Below are positions 1-64,000 of a stretch of DNA of 64,000 bases, piece after piece. A program made the position numbers and the translations under genes. Within the stretch, counting starts at the first letter, position 1. Every line of letters begins with the position of its first letter. The notes beneath the pieces are model-generated. The model saw only the letters and a program-made list of their open reading frames with translations, did no database searches and was not told where the DNA came from. Source of the DNA: Paraglaciecola hydrolytica (lineage in GTDB: Bacteria > Pseudomonadota > Gammaproteobacteria > Enterobacterales > Alteromonadaceae); NCBI RefSeq assembly GCF_001565895.1, contig NZ_LSNE01000003.1, forward strand, positions 190,101-254,100, written 5' to 3'.

Positions 1-462
1 GATATGCAGGAAATACCTTGGGGCATATTGTTATTGTTTGGCGGCGGCTTAAGTTTGGCAGCGGCAGTTTCAAGCTCTGGTTTAGCCTCTTGGTTAGGCC
101 AGAGTTTAGTGCAGCTCAATACGCTCGGTTTGATTGTCTTGATCGTTTGTGCCACCGCCATGGTAATTTTTCTAACGGAAATGACCAGCAACTTGGCCAC
201 TACAGCAACATTTTTACCCGTGGTAGCAGCCATCGCTCTGCAAATTGGGGGTGCGCCTATCAGCCTGACAGTACCGGTAACACTCGCAGCGAGTTGCGCC
301 TTTATGCTACCTGTAGCCACACCGCCCAATGCCATAGTGTATTCGTCGGGCTATATAAGCATTCCACAAATGGCTAAAGCCGGATTCTTGTTAAATCTGC
401 TGGGCATAGTGCTGGTAACGTTGGTATCGGTGTTTATTGCACCTTGGGCGTTTGCGCCTTAG
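1..462 (+). CDS. SLC13/DASS-family sodium:anion symporter, C-terminal part
   Basis: This is the 3' end of a gene that starts before the window; it reads in frame from base 1 to TAG at 460-462. The visible 153 residues are almost entirely hydrophobic, with four to five membrane segments. Near residues 100-120 they carry the motif LPVATPPNAIVYSSGY, which matches the conserved C-terminal signature of the divalent anion:Na+ symporter family (di/tricarboxylate or sulfate uptake in the inner membrane). The early segment IPWGILLLFGGGLSLA is also typical of the second half of this fold. The ATG at base 4 is almost certainly internal. The substrate cannot be told from this fragment. The gene converges on the exonuclease gene, 16 nt away. 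Confidence 0.85.
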   Translation, partial: DMQEIPWGILLLFGGGLSLAAAVSSSGLASWLGQSLVQLNTLGLIVLIVCATAMVIFLTEMTSNLATTATFLPVVAAIALQIGGAPISLTVPVTLAASCAFMLPVATPPNAIVYSSGYISIPQMAKAGFLLNLLGIVLVTLVSVFIAPWAFAP

Positions 463-478
463 AGACTAATAATAAGCC

Positions 479-1141
479 CTAATAAACCTGCAAACTGCGA
501 CAATGGCTTAAATCCGACACTTTATGTGGGAATACCTTTAAAGCATTAAGCTGGGCAAAGGCCAGTTGCAGAGTTGCCATGGCATCATCCAAGGCGTTAT
601 GCGCTGGCGCTGGCGGGAATCCGTAACGCCGGCAACAATCGCTGAGTACCACACTATCTCGACTGAATACCGCTTGGGCACGGTTTAAGATGTATTTTTC
701 CAAGCACAGGGTATCCAAGCTGAGCATGCCATCCAGTGGAATATCGAGCAGCCGCATATCCCGCGATAACACTTGGGTATCGAGGGGCGCATGATGAAAT
801 ACCCAAATATGCGAGTGCAACATGGTTGCCAATTTTTGTAGAGCTGGCGCTAGTGCATCACCTTGGGCGATATGTTCGGCAGTTAAACCATGGATCACTG
901 GGCTTTGTTGCAAATCTTCGGCAGTGTTAATCACCTGATAAAAAGCACTAGTGAGATCAGTTTGGCCGTTGATGCCACTTACCCAACCAATGGAGGTAAT
1001 AGCAGCAACAGAGGTATCCAGCGAGGTTAACTCTAAATCAATGGCTAACAGCGGCACATCCTGCCAATGTTGGTTTTTCCATTTTTCAGGTATTCCCGCA
1101 CTGACACCCAAAAACTTTTTACTTTTATGCCACCAATTCAC
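479..1141 (-). CDS. DnaQ-like 3'-5' exonuclease (DEDDh family)
   Basis: A 220-residue protein with the RNase-T/DnaQ exonuclease fold. The first motif is AIDLELTSL with D35 and E37, the second is FHHAPLDTQVL, and the last is HNALDDAMAT, which supplies the H and D of a DEDDh active site. The family removes nucleotides from 3' ends of DNA or RNA using two metal ions; whether this member serves repair or RNA processing is unknown. The start is GTG, placed directly after the TAA of the upstream DUF294 gene with no intervening base, so the two are probably translationally coupled. In related bacteria this pair commonly sits beside the VC_2705-type Na+/solute symporter genes, which here lie about 17 kb to the right. 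Confidence 0.88.
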   Translation of the reverse strand: MNWWHKSKKFLGVSAGIPEKWKNQHWQDVPLLAIDLELTSLDTSVAAITSIGWVSGINGQTDLTSAFYQVINTAEDLQQSPVIHGLTAEHIAQGDALAPALQKLATMLHSHIWVFHHAPLDTQVLSRDMRLLDIPLDGMLSLDTLCLEKYILNRAQAVFSRDSVVLSDCCRRYGFPPAPAHNALDDAMATLQLAFAQLNALKVFPHKVSDLSHCRSLQVY

Positions 1142-2983
1142 TTAACTCATTTCTCCACAAAATTTCATCAAGGCACCTTGCTGTGCCACCTGAATGGCCT
1201 GAAAAGCCGCTTTTAACTGATGTTTTTCAATAGCGGATAAGTCTTTAATTAATATGCTGTTATTAGTGACTTTATTACTAACCTGATGACGCCAACGTAA
1301 ACGATTTAAGAATAACCAGATATCCCGCAAATTATCCGCATCGCGTTTAGTTAAACTGTCCTCACTGGGTAGATTAGCCAAACGGCTTAAGGTGCTGGGC
1401 ATACTCAATTGGGCTGATAAGGCATAAATTCGCACAAGAGAGTTAATAATATTTAAGGCGTACTTTTTAAGATTGATGGCATCGGCGGTACCTTTGTCAT
1501 AGGTAAAACGTTTGAACATCGACAAAGGCACACTCAAGTCACCCACTTGCCGTGCCAATAAGGCTAAAAAGCGGCTTTGATTAAACAAAGGGCTGCGTGC
1601 CTGATGCAGTTGCTTAAACAGATTGATGTTGCCTGCAACGGGGCGCACATCCAGAAAAATATTAAAACTTAACAAAGCTTTAGGTGTGGGTGAATCAATC
1701 CAAGTATGGGCCTCACTAATCGCTTGTTCGAGGGACAAACGTAATTCTGGATTGCTCGCCATGATGTTGCCTGTGCATGAAGCAATGCCACATTTATTGA
1801 GGCCCTTACACACATAGTCCGACATCAAGGCAAAATACTCAGCCTCTGTTTCATCGGGTATCCTGGCCAATAACAAACCGTTATCTTGATCAGAACCCAT
1901 GGTTTGGTCTTCTCGCGCCTGCGAGCCATAAACCAGCCAACAATAATCAAAAGGTGGCATACCATGTTTGATTTGGAAAAAGTCGATTAATTTGCGGGTC
2001 ATGATATCGGTAGCTTGCGACAGAATTTTGCCCGCCACATCAAAATCCCCCAGACGTTTAGCATGGGTAGAAAAATACTGAGGTAATTGCCACGACAGAC
2101 GGGTTAACTCATACAGGCTTTGTGCCTTCATCAACTCGCCAATAATAAACAGTACGTTAGCCCTTTGATAACGCAGCATGTCGGTGGCGGTGACCAAACC
2201 AATGGGCAGCAATTTATTGCTTTCGACTATGGGCAAATGATGAATATTCATTTCCGTCATCAAACATAAAGCGTCAAAAAGCGTATGTTGTTTTTCGATG
2301 TAACAAGGATTGGCTGTCATGACTTTTGCAACGGGCTCTTGCATATCAACCTGGGCAGCCACCACGCGGTTACGAATATCTCGGTCGGTCATAATGCCTA
2401 CCAGTTGTTCTTCGTCATCGATAAAATCGGTGATCATCAAGGTCGAGACTTGTTGCTGCGCCATCAATTGCACAGCCAATAAAATCGGCGTGTCTTGCCT
2501 GGCACTAACCAATTTTTCGCTCAAGACTTCTGCTAAAGGTTTATGCAGCCAAATAGAGTTTGAATCGTCAATAGCTTGGTTGTGCAGGGTTTGTTCTTTG
2601 TAAGCGCTAAAAAATAACTGCAACTCCGGTATAAGTTGTAAATTGTTAGCTAGCGCTTCACTGGGAATGACATAGACCAGACCGGGATGATTTACCGTCA
2701 AAAATTCAGGGTTAAAAGCCTGTTGTTTAGCCACCAAATGACCAAAATAATCACCGTCACTCAGATGGCTCACACTGCCATCCGGCTCTTGCAAACTAAA
2801 CTGACCTGACTGGATCAGAAATAAACTGCTTAGATTATCCTTTAGCAAGGTGGAGGCATTTTGGGCAGTTAAATATAATACTGAGCAGCTCGTAGCCAGC
2901 GCCGTAAGCTGCTGCGGCTTAAGTTTGTCAAAAGGTGCCGAAGTGGCTAAAAAGTTAATAACTTGCTGGGGAACCGCGTGCAT
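1142..2983 (-). CDS. cNMP-binding / CBS-pair / DUF294 nucleotidyltransferase-like protein
   Basis: A cytosolic regulatory protein of about 613 residues. It has an N-terminal cyclic-nucleotide-binding-like domain (about 15-130), two CBS domains (about 155-275; VGIMTDRDIRNRV and IGLVTATDMLRYQ), a DUF294 putative nucleotidyltransferase domain (about 300-440) with the motif YGSQAREDQTMGSDQDNGLL, and a C-terminal DUF294-associated helical domain. The G-S and spaced D residues of the polymerase-beta-like motif are kept. The enzyme's acceptor is not established; the GlnD-like layout suggests nucleotidylation or sensing of energy state. I place the start at ATG 2983, seven bases after AGAGAG; an in-frame GTG at 2989 is too close to that site. 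It is followed without a gap by the exonuclease. Confidence 0.85.
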   Translation of the reverse strand: MHAVPQQVINFLATSAPFDKLKPQQLTALATSCSVLYLTAQNASTLLKDNLSSLFLIQSGQFSLQEPDGSVSHLSDGDYFGHLVAKQQAFNPEFLTVNHPGLVYVIPSEALANNLQLIPELQLFFSAYKEQTLHNQAIDDSNSIWLHKPLAEVLSEKLVSARQDTPILLAVQLMAQQQVSTLMITDFIDDEEQLVGIMTDRDIRNRVVAAQVDMQEPVAKVMTANPCYIEKQHTLFDALCLMTEMNIHHLPIVESNKLLPIGLVTATDMLRYQRANVLFIIGELMKAQSLYELTRLSWQLPQYFSTHAKRLGDFDVAGKILSQATDIMTRKLIDFFQIKHGMPPFDYCWLVYGSQAREDQTMGSDQDNGLLLARIPDETEAEYFALMSDYVCKGLNKCGIASCTGNIMASNPELRLSLEQAISEAHTWIDSPTPKALLSFNIFLDVRPVAGNINLFKQLHQARSPLFNQSRFLALLARQVGDLSVPLSMFKRFTYDKGTADAINLKKYALNIINSLVRIYALSAQLSMPSTLSRLANLPSEDSLTKRDADNLRDIWLFLNRLRWRHQVSNKVTNNSILIKDLSAIEKHQLKAAFQAIQVAQQGALMKFCGEMS

Positions 2984-3021
2984 ATACACACTCTCTTAAT
3001 ACTGAAAAATATTCAAATAAC

Positions 3022-4863
3022 TCAGTGATTTGTTAACACTAAACGTACAAAATCGGCTTCTGGCAAGGGGCGGTAAAAATGAAACCCTTGAATAGCAGCG
3101 ATAGCTTTATCACGAAAATAATCGGCTTCGGCCTGATTCTCGACCCCTTCAATAATACATTCCAAGGAAAAATGACTGCTGATATCGATCATCGCATTCA
3201 CTATTACACGATTATTGGAAGACAAATGAATATCGGTAATAAAACTACGATCAATCTTCACTGCCTGTAAAGGCAGTTTATGCAGATAAGAAAGCGATGA
3301 ATAACCATTGCCAAAATCATCCAACATAAAATACAAACCCTGTTCACGCAAAACTTGCATGGTATGGATGGCATTGTCAATATTAACCAAGGCCACTCCT
3401 TCAGTGATTTCAAGGCGCAGATGGGTAGGCTCGATTTGATGTTCAACCACTGCTTTATTCAACTTGGCGACAAAATTTGTTTGACTGAAATAGCGAGGGC
3501 TAATGTTAATACTCAAATACTTTAACGCCGAAAAAACGTTTTTCTGAGTCAATTCTGCAATCAAACCACAGGCCTTGTTCACTACCCATTGGCTAATATC
3601 GACAATCAAACCTGATTCTTCGGCGATAGGAATAAAGTCAGCTGGACTCACCCAACCAAGATCAGGGCTGTGCCAACGTATCAACGCTTCAGCGGCGATA
3701 ATCTGCCCAGATTTATTAACCAAAGGTTGATAGTGGAGTGAAAACTGTTGTTCACGCAGGGCAATATGCAGGTGTTTTTCAATATTTATGCGTTTATCCG
3801 ACAGCACCTGTAGCTCATGGCGATAAAACGCATAATTGTTGCGAGTATTGCGTTTAACTTGATACATAGCGATATCAGCATTTTTAACTGCCGCATTACA
3901 ATGTTGTTTTAAGTTTAAATGCTGGTTATTGGTAAAAACCGGAAATACACAGATACCTATACTCAATGAAACATTAACAGAGCAATGTTTAAGTTCTAGC
4001 GGAGTCGCTGTCATACGTAACATTTTTTGCGCTATGCGGCTGACGGTAGTTTCTACCTCGGCGGCGCTTTCACCTAGCTGTGAAAGGGTCATAATAAATT
4101 CATCACCACCTACCCGCGCCAATGCATCACCATTACGCACGCAACTTTTCAACAAATTAGCGACGCTAATGAGTAATTCATCTCCCACGCCGTGGCCTAG
4201 CGTGTCATTAACCAACTTAAAACGATCCACATCAATATATAACACCGCGCCGCAACTATGTTCACGCAGTGCCTTGGCTACATTTTTTTCAAGACTTAAG
4301 TTAAACATTTTACGGTTAGGTAAACCGGTCAGATGATCAATATACGTTTGTTCGATAAGCTGCTGTTCGACTTTTTTGCGGTTTTTAATTTCATCAAGCA
4401 AAAACTGATGTTCGATACAGGCCTGACAACTAAGCGCCAAACGGCTGAGCAAAGGCCTTAATGCCTGCAATACCATGTTTTCTATCGCGACTTGTTTACG
4501 TTGTGCAGCCACTACGCCCACATCCGTAATCCGTAACAAATACCAATGCTTTTTTTCATACTGCAATGCACTAATATTTTGCTCGGGCATCACATAAAAC
4601 TGGGCAATTTGCTGATTTAGCCAATGTTGCTCGTCACTGTCACTCAAGGTCTGCGGAGAGCTTAAATAGGCCTTGTCGATATTATGGGTAAGGCTGATGT
4701 CAGGATTACGGATAAACATCTGAATAGCGCTCAAACTTAAACGCTGTTGCATGCGCCCTATAAAAACTTCTAGCATCACCGCTAGGTTTAAATCCAAACC
4801 AATGCTCATGGCCAGTTCATGTTGAATGGAAACAAGTTGCAGAGTACGGTTGTTTTGATCCAT
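3022..4863 (-). CDS. GGDEF-EAL bifunctional c-di-GMP enzyme
   Basis: A 613-residue soluble signalling protein. An N-terminal region of about 170 residues has no recognised domain and looks like a GAF-type or other sensory input. The GGDEF domain (about 175-345) has an intact ARVGGDEF loop and an I-site RxxD (RNGD) five residues before it, so synthesis of c-di-GMP with product inhibition is expected. The EAL domain (about 360-610) keeps AEALIRW, the Asn in SINIS, EITEG, LDDFGNGYSS, VKIDRSF, IEGVEN and IQGF, so phosphodiesterase activity is also expected. The start ATG follows the TGA of the FIST gene by one base, so the FIST protein is the probable sensor partner. Which activity dominates cannot be read from sequence. 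Confidence 0.9.
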   Translation of the reverse strand: MDQNNRTLQLVSIQHELAMSIGLDLNLAVMLEVFIGRMQQRLSLSAIQMFIRNPDISLTHNIDKAYLSSPQTLSDSDEQHWLNQQIAQFYVMPEQNISALQYEKKHWYLLRITDVGVVAAQRKQVAIENMVLQALRPLLSRLALSCQACIEHQFLLDEIKNRKKVEQQLIEQTYIDHLTGLPNRKMFNLSLEKNVAKALREHSCGAVLYIDVDRFKLVNDTLGHGVGDELLISVANLLKSCVRNGDALARVGGDEFIMTLSQLGESAAEVETTVSRIAQKMLRMTATPLELKHCSVNVSLSIGICVFPVFTNNQHLNLKQHCNAAVKNADIAMYQVKRNTRNNYAFYRHELQVLSDKRINIEKHLHIALREQQFSLHYQPLVNKSGQIIAAEALIRWHSPDLGWVSPADFIPIAEESGLIVDISQWVVNKACGLIAELTQKNVFSALKYLSINISPRYFSQTNFVAKLNKAVVEHQIEPTHLRLEITEGVALVNIDNAIHTMQVLREQGLYFMLDDFGNGYSSLSYLHKLPLQAVKIDRSFITDIHLSSNNRVIVNAMIDISSHFSLECIIEGVENQAEADYFRDKAIAAIQGFHFYRPLPEADFVRLVLTNH

Positions 4864-4864
4864 A

Positions 4865-6040
4865 TCAGTTACTCTGTAAGCCAGTGATAGCTTTAGTACC
4901 AGTTGTCTTAGACTGCTTGCAACTGAGCACCGTTACTGCGGTTTTATTATGAAAATTAATCGAGCCTGCCGCACCTGAGGCGATTTCACCCAACACCAGT
5001 ACCCCAATAATCGCCTGATTTTCGTTTACTGTGCTGCTTATCCCCTGTAATTCTTCGACAAATCTGTCCTCTAGAAACAACTGCCGACTAATACAGTCAA
5101 ACAAAAAACCATCATAAAAAGTATGGCTAGCAGAATATTCGCTCAACACCTCTTGTACCGCATTTACCGAGGCACTAATCAGATTATCGGCCTCGCCATG
5201 TAAGATATATAACATGGTATTGTCAGGAATTTTACCGACACACACCATATGGTTTTGTTCGCAGGTGATAGGGTCACGCACCAGCACATCATCATCTAAA
5301 CGTTCGATGCCAAAAGGATAGGTTTTGGCGATAGCAAAAAACTCATGTTCGCTAAATTTTAACCCGCTGTGATGCTCAATGACTTGCTGATAAACTTCCA
5401 GTGCAGGCTGAAAATTCAGTTGTTCAACAACATTACCATCAACTTGATTAGCCAAATAAGGACCGGCTAATTTCTGCCAACCGTGGGCTATGGCGAGTTC
5501 TAGCTGATTACTCATGCCTACCAGCAACATGGCATCTTGACTGAGCCCCTGATTAGTAAACAAACAAGGTTTTTGTTTAAAACTCAATGAGCCTGCACCA
5601 CCACCAACAACTCGTATAGAGTGGCCAACCTGATTAAACAGATGTTGCAGACAGGGATCAATATTACGTGCCAGACCATCCACCAGCACCATCATCGAGG
5701 GACAACTCAACAGTTGTGGTGTTAATGTAAATTTGGGAGAACTTAGGGTACTTAAATTACTGAGCAACTCGATATGCACGTTTTGGCTTACGCCTGCCAG
5801 TAACACCCCCGTATTTTTAACCTCACCAGCAAACAACAAACCCGGAAAGATCCCACCAAAAATAGGAATATGTTGAGACTGTAAAAACGCTTCAATCAAG
5901 GCTAAATCTAATGAAACATCATCGGCACAGTGCAGCATCAAGGCTGCTGGATTAGTTTGAATGGTAGCACTAAGGAGTTCTGTCAGACTTTGTTCGGAAA
6001 CCCTGTCAGCAAATTGAACTGAAGTAAACAATGCACTCAA
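4865..6040 (-). CDS. FIST-domain sensory protein, possible NosP-like partner of the GGDEF-EAL enzyme
   Basis: A 391-residue protein resembling the FIST N and FIST C domains. The N half (about 25-220) includes PIFGGIFPGLLFAG and SIRVVGGGAGSL, and the C half (about 225-370) ends in GEIASGAAGSINFHNKTAVTVL, a typical FIST_C ending. FIST proteins are small-ligand sensors. Some (NosP) bind haem and nitric oxide and are encoded next to c-di-GMP enzymes or histidine kinases. Here the gene is directly followed, one base apart, by a GGDEF-EAL gene, which fits that pattern. There is no signal peptide or membrane segment. Haem binding is inference from context, since I cannot assign a haem ligand. Confidence 0.85.
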   Translation of the reverse strand: MSALFTSVQFADRVSEQSLTELLSATIQTNPAALMLHCADDVSLDLALIEAFLQSQHIPIFGGIFPGLLFAGEVKNTGVLLAGVSQNVHIELLSNLSTLSSPKFTLTPQLLSCPSMMVLVDGLARNIDPCLQHLFNQVGHSIRVVGGGAGSLSFKQKPCLFTNQGLSQDAMLLVGMSNQLELAIAHGWQKLAGPYLANQVDGNVVEQLNFQPALEVYQQVIEHHSGLKFSEHEFFAIAKTYPFGIERLDDDVLVRDPITCEQNHMVCVGKIPDNTMLYILHGEADNLISASVNAVQEVLSEYSASHTFYDGFLFDCISRQLFLEDRFVEELQGISSTVNENQAIIGVLVLGEIASGAAGSINFHNKTAVTVLSCKQSKTTGTKAITGLQSN

Positions 6041-6134
6041 AATCTTTCCCTTGTTTTATGAACAGCCAACGCTAGTAATAACTAACTTAATACTGCCAAT
6101 CTTTATTTACCCTTTCAGCAGTCAGGTGAATATA

Positions 6135-7145
6135 CTAACCTTCTGGCGGCGGTGCAACAGAGTCTCGCTCTACTAATTCAGCTAAAAATAAATGAGTACG
6201 ACTACCGATCTTTTTATTCGGCTCATTGAGTTCAATTGCCAGATTAGAAGCATAGTTGGCCATTTCTTCCACCGGATAATGCATAGTAGTTAGTCTAGGA
6301 CGGCATGCCCGAGCTAAGGGTAAATCATCAAAACCAATCACCGAAACATCTTGAGGTACCCGTAAACCTGCAGCAAACAAGGCGTGGATAGCACCAATTG
6401 CCATTAAATCGTTATAGGCTAAGATGGCGGTAAACTTACAGCCTTTAGCCAATAAAGCATTAACAGCTTGCTCACCCCCTTCGATATTGGCCGTGGATTC
6501 TTCAATCGCGGTATTGGGTAAGTCGATTCCTGCTCGCTCTAAGGCTTGTCGAGTACCTTGCACCCTGAGTTCAGGGTCGCCATTACGATAAATACTGGTG
6601 ACGACGGCAAATTTACGGTGGCCCTTATCCAACAAATATTGAGCAGCTTGTTCTGCGCCTTGTACATTATCGAGCCACACACAACGATTAGCGATTTTAG
6701 GAATATAACGATTAATCAATACCAAACCTGGGATGTCATTGGCCAGTTTGGTCAGGGTTTTATGATCCGAATAATCACTGTGCAGTATGATGCTATGACA
6801 GTTATGTTCACGCAGAGAATTGAGTGCATCAAGTTCAGATTTTGTCTCATACAGTGAGTTAGCCATTAATAGTTTATAGTTATTTTCTCGTGCGGATTTT
6901 TCCACACCACAGGCTAAGGTGCCAAAAAATGACATGGATAACTTAGGTGTAACCACACCGATAGTACGACTGGTTTTACCCACTAAAGCCTGAGCATTAC
7001 TGTTGGGCCGATAGCCTAACTCTGCAATGACTTTTTTCACCCGTGCACGACAAACTGGACCGACTTGAGCACCATCATGGATCACCCTAGATACTGTGGC
7101 AGTTGAAACTCCAGCTATGCGCGCCACATCCTTAATTGTCACCAT
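6135..7145 (-). CDS. LacI-family transcriptional repressor of the glycan locus
   Basis: A LacI/GalR-type repressor of about 336 residues. The N-terminal helix-turn-helix reads VTIKDVARIAGVSTATVSRVI, followed by a hinge with the usual RPNSNAQALVGK pattern, then a periplasmic-binding-protein-like effector domain containing VIGFDDLPLARACRPRLTT. An ATG lies three codons upstream at 7154, but AAGAGA abuts it. The ATG at 7145, nine bases after that site, gives the usual MVTIKDVA start. It is the last gene of the leftward locus (TonB receptor, GH2, clan-A glycosidase, transporter), six to fifteen bases after the transporter. It most likely binds the perfect palindrome at 16575-16596 and responds to a sugar released by the locus. 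Confidence 0.9.
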   Translation of the reverse strand: MVTIKDVARIAGVSTATVSRVIHDGAQVGPVCRARVKKVIAELGYRPNSNAQALVGKTSRTIGVVTPKLSMSFFGTLACGVEKSARENNYKLLMANSLYETKSELDALNSLREHNCHSIILHSDYSDHKTLTKLANDIPGLVLINRYIPKIANRCVWLDNVQGAEQAAQYLLDKGHRKFAVVTSIYRNGDPELRVQGTRQALERAGIDLPNTAIEESTANIEGGEQAVNALLAKGCKFTAILAYNDLMAIGAIHALFAAGLRVPQDVSVIGFDDLPLARACRPRLTTMHYPVEEMANYASNLAIELNEPNKKIGSRTHLFLAELVERDSVAPPPEG

Positions 7146-7160
7146 TGTAGTCATTCTCTT

Positions 7161-8492
7161 TTATTTATTATTTTCATCTATCTGATAGCGTATCAGTGCC
7201 CACGCCAATATGCTAAACGTAAAGGTCCCACCAGCCAAGATTAGGCGCATAATAGTTAAACTGTCGGATGATTGATGGCTGCCTAAATCCGCATCAAAAC
7301 CACTTAGATTTAAACTCAAGCCAGCAAGTAATATTGCCAGCCCAGCACTCAAATTTGCAACTAAGGTAAATAGTGCAACAAATCGTCCTTCTGAATGCTG
7401 CCCAGTTCGCTGGCTATGTTGGTCACTCGTATCGGCAATAATGGCCGGTATCACGGTACTCATGGCACTCCAAATCAGCGTACATAATAAGGCATCAAAT
7501 ACTATCCACAGACCAATACCCGGTACAAACAAAAACCACTTAACCAAGCCACCTAAGGCAGTTAGCAACAAGACCCCTCGCAGCACCTTGATTTTGCCTG
7601 CTCGAGTAGACCATCTGAGCAACAAGGGAATGGCAAACATACCCAACAGAGTATAAGCCGTTGATAACCAGCCTTTATCAATTGAACCCAGAATTAAATC
7701 GCCGCCATGTACATAATAAACCAGTAGGTAATAATCCATGCTGGCACTAAAAGCACTGCCACCCAATTGCAAAACACACACCAGTAAAATAATACTCAAG
7801 GTTTTATTGTGTTTAAGTAATTCGACACTGTCTCTAAGTCTTATGCGGCTTGAGGGCTGTCTGACAAACGCTTGTTCTTGGCAAAAAATCGCTGGCAACA
7901 TACCCAATAAGGCAATCACCCCTATGCCCACACCCCAGCCAACCACTTTAATGCCAAAAAATACCGAAGAAAATAGCGCCAGTTGTGCCAGTGGAAATAA
8001 CCATTGATACAACAAAGTACCGAGTTTAACGAAGTAAGTGGTAAAGCCCATTAGAGCTAAACGATTTTGTGGATCCCGGCTTATTTCAAAAGATAGGCAG
8101 GTCATGGGTACATTTAAAAATACGTAGCCGCAGTAAAGTAGTAAGGACGTCAGCGCAAAATACGCTAACTGACTGTGCGCCGACCAATGCTCTGGTACCA
8201 TCCATACTAGGCCGTACAATAAACCACAAATCCACGCAGACACAAAAATAAAAGGACGCCGTCGTCCAAAGCGACTGTGGTATTGGTCGCTTAGATGCCC
8301 CACCCATGGATTAAGCAAGGACGCCAATAAAAATGGCAGGATCAAAACTATACTGAGTAAAAAAGGATCGATCCCTAGGGTCATTTGATAAAAGGGAATA
8401 GCCAGCACCATCAGGCTTTGATTAACAAACGAAGTAGCAAAAAAGCCTGCGCCTAAACTCCACTTTTGTTTGTTTGCTATGTGCTGGGGCAA
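7161..8492 (-). CDS. MFS sugar transporter, GPH (glycoside-pentoside-hexuronide) type
   Basis: A membrane transporter of about 443 residues with 11-12 hydrophobic segments. The loop motif HLSDQYHSRFGRRRPFIFVSAW between helices 2 and 3 is typical of cation-coupled sugar symporters of the GPH/SUT type. Its position between glycosidases and the LacI repressor implies uptake of the mono- or oligosaccharide they release. No ATG start is available. The open frame permits TTG at 8534 or TTG at 8492; AAGGAGG lies just upstream of the latter, giving a protein beginning PQHIANKQKWSLGAGFF, so I prefer 8492. The substrate is unknown. Confidence 0.85.
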   Translation of the reverse strand: MPQHIANKQKWSLGAGFFATSFVNQSLMVLAIPFYQMTLGIDPFLLSIVLILPFLLASLLNPWVGHLSDQYHSRFGRRRPFIFVSAWICGLLYGLVWMVPEHWSAHSQLAYFALTSLLLYCGYVFLNVPMTCLSFEISRDPQNRLALMGFTTYFVKLGTLLYQWLFPLAQLALFSSVFFGIKVVGWGVGIGVIALLGMLPAIFCQEQAFVRQPSSRIRLRDSVELLKHNKTLSIILLVCVLQLGGSAFSASMDYYLLVYYVHGGDLILGSIDKGWLSTAYTLLGMFAIPLLLRWSTRAGKIKVLRGVLLLTALGGLVKWFLFVPGIGLWIVFDALLCTLIWSAMSTVIPAIIADTSDQHSQRTGQHSEGRFVALFTLVANLSAGLAILLAGLSLNLSGFDADLGSHQSSDSLTIMRLILAGGTFTFSILAWALIRYQIDENNK

Positions 8493-8524
8493 ATCCCCTC
8501 CTTTTAGTGACAAGCAGCGAGTAA

Positions 8525-8642
8525 TGAGTTGCAAAGCAGCGTAATAGCGCTTTGCTTTATCTTAGCGGTAGCCACGAGCTTACGACGCTCGAAGCTGTTT
8601 TACTTTAGCTCGCGACTCGCGGCTCAGCGCCCGCAGCAGCTT
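8525..8642. repeat. GC-rich degenerate repeat in the transporter/glycosidase gap
   Basis: The gap between the glycosidase stop and the transporter start is rich in short words of the kind AGCTCG, CGCGA and GCTCGAAGC (for example 8574-8622), unlike the AT-rich spacers elsewhere in the window. It also holds an inverted repeat GCAAAGC (8531-8537) / GCTTTGC (8549-8555). I see no gene in it. It may be a degenerate intergenic repeat family or an mRNA-stabilising structure between two genes of the operon. Confidence 0.4.
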
Positions 8643-11255
8643 TTAGCGTTTAAGCAGTTTAACCTCGGCTATATCAATAGCATGCCAGCCACTTGGCTTA
8701 TCGTATTTCTGTCCCGCAAAGACAAACTGCAATCCTTGTAGTTGATTTAGCTGTTTAAGCCAAGAGGTATTTTCCGCTTTGTTGTTAGCGGGATAAGAGG
8801 CAGGCATAAACATCGGATAGCTTTGGGGAAACAGTGTATCGGTGGCTTTAAAGGCTGACAAAGGCAATAACAAATATTGCCACTCTGTAGTAACATCCAG
8901 TTCCATCCCCCGAGCCAGACCATCAGCATCCAATAAACTAAACTGTAGATGCTCCGTTTGCTGCACTGCCCGCAGTTTTATGGCTAGCGTATTGTATTGA
9001 CTAAGATCCCCTTGTAATAACTGATTATCCGCCGCCAGCGTCATGCGTAGCAACGGATTTTGTGCAACAGATAAATCCATCTGCGACAAACGTAAAGCCG
9101 CGCCCTGTCCCTGTTGTCCGATAACGTACTCCCACTTAGATTTGGCACTGTTGGGGTAAATTAAGTTGTGGCTATCTAACAAAGCATCAAACACCGTGAC
9201 TGGTGCGCCAGCGGGTCGTAACTCAGTCTGCCAGTAAGCTTGCGAGGCAACAAAATCCCATTCATCAGGCGAACCTTGTATACCTCCGGGAAAGGTAGTG
9301 TTCTGGCTCTTTTCAGTAATCACAAAAACGTATTCCAGTTGCCCAGCAGCAGACCATTCTGGCTTATTGTGGGGCAAACTCACTGCATAATGATTCGCGC
9401 CAGTCTCGTGCATGGTTAAAAGACTGAAATTTTTATGCCCTCGATAACGGATGGCTAATTCGACCTTATCGGGCTGTTGTTCACTACCCACTTGCAGCTT
9501 AAACTTAAAATTATCATTTACACTGATTTCCCGCTGATTTTGATGACTGATGGTCAGCGCAGGTTTGGCCAACTGAGGTACTAAAAAGACCCTGTCGATA
9601 GCATTTAATAATGATTTCTGTGGTTTATGACGGGACAATAAATACACGCCGGGATTGACAGTAACACTGCCTTTATCAGCCTGAATTATTAAATTATTAC
9701 CTTGGTTTAGCCCCTGAATAACATAGTTTTTACCCAAATCGGCGAGGGCCAGTTTAAGAGTATGAGAACGGGCATATAAACGTCCCACTTCACGTTTCAA
9801 ACTAGCACTTTGATAAGGATCTTGTAGCTGCAACACATCGGGATACACTTCTAAACGCCAGTTACCCTCACTGATTTTATCCAGAAAATAGGCGCCGCTA
9901 CCTTGGTAACTCACCACTGGCGACGAACCCACACCGGCAATTTTTTTAAGTTGTTTACTGTTTAAAGGCTTGTTTTGAGTCGAGTTGGAATACAAAAATT
10001 GCTCTGGGCTGTTAAGAACACTCAAATCCTGCTGATAATCCACACTCACCTGACTGCTGCCAGCAGTAAAATTGTTGCTTGCAGGGTAATCAGCCTGTTG
10101 TTGTAAAAGTGGCACTTGCCTGAACACCTCTGCCGCGATCATAAAACTAATGGCCTTGGCTGGAGTGTAAAGCAGGTTTAAATAGTGGGTATTGTAGTCG
10201 GAATTAGTATCGGCAATGGCCGCTGGGTCGTAAGCAAACTGAGTTGCCCATTGAAAACCAGCCTCTTTAAAACTGCGTGCCATAGCGGGGTACATTACCG
10301 ATTTGGCAGTATCTGCTGCATCAAATTCATAGATCATTCTGGCCTTGGTTTGACACGCCGCAATCTCTGAAAACGGATTAGTATAATGAGCCACACTGCT
10401 TAACATATTCGAGGTTAATTGGGAGTTTTTAACTAAGCCAGTTGGATACCACTGATAAGCCACCCCATCTATCGAAGTTGAACAAAGTCTGGCGGCAAAT
10501 TTAGGGTTATTACCCTGCTCACTAATGTTATAAAACAGCGGTTTAGTAATACCCAGATCGCGTACGACCTTAACAAGTCCCTCAATATAAACTTCATTGT
10601 TTTTTAGGCTATCTTCGTGACGTGGTTCGTTAAATAACTCTATCGCTATTACATTAGGATCTTGGCCGTAACTTAATCCAGTGTAAGAGTTAATATGGGT
10701 GAAAAACTGCTTAAGGTAGTTGTGCTGGGCTGTGATGGCCCGAGCATTGTGGTTCATATCGCCTTTACTATAGAAAGACGCAAAACCCGGTTCATCGGGA
10801 TCAGGCTCAGGATAACCACTGCCCCACCAAGCAATGGGAGTAATGATCACCCGAATCCCATGCTCAGCCAATTTGGCTAATAGATAATCAAACAGCTGTA
10901 GATGTTCGTTAACCAGCAAGTTGCCTTGCTGATCACTGATTTGCCTGTCCCAGATATGTACTCGATACGCATCTAAACCCAGTCTGGCGATGTGATCCAC
11001 ATCCATATCAATGGCGGTTTTGTGATCAATACCACGTTTTTTTAAGGCTCGATAACTGTAGGCAAATGGCACTGCATAGTTCACTCCAAACAAGGCCACT
11101 TCTTGACCTTGTTGACTGCCGTTGCTGTAACGTAGCACGCCATCAACTACGTGGGCATCGGCAGGCAACTGCTTTTGTAATTGAGTTGCCAGCACGGTAT
11201 TACCGGCAAAACAGCACAGCAATACAAGTCCATAAAAACCCTGTTTAATCTTCAT
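8643..11255 (-). CDS. Secreted clan-A (cellulase/GH5-like) glycoside hydrolase with C-terminal beta-sandwich region
   Basis: A protein of about 870 residues with a Sec signal peptide (MKIKQGFYGLVLLCCFAGNTVLA). The catalytic TIM barrel (about 35-400) contains DAYRVHIWD, IAIELFNEPRHED with the NEP acid/base Glu typical of clan GH-A, and ARMIYEFDAADT with a candidate nucleophile Glu. The remaining 450 residues are beta-rich and include a C-terminal segment resembling a carbohydrate-binding sandwich (about 740-870). The start is ATG 11255 after TAAGGC, which gives the clean signal peptide; the frame stays open further upstream but overlaps the GH2 gene. It follows the GH2 gene by 19 nt and probably acts on the same polysaccharide. 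I cannot assign the exact GH family or substrate. Confidence 0.75.
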   Translation of the reverse strand: MKIKQGFYGLVLLCCFAGNTVLATQLQKQLPADAHVVDGVLRYSNGSQQGQEVALFGVNYAVPFAYSYRALKKRGIDHKTAIDMDVDHIARLGLDAYRVHIWDRQISDQQGNLLVNEHLQLFDYLLAKLAEHGIRVIITPIAWWGSGYPEPDPDEPGFASFYSKGDMNHNARAITAQHNYLKQFFTHINSYTGLSYGQDPNVIAIELFNEPRHEDSLKNNEVYIEGLVKVVRDLGITKPLFYNISEQGNNPKFAARLCSTSIDGVAYQWYPTGLVKNSQLTSNMLSSVAHYTNPFSEIAACQTKARMIYEFDAADTAKSVMYPAMARSFKEAGFQWATQFAYDPAAIADTNSDYNTHYLNLLYTPAKAISFMIAAEVFRQVPLLQQQADYPASNNFTAGSSQVSVDYQQDLSVLNSPEQFLYSNSTQNKPLNSKQLKKIAGVGSSPVVSYQGSGAYFLDKISEGNWRLEVYPDVLQLQDPYQSASLKREVGRLYARSHTLKLALADLGKNYVIQGLNQGNNLIIQADKGSVTVNPGVYLLSRHKPQKSLLNAIDRVFLVPQLAKPALTISHQNQREISVNDNFKFKLQVGSEQQPDKVELAIRYRGHKNFSLLTMHETGANHYAVSLPHNKPEWSAAGQLEYVFVITEKSQNTTFPGGIQGSPDEWDFVASQAYWQTELRPAGAPVTVFDALLDSHNLIYPNSAKSKWEYVIGQQGQGAALRLSQMDLSVAQNPLLRMTLAADNQLLQGDLSQYNTLAIKLRAVQQTEHLQFSLLDADGLARGMELDVTTEWQYLLLPLSAFKATDTLFPQSYPMFMPASYPANNKAENTSWLKQLNQLQGLQFVFAGQKYDKPSGWHAIDIAEVKLLKR

Positions 11256-11274
11256 TAGCAAAGCCTTATATTTA

Positions 11275-13614
11275 TTACTGTAGTTTAAGCTCAGAGCTAA
11301 CAATAGCCGAATTGCCGGTACGAGCAGTAATACTGGCTCCCTGCAAAGTACTGCCAATACGCACTAACACAGCCCCAGTACCTTGTTCAGTAAACACAGC
11401 TTCAGGGTTCATGATTTCAATATCACCCTTCACTGCAAAATCAATTTGTTGACCGTTAACCGGTACAGGATTTCCTACTGCATCCTGTAACTGAGCATAA
11501 ACAAATAGCACATCGTTTTCTCCAGCTGCTGGTGCTACACCGCTGCTATCAATACGCAGACTGATTTGGCTTATTTCACCCGGTGTAATAACTTTATCGC
11601 TAGCCACTTCAACCCCATCGATAAAGGCTTTAGCCGACAGTTCACCTGCTCTAAATTTACCAAGGTCAAACTCAACAGGTGGATGGCTTAAGTTCTCTGA
11701 TAATGCATTAATGCTAGGTTGTTGACGGCCAATTAGCTGGCCATTTAACCACAACTCTACTTGCTGAGCGTTGCTGAATACACGTACTTGTGGGCTTGAA
11801 TCCGCCGTCCATTCGCTAGCGATTTTAACCATAGGGCCTGCATCGAATTTGTCCGATGTTAAGGCAGGATCACGCTGACTCTGGAAAAAGTAATAACTGT
11901 ATTTAGGCAAACGATACAAACTCATAATGCCCGAGGCTTCTAAGTCGTCGGCATAACCACGGTTATAATCAAACATCACCCAATAACCATCAGCATAAGC
12001 CGGGGTGCTGAGGTTGTCGTTGTGTGCTTCTTGAATATTGCGCGCTTGCTGTAATAAACGAGCTTCGCCGCTGCTTAATAACTGGCGACTAGTGCGTTCA
12101 TCTTCTTTCAAATCAGCCCAACTATCCTGATTTAAACCGGCATTTTGCGCGTAATATTCCCAATCACCGTATTCAGAGACATTGTAAGGCACAGTGGGCG
12201 TTTCGTAGTGTTGCAAGCGATGCTGACGAGCTTGTAAATACATGTCATAACCCTGCTGCCAACCAGCAGAAAATGCGCCAGGGTATTCTTGTTTGACCAT
12301 GTTATGCAAATCAGCAATAAACTCTTCTGGCATCCAAGACTCATTCAGAGAACATTCAAAAGCCAAAACGCTGGCATAATTGCGGTCGCGGCGAATAAGG
12401 TCTCGGCAAGTGCGCAGAACTTGCTCCTTGAATTCAGAATTTTCAGCATAATATTGCCAGCCGAGTATGGCATCGATTAGCACTAATCCCAGTTCGTCAG
12501 CGGCCTGCATAAAAGCCGGAGAATGGGGGTAATGAGACAAACGCACATAATCAAAACCAGCTGATTTAATTTTTAACGCATCGCGATAATCAGCTTGGGG
12601 CGAAACCGCATACCCCACATGAGGATATTCCTGATGACGATTAACTCCGCGCAAAAAGAACACTTCACCATTGATCAACAACTGCTGTTTATCGTTAAAA
12701 GCAAATTCACGTATACCGATTTTACGACTTTGGCTTTCAATAAGCTGCCCATCAAGTTCGATACTGGTATTGAGCTCGTATAAATCAGGATGATTTGGAT
12801 GCCACAACTTGCTTTGTTTCACGTCGAGCAACTGAGAAAATTGCAGATCACTTTGAGCTTGTAATACCTGTTGTTCTACAACCTCGGCGACGGCTTTGCC
12901 TGCAAAACTTAAACGTTGCCGTAGAGTAAAGGCCTTGCTTTCATTGCTATCATTAACCACATGAGTTTGAATCTTAACTTGCGATCCTACTGAGCTAACT
13001 TGCGGAAAAGTCACAAACACGCCACCACTGGCCGCTTTGTTTGCCAGTATTTCATCACTGATATACAGCGGTGACTTTACAATAATATTGACCCCACGAT
13101 ACAAACCACCGTAGGTATTAAAATCTAAGGTTTTTAATGGTTTAGGCCCAATGGTAGGGTTGTCGCGGTTATCCAGCTTCACCAATAATTCATTATTTTT
13201 AGTAAACAATAATTTGTCACTCAAATCAAAAGTAAAGGGCAAATAACCACCTAGATGACTACCCAGCAATTCGCCGTTTAACCACACCTGCGCATGATTC
13301 ATCGCCGCTTCAAAACGTAACAGCACTTTATTACCCTGCCAGTCTGGCTGAGTGGTGATGGTTTTACGGTACCAAGCTATGCCCTGCCACTGCTCATTGA
13401 CCACCATGGGCTCAATATGTGGTGTATGGGGTAAACTGATGTCTTGCCAAACCAGCTTATCTGGCGTTTCCTGCTCACTGCCTTTGGCAAACTGCCAATC
13501 TTGACGGTAGTCCAGCTGCTGCGCAGTTAAATGCATAGTTTCCACTGTCTTTTGGCAACTCAATAGCGCCAGACTAAGTAGTAAGACAAGACTGGTTTTA
13601 AAGGGCTTTAACAC
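11275..13614 (-). CDS. GH2 beta-galactosidase/beta-glucuronidase-like lipoprotein
   Basis: A GH2 enzyme of about 779 residues. The N-terminus is a lipoprotein signal with lipobox LLSC, so the enzyme is probably membrane-anchored in the periplasm or outer membrane. A sugar-binding jelly roll (HAQVWLNGELLGSHLGGYLPF) is followed by an Ig-like domain and then a TIM barrel with FLRGVNRHQEYPHVG, FECSLNESW (acid/base Glu) and VSEYGDWEYY (nucleophile Glu). Two C-terminal Ig-like regions follow, the first DUF4982-like. The start is GTG 13614, six bases after AGGAAG, which puts the signal at the very N-terminus. The frame remains open to 13704, but that extension runs into the terminator. It is the first enzyme gene downstream of the TonB receptor. 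Confidence 0.88.
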   Translation of the reverse strand: MLKPFKTSLVLLLSLALLSCQKTVETMHLTAQQLDYRQDWQFAKGSEQETPDKLVWQDISLPHTPHIEPMVVNEQWQGIAWYRKTITTQPDWQGNKVLLRFEAAMNHAQVWLNGELLGSHLGGYLPFTFDLSDKLLFTKNNELLVKLDNRDNPTIGPKPLKTLDFNTYGGLYRGVNIIVKSPLYISDEILANKAASGGVFVTFPQVSSVGSQVKIQTHVVNDSNESKAFTLRQRLSFAGKAVAEVVEQQVLQAQSDLQFSQLLDVKQSKLWHPNHPDLYELNTSIELDGQLIESQSRKIGIREFAFNDKQQLLINGEVFFLRGVNRHQEYPHVGYAVSPQADYRDALKIKSAGFDYVRLSHYPHSPAFMQAADELGLVLIDAILGWQYYAENSEFKEQVLRTCRDLIRRDRNYASVLAFECSLNESWMPEEFIADLHNMVKQEYPGAFSAGWQQGYDMYLQARQHRLQHYETPTVPYNVSEYGDWEYYAQNAGLNQDSWADLKEDERTSRQLLSSGEARLLQQARNIQEAHNDNLSTPAYADGYWVMFDYNRGYADDLEASGIMSLYRLPKYSYYFFQSQRDPALTSDKFDAGPMVKIASEWTADSSPQVRVFSNAQQVELWLNGQLIGRQQPSINALSENLSHPPVEFDLGKFRAGELSAKAFIDGVEVASDKVITPGEISQISLRIDSSGVAPAAGENDVLFVYAQLQDAVGNPVPVNGQQIDFAVKGDIEIMNPEAVFTEQGTGAVLVRIGSTLQGASITARTGNSAIVSSELKLQ

Positions 13615-13683
13615 AAGATTCTTCCTATTAATAAAACGAACAAATTTCAGCTTATAGTTGCCGTTATGACGACCTGTAAAACA

Positions 13684-13720
13684 AAAAAACAGACTGCTCA
13701 GCACGCTAAGCAGTCTGTTT
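13684..13720 (-). terminator. Intrinsic terminator after the TonB receptor gene
   Basis: On the leftward strand the arm AAACAGACTGCT pairs with AGCAGTCTGTTT across a short loop and runs into a T-rich tract (GTTTTTTTG). It lies 10 nt after the receptor stop codon and before the GH2 gene, so it should reduce read-through into the enzyme genes. Confidence 0.85.
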
Positions 13721-13729
13721 AGCTAAGAC

Positions 13730-16438
13730 TTACATTGAATATTGGAAACCAATCAAGAAACGACGGCCCCATTCAACATAATCATAAGGACGTGTGCGGT
13801 CGTTATCCCAATAACTAGTTGATGCTTCATCAGTTAAATTCTGACCTTGCAACATCACTTTGAAGTGCTCATTAAACTCATAAGAAATGCTGGCATCTAC
13901 CGTTGCCTGCGCATCTTGTAATGCTATACGACTGGGGTTCCAACTATTAATTGAGGTGTACTCACTACGATAGTCATAAGAAACTCGCGCTTCAAAACCT
14001 TCTTTGTAATACCACAAAGTAAAGTTTGCCACGTCTTGTGATAGACCGGCCAAGGTATAAGGATTATTAACTGGTACAAATTCTTTTACGTCAGCATCAG
14101 TATAAGAATAGTTAGCGTATACCCCTAAACCATCAAATGGCGCTGGCAAATTAGTAAAAGCTTGTTGGAATAACACTTCAAAGCCTTTGATTTTGCCACC
14201 TTCACCGTTTACTGGGCCGGTGAATTCATAATCAACGCCGTTAAAGTTAAGATTATCCTGAGCGTTTCCAATGTGTGATTTCATATCTTTGTAAAACAAT
14301 GAAACAGTAATCGCCCCATCGTCACCAAAATAATATTCGTAACCTACGTCAGCTTGGTTGGCGACAAAAGGTTCAAGGGTTGGATTACCACCTGAGGCAG
14401 TATTTGGTTCAACCGTTTCATTAATGGCAAAGCCCGTACGCATTTCAATTAAGGGCGGACGTGATAGGGTTCTAGCTAAACCAAAACGTAATTGTGAATC
14501 TTCAGTTAAGGTTAGGATGATATTTAACGAGGGTAGAATTTCACTGTAATCGTGATCCACACTTATCGGACTGAGAACATTTGCAATTTGCTGTGTGCCA
14601 CTCGACGTGGACTCAGTGCTAACATATCTGACACCCATATTTCCCGTATAGTCAAAACCACCAATAGTGCCGCGCAAATTGGCTTGGGCATATAGATTAA
14701 AAGTTGTTTCACTGAGTTGCCACGATGCCAGTTTGTCGCCTGCGGATTGGTTGGCATAATCCGCCTGACCAAGGCCACCAAATACCTGCTCAGCCACCAG
14801 ATCCCAGTCTTTAAAGGTATACATCATCGGTGCAATAATATCGCCACCCATGTCATATTGCAGGCCGTAGTCCGTTAAACCATTATTGGCAATAGGCTCT
14901 TTTTGCCAATCAAAAACTCGGTTTTGTTTGTCGCGATCACTATAACGCACACCAAATTCGATGCTTTGGATATCGTTCATATCAATATCACGAGAAAAAT
15001 CTAACTGAGCGCTGACCATTTCATCAGTTAAATCCCGGTCATCGTCACCAAACATGCCAAAGAAAAATTGCTCCCAATTACCGGGAGAGGTTTCGAGCCA
15101 AGTTTCGATACCATCAATGCTATAGTTGTTTGGATTGCCAATATCAGTAAAGGTTAAACCTTGATCGACATTGGGTAATATTTCAACGGCCAAACGATCA
15201 TTGTCGGCCACACTCCACGTTAAATCATAAGATGGGCCATAATAATTTGAACGAATATCTACCCACACCGAATCAATACTAGCTTGCGAATAACCAACAT
15301 CGGCTTTAACTGTCCACTCTTGCCCTTCATACACAGCATTTAAGCCAGTACTGATCAGCTCGTTTTCTTGAAACCAAGTGGCGTTATGCATTTCGTGTGA
15401 ACCAAAAGCTCGTCCACCACCAATCAACTGATCTGTACCGTCGGCTTTAGTAATAATATTGGGTGAGCTGACTGAGTTTTGATAGTCCCAGTTTTGCCCA
15501 CCCTGCCAATTACCCCAGTTGGTAAAATAATATTGATCTTCACGTTCTTTAATTTCAAATTTTGAGTAGAACAAATCGTATTTAAGGGTCAGATCATCAG
15601 TAGGAGCCCATTGCAGTATGGTCATCGCACCAATCCGCTCGTTGTTACCAATTTTGGTGTCAGCCTGACCGCCCCAGGGAGCTGACTCAGGTTTACCGTT
15701 GCCGTCTATATCGCCCCGATCAACACCATTGTTGTAATCCCAGGATTCAATACCACGCTGTTGTGAAGGTTGATCTTGATAGGCCAGCCCCAACGCATAA
15801 CCAAAGTTATCGCCAATTTTATCTACATAACTGAGACTGAACTTTTTACCGGTAGATTGACCACCAGGAAGATCATCAGCCAGTTCATAATGCATTAGAT
15901 TGCCACTCACAGTAAAAACCCGTTTATCTTTTTTAAGTGGATCAACAAAATCCAAATTAACTAAACCAGAGATCCCCCCTTCCACGTTGCTGGCCATCGG
16001 GCTTTTATACACTTGTACTGCACTAACTAATTCGGCGGGGAACTGTTCATAACGTACATCTCGACTAGGCTCACCAGAAACGATTTCGCGCCCATTCATC
16101 GTTGCCATATTCAAACGAGGGCCCATGCCACGTATCGAAATACGGCTAGGATTACCTCTATCTCGGTCGGCTGAAATACCGGGCAACCTAGCCAAAGCGT
16201 CGGTAATGGTAACGTCGGGCAAGGCACCTAAGTCATCAGTAGAAATAATTTCAACCACTTGTGGCGCGTTACGTTTCTCAAACAAAGATTGTTTTAAGGT
16301 TGAAGCAAAACCCCTGACTTCAATTTTTTCAACTTCGTTTGGATCGGCTTTTTCGGTTTCCTGAGCATAAACCATGGGTAAGGCTAAGGCGTTGACTATG
16401 GCGGCAGCCATCAGGCTGACTTTAAATGAATTGTTCAT
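13730..16438 (-). CDS. TonB-dependent outer-membrane receptor for a glycan
   Basis: A 902-residue outer-membrane receptor. The signal peptide ends near residue 25 (MVYAQ), followed by a TonB-box-like stretch VEKIEVRGF. The plug domain (about 50-170) carries LPDVTITDALARLPGI, ISIRGMGPRLNM and VYKSPMASNVEGGISG. A 22-strand-type barrel region ends in RRFLIGFQYSM. This resembles the Xanthomonas/Caulobacter-type receptors that import oligosaccharides across the outer membrane. It heads the leftward locus, with an operator palindrome 137 bp upstream and an intrinsic terminator just after it, so it is probably made in excess of the downstream enzymes. The ligand is not determinable here. Confidence 0.93.
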   Translation of the reverse strand: MNNSFKVSLMAAAIVNALALPMVYAQETEKADPNEVEKIEVRGFASTLKQSLFEKRNAPQVVEIISTDDLGALPDVTITDALARLPGISADRDRGNPSRISIRGMGPRLNMATMNGREIVSGEPSRDVRYEQFPAELVSAVQVYKSPMASNVEGGISGLVNLDFVDPLKKDKRVFTVSGNLMHYELADDLPGGQSTGKKFSLSYVDKIGDNFGYALGLAYQDQPSQQRGIESWDYNNGVDRGDIDGNGKPESAPWGGQADTKIGNNERIGAMTILQWAPTDDLTLKYDLFYSKFEIKEREDQYYFTNWGNWQGGQNWDYQNSVSSPNIITKADGTDQLIGGGRAFGSHEMHNATWFQENELISTGLNAVYEGQEWTVKADVGYSQASIDSVWVDIRSNYYGPSYDLTWSVADNDRLAVEILPNVDQGLTFTDIGNPNNYSIDGIETWLETSPGNWEQFFFGMFGDDDRDLTDEMVSAQLDFSRDIDMNDIQSIEFGVRYSDRDKQNRVFDWQKEPIANNGLTDYGLQYDMGGDIIAPMMYTFKDWDLVAEQVFGGLGQADYANQSAGDKLASWQLSETTFNLYAQANLRGTIGGFDYTGNMGVRYVSTESTSSGTQQIANVLSPISVDHDYSEILPSLNIILTLTEDSQLRFGLARTLSRPPLIEMRTGFAINETVEPNTASGGNPTLEPFVANQADVGYEYYFGDDGAITVSLFYKDMKSHIGNAQDNLNFNGVDYEFTGPVNGEGGKIKGFEVLFQQAFTNLPAPFDGLGVYANYSYTDADVKEFVPVNNPYTLAGLSQDVANFTLWYYKEGFEARVSYDYRSEYTSINSWNPSRIALQDAQATVDASISYEFNEHFKVMLQGQNLTDEASTSYWDNDRTRPYDYVEWGRRFLIGFQYSM

Positions 16439-16933
16439 ATCTTCCTCGGGTCACTATGTAGCAAATAAGTTGTGTCTCTTAGCCTGTTATCCGGCTCTGC
16501 AATAAAAAAATATCTTGGCCTTAGTGTTTGCCAAGCTAAGCACTTAAAAGCCAATAACAACTTTATAACATAACTTAAGGTAAACGTTTACCTTAATTTT
16601 TACATTAAAGTCTAACAATTAATTTAGTAATTGTTTTTATTGATTATTTTTAAGTAAGCGATTTCTTGAAATTAGACAAATTTAGTAAATTTTATGCAAA
16701 TTCATTACTCGAGTGTTCAATTTGATTTTGTGTGATACTTCAATTGAAATAATCTGACTTGAAGTGAAAGCCTCCTATAAATCACCTAAAACAGTCCTGT
16801 GTTTGACCACAAGACGCAATTCTGATTATATTTGTCGCAATCAAGCAGATGAACCAAATACTAAAATAATAAAAAAGGAGGTTGGTTTGCTGCCATATCA
16901 AATACGAGTTAACTATATTGAGGTTGGGCAAAT
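16439..16933. other. Divergent control region between TonB receptor and sulfotransferase
   Basis: A 495-bp AT-rich spacer between divergent genes with no open reading frame of note. It contains the 22-bp palindrome annotated separately. An AAGGAGG at about 16875-16881 lies too far from the sulfotransferase start to serve it. Promoters for both directions must lie here, but I could not pick a convincing -35/-10 pair. Confidence 0.6.
16575..16596. promoter_or_regulatory. Perfect 22-bp palindrome, candidate LacI-family operator
   Basis: The half-site TTAAGGTAAAC is followed immediately by its exact reverse complement, giving a central AAACGTTT. Even-length palindromes with a central CG are typical of LacI-family operators. 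It lies 137 bp upstream of the TonB receptor start and 338 bp upstream of the sulfotransferase start. The leftward LacI repressor at the end of the locus is the obvious candidate protein. Confidence 0.75.
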
Positions 16934-18388
16934 ATGAGTGTTCCGAATTGGATGCCATTGGTCGAAGACCTCAAAAAGGCGCTCACTGTTCATAACAGAG
17001 CAGCGACAAATTCAGCGGTCACAAAACTGTTAGAAATGAATGCTCCTTTGGGTGAGCACTGGCGCCAATTTGCAGAACTAATGCGTGTAAGCGGTGAAAT
17101 TACTTTGGCTCACCGTGCTATGGATGCTTTTGTTGCATCAACAGGTAATAATCCAAATGCCCTTTATTCAAAAGCGGTATTGCATACCCAAAGCGGTCAA
17201 ATGCAAGAGGCTTACAATTTAATCTCCAGTCTACCCGCCAACATCCCTGATCCCGCAGGGCATCAATATGTACTTGGAAGCGCAGCCATGACTATGGGTA
17301 TGATGGATGAAGCCCGCGAACACCTCATCAAAGCGGTTAAGTTGAAACCTGGTTGGGGCCCTGCCTGGCTGACATTAGCAACTACCATCAACTTTGCCAC
17401 AGACCCTCTTGCTAGGCGTCTAATTGCTGACAGAAAAGCAGCTGAAAAACAAGGGCCAAGCGATCTAGCTCGCTATTATTTTGCCGTAGGCAAGATGAAT
17501 GCTAGTAAAGGAAAAGCTGATGCAACTTTTGCCGCCTTTCAAAAAGGTGCTCGTTTGTTACAATTCGAAAATCGCTATAATAGAAAGAACAATGAAACAG
17601 GCGCTCAAAAAGCAATGGCTGGTTTCGACAATGGCCTTATCGAAAAACTGAATAAACAAAAGAAGCGCGATACTAGTCGCCCCATCTTTGTTACTGGACT
17701 ACCAAGATCTGGTACGACTCTAGTTGAACACATCCTAGCTAGTCATAGTCAGATTGCGAATGGCGCTGAACTCAATATCATTCAGCATCTTGGCGCTTTG
17801 GTCAAAGGTAATTCTGGCCACGATATCAATACCTTTATAGAGCAAGGTGGTTCAGTTGATGACATGGCCAGCTTATATTTACATTTATTAGACGAACGGT
17901 TTGGTACATCTGGGCGAATTATAGACAAAACTGTTGATGCCAGTAGAGCCCTTGGGCTTATCGCTACTGCCCTGCCCGATGCACCACTAATATGGATGCG
18001 ACGCAACCCACTAGATTCAGCCTGGTCGTGTTTTAAAACCTTTTTTATTCATGGTGTGGCCTGGAGTTATGACCTAAAAGACATTGCTCATCATTTTATG
18101 CTTGAAGACCAATTATTGGCTTACTGGCAGCAGCGTTTAGGTAAACGTTTGCTGGTTGTGCCTTATCAGGAATTAGTTACATCACCACAAGAATGGATCA
18201 AAAGATTGTTAGTTCACTGTGGTCTAGAGGAAGAGCCGAGCGTATTTAATCCACAAAATACCAAAAGAGTTGTGATGACAGCCAGTGCTTTACAGGTCCG
18301 TAAGCCGATTAATCAAGATGGTTTAAACGTGGCTGCACCTTACGTAAAACATATGCAACCCTTTATTGAAAACTATACCCGTATGTAA
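16934..18388 (+). CDS. TPR-containing sulfotransferase
   Basis: A 484-residue protein. The N-terminal half (about 1-220) is built of tetratricopeptide-like helices (AHRAMDAFVASTGNNPNALYSKA; AREHLIKAVKLKPGWGPAWLTLA). The C-terminal half (about 240-480) is a sulfotransferase domain with the PAPS 5'-phosphosulfate-binding loop PIFVTGLPRSGTTLVEHIL and a WMRRNPLDSAWSCF segment corresponding to the 3'-phosphate-binding region. It should transfer sulfate from PAPS to an unknown acceptor. No signal peptide is seen. It diverges from the TonB receptor and shares its control region. GAGG lies ten bases before the ATG. Confidence 0.88.
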   Translation: MSVPNWMPLVEDLKKALTVHNRAATNSAVTKLLEMNAPLGEHWRQFAELMRVSGEITLAHRAMDAFVASTGNNPNALYSKAVLHTQSGQMQEAYNLISSLPANIPDPAGHQYVLGSAAMTMGMMDEAREHLIKAVKLKPGWGPAWLTLATTINFATDPLARRLIADRKAAEKQGPSDLARYYFAVGKMNASKGKADATFAAFQKGARLLQFENRYNRKNNETGAQKAMAGFDNGLIEKLNKQKKRDTSRPIFVTGLPRSGTTLVEHILASHSQIANGAELNIIQHLGALVKGNSGHDINTFIEQGGSVDDMASLYLHLLDERFGTSGRIIDKTVDASRALGLIATALPDAPLIWMRRNPLDSAWSCFKTFFIHGVAWSYDLKDIAHHFMLEDQLLAYWQQRLGKRLLVVPYQELVTSPQEWIKRLLVHCGLEEEPSVFNPQNTKRVVMTASALQVRKPINQDGLNVAAPYVKHMQPFIENYTRM

Positions 18389-18744
18389 TGCTGAGGGATA
18401 AAATGCGTAATATTTTTTAATTTTTTTCGAAACCTCCATTCATTAATTCGAAAGTGTCAGGATTTAAATTTACTAGCCCGACCCTGACAAATGCTTAGCC
18501 TGTCTGGTCAAAACGGTAACTTACCGTCGTCACACAGCCACAATAAACATTATATATGTCAATATTATTTACACAAAAATTACGTTTAGACCATTCAGTC
18601 TAAAAATATCTAATTATTACAATCGGTTAAAAAATGAGTACGATTTATGCTTAACTAATCGTCTAGCATTTTTTGTTCATTAAATTCACTCAATGCTTGT
18701 TAAATAAAAAAATAATTAAATAAAAATCAGAGGAACGTCAATTT
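18389..18744. other. Spacer between sulfotransferase and PEP-CTERM metalloprotease
   Basis: A 356-bp AT-rich spacer. I see no gene. A 7-bp inverted repeat TGTCAGG (18455-18461) / CCTGACA (18483-18489) has a 21-nt loop and no T-tract, so it is not a clear terminator. The promoter of the next gene presumably lies in the A/T-rich final 150 bp, and AGAGGAA at about 18729 is its ribosome-binding site. Confidence 0.4.
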
Positions 18745-19893
18745 ATGAAAAAAACACTATTAGCCGCTACGGTGGCAGCAGCACTCGTGTCAGGTTATTC
18801 ACAAGCAGCGGTTATAAACTTAATTGATGTGGGTGGAGTGACGGGTTCAAAAGCTGAGCAAGGATTTCAAATTGCGGCTGACTATTGGGCCAAAATGTTA
18901 ACCAATGATGCAACCATTAATTTAAATATTAAATTTGATGCCCTTCCGCCTGGCGTTATAGGTTCTACTGGTAGTACAAAGTCAGATTTACTTGTTGAAA
19001 ATTGGATTAACGGTGTTAATGCCACCAAAAGTTCGTCAACGATCGATCAGACAGCCGTACTGCCTAAAACTACAAAAGATTTTTTTGGATTCGACTCAAT
19101 AGTTGATGGCTTAACTGCTGGCGTTGATATTAATGGTTTCAATGATAATACGGTGACTGCTTCATTAGATGGTAAAATTGCTTCTGCAGTGTTATACCAA
19201 AATACCTCTGTCCTCAAAGCCATTGGTTATGATGCAGCCTTAGCAGGCGTGGTTGATGGCTCAATGACTTTTAGTAGCACGTTTGCCTTCGATTTTAATC
19301 CTCTTAATGGTATTAAAGCAGGTACATTTGACTTTATCGGTGTAGCTATCCATGAGATGGGTCACGCCTTGGGGTTTGTTTCTGGTGTTGACTATTTTGA
19401 TTTAGTTGGCTTCCCTAATGGACCATATGCTGGGATTTATGGTGACTTCAACGACACGTCAATATTTAGCGCCTTAGATATGTTCCGTTACAGTGCTCCA
19501 GGCACATTAGACTTACAAATCGGTGGTAACCCTTATTTCTCAATTGACGGTGGCCAGACTGCTCTGTTCGGCAATACCTTTTCAACTGGCAGGTACAATG
19601 GTGATGGTAATCAAGCTTCACATTGGAAAGACGAACCTTTTTGTGGCGCTGGTTTAGGTATAATGGATCCTACCTTTTGTTATGGTCAGATGGGAGTGAT
19701 TTCTGGTCTAGACTTGGCTGCCTATGATGCGATGGGCTGGAACTTAAGTGTTGATGCTCTGACATATGGCACTAAATCTACTTTCCAAATCTATGCTGAA
19801 GCAGTTCCAGAGCCTACAACATGGGCCTTAATGTTAGGTGCTCTTGGTGGTTTAGTAGGTTTAAATCGCCGTAAAAATCGCCAAGCTAAATAA
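18745..19893 (+). CDS. Exported zinc metalloprotease-like protein with PEP-CTERM sorting signal (NF038122-like)
   Basis: A 382-residue exported protein. A Sec signal peptide (MKKTLLAATVAAALVSGYSQA) precedes a body with the extended zinc motif AIHEMGHALGFVSGVD (HExxHxxGxxxD, metzincin-like) near residues 205-220, and a Met-turn-like AAYDAMGW near 325. The C-terminus is a PEP-CTERM tripartite signal: VPEPTTW, a hydrophobic helix and a basic tail RRKNRQAK. Such proteins are processed by exosortase/EpsH-type enzymes and usually linked to extracellular polysaccharide; no exosortase gene is in the window. Peptidase activity is inferred from the motif. An intrinsic terminator follows directly. Confidence 0.88.
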   Translation: MKKTLLAATVAAALVSGYSQAAVINLIDVGGVTGSKAEQGFQIAADYWAKMLTNDATINLNIKFDALPPGVIGSTGSTKSDLLVENWINGVNATKSSSTIDQTAVLPKTTKDFFGFDSIVDGLTAGVDINGFNDNTVTASLDGKIASAVLYQNTSVLKAIGYDAALAGVVDGSMTFSSTFAFDFNPLNGIKAGTFDFIGVAIHEMGHALGFVSGVDYFDLVGFPNGPYAGIYGDFNDTSIFSALDMFRYSAPGTLDLQIGGNPYFSIDGGQTALFGNTFSTGRYNGDGNQASHWKDEPFCGAGLGIMDPTFCYGQMGVISGLDLAAYDAMGWNLSVDALTYGTKSTFQIYAEAVPEPTTWALMLGALGGLVGLNRRKNRQAK

Positions 19894-19911
19894 ATATTTA
19901 TAAAGCTAAAC

Positions 19912-19938
19912 AAAAGCCCGCTAGTCAGCGGGCTTTTT
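19912..19938. terminator. Strong bidirectional terminator
   Basis: AAAAGCCCGCT pairs perfectly with AGCGGGCTTTT around the loop AGTC, with A and T tracts on both sides. It lies 18 nt after the metalloprotease stop and also past the 3' end of the leftward symporter gene, so it can serve both. Confidence 0.92.
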
Positions 19939-19980
19939 ATATCAAATTTTACACTCGATTTTATCCACTAAACACTTGTA

Positions 19981-21702
19981 CTAGTGTGCCTGAGCTTCAC
20001 CCGCGCCACGTGGGTAACGAATGCTTTCAACCAACTGCTGGATCTCTTCAGGTGCTGGTTTGGTAAACTTAAACACGACTAAAGCCACAGCAAAGTTGAG
20101 CAGCATACCTATTGAGCCAATGCCTTCAGGCGACACACCTAACAACCAATTATCTGCGACGTTGGCCGCCGGATTAACAAATTTAAAGTAGATAATGTAA
20201 GCCGCGGTAAAGATTATACCTGCCAACATACCGGCTATTGCTCCTTGGCTGTTCATCTTTTTAGAGAAGATACCCATGATAATCGCCGGGAAAAACGACG
20301 AAGCCGCTAAACCAAAGGCAAAGGCGACCACCTGCGCGACAAATCCAGGTGGATGAATACCAAACCAGCCTGCTATGCAAATCGCCACACCTGCCGCTAA
20401 ACGGGCATAAAACAGTTCTTTTTTATCCGTGATATTCGGCATTAAATTACGTTTAAGTAAATCGTGAGACACCGAGGTGGAGATCACCAAGAGTAATCCC
20501 GCTGATGTCGACAGAGCAGCGGCCACACCACCAGCAGCCACTAAAGCAATGACCCAAGCGGGTAAGTCCGCAATTTCAGGATTGGCGAGTACCACAATAT
20601 CGCGATCAATGGTCACTTCATTGCGTTCATCACCCGAATAGAACATCTTGCCGTCAGCATTTTTATCTTCCCAGCCAATTAATCCGGTTTTTTCCCAGTT
20701 AGTAATCCACGTTGGCGCATCGCTGTAAGGCGTGCCAGTGGCGGCTTGACCTGCAACGGTAGGACCATTAATGGTTTCTATCATATTCACTCGGGCAAAA
20801 GCAGCGATTGAGGGCGCAGTAGTGTATAACAAGGCGATAAATAATAAGGCCCAGCCGGCACTCTTACGAGCATCACGTACTTTAGGCACAGTGAAAAAAC
20901 GCACGATAACGTGAGGTAAACCTGCGGTTCCTACCATCAAGGCTGCGGTAATACAAAACACATCAAACATGCCTTTTGAACCTGAGGTGTATTCATGAAA
21001 GCCGAGTTCCATAACCAAACCATCAAGTTTGTCCAATAGATAAACACCGGAGCCATCGCTTAAGGTCGCTCCAAAACCGGTTTGTGGTAGTACATGTCCT
21101 GTCATCATCATCGAAATAAACACCGCAGGTACAGTGTAAGCAAAAATCAACACACAGTATTGTGCCACTTGGGTATAGGTAATGCCTTTCATGCCACCCA
21201 GCACGGTATAAAAGAACACCACACCCATACCTATGATAACCCCAGTAGTAATATCCACTTCTAAAAAGCGGCTAAAGACCACACCCACACCACGCATCTG
21301 CCCTGCCACATAAGTAAAACTGACAAAGATGGCACACACTACTGCCACTGTGCGGGCAGTTTGTGAATAATAACGATCACCAATAAAATCAGGCACAGTA
21401 AATTTGCCAAATTTGCGCAGATAAGGCGCCAAACATAAAGCTAATAGTACATAGCCACCTGTCCAGCCCAGTAAATAAACGGTGCCGTCGTACCCCATAA
21501 ACGAGATCAAACCGGCCATAGAAATGAACGATGCTGCCGACATCCAATCAGCTGCTGTGGCCATGCCATTAGCTATAGGGTGAACGCCGCCGCCCGCGAC
21601 ATAAAACTCCTGAGTTGAACCAGCTCGCGCCCAAATGGCAATAGCAAAATACAGGACAAAGGAAGCCCCAACGATCAACATAGTGAGTGTTTTTAAATCC
21701 AT
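19981..21702 (-). CDS. Large subunit of VC_2705-type sodium:solute symporter
   Basis: A 573-residue member of the sodium:solute symporter superfamily with about 13 membrane helices. Early residues AGGGVHPIANGMATAADWMSAASFISMAG match the Na+-site region of acetate/solute permeases of the VC_2705 subfamily. A long insert at about 300-375 (TWITNWEKTGLIGWEDKNADG) is also characteristic of that subfamily. It should import a small carboxylate or similar solute with Na+; ActP-like acetate transport is a guess. The start is six bases after the small-subunit stop, with GAGGAG overlapping the end of that gene, showing tight coupling. Confidence 0.9.
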   Translation of the reverse strand: MDLKTLTMLIVGASFVLYFAIAIWARAGSTQEFYVAGGGVHPIANGMATAADWMSAASFISMAGLISFMGYDGTVYLLGWTGGYVLLALCLAPYLRKFGKFTVPDFIGDRYYSQTARTVAVVCAIFVSFTYVAGQMRGVGVVFSRFLEVDITTGVIIGMGVVFFYTVLGGMKGITYTQVAQYCVLIFAYTVPAVFISMMMTGHVLPQTGFGATLSDGSGVYLLDKLDGLVMELGFHEYTSGSKGMFDVFCITAALMVGTAGLPHVIVRFFTVPKVRDARKSAGWALLFIALLYTTAPSIAAFARVNMIETINGPTVAGQAATGTPYSDAPTWITNWEKTGLIGWEDKNADGKMFYSGDERNEVTIDRDIVVLANPEIADLPAWVIALVAAGGVAAALSTSAGLLLVISTSVSHDLLKRNLMPNITDKKELFYARLAAGVAICIAGWFGIHPPGFVAQVVAFAFGLAASSFFPAIIMGIFSKKMNSQGAIAGMLAGIIFTAAYIIYFKFVNPAANVADNWLLGVSPEGIGSIGMLLNFAVALVVFKFTKPAPEEIQQLVESIRYPRGAGEAQAH

Positions 21703-21708
21703 CTGTAA

Positions 21709-21975
21709 CTACTCCTCATCCACGCCAAAGCGCTGGTCAATTTTATTCATGGCGTAAACATAATAAAAAATTAATAACACAAAACAATAAATGGCCCCTT
21801 GCTGAGAAAACCAAAAACCGAGTTTAAAACCAAAAAGTTGAAACTGGTTAAGTTGATCAACCAATAAAATACCGCAGCCAAAGGATACAACGAACCAAAT
21901 AACTAAGAGTTTTAACAGTAATAATACTGTGGTGCGCCAATACGCTTGTTTATCATTATCATTTTTGAATCCCAC
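21709..21975 (-). CDS. DUF4212 small subunit of the sodium:solute symporter
   Basis: An 88-residue protein with two membrane helices (about 18-40 and 50-75) and the conserved ending KIDQRFGVDE. It matches the DUF4212/small-subunit family that always accompanies the VC_2705-type symporter. The start is GTG, six bases after AAGGAG. It is translated just ahead of the large subunit; its role is probably assembly or stability of the transporter. Confidence 0.88.
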   Translation of the reverse strand: MGFKNDNDKQAYWRTTVLLLLKLLVIWFVVSFGCGILLVDQLNQFQLFGFKLGFWFSQQGAIYCFVLLIFYYVYAMNKIDQRFGVDEE

Positions 21976-22245
21976 CAGATTCTCCTTAGTTATTATTGTG
22001 AATTTGTTAAAAATTTTAGGCTAGTTAAACCCGACAAAAGTAAATTTAAAAGAGATATATTGCAGTTACGATAATTAATAACATTATAGATTTTTATTAA
22101 CCAGAGCAATAAGTTAAGGATTGAACCATCAAGCCAAAATATCGCACTTTATATAAACTTTTGAATTATCAGGCGAGAAGAAAGGCATTTTATATAGCCT
22201 AAGCAACAAAAATATAACATTATTTTCTAGCTGAATTAGCTAGTA

Positions 22246-23241
22246 CTACATGCTCTCACCTTCGTAAATTTCAAATCCTAGATCAATATGGGTTTCACTA
22301 TTTGTTGCACCATTGATACGTGCAATAAGTTGTTGTGCTGTGACTTGTCCAATTTTGAATCTAGGCGTAATCACTGTTGCTAATGCCGGAGAAGTTAGCT
22401 GCCCCATTTCATGCCCATGCATACCGGTAATGGCTATGTCATCAGGTACTCTTATGCCTTTTTTCTTACAGCTTAATAACATGCCAATAGCTACATCATC
22501 ATTAGTACAAATTGCTGCATCGATTTTTGGCCGAATAGCTAAAATGTTGTGCAAAATTTCTGAACCTAGCCTCATCGACGTGATCTCAGGAGACCTAAAG
22601 ATGATCGGCTCTCTACCTACTTTTTTGACTGCTATTTCGTAACCTTGTTGCCTGGCTAGATCACGTACGTCACCCTTAGCACCTATGTACGTTATGTTCT
22701 GATAGCCTTTGCTCAGCATCCGCTCAGTCATTTGTTTTGCGGCTTCTTCATTATCAAAGCCTACGGCTTGTTGAATGGGTGGCTTACGGGTATCCATGAT
22801 TTCAGTAACAGGCACACCTGAGCCCGCAATCATGCGCAGGGTATTTTGCGTATGCACACTTTCTGACAGAATTAGGCCATCCACATGAAATGATAATAAT
22901 GAAGCAATACGTTTTTCTTCAAGCTGTGGTGAATAAGCATAGTGAGCAATCATAATTTGATAACCCGCAGGTTCAGTTACCGACTCAATGCCGCGTAGTA
23001 CCTCATCAAATACGTGGTTTGAAATAGAGGGAAATAACACCCCGATGGCGTAACTTTTGCCCTTAGACAAAATATTAGGTGCACGGTTAGGGATATAGCC
23101 CATGTTGTTAAGCGCATTTTCAATTTGTATACGTGAAGAAGGCGCAACCAATTGTGGATTTTTTAGGTAACGACTCACCGTCATTTTGGTCATACCAACA
23201 ACATCAGCAATGTCTTGAAGTGAAGTTCTTTTGGATTTCAT
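22246..23241 (-). CDS. gntR: GntR-like LacI-family repressor (gluconate repressor type)
   Basis: A 331-residue LacI-family regulator. It resembles E. coli GntR throughout: LQDIADVVGMTKMTVSRYLKNP in the helix-turn-helix, GYIPNRAPNILS in the hinge, DEVLRGIESVTEPAGYQ and VGFDNEEAAKQMT in the effector domain, and AITGMHGHEMGQ near the C-terminus. E. coli GntR represses gluconate genes and is released by gluconate. Here the gene diverges from a xylonate-type dehydratase, and the shared spacer holds a GntR-type operator at 23450-23465. The natural inducer may therefore be an aldonic acid other than gluconate. The start is ATG 23241. Confidence 0.9.
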   Translation of the reverse strand: MKSKRTSLQDIADVVGMTKMTVSRYLKNPQLVAPSSRIQIENALNNMGYIPNRAPNILSKGKSYAIGVLFPSISNHVFDEVLRGIESVTEPAGYQIMIAHYAYSPQLEEKRIASLLSFHVDGLILSESVHTQNTLRMIAGSGVPVTEIMDTRKPPIQQAVGFDNEEAAKQMTERMLSKGYQNITYIGAKGDVRDLARQQGYEIAVKKVGREPIIFRSPEITSMRLGSEILHNILAIRPKIDAAICTNDDVAIGMLLSCKKKGIRVPDDIAITGMHGHEMGQLTSPALATVITPRFKIGQVTAQQLIARINGATNSETHIDLGFEIYEGESM

Positions 23242-23575
23242 TGTGGCCTAGAGTGGTATCAATTAGTTTGGTTAGCGTTCAAGTTTTTTGTGGCCAACAT
23301 GCGACCAAATTATCCTTTAAAACAAATAGCATAGTTCTTTTCTACATTACAGAACTATGCCGATAACGACTCTCCTTAAAAGTACATTTTTATTATGTTA
23401 ATAATTTTGCGGCTTATTTAACTTCATAAGATCACCTCATTTACTTGTTATGTTACCGGGAACATTTTAGTTTATTAAACAAACTGGCAATACACTTTTT
23501 ATTAAATATGTCGAATGGTTTCCCGACATAAAAATTCACTTGTCATCCAATTAAAATTTATCAAGGTTAAATCAA
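23242..23575. other. Divergent control region between gntR and the sugar-acid operon
   Basis: A 334-bp spacer without a gene. Besides the GntR-type operator it contains a 9-bp inverted repeat CATAGTTCT (23330-23338) / AGAACTATG (23351-23359) with a 12-nt spacer, which could be a second regulator site or a hairpin. AAGG nine bases before the dehydratase ATG is the ribosome-binding site. Confidence 0.55.
23450..23465. promoter_or_regulatory. Candidate GntR operator
   Basis: ATGTTACCGGGAACAT is an inverted repeat with one mismatched pair and agrees closely with the E. coli GntR site, as I recall it (ATGTTACC-GGTAACAT type). It lies 111 bp upstream of the dehydratase start and 209 bp upstream of gntR, so it could control both directions. 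Confidence 0.75.
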
Positions 23576-25357
23576 ATGGAAAAACTTACAAAAACCCGAC
23601 GTTTCCGTTCTGAAGATTGGTTTGATAACCCTGACCATATCGATTTAACCGCCTTATATTTAGAACGTTTTATGAATTACGGCGTTACTCCAGAAGAACT
23701 ACGCTCGGGTAAACCTATTATAGGTATCGCTCAGTCTGGCAGTGATCTCGCTCCATGTAACCGTATCCATCTTGAAACCGTCAAACGTGTAAAAGATGGA
23801 GTGCGTGCGGCTGGCGGCATTCCCATTGAGTTTCCTACTCATCCTATTTTTGAAAATTGTCGACGCCCCACTGCAGCATTAGACAGAAATTTAGCCTACA
23901 TGGGCCTAGTTGAAATTCTCTATGGTTACCCGATAGATGCAGTGGTGTTAACCACAGGTTGCGATAAAACCACTCCATCAAATTTAATGGCGGCGTCAAC
24001 CGTGGATATTCCGGCTATCGTATTATCCGGTGGCCCCATGCTTGACGGTTGGCATGATGGCGAGTTAGTGGGTTCTGGTGCGGTGATTTGGCGCTCCAGA
24101 AAACGTCTGGCAGCAGGTGAAATTGACCAAACTGAATTTCTCAATTTAGCCATGAGTTCAGCGCCTTCAGCCGGCCATTGCAATACCATGGGTACAGCAT
24201 TAACCATGAATTCAGTCGCCGAAGCTCTAGGCATGTCATTAACCGGCTGCGCCGCCATTCCAGCACCTTATAAAGAACGTGGCCAGATGGCCTACCGGAC
24301 AGGTGTACGTATTGTTGAAATGGCGTATGAAGACCTAGTACCCTCTAAAATTTTAAGCCGTGAGGCCTTTATTAATGCCATGAAAGTCATTGCAGCCATT
24401 GGTGGCTCGACTAATGCTCATCCTCATCTAATGGCGATGGCCAGACATGCAGGTGTTGAAATCACCCCCGAAGATTGGAACACCCTAGCAAGACCCATTC
24501 ATTTGTTGGCCAACATACAACCAGCCGGTAAATATTTAGGTGAACGATTCCACCGGGCAGGTGGCGTACCCGCCATTATGTGGGAGTTGCTCAATGCAGG
24601 AGAGTTGCATGGCGACGTGCCCACTGTCACTGGACGTACCATGTCCGAAAACCTGCAAAACCAACAAAGCCATGACCCAGAGGTCATCAAACCTTACTCA
24701 ACACCCATTAAAAAAGCCGCGGGCTTTGCCGTGTTTTCAGGTAATTTCTTTGATTTTGCCATCATGAAAACCAGTGTTATTTCTGCTGATTTTGAACAGC
24801 GTTTTTTATCAAAGCCTGGCAGTAAAGGAGTTTTTGATGCACGAGCGGTGGTATTCGATACCTCAGAACAGTATCACACCACCATCAATGATCCTGCGTT
24901 AAACATCGATGGAAACTGCATTTTGGTATTACGTGGTGCTGGTCCAATCGGTTGGCCTGGCTCGGCCGAGGTCGTCAACATGCAGCCACCCGATTATTTA
25001 ATTAAACAAGGGATCACCAGCTTACCAACCCTGGGTGATGGGCGCCAATCAGGCACGTCTGATAGTCCTTCGATTTTGCATGTTTGCCCAGAAAGCTCAG
25101 TGGGTGGCGGCTTAGCTTATATCCAGTCTGGCGATATATTACGTATCGATATTGCCAATGGGATTTGTGATGTGCTGTTAGATAAAGGTGAATTAGCGCT
25201 ACGTAAACAATCCAGTATTGCCTCTGCGCCAGAATCTCAAACACCATGGCAAGAAATTTATCGCAATACTGTGGGTGATTTATCGCAAGGAGCCGTATTA
25301 GAGCTGGGCACAAAATATCGAAAAATTGCGCAAAATTTGCCGCGGCACAATCACTAA
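23576..25357 (+). CDS. xylD: D-xylonate (aldonate) dehydratase, IlvD/Edd family
   Basis: A 593-residue cytosolic dehydratase. It resembles Caulobacter XylD over its whole length, from RRFRSEDWFDNPDHIDLTALYLERF near the start to the ending NLPRHNH. IlvD/Edd-family cluster ligands are visible as TTGCDKTTP and SAGHCNTMGT. The enzyme removes water from an aldonic acid to give a 2-keto-3-deoxy acid; D-xylonate is the likeliest substrate, though L-arabonate or D-fuconate cannot be excluded. It is the first gene of the rightward series and faces gntR across an operator. The following two genes complete the route to 2-oxoglutarate. Confidence 0.88.
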   Translation: MEKLTKTRRFRSEDWFDNPDHIDLTALYLERFMNYGVTPEELRSGKPIIGIAQSGSDLAPCNRIHLETVKRVKDGVRAAGGIPIEFPTHPIFENCRRPTAALDRNLAYMGLVEILYGYPIDAVVLTTGCDKTTPSNLMAASTVDIPAIVLSGGPMLDGWHDGELVGSGAVIWRSRKRLAAGEIDQTEFLNLAMSSAPSAGHCNTMGTALTMNSVAEALGMSLTGCAAIPAPYKERGQMAYRTGVRIVEMAYEDLVPSKILSREAFINAMKVIAAIGGSTNAHPHLMAMARHAGVEITPEDWNTLARPIHLLANIQPAGKYLGERFHRAGGVPAIMWELLNAGELHGDVPTVTGRTMSENLQNQQSHDPEVIKPYSTPIKKAAGFAVFSGNFFDFAIMKTSVISADFEQRFLSKPGSKGVFDARAVVFDTSEQYHTTINDPALNIDGNCILVLRGAGPIGWPGSAEVVNMQPPDYLIKQGITSLPTLGDGRQSGTSDSPSILHVCPESSVGGGLAYIQSGDILRIDIANGICDVLLDKGELALRKQSSIASAPESQTPWQEIYRNTVGDLSQGAVLELGTKYRKIAQNLPRHNH

Positions 25358-25428
25358 CTAAAGCAGCATTAATTAAAGAAGCATTAGCCAAGAATCACGA
25401 ACATGAACTCAATCACTAGGTTTCGAAC

Positions 25429-26622
25429 ATGCAACTAACAAGTTATTTACCATCAGATCAATATGCAGGCACATTAATTGGTCGAGCTTGGGTGCCTCAA
25501 TCCAAAGACTTTCCCATCGCTGGGCCAACACCAATTTGGCTATATGACGCTACTGTTTATGACTTATCTAGTGTAGCCGCGACCTGCTCTGAATTACTTA
25601 ACATTGGCATCACTAAACAACAGTTAGAGGAGCAGTTAGAAGCGGGCCAATTCAAAGCACTAGGTAGCGTCGAAACTTTATATGCTAACTCAATACAGCG
25701 GCCATTAGACAAGGGCTATTTACATTTATTATCACCTTTCGATTTACAAGCTATTAAAGCCTGTGGGGTAACCTTTGCCAGCTCAATGTTAGAACGCGTC
25801 ATTGAAGAAAAGGCCGAAGGCAACGCCGATATAGCTAAAGATATTAGACAAAAAATTTACGACACTATTGGCTCGTCCATCAGCAAGCTGGTGCCCGGTT
25901 CCCAAGAGGCCCTTGAGCTCAAAGAGATACTGATTAAAGAAAATATGTGGTCGCAATACTTAGAAGTAGGTATAGGCCCTTACGCCGAGGTGTTTACCAA
26001 ATCCCAGCCATTATCGTCTGTTGGTTTGGGCGCCCAAGTTGGTCTACATCCCATCTCAAATTGGAATAATCCAGAGCCTGAAATTGTATTAGCGGTCAAT
26101 AACCAAGGCCAAATAGTTGGTTGTTCGTTGGGTAATGATGTGAATTTGCGCGATATTGAAGGCCGCAGCGCTTTGTTATTAGGTAAAGCCAAAGATAATA
26201 ATGCATCTTGTGCTATTGGACCGATTATTCGCTTATTTGATAACAGCTTTTCCTTAGACGACGTGCGAACCTCCATAGTTACCCTGAATGTAAAAGGCGC
26301 ACAAGATGGCTATGAATTAGACGCCACCAACGACATGACAAAAATAAGCCGCGATGTAGCAGACTTAGTGTCGCAAACCATTTCAGATTGCCATCAATAT
26401 CCAGATGGTTTGGCATTATTCACTGGCACATTGTTCACACCGACTCAAGACCGCGGCGAAGCAGGCAAAGGTTTTACCCATAAGACCGGCGACATTGTTA
26501 GTATTTCGACTAAGTACATTGGCACCTTGCAAAATACCGTAGATTTCTCAAATAAAATCGCTCCCTGGGAATTTGGCATTAGCGCCTTAATGAAAAATCT
26601 TGCACAACGCAATTTAATTTAG
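25429..26622 (+). CDS. xylX: 2-keto-3-deoxy-D-xylonate dehydratase, FAH family
   Basis: A 397-residue protein of the fumarylacetoacetate-hydrolase superfamily, of the length and type of Caulobacter XylX. The C-terminal catalytic half shows VGLHPISNWNNPEPEIVL (metal-ligand region), CSLGNDVNLRDIEGRSALLLGKAKD and the ending region with GEAGKGFTHKTGDIV. In the Weimberg pathway this enzyme dehydrates 2-keto-3-deoxypentonate to 2-oxoglutarate semialdehyde. It begins 71 nt after the dehydratase, and the spacer contains an imperfect duplication around AAAGCAGCATTA/AAAGAAGCATTA. Its stop codon lies inside the first unit of a 15-bp tandem repeat that leads to the next gene. Confidence 0.85.
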   Translation: MQLTSYLPSDQYAGTLIGRAWVPQSKDFPIAGPTPIWLYDATVYDLSSVAATCSELLNIGITKQQLEEQLEAGQFKALGSVETLYANSIQRPLDKGYLHLLSPFDLQAIKACGVTFASSMLERVIEEKAEGNADIAKDIRQKIYDTIGSSISKLVPGSQEALELKEILIKENMWSQYLEVGIGPYAEVFTKSQPLSSVGLGAQVGLHPISNWNNPEPEIVLAVNNQGQIVGCSLGNDVNLRDIEGRSALLLGKAKDNNASCAIGPIIRLFDNSFSLDDVRTSIVTLNVKGAQDGYELDATNDMTKISRDVADLVSQTISDCHQYPDGLALFTGTLFTPTQDRGEAGKGFTHKTGDIVSISTKYIGTLQNTVDFSNKIAPWEFGISALMKNLAQRNLI

Positions 26623-26660
26623 GAACAACTAATTTAGGAACAATCAATTTAGGAAAGAAC
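26616..26660 (+). repeat. Triple 15-bp tandem repeat carrying the ribosome-binding site
   Basis: Three contiguous 15-bp units of the form AATTTAGGAACAAYY fill the space between xylX and the aldehyde dehydrogenase gene, at 26616-26630, 26631-26645 and 26646-26660. Each contains AGGAA. The first overlaps the xylX stop codon, and the third is the functional Shine-Dalgarno site, with ATG at 26662. Copy-number change would add or remove a decoy site. Confidence 0.85.
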
Positions 26661-26661
26661 T

Positions 26662-28248
26662 ATGATTAATTTAACCCAACAATCTTACATTGCTGGTACC
26701 TGGCTTGCTCCTCAAGGCAGTGTTTTTCAAGCGCAAGATCCTGCGACTTTGGACTTGTTAGCGCAACATCACAGTTGCCAACAAAACGAAGTTGAGCAAG
26801 CCCTGCAAGCCGCGACCTGTGCTTTTCCAGCTTTTAGCCAAACGTCTATCAGCGCCCGAGCGGCATTTCTCGAAGCTATTGCCTTAGAAATTGAAGCATT
26901 AGGCGAGCAATTATTAAATGTATGTAACCAAGAAACTGGTTTAGGCATTCCAAGATTAACCGGTGAACGTGGTCGCACTACTGGGCAAATACGAGCCTTT
27001 GCCACCATCGTTAAAAACAGTAGTTGGGTACAAGCCAGTATTGATACCGCTGATGCACAACGCCAACCTGTACCTAAGCCGGATTTACGTAAGCTATTAA
27101 AACCCCTTGGTCCGGTTGCGGTATTTGGTGCTTCAAATTTTCCTTTTGCCTTTGGCACACTAGGCGGAGATACCATTTCAGCCCTGGCCTCGGGTAATCC
27201 TGTGATTGTCAAAGGCCATCCTTCACATCCTGCTAGTAATGAACTTTTTGCCAGTGTGATGGATAAAGCTATCGCAAAATCGGGCATGCCAAAGGGGGTA
27301 TTTTCATTATTGCAGGGCAATACCATCTCGTTATCCATTGAATTGGTGACACATCCACTCACTCAAGCGGTTGGTTTTACTGGCTCATTAAATGCTGGCA
27401 GAGCAATAATGGATGCCGTGGCAAGACGCACTAAACCTATTCCTGTCTATGCAGAGATGGGCAGTGTTAATCCGGTATTCATGACACATAATGCCTTACT
27501 TCAATCAGGCGCAAGCATTGCGCAAAATCTGGCTAACTCAGTGTGTTTAGGCACGGGGCAATTTTGTACTTCTCCGGGAGTGGTTGTTATCCAAAAAAAT
27601 CCAGTCTTTGTAAGTTTAGTCGCGCAAGGTATGGACAAAAACCCCAGAAACCTACTGTTAAACCAAGGCATAGGCAAAGCCTTTGCGCAGGGTGTTAAAC
27701 AGTTTTTGCACTATCCAGAGGTGAATTGGGTTAACAGTAATAACCAAGCATTAGAACCTTCGATTCAACCAGCTAACATTGTACTTACTGCCTCTGCTGC
27801 AACATTTTTAGCTAATCCAGATTTACAACACGAAGTATTTGGCCCAGCAACACTGATTGTTGAATGCGATAACGAACAAGAGTTTATTGCTATTGCCCAA
27901 GCGTTAGACGGTAACTTAACAGCGAGTATTCACACCACCGAACAAGATACCGCATTGGTAAAAAGTTTAATGGCAGAACTCGAGCAAAAAGTAGGGCGTA
28001 TTATATTTAATGGTTTTCCAACCGGTGTTGAAGTTTGTGGTTCACAAAATCACGGCGGCCCTTATCCATCTTCATCGGTAGCCTCTTCAACCAGTGTGGG
28101 GATTGATGCTATCTACCGCTTTGTAAGATTTGTTAGCTACCAAGATACCCCTAACAACCTTTTACCTGTTGAATTACAAAATAGTAACCCACTCAACATC
28201 ATGCGCCGCATTAACGGCGCGTTCACGACGGATCCAATCACAAAATAA
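26662..28248 (+). CDS. 2-oxoglutarate semialdehyde (2,5-dioxopentanoate) dehydrogenase
   Basis: A 528-residue NADP/NAD-dependent aldehyde dehydrogenase of the KGSA dehydrogenase type. The cofactor region has FGASNFPFAFGTLGGDTISALASGNPVIVKGHPSHP. The general base Glu lies in YAEMGSVNPVF and the catalytic Cys in LGTGQFCTSPGV. In the Weimberg and arabinonate pathways it oxidises 2-oxoglutarate semialdehyde to 2-oxoglutarate, which enters the TCA cycle. It follows xylX and completes the three-enzyme module in one operon. After it a 436-bp spacer separates this module from the next seven genes. Confidence 0.9.
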   Translation: MINLTQQSYIAGTWLAPQGSVFQAQDPATLDLLAQHHSCQQNEVEQALQAATCAFPAFSQTSISARAAFLEAIALEIEALGEQLLNVCNQETGLGIPRLTGERGRTTGQIRAFATIVKNSSWVQASIDTADAQRQPVPKPDLRKLLKPLGPVAVFGASNFPFAFGTLGGDTISALASGNPVIVKGHPSHPASNELFASVMDKAIAKSGMPKGVFSLLQGNTISLSIELVTHPLTQAVGFTGSLNAGRAIMDAVARRTKPIPVYAEMGSVNPVFMTHNALLQSGASIAQNLANSVCLGTGQFCTSPGVVVIQKNPVFVSLVAQGMDKNPRNLLLNQGIGKAFAQGVKQFLHYPEVNWVNSNNQALEPSIQPANIVLTASAATFLANPDLQHEVFGPATLIVECDNEQEFIAIAQALDGNLTASIHTTEQDTALVKSLMAELEQKVGRIIFNGFPTGVEVCGSQNHGGPYPSSSVASSTSVGIDAIYRFVRFVSYQDTPNNLLPVELQNSNPLNIMRRINGAFTTDPITK

Positions 28249-28684
28249 TGAATTACCTGTATCCCCTTTATCATTGGAATTGCACGGCGGCCGCAAAGGA
28301 ACTCAGCCCCATGAGCTTAACCGAACAAAGTGATTCGGGTGAGTGGGTGCAGCCAACAAAGGTTCCGTTTCAAAGATGAAGGGTAGAGTAAACCACATGA
28401 CTGGAGGTGCAAGGATGCACCACTTGCCCTCACACGCCTTATTCTCGTTTTGCTTTATTCTCCATGTCATTAAAATTAATGATTCTTTCTCGCTAGGTCG
28501 CTTAATTTATATAGCCCCAAGTGCTTATTACTGAGTACCAAAATAATTACCAGCGCCGAATTTGTTGCATAGATTTGCCGAATTTATGTTAGGAGTTTGT
28601 AGCAACAGCAAGGTAGGATTGTTAACATAAAATTAACCTATTTCTGTATTCCGAAATAGACCAGTAAAATTGAGTTAAGGAATT
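28249..28684. repeat. Structured intergenic region, probable dispersed repeat plus promoter
   Basis: A 436-bp spacer with no supported gene. The stretch 28281-28380 has base composition unlike its AT-rich surroundings and can fold: ACTCAGCCC (28301-28309) pairs with GGGTGAGT (28337-28344) with one bulge. Its ending, CCAACAAAGGTTCCGTTTC followed by AAGATGAAGGGTA, recalls a short intergenic repeat seen in Alteromonadales genomes (recollection, not checked). A second hairpin, GGTGCA-AGGA-TGCACC, lies at 28406-28421. Nearer the next gene, CTATTTC/GAAATAG (28638-28659) is a 7-bp inverted repeat that may be an operator for a second promoter. Confidence 0.5.
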
Positions 28685-29851
28685 ATGGCAAAATCCAAGA
28701 TAAGAATGGGCATGGTTGGCGGTGGTCAAGGTGCTTTCATTGGGGCAGTACACCGTATTGCCGCTAATATTGATGGTGAGATAGAACTCGTTTGTGGCGC
28801 ATTTAGTTCTAACGGTGAACGCAGCGTCGCATCAGGTGCCGATTTATATTTACCCGCCAATAGATGTTACGCCACTTATACCGAGATGTTTGCAGCCGAA
28901 GCTAAACTGCCTGCAGAGCAAAGAATGCAATTTGTGGCAATAGTCACGCCTAATCATTTGCATTTTGCGGTGGCCAAAGCGGCACTAGAAGCTGGTTTTC
29001 ATGTACTGAGTGACAAGCCTGCTACTTTCAATTTGCAACAAGCGGTTGACCTTGCAGAGGTGGTGAAAACCTCAGGCCAACTTTATGGTTTAACCCATAC
29101 CTACAACGGTTACCCGCTGGTTAAACAAGCTCAGCACATAGTCGCCAGTGGTCAGCTAGGCAAAATTACTAAAGTCATTGTCGAATATACCCAAGGCTGG
29201 TTAGCTGATAAAGCAGGTGATTCCGGCAAACAAGCCGCTTGGCGGGTTGATCCTAAACAAGCGGGGATTAGCTGCTGTATGGGTGATATTGGTGTGCATG
29301 CGGCCAATCTTGCTGAATATGTCACCGGTGCCAAAATTTCTGCCATGTGTTCAGACTTAAACAGCGTAGTTGATGGTCGACTATTAGATGATGATGGTAC
29401 GGTACTATTACGTTTTGACAATGGCGCTCGTGGTGTTTTGCTCTCCAGCCAAGTGCAAGTCGGTGACGAAAATAATCTGCGTTTACGTATATTTGGCGAC
29501 AAAGGCAGCATTGAATGGTCGCAACTTGAACCTAACAGTTTATGGTTAAAATCCAATACCGCGCCGACTCAACTTATTCGCACAGGTGTCGGTGAGTTTT
29601 GCCCTGCTGCACAAGCGGCTATTCGCACTCCCGCAGGTCATCCAGAAGGTTATTTAGAAGCCTTTGCCAATATTTATGGCAACTTTGTTAAACAGATCAG
29701 AGCCTTTGAAGCCGGTGAAGAACACTCAAATGCCACCTTTGACGTGCCTGGCATTGATGAAGCGATCCGTGGCATGGCCTTTATAGAAAACAGTGTGATC
29801 TTCAGTCAATCAGAAACGAAATGGCATGACTTCGTTATCTCTCCACTTTAA
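28685..29851 (+). CDS. Gfo/Idh/MocA-family sugar oxidoreductase
   Basis: A 388-residue cytosolic NAD(P)-dependent oxidoreductase. The N-terminal Rossmann fold begins RMGMVGGGQGAFIG and contains VAIVTPNHLHFAVAKAALEAGFHVLSDKPATF, where DKP replaces the usual EKP lysine motif of the family. The C-terminal sheet domain follows, with CCMGDIGVHAANLAEYVTG giving the catalytic His region. Members interconvert hydroxyl and keto groups on sugars; in operons with DUF1080 and GMC proteins they are thought to act on 3-keto sugars. It opens the second half of the rightward series and has AAGGA just before its ATG. Confidence 0.88.
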   Translation: MAKSKIRMGMVGGGQGAFIGAVHRIAANIDGEIELVCGAFSSNGERSVASGADLYLPANRCYATYTEMFAAEAKLPAEQRMQFVAIVTPNHLHFAVAKAALEAGFHVLSDKPATFNLQQAVDLAEVVKTSGQLYGLTHTYNGYPLVKQAQHIVASGQLGKITKVIVEYTQGWLADKAGDSGKQAAWRVDPKQAGISCCMGDIGVHAANLAEYVTGAKISAMCSDLNSVVDGRLLDDDGTVLLRFDNGARGVLLSSQVQVGDENNLRLRIFGDKGSIEWSQLEPNSLWLKSNTAPTQLIRTGVGEFCPAAQAAIRTPAGHPEGYLEAFANIYGNFVKQIRAFEAGEEHSNATFDVPGIDEAIRGMAFIENSVIFSQSETKWHDFVISPL

Positions 29852-29869
29852 TCAATCAGGACAGTCAAG

Positions 29870-30925
29870 ATGAAACAAATCAAAGGACCAGGGATTTTTT
29901 TAGCGCAATTTGCTGGCAACGATAGCCCTTTTAATTCTTTTCCAGAAATCTGTAAATGGGCAGCAGGCAACGGCTTTAAAGGCATTCAAGTGCCATCGTG
30001 GGACGGCCGTTTATTTGACTTGGAAAAAGCCGGTACCAGTAAAGATTATTGTGATGAAATCGCCGGCATTGCCAAACAATCTGGCTTAGAAATCACTGAG
30101 CTATCGACTCATTTACAAGGCCAGTTAGTCGCGGTTCACCCCGCTTATGACCAAATGTTTGATGGTTTTGCGCCAGCTAGCGTGCACGGTAATCCTGCCG
30201 CTCGTACTGAGTGGGCCGTTAAACAAATGAAATTGGCCGCTAAAGCCAGCCAATATTTAGGTTTGAAAGGGCATGCGAGTTTTTCAGGCGCACTGTTATG
30301 GCAGACCTTTTACCCTTGGCCACAACGCCCTGCAGGCTTAGTTGAACAAGGTTTTGCCGAATTAGCAAAACGTTGGAAACCGATTCTGAACGCCTTTGAT
30401 GATGCGGGTGTCGATGTTTGTTATGAACTTCATCCAGGTGAAGATTTACATGATGGTGTGACATTTGAGCGCTTCTTGGAAGCGGTAGATAACCACCCTC
30501 GTGCCAACATTCTTTATGACCCAAGCCACTTTGTACTGCAACAACTGGATTATTTGGCCTTCATCGATATTTATCATGAACGTATTAAAGCCTTCCATGT
30601 AAAAGATGCCGAGTTCACCCCGAATGGGCGTTCTGGTGTCTACGGTGGATATCAAGGATGGATTGATCGTCCTGGACGTTTTCGTTCACTAGGCGACGGG
30701 CAAATCAACTTTAAGAGCATATTCAGCAAATTGACACAGTACAATTTTGATGGATGGGCTGTTATGGAGTGGGAATGTGCTATCAAACATCCTGAAGATG
30801 GGGCGGCAGAAGGCGCTAAATTTATTAGTGAGCATCTGATTAGACCGACAGAAAAAGCCTTCGACGACTTTGCTGGTGTGGAAAAAGACGTTGAAATGAA
30901 TAACAAAATACTCGGCATTAAATAA
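29870..30925 (+). CDS. Sugar phosphate isomerase/epimerase-like TIM barrel, cytosolic
   Basis: A 351-residue protein of the xylose-isomerase-like/AP-endonuclease-2 TIM-barrel superfamily. Metal-binding and strand-end motifs are visible: VCYELHPGEDLHDG, ANILYDPSHFVLQQLDY, IKAFHVKDAEFTPNGRSG and WAVMEWECAIKHPEDG. There is no signal peptide. Members are isomerases, epimerases or dehydratases of sugars and inositols; this one is always a neighbour of Gfo/Idh oxidoreductases in similar clusters, which fits isomerisation of an oxidised sugar. It lies 18 nt after the oxidoreductase and 13 nt before the transporter, so it is co-transcribed with both. Confidence 0.85.
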   Translation: MKQIKGPGIFLAQFAGNDSPFNSFPEICKWAAGNGFKGIQVPSWDGRLFDLEKAGTSKDYCDEIAGIAKQSGLEITELSTHLQGQLVAVHPAYDQMFDGFAPASVHGNPAARTEWAVKQMKLAAKASQYLGLKGHASFSGALLWQTFYPWPQRPAGLVEQGFAELAKRWKPILNAFDDAGVDVCYELHPGEDLHDGVTFERFLEAVDNHPRANILYDPSHFVLQQLDYLAFIDIYHERIKAFHVKDAEFTPNGRSGVYGGYQGWIDRPGRFRSLGDGQINFKSIFSKLTQYNFDGWAVMEWECAIKHPEDGAAEGAKFISEHLIRPTEKAFDDFAGVEKDVEMNNKILGIK

Positions 30926-30938
30926 GGTAAATAATAAT

Positions 30939-32171
30939 ATGAGTGCAACAAACAACATTTCAGATAAAGACGCTAAACGCGTCTTTCGTATCAGTTGTAT
31001 CGCCCTAATCGTCACTGCGATGACCTTTGCTATCCGCGCTGGGATCTTGCCAGAATTAGGCCAAAAATACGGCTTAAGTGGTGAAGAACTGGGCTGGATC
31101 GCCAGTATGGCCTTTTTAGGTTTCCCACTGGCCATGATGTTTGGTGGCATTCTGTATAACGCCATTGGCCCTAAACTCATTGTTTGGTTAGCCTTTATCG
31201 GTCACGCCTTAGGATTAATCTTAACTATCATCGCCGATGGATTTTGGGGCTTGATGATCTCAACCTTCTTAGTCGGTTTTGCCAACGGTTTAGTCGAAGC
31301 AGGCTGTAATCCCATTATCGCGCAACTCTATCCCGATAATAAAACCGCAATGTTAAATAGATTTCACGTATGGTTCCCAGGCGGTATCGTGATTGGCTCT
31401 TTAGTTTCTGCCGCAATGGCTAAGTTAGGCCTAGGTTGGGAAGCTCAAGTCGCCACTATGTTGGTACCAACGGCTATCTACGGCGTAATGATGTTAGGGT
31501 TTACCTTCCCTAAATTAGAAAGCGAAGTCGATTCCACCAGCGGCAACTTGAAAGCGCTAATTAACCCTATCTACATCTTTTTAGCTGTGTGCATGACCAT
31601 GACAGCGGTAAGTGAATTTGGTCCAGGACAATGGATTAACAAAATTCTAGAAGCCTCTGGCGCAACTCCAATGTTAATTTTAGCCTTGATTACCGGCATC
31701 ATGGCCCTTGGTCGTTATTATGCTGGCCCACTAGTACATAAACTAAGCCCTCCAGGTGTGTTATTGGTTTCGGCTGTATTAGCCAGCTTAGGTTTGTTTT
31801 TAATGACGCAACTTTCAGGTACCGCTGTTTATTTTGCTGCCGTAGTATTTGCCTTAGGTATTACCTACTTCTGGCCAACTATGATTGGTTGTACCGCAGA
31901 ATACACCCCTAAAACAGGTGCCTTGGGTATGTCGCTAATGGGCGGCGCGGGCATGTTTGCTATGGGTATTTGGAATCCCATTATTGGTGGTTGGATTGAT
32001 TCTGCCACTAAAGAAGCAACAGCTGCAGGTTTAAGCGGTAACGAACTCGCTTTGGCGTCGGGGCAAGCGGCGCTTAATAACCTGATCATGTTCCCCTTGG
32101 TACTAATTGTGTTGTTTGCTGGATTTTACTGGTTCATGCGTAAATCAAATTCAGCCGCGGCTAGTCACTAA
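30939..32171 (+). CDS. MFS transporter of the oxidised-sugar operon
   Basis: A 410-residue major facilitator with about 12 membrane helices. An early basic cytosolic N-terminus (SDKDAKRVFR) precedes helix 1; AEFTP-like and RFHVWFPGGIVIGSL motifs resemble fucose/glucose permease-like and sugar:proton symporters of the FHS branch. It presumably moves the product of the periplasmic GMC/DUF1080 steps into the cytosol, where the Gfo/Idh and Weimberg enzymes act. It is embedded in the operon with AAGG before its ATG. The substrate is inferred only from position. Confidence 0.85.
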   Translation: MSATNNISDKDAKRVFRISCIALIVTAMTFAIRAGILPELGQKYGLSGEELGWIASMAFLGFPLAMMFGGILYNAIGPKLIVWLAFIGHALGLILTIIADGFWGLMISTFLVGFANGLVEAGCNPIIAQLYPDNKTAMLNRFHVWFPGGIVIGSLVSAAMAKLGLGWEAQVATMLVPTAIYGVMMLGFTFPKLESEVDSTSGNLKALINPIYIFLAVCMTMTAVSEFGPGQWINKILEASGATPMLILALITGIMALGRYYAGPLVHKLSPPGVLLVSAVLASLGLFLMTQLSGTAVYFAAVVFALGITYFWPTMIGCTAEYTPKTGALGMSLMGGAGMFAMGIWNPIIGGWIDSATKEATAAGLSGNELALASGQAALNNLIMFPLVLIVLFAGFYWFMRKSNSAAASH

Positions 32172-32187
32172 TTAATACGGGAAATTT

Positions 32188-33126
32188 ATGTCAACTCAAA
32201 ACCTTAATGTAACTACAACAGAGCAGATTTCTGACTCTCGCCGTCAAATAATAAAAAATTTGGCGGCAGGTGCTGCAGGTGTTGGATTGCTCTCTCAGGT
32301 AAGCAACAGCACTGCAGCAGAGGCCAAAACACCTCAATCAGTAAACCGCCCTCTGAAAGGCAATATTCACCATTCTATGGCACGCTGGACTTATCAAGAT
32401 CTCAGTGTTGAAGAGCTCTGTCAGGTTGTAATAAAACTAGGGTTCAGTGCAATTGATTTAATTGGCCCAGATGAATGGCCGATACTCAAAAAATATGGTG
32501 TACATAGTTCAATGTGTAATGGCGCTGAACTTAATCTAACCGATGGTTGGGGAGACACACAGTTTCATGAAGCGCTCATCGTGCGTTATCACCGTCACAT
32601 TGATTTAGTCGCTGATGCGGGTTACACCAATCTGATTTGTTTTAGTGGTAACAAACGGGGAATGGCGCCAGAAGTTGGATTGGAAAATGCGGTCTTAGGA
32701 CTTAAACAAATCTTACCCCATGCTGAGAAGCGTGGGGTCATTCTGCAAATGGAACTGTTTAACAGTAAAGTCAATCACCCCGATTATTTTGCCGACAACT
32801 CCGCTTGGGGCATTGAACTGTGCAAACGTTTAGACTCACCAAACTTTAAACTGCTTTACGATATTTATCATATGCAGATCAGTGAAGGCGACATCATCCG
32901 CACTATTAAAGATAACCACCAATATTTTGGTCATTATCATACTGCTGGTGTACCTGGACGCCACGAAATTGATGAGTCACAAGAATTATTTTATCCGGCT
33001 ATCGCTAAGGCCATTTTAGCCACTGGTTTTAAAGGCTATTTAGCGCAGGAATTTCTTCCTACCCCGCCAGATATGCCGGGAAAAATTGAATCATTACGCC
33101 AGGCCATTCAAATTTGTGATGTGTAA
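32188..33126 (+). CDS. Exported hydroxypyruvate-isomerase-like TIM barrel (Tat signal)
   Basis: A 312-residue xylose-isomerase-like TIM barrel of the hydroxypyruvate isomerase type. It begins with a twin-arginine-like signal: SRRQIIKNLAAGAAGVGLLS at about 17-36, followed by a polar linker TAAEAKTP. Family motifs are MELFNSKVNHPDYFADNS, KLLYDIYHMQISEGD, YFGHYHTAGVPGRHEID and GYLAQEFLP; the Glu, Asp and His ligands are all present. A cofactor-binding-type Tat signal on this fold suggests folded export to the periplasm, where it could isomerise or epimerise a keto sugar. It differs from the cytosolic TIM barrel two genes upstream in both length and location. Confidence 0.85.
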   Translation: MSTQNLNVTTTEQISDSRRQIIKNLAAGAAGVGLLSQVSNSTAAEAKTPQSVNRPLKGNIHHSMARWTYQDLSVEELCQVVIKLGFSAIDLIGPDEWPILKKYGVHSSMCNGAELNLTDGWGDTQFHEALIVRYHRHIDLVADAGYTNLICFSGNKRGMAPEVGLENAVLGLKQILPHAEKRGVILQMELFNSKVNHPDYFADNSAWGIELCKRLDSPNFKLLYDIYHMQISEGDIIRTIKDNHQYFGHYHTAGVPGRHEIDESQELFYPAIAKAILATGFKGYLAQEFLPTPPDMPGKIESLRQAIQICDV

Positions 33127-33176
33127 ACAAACCCTAGGTAGTGATAAAACAAACTAAGTTGTTGAACGAGAAATTT

Positions 33177-34862
33177 ATGGCAAATAATGATTATGATGCG
33201 ATCGTAGTTGGTTCTGGGATCAGTGGCGGTTGGGCCGCAAAAGAGCTAGCACAGAAAGGCTTAAAAGTGTTGATGCTCGAACGTGGGCGCAACATTGAAC
33301 ATATCAAAGACTACACCAATGCAATGCATGAGGCTTGGGACTATCCTCACCGCGGTTTAGCCACCCAACAAATGAAAGCAGATTATCCAACGTTAGCGCG
33401 CGAATATACTCTGAATGAACCCACTGCAGGCATGTGGGCAACCAACAAAGACCACCCTTATACCGAAGTAAAACGTTTTGACTGGTTTAGGGGCTACCAC
33501 ATGGGCGGACGTTCGTTATTATGGGGTCGTCAAAGTTACCGTTGGAACGCCGAAGATTTTACCGCCAACCTGAAAGAAGGCATCGCCGTAGACTGGCCCA
33601 TACGCTACGAAGAACTTGCTCCTTGGTATGATTATGTCGAAAAATTTGCAGGCATTGCAGGTACCAACGAAGGTTTAGATGTATTACCCGATGGGCAGTT
33701 TTTACCACCTATACCTCTGAATATGGTTGAAAAAGACGTCGCTAAACGTTTAGAAAAAGTCTACAAAGGCATGCGTCATCTTATTCATAGCCGTACAGCT
33801 AACATCACTCAGGCGATGCCAGAGCAAGATCGTGTTGGTTGTCAGTATCGTAATAAATGCTGGCTTGGCTGTCCTTTCGGTGGTTACTTCAGTACACAAT
33901 CGTCTACCTTACCTGTGGCACTAAAAACCGGTAACTTGACTGTACGCCCTTATTCTATTGTGACTCAGGTGCTGTATGACAAGAACACAAAAAGAGCCAC
34001 TGGTGTTGAAGTCTTAGATTCTGAAACCAATCAAACTTACGTGTTTAACAGTAAAATCGTGTTTTTGAATGCCTCGACCTTAAACTCAACCTGGATCATG
34101 ATGAACTCTGCTTCCGATATATGGCAAGGTGGTTTAGGTTCAAGCTCGGGTGAATTAGGTCACAACGTCATGGATCACCATCTTTCTATTGGTGCACAAG
34201 GCACCATCGAAGGATATGAAGACAAATATTATTCTGGCCGTCGCCCTTGTGGATTTTATATCCCACGATATCGCAATTGGGGTGGCGACAAACGTGATTA
34301 TGTACGTGGATTTGGATATCAAGGCTCTGCTTCACGTGGCAACTGGCAACAGAATGTGGCCGAACTGGGTGTAGGTGCAGACTTAAAAAATGCACTGGCT
34401 GAACCGGGATCATGGAATATCGGCATGGGTGGTTTTGGTGAAATATTACCTGATCATCGTAACAAAGTGAGCCTAGATAAAACGGTAAAAGACAAATGGG
34501 GTTTACCGGTACTATCTATGGATGCTGAGTTACAAGCCAATGAAAAACGTATGCGTAAAGACATGAAACAAGATGCCATAGACATGTTAGAAGCGGCGGG
34601 CGTAAAAAATGTACGTGGTTGGGACGGCGAATCTCCCTTAGGTAAAGGCATTCACGAAATGGGTACGGCACGTATGGGCCGTGATGCCAAAACGTCGGTA
34701 CTGAATGCTAACAACCAAGTTTGGGACGCACCTAACGTATTTGTCACCGATGGTGCGTGTATGACCTCGGCTTCTTGTGTTAACCCTTCTTTGACTTATA
34801 TGGCTATCACTGCCAGAGCAGCAAATTTTGCTGTTGAAGAGCTTAAAAAGAGGAATCTGTAA
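33177..34862 (+). CDS. GMC-type FAD-dependent sugar dehydrogenase, large subunit
   Basis: A flavoprotein of about 561 residues. The FAD-binding motif YDAIVVGSGISGGWAAKELA starts at residue 6, and HMGGRSLLWGRQSYRW and GCQYRNKCWLGCPFG (Cys-rich) follow. The catalytic pair region is IHEMGTARMG (His) and SCVNPSLTYMA (Asn) near the C-terminus. It resembles gluconate/glucoside-3-dehydrogenase large subunits, which oxidise sugars and pass electrons to the respiratory chain. It has no signal of its own; export by riding with the Tat-tagged small subunit encoded next is expected. I choose ATG 33177 over the upstream GTG 33141 because it gives the usual MANNDYDAIVVG start. Its stop overlaps the next ATG. 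Confidence 0.9.
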   Translation: MANNDYDAIVVGSGISGGWAAKELAQKGLKVLMLERGRNIEHIKDYTNAMHEAWDYPHRGLATQQMKADYPTLAREYTLNEPTAGMWATNKDHPYTEVKRFDWFRGYHMGGRSLLWGRQSYRWNAEDFTANLKEGIAVDWPIRYEELAPWYDYVEKFAGIAGTNEGLDVLPDGQFLPPIPLNMVEKDVAKRLEKVYKGMRHLIHSRTANITQAMPEQDRVGCQYRNKCWLGCPFGGYFSTQSSTLPVALKTGNLTVRPYSIVTQVLYDKNTKRATGVEVLDSETNQTYVFNSKIVFLNASTLNSTWIMMNSASDIWQGGLGSSSGELGHNVMDHHLSIGAQGTIEGYEDKYYSGRRPCGFYIPRYRNWGGDKRDYVRGFGYQGSASRGNWQQNVAELGVGADLKNALAEPGSWNIGMGGFGEILPDHRNKVSLDKTVKDKWGLPVLSMDAELQANEKRMRKDMKQDAIDMLEAAGVKNVRGWDGESPLGKGIHEMGTARMGRDAKTSVLNANNQVWDAPNVFVTDGACMTSASCVNPSLTYMAITARAANFAVEELKKRNL

Positions 34863-35476
34863 TGGAAAGACGCCAGTTACTCAAAATGATCATGGCCGCC
34901 AGTGGTGTTGCCATGGTCGGTGGCAATGCTTTGGCTTACGAAATGGGCAGCCCTGTTGCGTTATCAGCCACCCAGTTTAATCAAGATGATGTGATGTTGT
35001 TTAATGACATTGCAGAAGTGATCTTACCCCGCACGGACACACCCGGAGCGAAAGACGCTAACGTGGGTTTAATGGCCCTCATCTTAGCCAATGATTGTTA
35101 CAATACAAAAGAACGAGAACAGTTTGTAAAAGGCTTTCAAAGCTTGAATAAATTAACACAAAATAAATATGGCAAACCCTTCTTATTATTAAGCACTGAG
35201 CAAAAATCTAAATTTGTAAAAGGTTTAGATAAAGAAGCTAAAACCTATAATAAAAAACAAGAAATCTACTATGTTCCAGCGACCTCATTTGATCGCTATG
35301 CAAGTGAAGAGAACCCAGTAGTGCCGCACTTTTTTACCATGATCAAGCAGTTAACCATTTTCACCTTTTTTACCTCAAAAGAAGGTGCAACTAAGGTCTT
35401 ACGTTATGAAGCGATACCTGGCAAATATAATGGTGAACTTGATTATAAAAAAGGCGACCGTGCCTGGGCTACTTAA
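34862..35476 (+). CDS. Gluconate 2-dehydrogenase subunit 3-like protein, Tat-exported
   Basis: A 204-residue small subunit. The N-terminus MERRQLLKMIMAASGVAMVG is a twin-arginine signal (RRQLLK), ending near NALA. The body matches gluconate_2-dh3 proteins, including IAEVILPRTDTPGAKDANVG, and ends with a conserved Pro/Tyr-rich region. It pairs with the GMC flavoprotein, and the reading frames overlap as TAATG, so the two are made together. The small subunit probably carries the large one through the Tat system. A cytochrome c subunit, part of some three-subunit dehydrogenases, is not encoded nearby. Confidence 0.9.
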   Translation: MERRQLLKMIMAASGVAMVGGNALAYEMGSPVALSATQFNQDDVMLFNDIAEVILPRTDTPGAKDANVGLMALILANDCYNTKEREQFVKGFQSLNKLTQNKYGKPFLLLSTEQKSKFVKGLDKEAKTYNKKQEIYYVPATSFDRYASEENPVVPHFFTMIKQLTIFTFFTSKEGATKVLRYEAIPGKYNGELDYKKGDRAWAT

Positions 35477-35526
35477 TAAAATAATGTAGATTTAAAGCGT
35501 AATAAATCATTAATGAGTGGAATGTT

Positions 35527-36288
35527 ATGAAAACAACAAAAATTGCTTCACTGGCTAGCCTAGTTGCTTTAGCCGCTTATTGTTCGTCAGCACTAACTGC
35601 GGCAGAAAAGCCCTTAGAACCTTGGCAACAAGCAGAAAAAACCGAAGTATGGGAGCCAGTTCCAGCAGTCGTAACAGCCAAAGCAGGTACGCCTCCTTCA
35701 GACGCCATTGTATTAATAGGTGATGGTCCATTATCTCAATGGGATGGGCTTAAAGGTGGTGCGGCAGCGTGGACTATAGGTAAAGGTAAAATTACCGTCA
35801 AACCTGGTACCGGTGATATTAAAACCAAACAATCATTTTGTGATATTCAGTTGCACTTTGAATGGCAAGCACCAATCCCAGAAGAAGGCATGCAAGGCCA
35901 ACAACGCAACAATAGCGGGATCTTTTTTCAGCAACGTTATGAAGTACAAGTACTCGATTCATTCGAAAACCTTACTTATCCCAATGGGCAAGCGGGTTCG
36001 GTTTATAAACAATCTATCCCCTTAGTCAATGCCACACGTCCACCAGGCGAATGGCAGACTTACGATATTATTTATAAAGCTCCTCGTTTTGAAGGCGTAA
36101 GCTTAAGTTCGCCAGGCTTTGTCACCGTATTACACAACGGAGTATTGGTGCAAAACCACACTGAGATCCAAGGTACAACGGAATGGATAGGTGCACCTAA
36201 ATATGAAGCCCATGGCTGTGCGCCTTTGCAATTGCAAGACCATGGTAACTTGGTAAGTTTCCGCAATATGTGGGTACGTGAACTTTAG
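35527..36288 (+). CDS. Exported DUF1080 (3-keto-disaccharide hydrolase/lyase-like) protein
   Basis: A 253-residue exported protein with a Sec signal (LASLVALAAYCSSALTAAE) and one DUF1080 jelly roll of the concanavalin type (about 55-250). Family features include SQWDGLKGGAAAWTI, CDIQLHFEWQAP, NNSGIFFQQRYEVQVLDSF, PPGEWQTYDIIYKAP and a final GNLVSFRNMWVREL. DUF1080 proteins have been linked to cleavage of 3-keto-glycosides. Beside a GMC/subunit-3 dehydrogenase this suggests a periplasmic step in which an oxidised glycoside is cleaved. It is the last gene of the series; no terminator hairpin was found in the 10-nt gap to the convergent MBL gene. Confidence 0.88.
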   Translation: MKTTKIASLASLVALAAYCSSALTAAEKPLEPWQQAEKTEVWEPVPAVVTAKAGTPPSDAIVLIGDGPLSQWDGLKGGAAAWTIGKGKITVKPGTGDIKTKQSFCDIQLHFEWQAPIPEEGMQGQQRNNSGIFFQQRYEVQVLDSFENLTYPNGQAGSVYKQSIPLVNATRPPGEWQTYDIIYKAPRFEGVSLSSPGFVTVLHNGVLVQNHTEIQGTTEWIGAPKYEAHGCAPLQLQDHGNLVSFRNMWVREL

Positions 36289-36298
36289 TTTTTGGTAT

Positions 36299-37054
36299 TT
36301 ATGACTTACGGCTGCGCAGCCATAACTTAGCTTTAATTTTGGTTGCGCGCCAAGGTGTCTGTGGTAGTCGTGGAGCTACCGTACTTAAGTGGGCATATTC
36401 ATTTTCACTTAAACTTACCTCTCCACCATGAGCTAACCATAGCGCCTTAAGTTGCATATCTCTGACCTTTTGCAAAGACGCTCTATATTGGTTGGGATGA
36501 AAGACCGGAAAAGGTGGAATAAAACGTTTTTTTACTTTGACCATTAAATCAGCCACATACATACGATGACTGGGGCGATGTAATAGCGAAATATCACGAT
36601 CAGTATGGCCTGGAGTCGAAACCGACGTCCATTCTGTAAAATCAGGCAAGATATCACCATCCTCCAACTCAATATCGGGTTTAAGATGAGGTGAATACCA
36701 CAGATTTTTTTTCGGTTTACCTAAACGCCCCGCCACCCAAGCTGCCAATAATATATCTGTTAAGTGCAGCAAACGCCCATTCAAGCCACGATACCAATGT
36801 CTTGTAGTTTTGCCGCTGGCGATTTTACAGCCAGTCAAATCGCGTAACTTATGCGCCGCTCCTGCATGATCAGGATGCATATGGGTAACAACAATCAGTT
36901 TTAAATCACTAAAAGGGCGTTGCAATTCGTGAGTAATATAACGTTTAAGCTCATCGATATCAGCGCGGCAACAGCCATCCAACAATAACAATCCTTGTGG
37001 ATATTCCACGAGATAAATACTTTGGATGTAACCTTTAAGTTGATGCAGTTTCAA
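36299..37054 (-). CDS. Metallo-beta-lactamase-fold hydrolase
   Basis: A 251-residue cytosolic MBL-fold protein. The zinc motif THMHPDHAGAAHKL lies near residue 58, with the later ligands in STPGHTDRDISLLH (His) and YVADLMVK (Asp). The family includes glyoxalase II, lactonases and other hydrolases; the substrate is not evident. The start is TTG 37054 with no ATG available nearby, which is unusual, and no clear ribosome-binding site is placed before it. It lies 8 nt after a small 57-residue gene and converges on the DUF1080 gene. Confidence 0.85.
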   Translation of the reverse strand: MKLHQLKGYIQSIYLVEYPQGLLLLDGCCRADIDELKRYITHELQRPFSDLKLIVVTHMHPDHAGAAHKLRDLTGCKIASGKTTRHWYRGLNGRLLHLTDILLAAWVAGRLGKPKKNLWYSPHLKPDIELEDGDILPDFTEWTSVSTPGHTDRDISLLHRPSHRMYVADLMVKVKKRFIPPFPVFHPNQYRASLQKVRDMQLKALWLAHGGEVSLSENEYAHLSTVAPRLPQTPWRATKIKAKLWLRSRKS

Positions 37055-37062
37055 AATAGTGG

Positions 37063-37236
37063 CTAGCTAGCCTCGCCAGCATTGGCTTTTTGCTCAATGT
37101 ATTCAATGGCTTTTTGCATACTGCCAAAAGCATTGATCAAGTTTTGACGGCCCTTTTGCATCAACTCTGGGCTATCCTTTTCCGACATCATCCACACCCA
37201 AGTGCGGATTAACGACTCTGGTGGCAATTTATGCAT
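37063..37236 (-). CDS. Small conserved-looking hypothetical protein (57 residues)
   Basis: A 57-residue soluble protein, MHKLPPESLIRTWVWMMSEK followed by helices and ending in EYIEQKANAGEAS. The start ATG 37236 has GAGGAG six to eight bases upstream, a strong site, while the longer frame to 37287 lacks one. It looks helical, without a signal or membrane segment, and I do not recognise a family. It lies 8 nt upstream of the MBL hydrolase gene, so the two are probably co-transcribed. Confidence 0.65.
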   Translation of the reverse strand: MHKLPPESLIRTWVWMMSEKDSPELMQKGRQNLINAFGSMQKAIEYIEQKANAGEAS

Positions 37237-37401
37237 AATGTGCTCCTCACTTAATGGTATAAACTTGCTAGCAAACAGAATAGTCATTATATCCTGTCAA
37301 CTGCACGCATTCGAGTGAACTTTTTAGCAAATTCAATGGCTTGGGAATAATACAACCCAATGAAGACACATTTTTTAACCTGATAAATAGAATAGAAACC
37401 T

Positions 37402-37950
37402 ATGAATAATGCACCATTAAAACTCGTTGTTGCTTCGTTAAATCCTGTTAAGGTCAATGCTGCTAAGCAAGCCTTTACACAAGTTTTTGCAATAAACGAC
37501 GTTGCATGTGTAACAGTGGACGCGCCATCTGGTGTAGCCGAACAACCCATGAGTGCAGAAGCCACCCGTTTAGGCGCGATCAATCGCCTTAAATATTGCC
37601 AGCAATATTATCAAGCCGATTATTATGTGGCGATAGAAGGGGGAGTGGATATGACTCAAGATGGCCCAGTCACCTTTGCCTATGTAGTAATAGCCAATAA
37701 TCAACACATGTCCATTGGTCGCAGTGCCACTTTACCTCTGCCCCTCAAGGTTTATAGGGCTTTGCAACAAGGCGCCGAGCTTGGTCCACTGATGGATAGT
37801 TTGTTTAATACCGTCAATATTAAACAACGCGGTGGTGCTATCGGTTTGCTAACGCGCGGACAAGCCAATCGAGAAGGTAATTATACCCAGGCACTGATAT
37901 TGGCCCTTGCCCCCTTTTTACACCCTGATTTGTATGCACAAGATGAGTGA
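37402..37950 (+). CDS. yjjX: Inosine/xanthosine triphosphatase YjjX
   Basis: A 182-residue protein resembling E. coli YjjX: VVASLNPVKVNAAKQAF at the start, PMSAEATRLGAINRL, YVAIEGGVD, and ending with RGGAIGLLTRGQANREGNYTQALILALAPF. The family hydrolyses ITP and XTP, keeping deaminated purines out of nucleic acids and possibly limiting oxidative damage. It diverges from the small-protein/MBL pair. Its last eight bases overlap the start of the next small gene. Confidence 0.92.
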   Translation: MNNAPLKLVVASLNPVKVNAAKQAFTQVFAINDVACVTVDAPSGVAEQPMSAEATRLGAINRLKYCQQYYQADYYVAIEGGVDMTQDGPVTFAYVVIANNQHMSIGRSATLPLPLKVYRALQQGAELGPLMDSLFNTVNIKQRGGAIGLLTRGQANREGNYTQALILALAPFLHPDLYAQDE

Positions 37951-38224
37951 AAACATAAACTCAGATAACCTTAGTTATCAATTTGAAATCATCCCCAAGA
38001 GTTGGTCGAAACGGCGCAAGTTAACACCTGAGCCACAAGCTGTAGCCGTTACCATTGCCGACTTCCAATTAATCGAACAACATTTTTGCACTATGCAGGT
38101 AACATACGATGATGGGAGTGAGCACAGTTATTACTCTCGGGTATTACGCAATGCCATCACCGGACAATGGACTGTAGATGGCATGCAAGTGGCTGTTAGA
38201 GTGATTGTGCCCCGTAAAAGTTAA
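37943..38224 (+). CDS. Hypothetical protein coupled to yjjX (93 residues)
   Basis: A 93-residue soluble protein starting at ATG 37943 inside the last codons of yjjX, so its translation is probably coupled. It contains FEIIPKSWSKRRKLTPEPQA, a central acidic/aromatic part VTYDDGSEHSYYSRV, and ends in VIVPRKS. The composition (beta-prone, basic start) gives no recognisable fold. An in-frame ATG three codons upstream is an alternative start. I do not recognise the family, but its coupling suggests a nucleotide-related or housekeeping role (inference). Confidence 0.7.
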   Translation: MSENINSDNLSYQFEIIPKSWSKRRKLTPEPQAVAVTIADFQLIEQHFCTMQVTYDDGSEHSYYSRVLRNAITGQWTVDGMQVAVRVIVPRKS

Positions 38225-38231
38225 GTCGGTT

Positions 38232-38861
38232 TTAGTTATTTTTGTTGAGTAAGAACGCGACCAACTTCAGAAAATCCTCTTCACCTTTAAGACTCTTAGT
38301 AAGCACCCGATACTTACCATTCACAATCACAGTTGGCACGGTACCAACTCCTTGTTTACGCAAAGCAGCAGTTTTCTGCTGCATCTGATTAAACTGCATA
38401 CTGACCGCAAAACTACTATAAATTTTGTCGTAGTTCGGACCATCAACGCCATTAGCAATAAATAGGTTTTTCACGTCGGCGGAAGAATTCAAGATAGTTT
38501 TACTGACATGGATAGTATTAAAGATCACGGGTACCATTTTTTCTTCAATGTGTAGCAGTTCAGAAACAATCAAAGCCTTAGTTAAGCTATGCTCAATCTC
38601 AACATTCCGACCTGGCATCTTATCCACATGATTTTTGTTAAACTTGGTACCCACTGGCAAACTGGCGACCAAACTGAGCATCATTGGTTCTTGTGTGAAA
38701 CAGTGTGGGCAATAAAAAGAAAAGTACTCCGTCACTTCTTTGTTTTGACTACGCTCTCCTTCGAGAACTTGATAGTGAATATCTTGCACATAATTTTCAG
38801 CTTGAACGCTAAATACCAGCATAAATGAAAACATTGCGAAAATTATTTTTTTTGAAAGCAT
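38232..38861 (-). CDS. DsbA-like thiol:disulfide oxidoreductase
   Basis: A 209-residue periplasmic thioredoxin-fold protein. The signal peptide MLSKKIIFAMFSFMLVFSVQA precedes a short linker. The active site is FYCPHCF, the DsbA form of CxxC. The cis-Pro loop is GTVPTVIVNGKYRV near residue 175. DsbA donates disulfides to exported proteins and is normally reoxidised by DsbB, which is not in this window. The usual dsbA neighbours are missing too, so this may be a second DsbA paralogue. It converges on the small hypothetical gene with 7 nt between them. Confidence 0.87.
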   Translation of the reverse strand: MLSKKIIFAMFSFMLVFSVQAENYVQDIHYQVLEGERSQNKEVTEYFSFYCPHCFTQEPMMLSLVASLPVGTKFNKNHVDKMPGRNVEIEHSLTKALIVSELLHIEEKMVPVIFNTIHVSKTILNSSADVKNLFIANGVDGPNYDKIYSSFAVSMQFNQMQQKTAALRKQGVGTVPTVIVNGKYRVLTKSLKGEEDFLKLVAFLLNKNN

Positions 38862-39327
38862 TTATTTTATCCTTGGTTAAATTGAATGTCTTACATCCCA
38901 TGTTTATCAAACCTAGGATGTGAGCAACTATTACCTGAATAAACCGTATAAAAAAGTCTAAAGTTGTTGCTATATATTACAGCTTGTTAATCTTGGATAA
39001 TGCGAGGCGTATCCAAACAAATATTTCAGCGCAATTACAAATTGATGCAATTTTTTTCTCGGTCAAACAGCCACTCAACGTTACCTTCACTAAAGGCAAC
39101 AAATCTAACCTTTTTTAAATCTAAGACATTGTCATAAATACACTTTTTGACGATAAATCATAACTATTTTTAACATTTATTAAGAAAATTAATTACCAGC
39201 CTTTACATTCTTTAACACAGCAAACACAATGGCCGAAATATAAAATTTTTATTTAATATTTAGCAAAATTGAATAATAAATTATTACGGTGTAATTGCAT
39301 GCAAGCTAGTTTAGCGAGTCGTTGATT
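38862..39327. other. AT-rich spacer between dsbA-like and EAL genes
   Basis: A 466-bp divergent spacer of very high A+T content. I see no gene, repeat family or clear hairpin; short A/T-rich inverted words such as AATAATAAATTATT near 39272 are too simple to interpret. It must hold the promoters of both neighbouring genes. Confidence 0.4.
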
Positions 39328-41610
39328 ATGAGAAAATTATTGGGAATGCGATTGTTTAGCTACTTAATGCTCTCTGATGAAAGCCCAGTAGGTCAACAAG
39401 TAGAGCAATGGCGTATCAGCGCACTACGTATTATGACAGTGGTCGGCTATTTGCTGTATTCCATTGTCGCCATTCATTGTTGCTTAAACGCAATGAATAC
39501 TAATATTAGTTATATCATTCCTCTGATTATTGCCTTTTATACATTAGGCATTTTACAACTGTATTTTTCAAAAAGTCATTACTACATAAGTGTCTATACC
39601 CTATTATTCAGCATAGTGGCAGCCGCAATTTGTATTAATTTATTGGTCCAAATTCCAACCCTTGCTATGTTAGGCCCTGTTTTTGTCTTTGCCCTACCTT
39701 TAGTCGCTTTTATCTTACTAGGCGCAAAAGCCGGCGTGATATGTATGTTACTCAACATCATCCCATTTATTGCTTTGCTTAGTGGTTTTCAATTAAATCA
39801 ACTTATCGAAGGCCACGTCTATTTAGATCATGCCAATACTTATGTGATGGGCATTATTTTTATATTCTTCAATATCTGTGTTCCCTTGGGCGTGGCACGA
39901 GCCAGCCTTGCAGCCAAGCGCTTAAACCAACAAGTTGTGGCGCACAATACGGTATTACAACAACAAAATACCTTTTATCGCACCCTGTTCGTTAAAACAG
40001 AAATTGCCAAATTAGTAGTCAGTAATGAAGGGATTATTTCTGAAATGAATGTTGCTGCCGAAAAGCTATTGCAATGTGAATTTAATGAATTAATTCATCC
40101 GCTTAATTTGTCGAGTTTATTTGCCGAGTTCCGTTTTGATGCTATTGAGACTGTGGTCAATCGTACATTAGCAGGTCGCATGAAAGCCTTTAAATTGACC
40201 AGAAGTGATTTATGCAGCAATAGTTATTACTTTGTCACTATTCAAGATGTGACTGCCTGGGCCTTATTGCAAAAAACCCTTGCAGCACAAACCATTTTGA
40301 GTAAAAAGCGCATGTTGGATACGGTGACAGGCCTGCCTAATCGTGAGTGGTTGGACAATAAAATAAAACAAATGCTCAGTGAACCTCAAGTAGAACTAAG
40401 TTTAATCGTCTGTAAAATCAACAATACACAATTTATTGAGCAAAAATACGGTTTTCAATACCTATCTCAGTTAGTACGAAAAATCGCAGAGCATTGGCAA
40501 ACTAAAACCCATATCCGTTGCCATCTGGCCTCAATAGGCACTGGTAAGTTAAGCATCATTACTGAGCTTTCGCCCATGGACTTACAAACCCAAATAACGG
40601 CCTTTATACGTTTATTACCCCAAGTAATTATGATTGATGAACAAAAGTTACCTGTTGATATTAAGGTTGGAATCGCATTTTCAGATACCTCTGAACGTAA
40701 CTCAGACAAACTCATCAATAATGCCTTATATGCTGTCGACTCCAGCCCCTTACAGATTAATTACCACGATACCGTTAGCCAAGAGCGTTTCATTGAACAT
40801 CAAGAGATAAACATCTTGTTAAACGAAGCCATATCTAATAATGAATTAAGCATAGTTTATCAACCGAAGGTCAAAGGAGATGGGCGCTTAGTCGGTGTAG
40901 AAGCCTTATTGCGCTGGCATTCAAAAATAATCGGCATTGTCTCTCCCGCCATTTTTATTCCTATTGCCGAAAAATCCGGACTCGTGACTCAACTCACACT
41001 ATGGCTCGTTACTGCAGTATGTGAACAACTGCATCGTTGGCAACAAGATGGGCTCAAAGTAGTACCTGTAGCGATTAACGTATCGGGCAACGATCTCGAT
41101 CAAGAATATTTTCATGAACACTTGGTTAACTCATTGGTGGAATTCAAAATTTCACCACAACTAGTTGAAATAGAATTAACTGAGTCTTCACGCAGTCTCG
41201 ATCACGGCAAGGCACTCGCCACCACCCGTTACTTAGCTAACTGGGGATTTTGCATTACCTTAGATGACTTTGGGATCGGCTATTCAGGCTTGTCTAAGTT
41301 GATGTCTTATCCGGTTAAAAAAGTCAAAATTGATCGCCAGTTTATAAAAGGCATTCATAAAGACGATCGTAAAGCCAAAGTCGTTGAAGCCATCATTGCT
41401 ATGTGCAATGTATCTCATGTCGAGATATTGGCCGAAGGTGTCGAAGAATTTGAAGAGGTTGATAAACTGTTATTATTGGGCTGCAGTAATTTTCAAGGTT
41501 TTGTATTCTCTAAACCCTTAGATGCTGAGCGCACATCTGGCTTATTAAAAAAACAAAATGTGTTTGCTTATGACGGTATAACCAAAGCCTTTATTAGGCC
41601 TTCGTCGTAA
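39328..41610 (+). CDS. Membrane EAL phosphodiesterase with degenerate GGDEF
   Basis: A protein of about 760 residues. The N-terminal 190 residues form six to seven membrane helices. A linker and a PAS-like stretch (about 210-320) follow, then a GGDEF-like domain (about 325-480) in which the signature is replaced by GTGKL, so diguanylate cyclase activity is lost. The EAL domain (about 495-745) is intact: GVEALLRWHS, INVSGND, IELTES, LDDFGIGYSG, VKIDRQF, LAEGVEE and FQGFVF. c-di-GMP breakdown is therefore expected, with membrane signal input. ATG 39328 is preferred over TTG 39322. It is single, facing away from the dsbA-like gene. Confidence 0.88.
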   Translation: MRKLLGMRLFSYLMLSDESPVGQQVEQWRISALRIMTVVGYLLYSIVAIHCCLNAMNTNISYIIPLIIAFYTLGILQLYFSKSHYYISVYTLLFSIVAAAICINLLVQIPTLAMLGPVFVFALPLVAFILLGAKAGVICMLLNIIPFIALLSGFQLNQLIEGHVYLDHANTYVMGIIFIFFNICVPLGVARASLAAKRLNQQVVAHNTVLQQQNTFYRTLFVKTEIAKLVVSNEGIISEMNVAAEKLLQCEFNELIHPLNLSSLFAEFRFDAIETVVNRTLAGRMKAFKLTRSDLCSNSYYFVTIQDVTAWALLQKTLAAQTILSKKRMLDTVTGLPNREWLDNKIKQMLSEPQVELSLIVCKINNTQFIEQKYGFQYLSQLVRKIAEHWQTKTHIRCHLASIGTGKLSIITELSPMDLQTQITAFIRLLPQVIMIDEQKLPVDIKVGIAFSDTSERNSDKLINNALYAVDSSPLQINYHDTVSQERFIEHQEINILLNEAISNNELSIVYQPKVKGDGRLVGVEALLRWHSKIIGIVSPAIFIPIAEKSGLVTQLTLWLVTAVCEQLHRWQQDGLKVVPVAINVSGNDLDQEYFHEHLVNSLVEFKISPQLVEIELTESSRSLDHGKALATTRYLANWGFCITLDDFGIGYSGLSKLMSYPVKKVKIDRQFIKGIHKDDRKAKVVEAIIAMCNVSHVEILAEGVEEFEEVDKLLLLGCSNFQGFVFSKPLDAERTSGLLKKQNVFAYDGITKAFIRPSS

Positions 41611-41673
41611 ATTTTTCATCACAGTTTTGAAGATAGTAAGTTAAGACGTGTAGAATTATAGCTGCCTTGATGT

Positions 41674-43839
41674 TCACAAAATAAAGTTCAGGCTAACTAC
41701 CACCCCACTGTGATCTTTTAGATTATTGATGCTGATCTCACCCTGATGGTATTGGGCGATGATTTTGGCGATAAACAAGCCCAACCCGAGATGGGCTTGC
41801 TCAGTCACCTGGGACTGACGCACCGATACCATGGAATCAAACAACTGATGCTGCATCTTGTCGGGCAATACCCCGCCTTGGTTGCTGATTTGCAAACTAA
41901 GGTGTTTTTCAGTGTATTGCAGGTTTAGGCTGATCAGGCTCCGATCCACACTAAAATCCACCGCGTTAGCGATGATTTTATCTAACATTTGGGCAAATAA
42001 TTCCGGGGCACCGGACAATGTCACTTTGTTAGTCGTGCTTTTATTATCCAACAGCAAAACAAAGTCACGCTGCGGGTAAACCTGCTGATAACCCAGCACA
42101 CAGCCCCGTAATACTTCCACCACATTGAAGATTTCGCGTTCGTTGTTTTGAATCGCTTGCTCGAGGCGCGTGGCCTCACTCATGTTAGTGAGGATCTTAC
42201 TCAAACGCCCAATGCCTTCTTTAGCACGCTCAATGTATTGTCGACTCTCTGGGCTTTGGTTTTCACTGCTTAAATTGTCTAAAGAAGAATTAACTATGGC
42301 CACAGGTGTGCGTAATTCATGACTTAAACGGGAGGCCATGTTTTCCAGGTAGGCATTGTATTGACCTAATTTTACCAACACGCTGTTAAAGGTGCGGGAC
42401 AAGTCACCAATCTCGTCATTGGCCTTAGAAGGTAAGATTTGTCCGACAATTTTACCCTGGGTATCAATGGCATCTTCGGTTTCGTCACGCAGTTTACGAA
42501 TACGCCAGGAAATGCGCGACGCCAATAAAAATAAGGCTAAGGTGCCCAAGACAATCACTGCCAAGAAAAAGTGAAATTGTTTTTCCAGGGCTTTATTACG
42601 TAAGGTACGAATACCATTAGTGGTTTGCTCCACTACCACCGCGCCCATGACTTTTTTATCAATATATATTGGATGGGCGGCCGACAAAATCACCGCTTTA
42701 TTATCTGGGCTGATACGCCACAAAGTACTGGGTGTGCCGTCTAATGCCTGACTGATATCTTGGCCTTTTAAGGCATAGGCATTTTGCAAATCATCAACAA
42801 AGTCAGCGGGCGGTTTGGTTAATATCCGATAATACAAAGGGAACAACCATTCATTCTCAATGTATTGCCACCAACTTTGTTTATTTGAATAGGTAATCTC
42901 GCTTTGCACACCGCTTGAACGTTGAATTTGCCCCGAACGTGCCAGGACCCGCCGATGATTATCCACCACCCACACCCGAGCATTAGAATATTGCAAACCT
43001 TTAAGAATGTTTTCGATTTCGGGTGAAGGCACTAATACCGTGCCCAAAGAATCTTCTTGGGACGGATTGGCCGTGCCTATGGTGTATTCCACTTGCCGGC
43101 TAACAGGATCGTCAACATCCACAATGGCAAAGGCAATTTTGCTCGACATCATGGCCAGTGGAAAACGCAATTCGATTACATAACCCTCAGCCGTTTTGCG
43201 CCACTGGCCTTGGATGCGGGTTTCGGGTTTGTCGGGCTGCAAGGATTCAATTTCATTTTTGAGTAAATAAGCATTCACCCAGCCATCCTTGTAAGGGGCA
43301 ATGATATAACGCTGAAACTGGCCGTTTTCATCTGTCATAGCAATTTGCAGATGGTCGTTGCGGTCGATGCGTAAACTGTTGTTTGGCCTAAATACGACCT
43401 GCTCATCGATAACATTAAACATGGCATACAAGTAGCGGTCGTATTGGCCTACCATGTGGGCAAAACGCAGACTTTGTGAGTCATAATCCTGCACCTGATC
43501 GATCAGATTCTGCTCACCATAATTGAGCATTAGGGCCTGATAATCCTGCCAGTCATCCAGCTTGCCATCCAGTTGAATAGGATAAGCAATTTTATAAGCA
43601 TAGAGATCGGTACCGGGTTTTACGTCACTTAAAAAAGCCGATTGGCTGTCAAACAAGGCTGGGCGTTCGTGCAGTGCTGTGGCTACCGCGCGGGCTGTGC
43701 CCACCATAGTTTGTTCCTGACCTATACGTAAATAGGTTTCTAACTCCCACACGTATTGGTATCCCAGCCAGGGAATAGCAAACAAAAATGACGAAAAAAC
43801 CACTAGCTTGAGGCGAATGCCAAAACGAAAACTATGCAT
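41674..43839 (-). CDS. pdsS: Histidine kinase of the dedicated sortase system (PdsS)
   Basis: A 721-residue membrane sensor kinase. The first membrane segment is about 10-28. A large periplasmic part of about 390 residues includes a region (about 85-250) that looks like a CBM9/DOMON-type sugar-binding sandwich: IQLDGKLDDWQDY, LRIDRNDHLQIAMTDENG and GYVIELRFPLAMM. The second membrane segment (about 422-440) leads to a HAMP domain, the HisKA box SHELRTPVAIV with H507, and a HATPase domain with IIANAVDFSVDRS and GLGLFIAKI. It resembles the kinase found with class GN sortases in proteobacteria. It is 18 nt after pdsR on the same strand. Confidence 0.88.
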   Translation of the reverse strand: MHSFRFGIRLKLVVFSSFLFAIPWLGYQYVWELETYLRIGQEQTMVGTARAVATALHERPALFDSQSAFLSDVKPGTDLYAYKIAYPIQLDGKLDDWQDYQALMLNYGEQNLIDQVQDYDSQSLRFAHMVGQYDRYLYAMFNVIDEQVVFRPNNSLRIDRNDHLQIAMTDENGQFQRYIIAPYKDGWVNAYLLKNEIESLQPDKPETRIQGQWRKTAEGYVIELRFPLAMMSSKIAFAIVDVDDPVSRQVEYTIGTANPSQEDSLGTVLVPSPEIENILKGLQYSNARVWVVDNHRRVLARSGQIQRSSGVQSEITYSNKQSWWQYIENEWLFPLYYRILTKPPADFVDDLQNAYALKGQDISQALDGTPSTLWRISPDNKAVILSAAHPIYIDKKVMGAVVVEQTTNGIRTLRNKALEKQFHFFLAVIVLGTLALFLLASRISWRIRKLRDETEDAIDTQGKIVGQILPSKANDEIGDLSRTFNSVLVKLGQYNAYLENMASRLSHELRTPVAIVNSSLDNLSSENQSPESRQYIERAKEGIGRLSKILTNMSEATRLEQAIQNNEREIFNVVEVLRGCVLGYQQVYPQRDFVLLLDNKSTTNKVTLSGAPELFAQMLDKIIANAVDFSVDRSLISLNLQYTEKHLSLQISNQGGVLPDKMQHQLFDSMVSVRQSQVTEQAHLGLGLFIAKIIAQYHQGEISINNLKDHSGVVVSLNFIL

Positions 43840-43857
43840 CTTAGGAACAACTGACCA

Positions 43858-44547
43858 TTAATTTTTCCACCGATAGCCCATGCCGTAGACCGTTTCGACA
43901 CAATCAAATTCAGCATCCACTAACATAAATTTTTTGCGAATACGTTTTATGTGCGAGGTAATGGTCGTGTCATCCACCACCATTTTTGATTCGTCCATCA
44001 ATTGCTGTCGACTTTTAACATGGCCGGAATATTTAGCAATAGCGTGCAACATCCAAAACTCTGTCACTGTCAGTTCAATATTGTGTTTTTGCCAACTGAC
44101 TGTCATGCGTTTGCTGTCCATAATCAGCTCGCCGGTTTGGATCAAATCTGAGGGCGTTTGTGGCTGATTAAGTAAGGCTGTGCGCCTGAACAGTGCGGCA
44201 ATCCGCGCCAATAAATGAGGTAGGCTAATATCTTTGGTTAGATAGTCATCAGCGCCCATGCGTAGACCACAAATCGTATCGTAGTCATTATCACGCGCCG
44301 TAAAAAAGATAATGGGCAAGGTTTTCGACATGCTACGTAATTGCTGACACACCGCAAAACCACCGTCTATTTCGTCCTGTAAGCCAATATCAATAATGGC
44401 TAAATCAGGTAAACGTTTAGCAAAAGCTTGCTCGGCCAACTGACGATTAGCATAGGCTTGTACCTCGTACCCCTGTTTGCCCAGCGCGGCTACGTAGTTA
44501 TCTCTGAGTGCCTGATCATCTTCCACCAGCGCGATACGTTTTGACAT
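43858..44547 (-). CDS. pdsR: Response regulator of the dedicated sortase system (PdsR)
   Basis: A 229-residue OmpR-type regulator. The receiver domain (1-120) has the acidic pocket VEDDQ, phosphoacceptor D53 in LAIIDIGLQ, and Lys in DDYLTKDISL. The winged helix (about 135-225) has MTVSWQKHNIELTVTEFWML and ITSHIKRIRKKF, and ends YGMGYRWKN. It should be phosphorylated by the kinase encoded next and control the divergent pdsO-target-sortase genes across the 208-bp spacer. No obvious direct-repeat site was identified there. Confidence 0.88.
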   Translation of the reverse strand: MSKRIALVEDDQALRDNYVAALGKQGYEVQAYANRQLAEQAFAKRLPDLAIIDIGLQDEIDGGFAVCQQLRSMSKTLPIIFFTARDNDYDTICGLRMGADDYLTKDISLPHLLARIAALFRRTALLNQPQTPSDLIQTGELIMDSKRMTVSWQKHNIELTVTEFWMLHAIAKYSGHVKSRQQLMDESKMVVDDTTITSHIKRIRKKFMLVDAEFDCVETVYGMGYRWKN

Positions 44548-44755
44548 TATCTATCTACTCTTTGGTTTTAGTAGCGCGTGTTTTAGCTACCTGATGTCTG
44601 CACTATATAGCAAAAATGTCTGGCTGTTAGCCCCTAAACGTAAAAGCCATTTTTCCGCCACAATTGCTCAGCAGATTGCCACTTTGTCTCCCCGATGCCG
44701 CCACCAAATCCTTGTTTACTAGTTAGGAATCAACACCAACCCAAGGAATAACAAT

Positions 44756-45475
44756 ATGAAAACAATCTTCACTCGCTCAACTACGGCCATCGCATTAACA
44801 GTATTACTTTCTGGTCAGGCTTTTGCTGCCGAACGTAATAAGCCAGACAACAACAATGCCATTGTTGGTTTAGGTTCTGGGGTATTAGTAGGTACAGCTA
44901 TCGCAGGACCAATTGGCGGCATGCTAGGTGGATTATTCGGCATTATGATTGCTGACGACGTTAATGACGAAATTGAGTTAACTATTAAAAAGACACAAAT
45001 CGACAAGCAACAACAACAACTTTTTGCTTTGCAACAACGTTTTGAAGAAGCCGATGCCCGCGCCACTATCCTAATGGCCACCATGGATCGCACTTTAGAG
45101 CAAAAACTGCCAGAACTTGAAAGCAGCATTCAGTTTAAAACCGCCTCGGCTCAACTTGAGCAGCACTACAAAACCGAACTGGATTTACTCGCTACAACCT
45201 TACGCAATAATCCAAAACTCTCTGTCAGTTTATCTGGTTATGCCGACCAACGGGGTGATTCTGATTACAACCAAAACTTGTCTGAATTACGTGCTTTGGC
45301 GGTTAAAAACTACTTGTTAGAACAAGGGGTATTAGACACACAAATGTTAACGCAATCCTTTGGTGAGTCGAACTTAGTAAGTAGCGGCAGTCACAGTGAA
45401 GATAACTTTTTTGACCGTCGTGTCAGCTTGAAAGTATCGGATAAGGTTGATGCCATGACAGCCGCCAATCAATAA
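44756..45475 (+). CDS. pdsO: OmpA-family protein of the dedicated sortase system (PdsO)
   Basis: A 239-residue exported protein with the signal MKTIFTRSTTAIALTVLLSG ending at AFA. A glycine-rich hydrophobic stretch follows (GLGSGVLVGTAIAGPIGGML, about 35-65, glycine-zipper-like), then a coiled-coil-prone linker (about 75-115) and a C-terminal OmpA peptidoglycan-binding domain (about 120-230; ELESSIQFKTASAQL, SLSGYADQRGDSDYNQNLSE). It probably anchors or guides the sortase product at the wall or outer membrane. It heads the rightward operon, 28 nt before the target gene, with AAGGA before its ATG. Confidence 0.88.
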   Translation: MKTIFTRSTTAIALTVLLSGQAFAAERNKPDNNNAIVGLGSGVLVGTAIAGPIGGMLGGLFGIMIADDVNDEIELTIKKTQIDKQQQQLFALQQRFEEADARATILMATMDRTLEQKLPELESSIQFKTASAQLEQHYKTELDLLATTLRNNPKLSVSLSGYADQRGDSDYNQNLSELRALAVKNYLLEQGVLDTQMLTQSFGESNLVSSGSHSEDNFFDRRVSLKVSDKVDAMTAANQ

Positions 45476-45503
45476 ATATTGCCAGTAGAGAAGGAGCGAT
45501 ATT

Positions 45504-47666
45504 ATGGGGCCAGCCATTAAACTTGTCAGTGCACTGTTAGTGGTACTGGCATTGGGAGCGCTGCAAATTGCAGCGCCTTCTTTTAACTCAGCACCACAAG
45601 CGGCGCTACCAACAAATCAAATCAGCCACAGCAAAGATGTGATTGAGTTACCCGCTAATACCGGCAGTTGGCAGGTCGCTAATTATCAAGAAGCGGAGCG
45701 TGGTAGTTTATTTTTTGTAACTGATGATCCTGAGTCACAAGGTGTTTATAACTTGAGCCCCAGTTTAAAAACCGCTGTCAAAATTAATGTCACAGGAGTG
45801 GTGGCTCGCACCCAACTGAGTCAAACCTTCAAAAATGACAGTGATGAATGGCTCAATGCTCTGTATGTATTCCCTTTACCCGAAAATGCTGCAGTTGATC
45901 ATCTACAGATGCACATCGGTGAGCGTATTATCGAAGGGCAAATCAAAGAAAAACAGCAAGCTAAACAAATCTACGAACAAGCCAAACAAGAGGGTAAAAA
46001 AGCCAGTTTAATCGTACAACAACGACCTAACTTATTTACTAACTCCATCGCCAATATTGGCCCTGGGGAAAGCATCGTCATCACCATCGAATATCAGCAA
46101 ACCTTAGCTTATGACCAAGGGACTTATCAACTGCGTTTTCCTATGACTATTACGCCACGGTATTATCCGCCGGCCTCAACTGACAATGCCAATACTGAAA
46201 ACATCACTGAGGCACAAGCAGCCTATGCCGCACCTAGTGCTATTACCGAAGACATTAACATTGAGGTTACTTTGCAAACCGGATTTGCTCTGCGCAAAAT
46301 ACATAGCGAATCTCATGGTATTCAAAGCCAAGAGTCGGCTGTTGGCAACTATGTCGTGCAACTCGCCAAACAAACTATAGCCAATCAAGACTTTGTACTT
46401 AGTTGGCAACCAGAGTTAGGCGACACGGCCAAAGTGGCCCATTTTCAACAAAACGTTAATGGTCAGCAATATGGTTTGTTGATGATTTATCCACCCGATA
46501 TCTCGACCCCAAAAACCCAAGAACTGGATCGTGAAGTTATTTTTGTCTTGGATACCTCGGGATCGATGGCGGGTGAATCCCTCAATCAAGCTAAACGAGC
46601 TTTGTTATTAGCCTTAAGCGAGCTCAAAGCCAAAGATCGTTTTAACGTTATTGAGTTTAACTCTTATGCACAAAACCTGTGGCAGAACTCAAAGCCAGCT
46701 ACTTTAGCCGCCATTACTGAAGCCAGAAATTTTATTGTAAACCTCAGCGCCAATGGTGGCACCGAAATGGCCAGTGCATTAACCCTTGCCCTTGATCAAC
46801 AAGGTAAACAAAGCACAGCTGGCATTCGCCAAGTGGTATTTATCACCGATGGCAGTGTAGGTAACGAAGAATCATTGATGACCCTGATTAGCGACAAATT
46901 GCACAGCTCACGTTTATTTACTGTGGGCATTGGCAGCGCACCCAACAGCTATTTTATGACAGAAGCCGCATTAATGGGCAAAGGCACTTACACCTACATT
47001 GGCGCCATTGAACAAGTACAAAGCAAGATGCAGGCTTTGTTAAGTAAATTAGCCAATCCTGCTTTAACTGACATTCAGTTGCTGATCAATAACGAAGTGG
47101 CCAGCTTACAAACCGACATCGAATTTTATCCACGTATGATTTCCGATCTTTATCTCGGTGAACCACTGGTATTGAGTTATCGCCAGTCCACTCCCGACAT
47201 CGAACACACAAACTTAAGTATACAGGGCCGCTATCAACAACAGGCTTGGACTATGCCCATCACAATCAATCAGTCTGAGCGCCAATCTGGTTTAAATGTA
47301 TTGTGGGCGCGAGAGAAAATCGCTCAGCTAAGCCGCGACCAACGCAAAGCGACGATGGATAATCTTGAGTCAACTCAGGCTGAATACTTTAAACAACAAA
47401 TCACTCAGACCGCTCTTGAGCACCATCTGGTGAGCCAATATACCAGCTTAGTGGCGGTGGATATCACACCTAGCAAGCCAGTGGATTCACCTGTTTATCA
47501 ACAACAAGTTAGCAACCGCCTCCCTCGTGGCAGCCATAACCCGCTGGCTCATTTGCCACAAACCGCGACGGCAGCAGAGCTTCAGATCCTCATTGGCTGT
47601 TTATTTATAGGAGTGGCGATATGCATGCTTGGCATCTCTCGCAAAAGAAAACGCGATTTAGTTTAA
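45504..47666 (+). CDS. VIT/vWA sortase substrate of the dedicated sortase system
   Basis: A 720-residue exported protein. An N-terminal signal/membrane helix (6-27) is followed by a VIT (inter-alpha-trypsin-inhibitor-like) domain (about 70-210; LYVFPLPENAAVDHLQMHIG and IIEGQIKEKQQAKQIYEQAK). A vWA domain (about 343-510) has an intact MIDAS DTSGS at 350-354. The C-terminus is an LPXTG-like signal: LPQTA at 684-688, a hydrophobic helix (about 692-711) and a basic tail RKRKRDLV. It is the presumed single dedicated substrate of the sortase encoded immediately downstream, whose gene overlaps its 3' end by 46 nt. Its function, probably metal-dependent adhesion or protein binding at the surface, is inferred. 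Confidence 0.9.
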   Translation: MGPAIKLVSALLVVLALGALQIAAPSFNSAPQAALPTNQISHSKDVIELPANTGSWQVANYQEAERGSLFFVTDDPESQGVYNLSPSLKTAVKINVTGVVARTQLSQTFKNDSDEWLNALYVFPLPENAAVDHLQMHIGERIIEGQIKEKQQAKQIYEQAKQEGKKASLIVQQRPNLFTNSIANIGPGESIVITIEYQQTLAYDQGTYQLRFPMTITPRYYPPASTDNANTENITEAQAAYAAPSAITEDINIEVTLQTGFALRKIHSESHGIQSQESAVGNYVVQLAKQTIANQDFVLSWQPELGDTAKVAHFQQNVNGQQYGLLMIYPPDISTPKTQELDREVIFVLDTSGSMAGESLNQAKRALLLALSELKAKDRFNVIEFNSYAQNLWQNSKPATLAAITEARNFIVNLSANGGTEMASALTLALDQQGKQSTAGIRQVVFITDGSVGNEESLMTLISDKLHSSRLFTVGIGSAPNSYFMTEAALMGKGTYTYIGAIEQVQSKMQALLSKLANPALTDIQLLINNEVASLQTDIEFYPRMISDLYLGEPLVLSYRQSTPDIEHTNLSIQGRYQQQAWTMPITINQSERQSGLNVLWAREKIAQLSRDQRKATMDNLESTQAEYFKQQITQTALEHHLVSQYTSLVAVDITPSKPVDSPVYQQQVSNRLPRGSHNPLAHLPQTATAAELQILIGCLFIGVAICMLGISRKRKRDLV

Positions 47667-48241
47667 TAAGTTGGAGCTGGCGTTATAAGTGGATAACACT
47701 GTTGTTTGCCGCTGGCTGCTATCTGTTTGGCGGCGGCCTTTACATTTTTGCCAAAGCCAATGTGGCCCAATATTTAATTGCCAAGGCGTGGCAACTCAGT
47801 TTACAAGACCAACAGCAACATCGCCCTTGGCCATGGGCTGATACTCACCCTGTGGCTGAGTTAAAAATTAACGATGTAAGCTGGTACGTACTGGCTGATG
47901 CCAACGGTCGTAATTTGGCGTTTGCACCGACCCATTTAAGTGCCACAGCCTTGCCTGGCGATCACGGTAACAGTGTGATTGTGGGCCACAGAGATACGCA
48001 GTTTAATAGCCTTAAACACATACAAGTAGAGGATATTATTGAGGTGACTAATTTACGCGGATCATCACGATATAGAGTGACGTCCCTCAGAATTGCTCAA
48101 GCTGCGCAGCTAAGATACTGGCAAACAGAGGTTGAGGATACATTTGACCAAGCCAGCTTGACCATTATCACTTGTTATCCCTTTGATAGCATTTTACCCA
48201 ACCCGACTTATCGTTTTATCGTTAGTGCAGAAGGAGTTTGA
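47621..48241 (+). CDS. Class GN sortase
   Basis: A 206-residue transpeptidase. A membrane anchor lies at about 24-45. The catalytic core has H123 in VGHRDTQF, C185 in TIITCYP and R198 in PTYRF. It is the Gram-negative class of sortase whose one target is encoded next to it. AGGAG lies seven bases before the ATG, inside the target gene, so translation is coupled to the target and the two start in different frames. It should cleave the LPQTA motif of the target and transfer the protein to an amine acceptor not identified here. Confidence 0.92.
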   Translation: MHAWHLSQKKTRFSLISWSWRYKWITLLFAAGCYLFGGGLYIFAKANVAQYLIAKAWQLSLQDQQQHRPWPWADTHPVAELKINDVSWYVLADANGRNLAFAPTHLSATALPGDHGNSVIVGHRDTQFNSLKHIQVEDIIEVTNLRGSSRYRVTSLRIAQAAQLRYWQTEVEDTFDQASLTIITCYPFDSILPNPTYRFIVSAEGV

Positions 48242-48504
48242 TGTAGATTACCTATTATAAAAGATGTCACGTCTTACCTGTGCTGTTACTAATAATAGAC
48301 AGAAAGAGGCTAAAAATGATAAAAAATAGTTAGAATATCGGATATTATCTATATATATCAAAAAGTTGAAAGTAATGGAACGATTCTGGCAAGTGGGTCA
48401 TGAACCGTCGACCTATACGGCCTTACAACTAGGCTCCCATTAATGGTATTAGCTGTTAAAGTATAGGTTTATTGACATTCGTTAACATTCTCAGAGGAAC
48501 CATT

Positions 48505-48873
48505 ATGTCATTCTCAAAAACAAAATTAAGTGGACTAATTATTTTATCCTTAGTCGCCATCAGTGCCTGTACCGACGCTCAAAAAGATTCTGTTGCAGAC
48601 ACTAAACAAGAGGCCCTAGTTGAACTCGAAAAAGCCAAAGATAAAAGTGTAGAGCTAGCTAACGATGCCAAAGAATCAGCGGGTGATATGTATGATGATG
48701 CAAAAGATAGCGCATCGGAAACCTATGAAACAGCTAAAGAAAAAACCTCGGACATGCTCGATGCAAGTGAAGAAAAAGCCGCTGAATTAAAAGCATCTAC
48801 AGCCGTTAAGCTTAAAGAAGCCTGTATCGCCACCAAGAAAAAACTGGGCAAAGATCCTAAAGATTGTGAATAG
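48505..48873 (+). CDS. Small repeat-rich lipoprotein (LEA/apolipoprotein-like helices)
   Basis: A 122-residue exported lipoprotein: signal helix then lipobox AISAC (near residue 22). The mature part is highly charged and helical, with short repeats of the type DDAKDSA / YETAKEKTSD and many AK, DA and E pairs, like LEA or apolipoprotein amphipathic helices. The C-terminus carries two Cys (EACIATKKKL and KDCE), able to form a disulfide. ATG 48505 has AGAGGAA upstream; the longer frame to 48472 lacks such a site. I do not recognise the family. A role at the outer membrane or in stress tolerance is conjecture. A strong terminator follows. Confidence 0.75.
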   Translation: MSFSKTKLSGLIILSLVAISACTDAQKDSVADTKQEALVELEKAKDKSVELANDAKESAGDMYDDAKDSASETYETAKEKTSDMLDASEEKAAELKASTAVKLKEACIATKKKLGKDPKDCE

Positions 48874-48933
48874 TTTTTAGAGCGTAGTCCAACAAGGACT
48901 GTCTCAAATAGGCAACAGGTAATTATTACCCTT

Positions 48934-48962
48934 AAAGGACGTTTTTAACGTCCTTTTGTTTG
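48934..48962 (+). terminator. Intrinsic terminator after the small lipoprotein gene
   Basis: AAAGGACGTT pairs with AACGTCCTTT around a three-T loop, followed by TGTTTG. It lies 61 nt after the stop codon and about 75 nt before the SulP gene. Confidence 0.85.
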
Positions 48963-49037
48963 TCAGGTTTATATGCTGTATTTACCGGCACAATAACCCT
49001 ATTATTAGCCTAGTCGTTGAGTTTTTAGGAAAATATT

Positions 49038-50765
49038 GTGCTGTCACGTTTATGTGATTTTATGCCGGGTTTAGTGACCTTGCTTAATTATGAACGTAAA
49101 TGGTTTTCTGATGATGTTAAAGCTGCATTATCCGTTGCAACCGTCGCCCTACCCGTCGCTATTGCGTATGCCCAACTTACTGGCGTTAATGCTGCTGTAG
49201 GCTTGTATTCCTGTATTTTACCCATGCTGATTTACGCCTTATTTGGTACTTCAAGACAATTAATTGTTGGCCCTGATGCGGCGACCTGCGCGGTTATAGC
49301 TGCCGTAGTCACACCTTTAGCCGCAGGTGACAGTGTTAAACATTGGCAACTCGTGGTGACCATGACTGCCATGACGGGCTTTTGGTGCCTTATTGCCAGC
49401 CGCTTTAAACTAGGTGTGCTAGCTGATTTTTTGTCTAAACCGATATTAATGGGTTTGTTAAATGGTGTGGCGATCACCATTATTGTGGGCCAGTTTTCTA
49501 AAGTATTGGGTTTTAGTTTTGATGAAAAATATTTACTTGAACGCCTAGGCAACATACCGAGTTATCTAACACAAACCCACATTCCAACTCTCATGATGGC
49601 CTTATTGACCGTCGGCATCTATTTTACTATGAAACGCTTAAGGCCCACTTGGCCGCCAGCCATGTTCGCAATAACCATCGGCGCCATTTTAGTCTGGCTG
49701 TTTAACTTACAGCAGTTTGAAATACAGAGCATAGGCACTGTTACTGGCGGTTTACCCTTATTTCAAACCCCCATGCTCAATGTGGGTGTTATTCGTGAAT
49801 TAGTCATGCCGGCACTTAACTTAGCCATTATAAGTTTTGTCAGTATGATGTTAACTGCGCGCAGTTTTGCCGCCAAAAATGGTTACGATATTGATGCAGA
49901 TAAAGAATTTAGAGCCTTAGGCATGGCAAATTTTGCTTCTGCCTTGTCTCAAGGTTTTGCGGTCAGTGGCGCCGATTCTCGTACTGCCGTCAATGATGCC
50001 AATGGTGGTAAAACCCAACTTGTATCAATTATAGCGGCAGCAATAATAGCCATCATTGCGCTCTTTTTAACCGGCCCATTAGAGTTTATCCCCAGTGCTG
50101 CATTAGGAGTCGTACTGATCATTGCGTCTATCCATCTATTAGACTTAAAAGCGATTTGGCAGCTAAGACGTCAAGACAGGCAGGCGTTTTATTTAGCCTT
50201 AGTCACACTATTTGCTGTGCTGTTTATTGGCGTTATTCCAGGCATTACTCTTGCCGTTTTGTTAGGTTTATTTCAATTCATTCGTACCGTCATGCGCCCA
50301 AGCGATCAAATACTTGGGGTAGATAAAAACGGTGTGGTGAGAAGTCTTGATGCCAGTGATAAGGCAAAAGCGGTAGATGGAATTTTTATCTATCGTTTTA
50401 ATTCCCCCTTAACCTATTTTAACTCGGGTTATTTTAAACGGCGTTTATTAGAGCAATATGCCAGACAAAAAGACGACATCGAAGTGGTTATTATTGATGC
50501 AGTCCCCTGCTTTACCCATTTAGATTTAAGTGTGATGGCGATGCTAGAAGACTTAGACAAGATATTTAGGAAACGAGCGGTACGCTTTGAATTGGCAGGC
50601 AGAAAGCGCCAGCTACGTGCATGGTTTAAACAAGTAGGAATGACATCAGGCAGCGATGGAATTTATATACACTCCGACTTGTACATTGCATTGGAGATAA
50701 ACAAAAACAAACAAAATACCGATAAGGCGCTACAGCAGGATGCTCAGGTCAAAGAGCTTAGCTAA
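49038..50765 (+). CDS. SulP-family anion transporter with STAS domain
   Basis: A 575-residue protein with about 12-14 membrane helices and a C-terminal STAS domain (about 445-550; VVIIDAVPCFTHLDLSVMAMLEDL). Membrane motifs include VALPVAIAYAQLTGVNAAVGLYS, VGPDAATCAVIA and GFAVSGADSRTAVNDANGGKTQL, all typical of SulP. The family carries sulfate, bicarbonate or dicarboxylates; the substrate is not evident, and bicarbonate or sulfate uptake is possible. The start is GTG 49038, seven bases after AGGA. It converges on the MarR gene with 7 nt between. Confidence 0.9.
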   Translation: MLSRLCDFMPGLVTLLNYERKWFSDDVKAALSVATVALPVAIAYAQLTGVNAAVGLYSCILPMLIYALFGTSRQLIVGPDAATCAVIAAVVTPLAAGDSVKHWQLVVTMTAMTGFWCLIASRFKLGVLADFLSKPILMGLLNGVAITIIVGQFSKVLGFSFDEKYLLERLGNIPSYLTQTHIPTLMMALLTVGIYFTMKRLRPTWPPAMFAITIGAILVWLFNLQQFEIQSIGTVTGGLPLFQTPMLNVGVIRELVMPALNLAIISFVSMMLTARSFAAKNGYDIDADKEFRALGMANFASALSQGFAVSGADSRTAVNDANGGKTQLVSIIAAAIIAIIALFLTGPLEFIPSAALGVVLIIASIHLLDLKAIWQLRRQDRQAFYLALVTLFAVLFIGVIPGITLAVLLGLFQFIRTVMRPSDQILGVDKNGVVRSLDASDKAKAVDGIFIYRFNSPLTYFNSGYFKRRLLEQYARQKDDIEVVIIDAVPCFTHLDLSVMAMLEDLDKIFRKRAVRFELAGRKRQLRAWFKQVGMTSGSDGIYIHSDLYIALEINKNKQNTDKALQQDAQVKELS

Positions 50766-50772
50766 ATATTGC

Positions 50773-51255
50773 TTATTTATGTGCTAGGTCTTGCAAACTG
50801 TTGAGCTCCAATACTGGCGATGCATCAATATCCTGGGCATCCATCATTAAGGCAATACGTTGCATAGTTGCGACCAACTGGGTTTGCTCCCATTCAGCCA
50901 AAGTTTCAAAACGTTGAATAAAGTGCTCTTGTAAAGGAGTGGGCGCCCCCTTTATCGCATCCATGCCAGCTTGAGTGACATGTAAACCCACTTTGCGTTT
51001 ATCGATGGTTGAACGTTGCCTGATCACCAAACCACGGGGTTCTAATCTATCTAATATACTAGTGACGGTTGCAGAACTTAAATTGATGCTGGAGGCAATG
51101 TCTTTGACCATCACATCACCTTGCGCCGCGATATTTTGCAATACCAGCAATTGAGGACTAGTTAAGCCACTGTCTTTATTCAATTTGCGCGAATAAATAT
51201 CAATAGCTCGTATCACTTTTCGCAACGAAATAAGCAACTCTTCATACTTTTTCAT
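50773..51255 (-). CDS. MarR-family transcriptional regulator
   Basis: A protein of about 160 residues with the MarR winged helix-turn-helix (about 30-110): LTSPQLLVLQNIAAQGDVMVKDIA, INLSSATVTSILDRLEPRGLVIRQR and the wing STIDKRKVGLHVT. I start it at ATG 51255, which gives the typical MKKYEELLISLRKVIRAID helix; the longer frame to 51318 has no clear site. It faces the putP-proB operon and may bind the palindrome TTAGAATTCTAA at 51463-51474. The ligand is unknown. Confidence 0.88.
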   Translation of the reverse strand: MKKYEELLISLRKVIRAIDIYSRKLNKDSGLTSPQLLVLQNIAAQGDVMVKDIASSINLSSATVTSILDRLEPRGLVIRQRSTIDKRKVGLHVTQAGMDAIKGAPTPLQEHFIQRFETLAEWEQTQLVATMQRIALMMDAQDIDASPVLELNSLQDLAHK

Positions 51256-51462
51256 AACAAACTCTGTATTCAGTTTATTCGGGAGCACTTTAGGGACTGT
51301 TACAATTATTTGCAACACCGCCCACTAAAATACATTCAATACAAATCATTAATAACTAAAACCAACTCAATAACTCTGCATAAAACTCACGAATCGCCAC
51401 ATAAAACCTTGTTTTTACTAACAACAATTTTGTTTAACGATCAAAGTCAAAGATTAAAATGG

Positions 51463-51501
51463 TTAGAATTCTAAACAAATTAGCTCAATTTAGTATATAA
51501 T
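51463..51501 (+). promoter_or_regulatory. Candidate MarR operator and putP promoter
   Basis: TTAGAATTCTAA (51463-51474) is a perfect 12-bp palindrome lying just before a good -10 sequence TATAAT at 51496-51501. The matching -35 is poor. MarR proteins bind such palindromes, often near the -35. The promoter would transcribe putP-proB, whose start is about 120 bp downstream. Confidence 0.55.
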
Positions 51502-51621
51502 GCTCGGCAACTATGCACAGTTAAACGCATTTTTCGCAGTACAAAACACACTCAACTTACATGAATCGGTCAACAACGATGGCTTATTGATGATGTGTGT
51601 TCAACGATAAAAGGTAGTTAT

Positions 51622-53118
51622 ATGGACAACATGAGTTACGTCACCCTGGCTTTGTATTTTATTGCCATGTTGGGGATTGGCTTATTCGCTTATAAAAACT
51701 CGACAAGTGATATGTCTGGTTATCTGCTTGGGGGCCGTAAAGTTAGCCCGCAGGTTACCGCACTGTCTGCAGGCGCATCTGATATGAGTGGTTGGATGTT
51801 AATGGGTTTACCAGGCGCCATGTTTGTTATGGGCTATGAAACTATTTTTATCGCTATTGGTTTAACCCTAGGTGCTCTTATAAACTATATCGTGGTAGCA
51901 CCTAAGTTAAGGGTATTCACTGAAGTTGCTAACGATGCTCTAACCATTCCCGAGTTTTTTGCCAATCGATTTTGTAAGCCTAAAGGTAGTATCAGAGTTA
52001 TCTCAGCAGTTATTATCGTGTTATTTTTCACCCTTTACACTTCCGCGGGATTAGTTGCTGGCGGTAAGCTATTTGAGTCGGCTTTTGGCTTGAGTTACCA
52101 CTTAGGTTTGATTGTGACTCTAGCTGTCGTCGTATCTTATACCTTGTTGGGTGGTTTTTTAGCGGTCAGCATGACGGACTTTGTACAGGGCTGTATTATG
52201 TTTTTGGCGCTGATTTTAGTACCTGTTGTTGCCTACATGCAATTTGACGGTATTAACGATTTAAATAACTTTGCTCAACAATCAATTCCGTCGTTTTCAG
52301 CGTCGATGAGCGATGTCAGCTTTTGGGCCTTGTTATCGAGTTTGGCCTGGGGTTTAGGCTATTTTGGCCAACCCCATATTATTGTGCGTTTTATGGCAAT
52401 ACGTTCTGTTAAGGACATTAATGTCGCTCGTACTATCGGCATGAGTTGGATGTTGGTCACTATTGTCGGGGCCTTGGCGACCGGTTTAGTGGGCGTAGCC
52501 TATGCCAATAAGTTTGGTTTAGTGGTTGAAGATCCTGAAACTATCTTTATTATTTTTTCCAACCTGTTGTTTCATCCTTTAATCAGTGGATTTTTAATGG
52601 CTGCCATTTTGGCTGCCATTATGAGTACTATCTCTTCACAACTTTTAGTTTCTGCCAGTTCACTGACCGAAGATATTTATCGCCTTAAAGCCGGTAAACA
52701 AGCCAGTGAAAAAGAATCAGTACGGATTGGCCGCTTTGGCGTAGCCGGTGTGGCTATCATGGCTATGTTATTAGCACTTGATAGTTCAAATAGTATTTTG
52801 TCTTTAGTCAGTAACGCCTGGGCTGGCTTTGGCGCGGCTTTTGGCCCCTTAGTATTGATCAGCCTCTATCATAAAAACTTAACTCACAAGGCAGCTGTAG
52901 CAGGCATCATAACTGGGGCTGTGACGGTGTTGTTTTGGATTTACGCACCTATACTCAGTGATGGGCGTGCTTTAAGTAGTGTTGTATACGAAATTGTCCC
53001 AGGCTTTATCTTAAGCAGTGCGGTTATTTGGATAGTGAGTCGTATAAGCACTGCACCAAACGAAAACACTATCACTCTATTTAATAAAACGAATCAAATT
53101 TTAACGGAGCAGAAGTAA
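51622..53118 (+). CDS. putP: Sodium/proline symporter PutP
   Basis: A symporter of about 498 residues from the sodium:solute family. It resembles E. coli PutP: GYLLGGRKVSPQVTALSAGASDMSGWMLMGLPGA near the start, SAGLVAGGKLFESAFGLSYHLGL, GFLAVSMTDFVQGCIM, and the long stretch SSLAWGLGYFGQPHIIVRFMAIRS. There are about 13 membrane helices. It imports proline with Na+. ATG 51622 has AAAGG upstream; an in-frame ATG at 51595 is an alternative. The TAA overlaps the ATG of proB as TAATG, tying import directly to glutamate 5-kinase synthesis. Confidence 0.93.
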   Translation: MDNMSYVTLALYFIAMLGIGLFAYKNSTSDMSGYLLGGRKVSPQVTALSAGASDMSGWMLMGLPGAMFVMGYETIFIAIGLTLGALINYIVVAPKLRVFTEVANDALTIPEFFANRFCKPKGSIRVISAVIIVLFFTLYTSAGLVAGGKLFESAFGLSYHLGLIVTLAVVVSYTLLGGFLAVSMTDFVQGCIMFLALILVPVVAYMQFDGINDLNNFAQQSIPSFSASMSDVSFWALLSSLAWGLGYFGQPHIIVRFMAIRSVKDINVARTIGMSWMLVTIVGALATGLVGVAYANKFGLVVEDPETIFIIFSNLLFHPLISGFLMAAILAAIMSTISSQLLVSASSLTEDIYRLKAGKQASEKESVRIGRFGVAGVAIMAMLLALDSSNSILSLVSNAWAGFGAAFGPLVLISLYHKNLTHKAAVAGIITGAVTVLFWIYAPILSDGRALSSVVYEIVPGFILSSAVIWIVSRISTAPNENTITLFNKTNQILTEQK

Positions 53119-54245
53119 TGGTTCATGGAAATAGCACTAATTTCAAATGGCAGCGAGTTGTCATTAAAGTCGGCAGTGCCTTAATAGCACCGGACCGAAA
53201 AGGCGTAAGTAGCCGTTATTTATTGGGTATTGCCCAATTTATTGTGCGCTGTCGGGAAATGGGGATCCAAGTTGTATTGGTTTCATCTGGCTCAGTAGCG
53301 GCAGGTGCTCATTTGTTTCCTGATATCGATAAACCCAGTGTATCCATTAAAAAGGCAATGGCCGCTGCTGGTCAAACTGAAATGATTGGTATTTGGAACA
53401 ATTTATTTGATTTTTCCACCGCTCAAATACTCATGACTCATGGTGATCTGCGAGATAGAGAACGTTATGTCAGCATAAAAAATACTATTCATACTCTCTT
53501 GGATAATGGGATCTTACCCATCATTAATGAAAACGATACGGTAACCACCGATAAACTACGAGTTGGCGATAATGACAACCTCTCGGCCATGGTTGCAGCG
53601 GCTTCAGATGCTGATGTATTAATAATATGTTCTGACATTAACGGTTTATATGACAAAAATCCCCGTACCTATGACGATGCCGTATTGGTACCTGTGATAA
53701 AAGAAATCAATAAACACACATACGCTATGGCGGGTAGTGAAGCGGGTTTACTTGGTACTGGTGGTATGCGTACTAAAGTTGAAGCTGCAGAAAAGGCCAC
53801 ATCCCATGGTATTGATACCTTCATCATTAATGGCTTTTCAGAAACGGCGTTTAATCAATTATTAGCAGGTCAAAACCCCGGTACACATTTTTTCCCTGTG
53901 GCGAAACCGATGAAAGAGTTAGTGCATTGGATGACTTATACCTCTGACGCTCAAGGTGAAGTCGTAGTTGAAAATGACTTTGAGTTTGATATGGACATTC
54001 AAAGCGAATTACTTACCAGTGAAGCCATCGCCGAAGTAAGAGGCCAGTTTACGGTAGGTGATACGGTCTTAATTACTAAACGAGATGGCACCAAGTTAGC
54101 AAAAGCGGTATCAAATTATAGTAGCTGTTTGCTAAGTTTTATTGCCGATCAAGCCGATGATAGTTTTGCGACCGACTTTCAATCAAACACTGGTTCAATC
54201 ATTTCACCGAAAAATATGGCAATGTTAAACAATAAGACGGTTTAA
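53118..54245 (+). CDS. proB: Glutamate 5-kinase ProB
   Basis: A 375-residue enzyme. The amino-acid kinase domain (about 10-260) has VVIKVGSALI, VLVSSGSVAAG, ILPIINENDTVTTDKLRVGDNDNLSA, ICSDINGLYDKNP and LLGTGGMRTKVEAAEKA. A C-terminal PUA domain follows (about 280-365). It phosphorylates L-glutamate, the first and feedback-controlled step of proline biosynthesis. proA, the usual partner, is absent downstream; instead it shares an operon with putP. This suggests proline accumulation, for example under osmotic stress, rather than routine biosynthesis (inference). Confidence 0.93.
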   Translation: MVHGNSTNFKWQRVVIKVGSALIAPDRKGVSSRYLLGIAQFIVRCREMGIQVVLVSSGSVAAGAHLFPDIDKPSVSIKKAMAAAGQTEMIGIWNNLFDFSTAQILMTHGDLRDRERYVSIKNTIHTLLDNGILPIINENDTVTTDKLRVGDNDNLSAMVAAASDADVLIICSDINGLYDKNPRTYDDAVLVPVIKEINKHTYAMAGSEAGLLGTGGMRTKVEAAEKATSHGIDTFIINGFSETAFNQLLAGQNPGTHFFPVAKPMKELVHWMTYTSDAQGEVVVENDFEFDMDIQSELLTSEAIAEVRGQFTVGDTVLITKRDGTKLAKAVSNYSSCLLSFIADQADDSFATDFQSNTGSIISPKNMAMLNNKTV

Positions 54246-54273
54246 TTGTATTTAGTGGCAACTCCTTTCACCT

Positions 54274-54311
54274 AATAAGGCGATTCACTAAGGTGACTCG
54301 CCTTATTTTAT
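54274..54311 (+). terminator. Intrinsic terminator after proB
   Basis: AATAAGGCGA pairs with TCGCCTTATT, with a further inner stem TCAC/GTGA and loop TAAG, followed by TTATTT. It begins about 29 nt after the proB stop. Confidence 0.9.
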
Positions 54312-54525
54312 TTATAAAAATTAAATTTTTGTTGGCCTGTCTTCTTATTTATAGTGATTTGGCTTAAAGCAGACAAACATTATGTACATTGAAAATACAT
54401 AAATTTGTCATGAAAAACTTGAATTATTAAAAGTAAACGGCATATAGCATATCGGTAATAATGATCCTTAACTGGACATCGACATTTATCTTCTGCACCA
54501 ATCTCATCACGTTAAGGCACTAATA

Positions 54526-55467
54526 ATGTATGCACTGGATATCAATGGTTTAACCAAAACCTACAAGGGCGGTACACAAGCCTTACAAGGGATTAATTTG
54601 CAAGTTAAACAAGGTGACTTTTTTGCCTTGTTGGGCCCTAATGGCGCAGGCAAATCAACCACTATTGGCATTATCAGTTCACTGGTTAATAAAACCGCGG
54701 GTGATGTCAAAATATTTGAGTATTCCTTAGCTTCGCAAATGGAAGATGCAAAGTCCTGTATTGGTCTGGTGCCGCAAGAATTTAATTTCAATCAATTTGA
54801 AACACTCTGGCAGATCATGCTGAATCAAGCTGGTTATTACGGAGTGCCACGAAATGTCGCTAAACCTCGAGCCGAAAAATATCTAAAACAATTAGATTTG
54901 TGGGAAAAACGCAATTCAGCTGCTAGAACCTTATCGGGCGGTATGAAAAGGCGATTGATGATCGCCAGAGCGTTAATGCATGAACCTAGAATGCTTATTC
55001 TTGATGAGCCAACGGCCGGTGTGGATATTGAAATACGCCGTTCAATGTGGACATTTTTAAAAGAGATTAACCAGCAAGGCATCACCATTATACTGACAAC
55101 CCATTATCTTGAAGAGGCAGAGATGTTGTGCCGCAATATCGCTATTATCGATAAAGGCCAGATTGTCAAAAATACCAGTATGAAATCCCTGCTTGCTACC
55201 CTCAATCTTGAAACTTTTGTGTTAGATTTGTCTAAGAATATTAGTTCTTTAACATTAAGTGGCTTTGAATCACGCTTAATAGATGGTCACACCCTTGAAG
55301 TGGATGTGCCTAAAGAAGTCGGTTTGAATTCGGTTTTTGAGCAATTAACAACACAAGATATTCAGGTATTGAGTATGCGTAATAAATCCAATCGCTTAGA
55401 AGAACTCTTTGTCAGATTAGTGGAATCAGGTCGTCAACCTGAAAAAGGAAATAATAAACATGACTAG
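54526..55467 (+). CDS. yadG: ABC exporter ATP-binding protein YadG
   Basis: A 313-residue ATPase that resembles E. coli YadG over its length. Walker A is GPNGAGKST, the signature is LSGGMKRRLMIARAL, Walker B is RMLILDEPTAGVD, and LTTHYLEEAEMLCRN follows, with GLVPQEFNFNQFETLWQI between. It energises an ABC-2-type exporter. The last eight bases overlap the start of the permease gene, so the two are translated together. The substrate of YadGH is unknown. Confidence 0.93.
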   Translation: MYALDINGLTKTYKGGTQALQGINLQVKQGDFFALLGPNGAGKSTTIGIISSLVNKTAGDVKIFEYSLASQMEDAKSCIGLVPQEFNFNQFETLWQIMLNQAGYYGVPRNVAKPRAEKYLKQLDLWEKRNSAARTLSGGMKRRLMIARALMHEPRMLILDEPTAGVDIEIRRSMWTFLKEINQQGITIILTTHYLEEAEMLCRNIAIIDKGQIVKNTSMKSLLATLNLETFVLDLSKNISSLTLSGFESRLIDGHTLEVDVPKEVGLNSVFEQLTTQDIQVLSMRNKSNRLEELFVRLVESGRQPEKGNNKHD

Positions 55468-56230
55468 TCGTAACTTTGTAGCCTTACGTACTATTTGGAT
55501 TAAAGAATGCACTCGTTTTATGCGCATCTGGATCCAAACTCTTTTACCTCCTGCAATTACCATGAGTCTATATTTTGTCATCTTTGGCAACCTAATAGGC
55601 AGCCGTATAGGTGACATGGGCGGATTTAGCTATATGGAGTTTATTGTACCTGGCCTGATTATGATGTCAGTCATTACCAATGCTTACTCCAATGTTTCTT
55701 CCTCATTTTACAGCGCTAAATTTCAACGCAACGTTGAAGAAATGTTAGTTGCGCCGGTACCCAACTGGGTCATTATTGCGGGTTTTGTGGGTGGTGGAGT
55801 GGCGAGAGCTTTATTAATTGGCTTTATTGTTACCTTGGTTTCACTCTTGTTTGTCGATATTCATATCCACAGTTTAGCCATCATATTGCTGACTTTAGTT
55901 CTTACTGCAACATTGTTTTCAACCGCGGGATTAATTAACGCCATCTATGCAAATTCATTTGACGATATCAGCATTATCCCCACTTTTGTATTAACTCCAC
56001 TGACCTACTTAGGCGGAGTTTTTTATTCTTTAACCCTGTTGCCTGAATTTTGGCAATGGGTGAGCAAAGCTAATCCTATTGTGTATATGGTTAACGGCTT
56101 CAGATATGGCTTTTTAGGCGTGTCAGATATTAATCTTTATGTCTCAATGGCACTGCTTGTAGGATTTAATCTTATATTATTAACCTTGGCTTATTCATTG
56201 ATTAATCGTGGTGTTGGCATTCGCAGTTAG
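55460..56230 (+). CDS. yadH: ABC-2 type permease YadH
   Basis: A 256-residue permease with six membrane helices and the ABC-2 conserved region (GGVFYSLTLLPEFWQWVSKANPIVYMVNGFRYGFLG near residues 185-225). Its start overlaps the ATPase gene. It forms the membrane half of the YadGH exporter. It is followed 36 nt later by a methyltransferase gene with no sign of a terminator, so the three may be one transcript. Confidence 0.92.
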   Translation: MTSRNFVALRTIWIKECTRFMRIWIQTLLPPAITMSLYFVIFGNLIGSRIGDMGGFSYMEFIVPGLIMMSVITNAYSNVSSSFYSAKFQRNVEEMLVAPVPNWVIIAGFVGGGVARALLIGFIVTLVSLLFVDIHIHSLAIILLTLVLTATLFSTAGLINAIYANSFDDISIIPTFVLTPLTYLGGVFYSLTLLPEFWQWVSKANPIVYMVNGFRYGFLGVSDINLYVSMALLVGFNLILLTLAYSLINRGVGIRS

Positions 56231-56266
56231 GCCAACTAATTTGCAGATACTTGAGTTAATTAGAAG

Positions 56267-56932
56267 ATGCATAAAGCCCCCCGTAGCATTGAAACCAATC
56301 AGACAGGTATTAATACTAACCTGACTAAAGTGGTTACAAAGTACTTAAACAGTAACAGCAAAAAGCCGTTTTCTGAACATTCGCTAACGGCCATCAACAC
56401 CATCAAGCAATGGCTGGGCGACTGGCAAGGTGAACTGATATTTGATTCATGCTGTGGGGTGGGCGAAAGCACAGTGGCTATCGCTCTTGCCCATCCTAAT
56501 GCCAAAATCATCGGCATTGATAAGTCTATTGCTAGATTGGATAAACACCCAGCTTACGCGGCAAAGCTGACTAACTATCTTATTATACGTGCTGACCTTA
56601 ACGATTTATGGAGATTAGCTGTTCTTGAAGGTTGGCATTTAACAAAACACTATTTGCTTTACCCTAATCCCTATCCTAAATCGTCTCAATTACAAAATCG
56701 TTGGTACGCCTCCGCGGCTCTACCCGATTTACTTAAACTCGGTGGTTTACTTGAGGTGAGGAGCAATTGGAAGTTGTATATTGAAGAGTTTTCCTTCGCT
56801 TTGCATTTGGCAAAAGTGACTGCAGAAGTTCAACAATATAATGCTGAGCAAGCTATGACTCCCTTCGAACGTAAATACTGGGGCAGCGGTCAATCAAGTT
56901 GGCAATTAATAGCCAATCTTAAACAAGATTAA
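56267..56932 (+). CDS. TrmB-like SAM-dependent methyltransferase
   Basis: A 221-residue Rossmann-fold methyltransferase. SAM-binding features are IFDSCCGVGESTVAIALAHP and IIGIDKSIARL; the catalytic/tRNA region is HYLLYPNPYPKSSQLQNRWYA. These match tRNA (guanine-46-N7) methyltransferase TrmB, but the N-terminal part is atypical and FDSCCGVGES replaces the usual LEIGFG-type motif. It is probably a TrmB paralogue that modifies tRNA or another RNA; the true TrmB would be elsewhere. Its TAA abuts the stop of the convergent EAL gene with no base between. Confidence 0.78.
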   Translation: MHKAPRSIETNQTGINTNLTKVVTKYLNSNSKKPFSEHSLTAINTIKQWLGDWQGELIFDSCCGVGESTVAIALAHPNAKIIGIDKSIARLDKHPAYAAKLTNYLIIRADLNDLWRLAVLEGWHLTKHYLLYPNPYPKSSQLQNRWYASAALPDLLKLGGLLEVRSNWKLYIEEFSFALHLAKVTAEVQQYNAEQAMTPFERKYWGSGQSSWQLIANLKQD

Positions 56933-57646
56933 TTATTCTAATTTAGCTAAAGGCTCACTTAAATAAAAGCCCTGGGCATAGCGAAAACCCAAGGTTTTCA
57001 TTGCCTCTAATACACTATTCTGTTCAATATGCTCAGCAATTAAATTAATATTACGAGTGCTCGCCTGCTGAAATAAATGTAGTAGCGACTGATGTAAAAC
57101 TCCGTTTTGCTCAATGCCTTGCATGACATTGCCTGAAATCTTAATGGCATCAACGGGTAAAGCGAGGGTTTGTGCTAAGTCATCGTTGTGCAAATCAAAA
57201 TGATCAAGGGTTATGCCTATATTCAAGCTTTTACAAAATGTCGCAAATTCTGTAAACACAGCTAGATTTTCCAAGGCATTGTTAACCGTTACTTCAATAG
57301 ATACACGCTGAGGACTTGGATAATTATACAATTGCGCGCGCAAAAACTGGATGATTTCAGGATCCTGCATGTCTTCGAGACTCGCGTTGACACTCCAAGC
57401 AACATTAAGATTTCGGAAATAATTTGCACTACGATTAAATATGGTTTCAGTCAAACGAGCAACTGAATGTCGTCTATCTACTAGAAATAAAAACTCACTG
57501 GGAACAAAAGCTGGCTGATTGAAATTCACTAGTCGCGCTAAACATTCATAACGCCACACCGTATTATTTGACAAATCCATTATGGGTTGAAAAAAAGGCA
57601 CTACGTTATCTAAGCTAAAATCTTGATTTACGTGAGAAACTTGCAT
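56933..57646 (-). CDS. Stand-alone EAL-domain protein, probably catalytically degenerate
   Basis: A 237-residue protein consisting of one EAL domain. The signature reads ECLARL. The family's paired Asp LDDFG is LDHFD here (D to H), and KID is KIS; the Asn (WSVNAS), Glu (VSIEVTV), Lys (AIKISG), second Glu (IAEHIEQ) and Gln (AQGFYL) remain. Loss of one metal-binding Asp suggests it binds c-di-GMP or acts as an effector rather than hydrolysing it. No membrane or sensory part is present. It shares back-to-back stops with the methyltransferase gene. Confidence 0.85.
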   Translation of the reverse strand: MQVSHVNQDFSLDNVVPFFQPIMDLSNNTVWRYECLARLVNFNQPAFVPSEFLFLVDRRHSVARLTETIFNRSANYFRNLNVAWSVNASLEDMQDPEIIQFLRAQLYNYPSPQRVSIEVTVNNALENLAVFTEFATFCKSLNIGITLDHFDLHNDDLAQTLALPVDAIKISGNVMQGIEQNGVLHQSLLHLFQQASTRNINLIAEHIEQNSVLEAMKTLGFRYAQGFYLSEPLAKLE

Positions 57647-57831
57647 GTTTTTATTATTCTGACTTTTTACAATTTAATATAGCAGCTGTTTTAAATTTGC
57701 AACAGTTATACACAAATCCTGTCATTTTAACGTAACAAAGTTGTGACTCTCTCAAATCGCACAGCTATTGGTCTGGACTGTATTTTAGGGTAAAGTTCGC
57801 GCCTTGAAAATTTTCAGTCAGGGTTACAAGA

Positions 57832-59451
57832 GTGGGTGGAGCAGAAGTCAGTTTAGAGCACCTTTATAAAGTTTTTACTATGCCAGAAGGTAAAAGCTCG
57901 AAGTTAGCCCAAATTGAGCAACATTTATCAGATAACCTTGCCGGATTTTTATCCCAGCATGTGGTTACCAGCGTTAAATCTTTAGAGCAAATCGAAAAGA
58001 ACTTTGCCGAGTATGCTGTGCCCGAGCAGCCTGAGTTTGTCTCGCAACATGCGGCCAATCTACTGGATAAGCTAGTCGCTAATTCTGTTAATACCTATTC
58101 GCCAACTTTTATCGGTCATATGACCTCAGCTTTGCCTTATTTTCATTTACCTTTAGCAAAACTGTTGGTGGGCTTGAATCAAAACCTCGTAAAGATCGAA
58201 ACATCCAAGGCTTTTACACCGCTTGAACGCCAAGTATTAGGTATGATGCATGAACTAGTCTACGGCCAATCCAGCGATTTTTATGGTACTTACCTGCACA
58301 GCGCCAATCACGCTTTGGGGGCATTTTGTTCAGGTGGCACTATCGCCAATGTGACGGCCCTATGGGTAGCGCGTAATAAAGCTTTGCCTGCTACAGCCCA
58401 GTTCAGAGGTGTTGCATATGAAGGTTTTGCTGCCGGTTTGCAGCATTATGGTTACAAAAAGATGGGGGTTTTATCATCTAAACGTGGACACTATTCATTA
58501 TCAAAATCGGTAGATTTATTAGGTTTAGGTCGCGAACAATTATTAACCATCGACTGCCCAACCCAAAGATTGTCAGCCGAAAAGGCTTTATCTGTAGGTA
58601 AACAATATCAAAACGAAGGCAACAAAATCCTTGCCATAGTGGGTATTGCTGGCACAACAGAAACCGGCCATGTTGATCCTTTAGATGAATTGGCTGATGT
58701 TGCACAAGAACTAGGTTGTCATTTTCATGTGGACGCCGCATGGGGTGGTGCAACCTTGTTTTCCCGTACCTATGGCAAGTTACTTAAAGGTATTGAGCGT
58801 GCCGATTCTGTCACCTTGGATGCTCACAAACAAATGTACGTTCCTATGGGGGCAGGCATGGTGTTATTTAAAGATCCTAATGACAGCAACGCAGTACGTC
58901 ATCATGCTAATTATATTCTACGGGCAGGTTCGAAAGATTTAGGCGCCACTACCCTTGAAGGCTCACGCAATGGCATGGCAATGATGGTCTATGCTTCATT
59001 GCATATTTTTGGCCGTCAAGGTTATGAATTATTGATCAATCAAAGCATTGAAAAAGCCAAAACCTTTGCCCGTATGATCCAATCAAACCCAGATTTTGAA
59101 TTGATCACTGCCCCCATCCTTTCGTTACTGACTTACCGAGTCAATCCCGAGGCATTACAAGATAAAATCAATCGCATGCCCCAACTAGCCAGTGCGCTAA
59201 ACCTTGAACTTGACCAATTAAATGTCAGCATTCAAAAACAACAACGTGAAGCAGGTAAATCTTTTGTTTCTCGTACTCGTTTGCAAACCGAAAAATATAA
59301 CAGTCAATCTATAACGGTATTCAGAGTGGTTATCGCCAATCCCCTGACCACGGAATTGGATTTACAAAATATACTGAATGAGCAACTTACCATCGCCCAC
59401 AAAACCAAAATGTGGCAAAAACTGTGTGCCAAACACAAAAAAGCAGAGTAG
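57832..59451 (+). CDS. panP: Pyridoxal-dependent aspartate 1-decarboxylase PanP
   Basis: A 539-residue PLP enzyme of the group II decarboxylase family. The stacking and cofactor Asp region is HFHVDAAWGGATLF, and the PLP lysine is in SVTLDAHKQMYVPMGAGMVLF. Its length and context fit PanP, which makes beta-alanine from aspartate and replaces the pyruvoyl enzyme PanD in some gammaproteobacteria. It converges on panC and panB, whose products use that beta-alanine to make pantothenate. The start is GTG 57832 with AGGG upstream. A strong bidirectional terminator covers its stop codon. Confidence 0.92.
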   Translation: MGGAEVSLEHLYKVFTMPEGKSSKLAQIEQHLSDNLAGFLSQHVVTSVKSLEQIEKNFAEYAVPEQPEFVSQHAANLLDKLVANSVNTYSPTFIGHMTSALPYFHLPLAKLLVGLNQNLVKIETSKAFTPLERQVLGMMHELVYGQSSDFYGTYLHSANHALGAFCSGGTIANVTALWVARNKALPATAQFRGVAYEGFAAGLQHYGYKKMGVLSSKRGHYSLSKSVDLLGLGREQLLTIDCPTQRLSAEKALSVGKQYQNEGNKILAIVGIAGTTETGHVDPLDELADVAQELGCHFHVDAAWGGATLFSRTYGKLLKGIERADSVTLDAHKQMYVPMGAGMVLFKDPNDSNAVRHHANYILRAGSKDLGATTLEGSRNGMAMMVYASLHIFGRQGYELLINQSIEKAKTFARMIQSNPDFELITAPILSLLTYRVNPEALQDKINRMPQLASALNLELDQLNVSIQKQQREAGKSFVSRTRLQTEKYNSQSITVFRVVIANPLTTELDLQNILNEQLTIAHKTKMWQKLCAKHKKAE

Positions 59452-59464
59452 TACTCTGCTTTTT
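59438..59464. terminator. Bidirectional terminator between panP and panC
   Basis: A nearly perfect palindrome with arms AAAAAGCAGAG and CTCTGCTTTTT around TAGTA, with A and T tracts at both ends. The panP stop codon lies inside it. It can end both panP and the leftward panC transcript. Confidence 0.92.
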
Positions 59465-59487
59465 GTTATACAGGTAACACTAAATGT

Positions 59488-60336
59488 TTATAGTTTGATC
59501 TGAATATTATCGATCAAACGAGTTTTACCCATAAAGGCCGCTGCCAGTATTACCAAGTTGTTTTCCTCATGGCTCGGTGGCATCAATGTTGCTGCCGCCC
59601 GAATTTCGATGTAGTCAGGTTTGAAACCCAGTTCAGCCAACTCTGCTTTGCAATTATTCGCTAATTTGGTGTAGTCTCGGCGGCCTTGCATGATGACATC
59701 CGCCAACTCTTGCAGCTTTTGATACAACACTGGCGCTAAAGCCCGTTGCTCTGCGTTTAAATACTGATTTCTAGAACTCATGGCTAAACCATCGGTTTCC
59801 CGAGTGGTTGCTACACCAAAGACTTGCAAATTCATCGAAAGATCAGTGACCATAGCTTTAATAACTTGTAGCTGCTGAAAATCCTTTTCACCAAAAAACG
59901 CCAAATTGGGTTGCACCATATTAAACAACTTACTTACTATGGTAGCCACACCGCGAAAATGCCCTGGGCGACTAGCACCACAGATCATATAAGAGATACC
60001 CGGCACTTCCACAAAGGTTTGCTGCTCTAATCCACGCGCATACATATCCGCCACTTTAGGGGCAAACAATACATCGACACCTAGTGCTTCTAACAACTCT
60101 GCATCTTTTGGTAAGGTGCGAGGATAGGCATCCAAATCTTCGTCGGGACCAAATTGCATTGGGTTAACAAAAATGGATACCACTACCACATCCGCATGGC
60201 GCTTGGCTTCGCGCACCAGATTCAAATGGCCCTGATGTAAATTACCCATAGTTGGCACAAAGGCAATAACCTTTGACTTTAACTGCCATTCACGCCTTAA
60301 CTCACGTAATACGGGGATTTCACTGACTAATTGCAT
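59488..60336 (-). CDS. panC: Pantothenate synthetase PanC
   Basis: A 282-residue ligase of the nucleotidyltransferase fold. The HIGH-like motif is [16 protein letters not shown], with [35 protein letters not shown] and MSSRNQYLN as further family signatures. It condenses pantoate with beta-alanine using ATP. It lies 17 nt after panB, in the order folK-panB-panC on the leftward strand. The enzyme producing beta-alanine, PanP, is encoded on the facing strand. Confidence 0.96.
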
Positions 60337-60353
60337 ATATCGCTTCTCAGAAT

Positions 60354-61148
60354 CTAATTAAAACTGTGTTCTGCAGAAGGGAAAGTCCCTTCCTGTACTT
60401 CACGGATAAAATCATTGACCGCAGCGCGCATATCACCACTGGCGAGCAAATAATTTTTCGAAAACTTAGGCATGTAGTTAGCACTGATGCCAAACATATC
60501 GTGCATCACTAAGATCTGGCCATCGGTCAGATTGCCTGCACCAATGCCAATCACTGGGATATTTAAACTATGTGTGATTTTTTCAGCTAAACCAGAAGGT
60601 ATACATTCCAGCACTAATAATTGTATGCCCGCGCGTTCTAATTCTTTGGCTTGTTCAAGGATTTGCTCGGCCTGTAAATCATCCCTACCCTGTACCTTAA
60701 ATCCACCAAATACATGCACTGATTGCGGTGTTAAACCTAGGTGACCACAAACCGGTACACCACGCTCGTTTAAACCTTTAATGGTTTCTTGCAGCCATGA
60801 GCCACCTTCAAGCTTCACCATGCTCGCGCCAGCACTCATCAATTGCGCCGCATTTTGGTAGGCAAGTTCTGGTGTGGCATACGACATAAAGGGCATATCC
60901 GCCACCACAAACGCACGCTGCGTTCCACGGCGCACTGCCTTGGTATGATAGGCTATATCGGCAACAGTGACCCCTAGAGTGTCATCTGCGCCCTGTAATA
61001 CCATGCCTAGGGAATCACCAATGAGCAAAACATCAATACCTTGTTCATCAAACATCTTGGCAAAACTGGCATCGTAAGCCGTAAGGGCGCTTATGCGTTG
61101 TTTGTCTTGTTTCATCTTTAACAAGCTTGATGTACTTACTTTTTTCAT
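60354..61148 (-). CDS. panB: 3-methyl-2-oxobutanoate hydroxymethyltransferase PanB
   Basis: A 264-residue TIM-barrel enzyme that adds a hydroxymethyl group from methylene-tetrahydrofolate to 2-oxoisovalerate, giving ketopantoate. Visible motifs are [30 protein letters not shown] (Mg-binding Asp), [26 protein letters not shown] and [19 protein letters not shown]. Folate dependence suits its place after folK. Spacing to folK is 71 nt, with no terminator recognised. Confidence 0.96.
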
Positions 61149-61219
61149 AAATTTACTCCAATCTCAAGGTGAAATATGGGTTAGTTAAGATGGATGTGTG
61201 GCTGAAACAATACGAACAA

Positions 61220-61732
61220 CTAGTTATTAAGTTGGAAAATAGGGGCAGGAGACAAAATTTTAAGGCCGTTTATCGGACATTTTTTAATCAGCTCGGCCAG
61301 CAATTCTCCGTCTGGTAAACATAGTTGCGGGCTTATCTCAAATAAGGGAAACAGCACAAACTCCCGTTGTTTCATACCATAGTGTGGTACTACTAGCTCA
61401 CTACTGTCAATCTGTTGCTCACCGTAAAGCAGTATATCAATATCCAGTGTACGCGGTCCCCATCGCTCTGATTTACGCACTCTGCCATGTTCAAGTTCAA
61501 TCTCTTGTAAGGCTTTTAACAAAAACAAAGGCGCTAATTGAGTGTGGATCAATACCACAGCGTTAACATAGTCGGGTTGATCTTGTGGCCCCATGGGCTG
61601 ACTGGCATATAAACTAGAGCAACATTTAATTGCGGTTTCAGCAAGATTATCTAAAGCCTCAAGGGCTGCCTGAATTTGGTGGACAGGCTTATCCAGATTA
61701 CTGCCTAGGCCAAGATAAACGTCTATACCCAT
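61220..61732 (-). CDS. folK: HPPK, 2-amino-4-hydroxy-6-hydroxymethyldihydropteridine pyrophosphokinase
   Basis: A 170-residue enzyme of folate biosynthesis that pyrophosphorylates 6-hydroxymethyl-dihydropterin. Motifs are YLGLGSNL, SLYASQPMGPQDQPDYVNAV and the signature RWGPRTLDIDILLYG; VPHYGMKQREFVLFPLFEI follows. It begins 8 nt after the pcnB stop, so it is coupled to pcnB and leads into panB-panC, the arrangement common in gammaproteobacteria. Confidence 0.96.
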   Translation of the reverse strand: MGIDVYLGLGSNLDKPVHQIQAALEALDNLAETAIKCCSSLYASQPMGPQDQPDYVNAVVLIHTQLAPLFLLKALQEIELEHGRVRKSERWGPRTLDIDILLYGEQQIDSSELVVPHYGMKQREFVLFPLFEISPQLCLPDGELLAELIKKCPINGLKILSPAPIFQLNN

Positions 61733-61740
61733 ATATTAAC

Positions 61741-63117
61741 TCAGACTTTCTTTTTGCCACGATAACGCCGGTTACGACTTGGAGCGCCTGCCCCACTTTC
61801 AGTATTTCTTAAAGTCAGCAACATAGTTTTACGAGCATCTTCATCCGCTTCTTGGAATTCTGTCCACCACTCGGCTAATTCCAATAGTTGCCCACCTTCT
61901 ACTTCTGAGCGGACTAACAAAAAGTCATAAGCTGCACGAAATTTTGGATGTTCCAGCATTTGATAAGCACGACGACCAAAACGCTTAGACATGCGCGTTT
62001 GCAACTGCCAAATTTCGCGAATGGGAATAGTAAAACGTTTGGGGATCATGATGCGCTGAATTTGCTTTTGCAGCACGTCATTCATGGCAAGATTGAAAGC
62101 ATCAAAATGAGTAAGACCACCCTCAACCATCAGTTGCTGCACACGCTCTTCCAAGGGATACCATAAAAATGCTGCAAATATAAATGCCGGCGTCACTCTT
62201 TGCCCCGTATTAATGCGGTTATCGGTATTGATCAATACTTGTTCAACAAAACGTACTTCACGGCTTTGTTGATCCTTTAACATGGGTGCAAGCAGCGGGA
62301 ACAAAGGCTCAAACAAATGATATTGGCATAATAATCGGAAAGTCTCTAAACCTTGGCCAGACAATAACAATTTAAGAATTTCTTCAAACAACCGTGCGGC
62401 CGGGATATTTGCCAACAAGGGTGCAAGTTCTAAGATGGGTTTAGCGCTTTTATCACTAATGCGCATATTGAGTTTAACGGCAAAACGTACGGCACGTAAC
62501 ATACGCACCGGATCTTCACGATAACGCAGCGCAGGATCACCAATTAAGGCAATTTCTTTGGCTTTAATGGCTGCCATGCCACCTGCAAAATCGGTGATCG
62601 AAAAATCCGCAATATTGTAGTACATAGCGTTAATGGTGAAATCACGGCGCTGAGCATCTTCTTCAATGCTGCCAAACACATTATCCCGCAACAATTGACC
62701 ATGATCACTTTGTTTGCTTAGGTTAGATTCTTGCTCGTTATCTTCTTCGCTTTCTTCTTGGTGGTGACCACGAAAAGTCGCCACCTCGATAACTTCGCGG
62801 CCATAAACAATATGGGCTAAACGAAACCGGCGCCCGATTAAACGACAGTTACGAAACAAACCTTTAATTTGCTCAGGAGTAGCATTGGTTGTGACGTCAA
62901 AATCTTTAGGATGTTTACCTAGCAAAATATCCCGTACACAACCACCAACCAAATAGGCTTCATAACCCGCATTACTGAGGCGATAGAGCACCTTAAGGGC
63001 ATTTTCACTAACATCATCACGAGAGATTGGATGTTCCGCACGAGGAATAATGGTGGCGCTCAGTTTTATAGGGGGTGCCACTACAGCCACGGTCTTGCCG
63101 CGCAGTGCATCTTTCAC
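61741..63117 (-). CDS. pcnB: Poly(A) polymerase I, PcnB
   Basis: An RNA polyadenylating enzyme of at least 458 residues that tags RNAs for decay. The nucleotidyltransferase head has [28 protein letters not shown] with catalytic DFD, then [12 protein letters not shown], and a basic C-terminal tail [11 protein letters not shown]. The first canonical in-frame start is GTG 63117, but it has no ribosome-binding site. Upstream, in frame, are ATT (63138) and ATA (63141), with GGGAG 8-11 bases before them, and the added residues [11 protein letters not shown] line up with the E. coli N-terminus (TRVANFCRKVL). E. coli pcnB begins at AUU, so the true start may be non-canonical. An intrinsic terminator separates it from gluQ. 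Confidence 0.95.
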
Positions 63118-63171
63118 CTTATCGATTACACGAGAAATTATGAGTTGTACTCCCTGACTGAGTTAAGCCTG

Positions 63172-63205
63172 AAAAAGGCGCTAATCATATACGTTATAGC
63201 GCCTA
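63172..63205 (-). terminator. Intrinsic terminator after gluQ
   Basis: Reading leftward, AGGCGCTA pairs with TAGCGCCT around a 13-nt loop and runs into TTTTTC. The gluQ stop codon lies in the first arm, and pcnB follows about 30 nt later. Confidence 0.75.
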
Positions 63206-64000
63206 AATTCTATTATCATTACTGGCCAGTTTGGCCGGAATTGCCTTAAGTTCCCAGACATTTACCGCCCATTCAAGCACGTCTTTCAATTCAGCCGTTT
63301 TTAATAAGCTTGAGGGTTCTAATCCCAAAAAATTTAAAGCATCAATGATGTTTTTTTTGGCTGTTTTATTATCCAGCGCCATCGCGTGATTTTGTTTGCT
63401 GAGTTTTTGACCTGGTCGGCTTTCGACAACGGGCAAATGCGCATATTCTGGCGCCTCTATTCCAAAAGCCTGATACAAAGCTAACTGATAAAAAGTCGCA
63501 TGTAATAAGTCCGCTCCACGCACCACTTGGGTAATACCCTGGGCAATATCATCCACCACCACGGCAAGTTGATAAGCATACAGACCATCTTTACGTTTGA
63601 TCGCAAACTGCGCTTCATTGGCATTTTGTATTGCGCATACTTTACCCTGAACACCATCAAAGAAGGCTCTTGGGGCTTGGGTATTATTAAACCGGATCGA
63701 GGCACCTGAGACAGCTTGTTTATTTGTCGCGCAAAGGCATAAAGCATGTTTACCCAAACTGGCTAAACTCGCGCGGCTGCAGTGGCAATAATAAGTATCG
63801 CCTTGTGCAATCAGCCAAGCAATTTTATTGTCGTACAAGGTACTGCGTTGGCTTTGGTAAACGGGTATGTCATCCCACAACAGTTGATGTTGTTCAAGAG
63901 TATCTAGGATGGTCTGACTTGCGCCTTTTACTTCACGCGGAGGGTCAATATCTTCGATTCTAACTAACCATCGACCTTTGGCTTTGCGCGCTTGCAGATA
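63203..64000 (-). CDS. gluQ: Glutamyl-Q tRNA(Asp) synthetase, N-terminal end missing
   Basis: The gene runs off the right edge; 266 residues are visible, reading YLQARKAKGRWLVRIEDIDPPR at the edge. It is a truncated glutamyl-tRNA synthetase core without an anticodon-binding domain, which attaches glutamate to the queuosine of tRNA(Asp). Evidence includes RIEDIDPPR, the zinc Cys ligands in YYCHCSRASL and LCLCAT, AYQLAVVVDDIAQGITQVVRGADLL, and KLSKQN as the KMSKS-like loop. The open frame continues to base 64000, so the ATG-like start at 63880 is internal. In related bacteria dksA lies upstream, which would be outside this window. Confidence 0.92.
   Translation of the reverse strand, partial: YLQARKAKGRWLVRIEDIDPPREVKGASQTILDTLEQHQLLWDDIPVYQSQRSTLYDNKIAWLIAQGDTYYCHCSRASLASLGKHALCLCATNKQAVSGASIRFNNTQAPRAFFDGVQGKVCAIQNANEAQFAIKRKDGLYAYQLAVVVDDIAQGITQVVRGADLLHATFYQLALYQAFGIEAPEYAHLPVVESRPGQKLSKQNHAMALDNKTAKKNIIDALNFLGLEPSSLLKTAELKDVLEWAVNVWELKAIPAKLASNDNRI

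Follow-up and report, generated by a model that had tools for sequence, protein, structure and literature searches.

A block of ten genes in Paraglaciecola hydrolytica combines enzymes of pentonate degradation with enzymes of periplasmic sugar oxidation. It raises the question whether these genes encode one coupled pathway, as proposed in the first-pass annotation, or two separate catabolic operons that adjoin each other. The block was analysed within a stretch of 64,000 nucleotides, further referred to as the window. Very probably, it arose by juxtaposition of two known catabolic units in the past.

Composition of the block

All ten genes are encoded on the + strand at positions 23576–36288, and each has a family match above the Pfam cut-off. 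The initially described positions and strand hold. The description as a single block does not: there are two units, the left one at 23576–28248, to which the LacI gene (22246–23241) also belongs, and the right one at 28685–36288, separated by 436 bp (28249–28684). This gap contains an approximately 115-bp copy of a MITE-like dispersed repeat (28270–28385, no strand assigned) and a separate conserved element. The repeat has at least 40 matches in the same genome, itself included, with 40 of 101 candidates scored; the DNA alignment of its copies had mixed orientations and served only to view the repeat. In the region 28100–28800, which spans the gap, no + strand terminator was detected, so transcriptional read-through is possible. 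Folding of the inter-unit RNA was no better than that of shuffled sequences (z −0.13), and the search of the region 21700–37500 against Rfam yielded no match at gathering scores.

The probable xylonate unit and its relatives

The lower part of the Weimberg pathway is formed by XylD, XylX and KGSA dehydrogenase. The left unit encodes the first two and an aldehyde dehydrogenase presumed to be the third. The XylD-type pentonate (D-xylonate) dehydratase (23576–25357) scores 990 bits against NF009560 (cut-off 684) and 997 bits against PDB 5oyn. The XylX-type 2-keto-3-deoxy-pentonate dehydratase of the FAH fold (25429–26622, Pfam FAA_hydrolase) scores 373 bits against PDB 9kkt and 71 bits against PDB 2q18, a 2-keto-3-deoxy-D-arabinonate dehydratase. 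The aldehyde dehydrogenase, ALDH (26662–28248, Pfam Aldedh), matches PDB 3v4c and 1eyy with about 400 bits, and no NCBIfam model exceeded its cut-off among the 25 matches listed; given its neighbours, it is presumed to be the 2-oxoglutarate-semialdehyde dehydrogenase. Homology thus supports the earlier assignment of a route from a pentonate to 2-oxoglutarate, with the specificity of the ALDH step deduced from gene context. We infer that the substrate is D-xylonate, which would be taken up or made elsewhere and converted to 2-oxoglutarate under the control of LacI. The difference from the complete Weimberg pathway is that, by family annotation, the block lacks xylose dehydrogenase and lactonase, as had been noted from the start.

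The regulator is encoded divergently from the left unit on the − strand. It resembles GntR and IdnR, with NCBIfam matches below the cut-offs (IdnR, 397 bits against 500; GntR, 377 bits against 433). LacI proteins encoded upstream of XylD are 74–86% identical to it in loci L089, L090, L092, L093 and L099, and 82% identical in L185. Beside it lies an SSF sodium:solute symporter (19981–21702, − strand, Pfam SSF), which probably belongs with the left unit: it has an 89% identical counterpart in the same place in Paraglaciecola algarum (L089), and none beside LacI in G156. The putative GntR-like operator ATGTTACCGGGAACAT (23450–23465, no strand assigned) precedes the left unit and is likely the site bound by LacI. 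We scanned the window and 30 loci for it. In the window it occurs exactly once, with no second site at up to two mismatches. It recurs directly before the GH43 gene in L089, L090, L091 and L093, in L185 a variant precedes GH43, and L092 and L099 have variants next to LacI. Matches with one or two mismatches are also present in L053, L067, L083, L091, L184 and L189, and L090, L093 and L195 have a second operator-like site beside LacI. The site in L053 is a palindrome of this kind with two mismatches, located before that locus's own Gfo gene and beside a different LacI.

In relatives, the XylD, XylX and ALDH genes sit in a xylan/xylose cluster together with GH43 and a sugar transporter. We compared 86 XylX loci, at least two contigs being counted twice (L083/L091 and L084/L097). 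In eight of the nine relatives' loci examined, a GH43 gene, 67–100% identical to that of L089, precedes XylD; a GPH transporter and a 2-hydroxyacid dehydrogenase are likewise present in eight of nine, and lactonase in five. G147 (P. algarum) and G156 carry GH43, GPH and 2-hydroxyacid dehydrogenase genes between LacI and Gfo, and the window has none of the three. The left unit is very probably a pruned copy of a Paraglaciecola/Colwellia xylan-xylose cluster.

The pruning may have gone further, and the left unit may be a decaying relic on its way out, which would be compatible with the juxtaposition of two units. The loss of GH43, lactonase and the transporter from the cluster points in this direction, and so does the repeat copy at the junction. 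The best matches to the missing genes elsewhere in the genome are distant: 31% for GH43, for which 8 of 14 places were compared, 32% for lactonase and 48% for GPH. The genome also encodes a xylose isomerase (683 bits, above the cut-off), so xylose may bypass the left unit; a membrane PQQ dehydrogenase was not found in this genome. Against decay, all three genes are full length and 77–91% identical to their copies in G147 and G156, and the operator is retained. Lactonase is absent from G147 too, so that its loss alone means little. We therefore regard the relic as a tentative possibility, on balance rather unlikely.

The predicted 3-keto-glycoside unit

The right unit starts with a Gfo/Idh oxidoreductase (28685–29851, Pfam GFO_IDH_MocA; 342 bits against PDB 3v5n), by analogy with the Agrobacterium tumefaciens operon (PMC10628242) probably a cytosolic 3-keto-glucose reductase. 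It was considered as the missing xylose dehydrogenase and rejected: its scores are far below the cut-offs of the levoglucosan model (97 bits against 650) and the Gfo6 xylose dehydrogenase model (70 against 350), and genomes that lack XylX have Gfo together with the hydratase. The next gene encodes a cytosolic TIM barrel, 2-hydroxy-3-keto-glucal hydratase (29870–30925), that matches PDB 8ro4 with 601 bits (251 of 350 residues, 72%, identical); 8ro4 appears to be AtHYD of A. tumefaciens. An MFS transporter follows (30939–32171, Pfam MFS_1), presumed to import the cleaved keto-sugar, inward transport being assumed.

The remaining genes encode the candidate periplasmic enzymes. Their export signals were judged by sequence. 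The GMC flavoprotein (33141–34862, Pfam GMC_oxred_N/C), predicted to be the large subunit of a glycoside 3-dehydrogenase, scores about 105–114 bits against large subunits of fructose and glucose dehydrogenases in PDB. Tat motifs are present only in the second TIM barrel and in the Gluconate_2-dh3 small subunit (34862–35476), which has RRQLL at residue 3 and matches PF13618 with 107.7 bits; the GMC protein itself has none. The last gene encodes a predicted exported DUF1080 protein, 3-keto-disaccharide hydrolase or lyase (35527–36288), with 134 bits against PF06439 (3keto-disac_hyd), above the cut-off, and 245 bits against PDB 4qhz.

The Tat-tagged TIM barrel (32188–33126, Pfam AP_endonuc_2, Tat motif at residue 17) would be an exported 3-keto-glycoside eliminase or 4-epimerase. 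Its residues E189, D225, H251 and E288 are invariant in 12 sequences and, by analogy with the superfamily, likely serve as metal ligands. The structural model (pLDDT 62, built from 3 sequences) has 6wn6, a 3-keto-D-glucoside 4-epimerase, as its first fold match; the top fold matches are epimerases and isomerases too alike to fix function (best 50 of 381, E 0.001). The protein does not fit the AtOGE type of eliminase: AtOGE (8BVK) is not among the sequence matches listed at E 0.001, and its metal set, His132-Asp163-His189-Glu233 (PMC10628242), is H-D-H-E, compared with E-D-H-E in the window protein.

By homology, the right unit can be assigned to the 3-keto-glycoside operons of a published kind (PMC10628242, PMC9007349). 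It has a GMC protein with a Tat-tagged Gluconate_2-dh3 subunit, a 2-hydroxy-3-keto-glucal hydratase and a predicted exported DUF1080 protein. The A. tumefaciens operon consists of GlycDH, a Tat protein, an eliminase, a hydratase and Gfo (PMC10628242). The two share a GMC-type dehydrogenase with a Tat protein, Gfo, and the order of oxidation, elimination, hydration and reduction; DUF1080 and the MFS transporter are extra in the window. In the lac cluster of Caulobacter crescentus, LacABC is a lactose 3-dehydrogenase and DUF1080 is the proposed 3'-ketolactose hydrolase (PMC9007349). By gene content, that cluster resembles the right unit: both have a GMC dehydrogenase with its small subunit, a transporter, a sugar reductase and exported DUF1080, and the cluster's two sugar epimerases are taken to correspond to the TIM barrels. 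It differs in having the cytochrome c gene lacB. In six frames of the region 28000–38000 we found a single CXXCH, inside an open stretch of 13 aa; since no cytochrome c subunit is encoded with the dehydrogenase, the right unit is not LacABC in the narrow sense. The same four-step logic is seen in LgdA-B1-B2-C of Bacillus smithii, the substrate of which is levoglucosan; the abstract of PMC7676230 names no exported GMC flavoprotein.

Homology therefore supports the original reading of the right half as periplasmic oxidation and cleavage of glycosides, the finishing steps being cytosolic. The GMC/Tat-subunit-3 dehydrogenase would oxidize a glycoside at C3 in the periplasm. The exported DUF1080 protein, the exported TIM barrel or both would cleave the 3-keto-glycoside; the MFS protein would bring the keto-sugar into the cytosol, where the hydratase and the Gfo/Idh reductase may convert it to a hexose, glucose by analogy. 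The substrates and the step of each exported enzyme are what we infer from these likenesses.

Spread and control of the two units

The two units have separate phylogenetic spread and separate conserved cis-elements. The hydratase is encoded in 19 of 22 genomes of the genus and XylX in four; both adjoin in three. It had been stated that consistent separation of the halves in homologous genomes would speak against their coupling, and separation largely prevails: XylD, XylX and ALDH are present at none of 26 other orthologous GMC loci (71–92% identity; up to 20 kb read, L048, L065 and L070 being shorter than 19.9 kb), and in 16 of the 19 hydratase-bearing genomes the left genes are not beside the hydratase. 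Three related species, G000, G147 and G156, retain the adjacency, with 77–96% protein identity. On the hydratase tree these species and G162, which lacks XylX, form one clade with support 100/99, and the adjacency needs only one event.

The direct-repeat element GCCGAATTTGTTGCATAGATTTGCCGAATTTAT (28555–28587, + strand) precedes Gfo in the window. It is conserved in 11 of the 19 hydratase-bearing genomes, eight of these 11 lacking XylX; in G150 it precedes the hydratase, and the Gfo homologue (66%) is farther off on the opposite strand. Control of both units by one LacI was rejected, as in the window the operator is absent before Gfo, and the Gfo element is kept in species without XylX. Given their separate histories and control sites, the two units look more like ordinary neighbours than like parts of a new joint pathway.

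A neighbourhood might also arise as an island, where unrelated sugar operons cluster and share weak read-through transcription without a metabolic link; this would be compatible with juxtaposition. The lack of a + strand terminator agrees with it, as do two loose pairings. In L100, an Oceanospirillaceae MAG, XylX is separated by 7–9 kb from Gfo and the hydratase, which have the opposite orientation. In G023:C15, a GMC paralogue locus contains Gfo-hydratase-MFS, and about 3.5 kb before these genes lie divergent XylD (40–41%) and ALDH (45%) on the other strand. Both pairings also count against juxtaposition, as does the adjacency retained in three species. Given that Gfo is preceded by its own conserved element and 436 bp, we consider such an island unlikely.

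The coupled pathway, in which a xylosyl- or pentosyl-glycoside is oxidized and cleaved in the periplasm and its pentose or pentonate half burned to 2-oxoglutarate under common control, is very improbable: for it speak the shared strand and order, the adjacency retained in three species and the GH43 gene still present with the left unit in G147 and G156, and against it the frequent occurrence of the right unit without the left, the different cis-elements, the oxidase genes of G156 and G147 (see below) and the naming of 8ro4 for a hexose-derived keto-glucal. We did not find in the open-licence PMC literature a paper joining a xylonate gene cluster with GMC and 3-keto chemistry; among the matches listed there, Paraglaciecola is not named and Alteromonas is mentioned once.

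Under the juxtaposition of two known units, the right unit still varies between species, as the periplasmic oxidase cassette differs at one slot. At the G156 site, Gfo-hydratase-MFS lies beside the left unit and oxidase genes are absent, and G147 has an oxidase pair of another type than the window. A speculative reading, which we consider improbable, is that the right unit works as a modular route split between compartments. Its constant cytosolic core of Gfo, hydratase and MFS would import a reactive keto-sugar or 2-hydroxy-3-keto-glycal from interchangeable periplasmic oxidase cassettes, which are of type A (TIM barrel-GMC-subunit 3-DUF1080) or type B (subunit 3-GMC). In this reading, the Tat TIM barrel would be a periplasmic 3-keto-glycoside 4-epimerase admitting galactosides to the glucose-forming branch. 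If true, this role would answer what becomes of 3-ketogalactose, a question that PMC9007349 leaves unanswered.

Thus the proposed new pathway is replaced by two known ones. That genes adjoin on one strand says little about their coupling, given that a lineage-specific insertion beside an older operon looks the same. With one cytosolic core and oxidase cassettes that differ between species, these genomes offer a natural comparison for testing what the exported TIM barrel and DUF1080 do.

Enzymes of the two units

Family searches found the ten genes described in the first-pass annotation to be present, full length and on one strand of the 5.22-Mb Paraglaciecola hydrolytica genome. The left unit (23576–28248, + strand) is divergent from a LacI gene (22246–23241) and encodes XylD (990 bits against NF009560, 997 bits against PDB 5oyn), XylX (373 bits against PDB 9kkt, 71 bits against 2q18) and an ALDH (about 400 bits against PDB 3v4c/1eyy). 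In the right unit (28685–36288, + strand) the GMC, Gluconate_2-dh3, two AP_endonuc_2 TIM-barrel, Gfo/Idh, MFS and 3keto-disac_hyd proteins scored over the Pfam cut-offs. The first TIM barrel is identical in 251 of 350 positions to PDB 8ro4, named 2-hydroxy-3-keto-glucal hydratase. The second TIM barrel (Tat-type motif at residue 17) and subunit 3 (Tat-type motif at residue 3) are both predicted from sequence to be exported.

As described in PMC10628242, an A. tumefaciens operon comprises GlycDH, co-expressed with a Tat protein, a Mn-dependent TIM-barrel eliminase (AtOGE), a hydratase whose role has preliminary evidence, and a Gfo reductase, the chemistry being oxidation, elimination, hydration and reduction. 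The proposed periplasmic glycoside oxidation and cleavage is thus supported by homology for the right half, matching this operon type; the type of pathway is already published and not new. The Caulobacter lac cluster (PMC9007349) has the same gene set, differing in a cytochrome gene that the window's unit lacks: a six-frame CXXCH scan of 28000–38000 for a cytochrome c gene yielded a single CXXCH, within a 13-aa open stretch. The levoglucosan route, as outlined in PMC7676230, is analogous.

XylX is scarce in the family (7/147 genomes). For the comparison of XylX loci 80 of 189 named relatives were kept, and nine close-relative loci (L089–L094, L097, L099, L185) were compared by tblastn. Eight contain a GH43 gene, 67–100% identical to that in L089, the locus of Paraglaciecola algarum from the same genus; it is absent from L094. 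The GPH transporter and the 2-hydroxyacid dehydrogenase were each found in eight loci, given that L092 stops short of their positions; in L094 they are at 45–47%, with the transporter more distant. SGL lactonase is encoded in five (L090, L091, L097, L099, L185). Pfam searches covered the GH43, GPH and 2-hydroxyacid dehydrogenase proteins of L089 and the lactonase of L090. Between LacI and Gfo the window has no orthologue of GH43, GPH or 2-hydroxyacid dehydrogenase. The best matches elsewhere in its genome are at 31% for GH43 (8 of 14 places compared), 32% for the lactonase and 48% for GPH, and a xylose isomerase scores over the cut-off. On the simplest view, the left unit would be a pruned xylan/xylose cluster with xylonate use retained.

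The gap between the units, which in relatives is occupied by the genes for the GPH transporter and 2-hydroxyacid dehydrogenase, contains at 28270–28385 a copy of a dispersed repeat about 115 bp long. This repeat seems by eye to have terminal inverted repeats and is present in at least 40 places in the genome. In two Oceanospirillaceae loci a short-chain dehydrogenase look-alike (by eye) is divergent from XylX (L100, 8895–9656; L098, 8876–9637) and is a candidate xylose dehydrogenase. Elsewhere in the window, a second sugar cluster (6135–16438) encodes LacI, an MFS_2 transporter, a TonB-dependent receptor, a DUF4982-containing GH2 enzyme and a protein of 904 aa for which Pfam gave no match at 1e-5. 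At 45504–48241 a VIT/VWA-domain protein adjoins a sortase, an arrangement found in marine Gram-negative bacteria.

Distribution and control of the units

Of the 147 family genomes, 67 gave GMC matches at E 1e-50. The first-pass annotation had coupled both units into one pathway. Its right-half reading stands; the joint pathway lacks support, as the units differ in their spread and carry separate conserved elements. Neighbors were searched by tblastn (E 1e-10, 40% coverage) at 26 other GMC places (71–92% identity) in stretches of up to 20 kb; XylD, XylX or ALDH homologues were found at 0/26, and the units adjoin in 3 of 22 genus genomes. A LacI-family gene, 26–28% identical to the window's LacI, lies upstream at 13 of the 26 places. 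Among nine further loci (GMC relatives at 32–55%, four from the window's own genome) one, L067, has XylD (40%) and ALDH (45%), both on the opposite strand. In L222 (G023:C15, 1463–6406 and 9882–17538) a sugar-acid dehydratase (41% to XylD), an ALDH and a permease, GntP-like by eye, are encoded on the strand opposite to a divergent keto-glycoside operon. Conversely, Gfo and hydratase are near XylX in 2 of 86 XylX loci (with at least two contigs represented twice): L089 and the MAG locus L100, where they are 7–9 kb away on the other strand.

Within the genus, hydratase is present in 19/22 genomes and XylX in 4/22; they adjoin in the window's genome (G000), P. algarum (G147) and G156, and lie on separate contigs in G157. 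On the hydratase tree the former three and G162 form a clade (support 100/99). G162 lacks XylX and has a MAKSKK-type gene directly upstream of Gfo; in G147 and G156 this gene is found on the far side of the left unit. The adjacency would be explained by one insertion in this clade, the left unit having been lost from G162 or never present there.

The left unit is preceded by a putative LacI operator, ATGTTACCGGGAACAT (23450–23465), which resembles the E. coli GntR operator. It has no second place in the window at up to 2 mismatches (0.79 chance matches expected at that looseness). It immediately precedes the GH43 gene in L089, L090, L091 and L093; L185 has a variant ahead of GH43, and L092 and L099 have variants next to LacI. 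A different element, GCCGAATTTGTTGCATAGATTTGCCGAATTTAT (28555–28587), precedes Gfo. At up to 2 mismatches to the pattern it occurs in 11 of the 19 hydratase-bearing genus genomes, 8 of them without XylX; it is missing in the other 8, and in 7 of these Gfo is preceded by a LacI-family gene in its place. Thus the two halves have separate conserved elements. No + strand terminator was found between the units, so transcriptional read-through may occur.

Oxidase cassettes and the exported TIM barrel

We compared the stretch from the MFS gene to MBL/DUF84 (window 32188–36288; loci L182, L184, L186, L188–L193 and L042) in the window's subclade, the 11 genus genomes with DUF84 downstream. Three (G000, G158, G004) have a type A cassette (TIM barrel, GMC, subunit 3, DUF1080), seven a type B cassette with another subunit 3–GMC pair, whose GMC shares 44–48% identity with that of the window in the five genomes read, and G156 has no oxidase. 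Across 19 genus genomes the respective numbers are 10, 8 and 1. For the core of the window's unit the nearest relatives are G147 and G156 (hydratase 95–96%), but for its GMC they are G158 (91%, against 84% for the hydratase) and G023 from another genus (92%), which suggests that the cassette may have been exchanged between lineages.

Residues E189, D225, H251 and E288 of the exported TIM barrel are kept in 12 sequences; AtOGE, as given in PMC10628242, has a different set. In a weak model (pLDDT 62) the top fold match is YcjR, a 3-keto-D-glucoside 4-epimerase, with many epimerases close after among the matches listed. Because the cassettes differ, the residue set is unlike that of AtOGE and YcjR comes first, we mention an improbable reading: a modular route with a fixed cytosolic core and interchangeable oxidase cassettes, in which the Tat TIM barrel acts as a periplasmic 3-keto-glycoside 4-epimerase. 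The block is most likely a further example of kinds of system already known.
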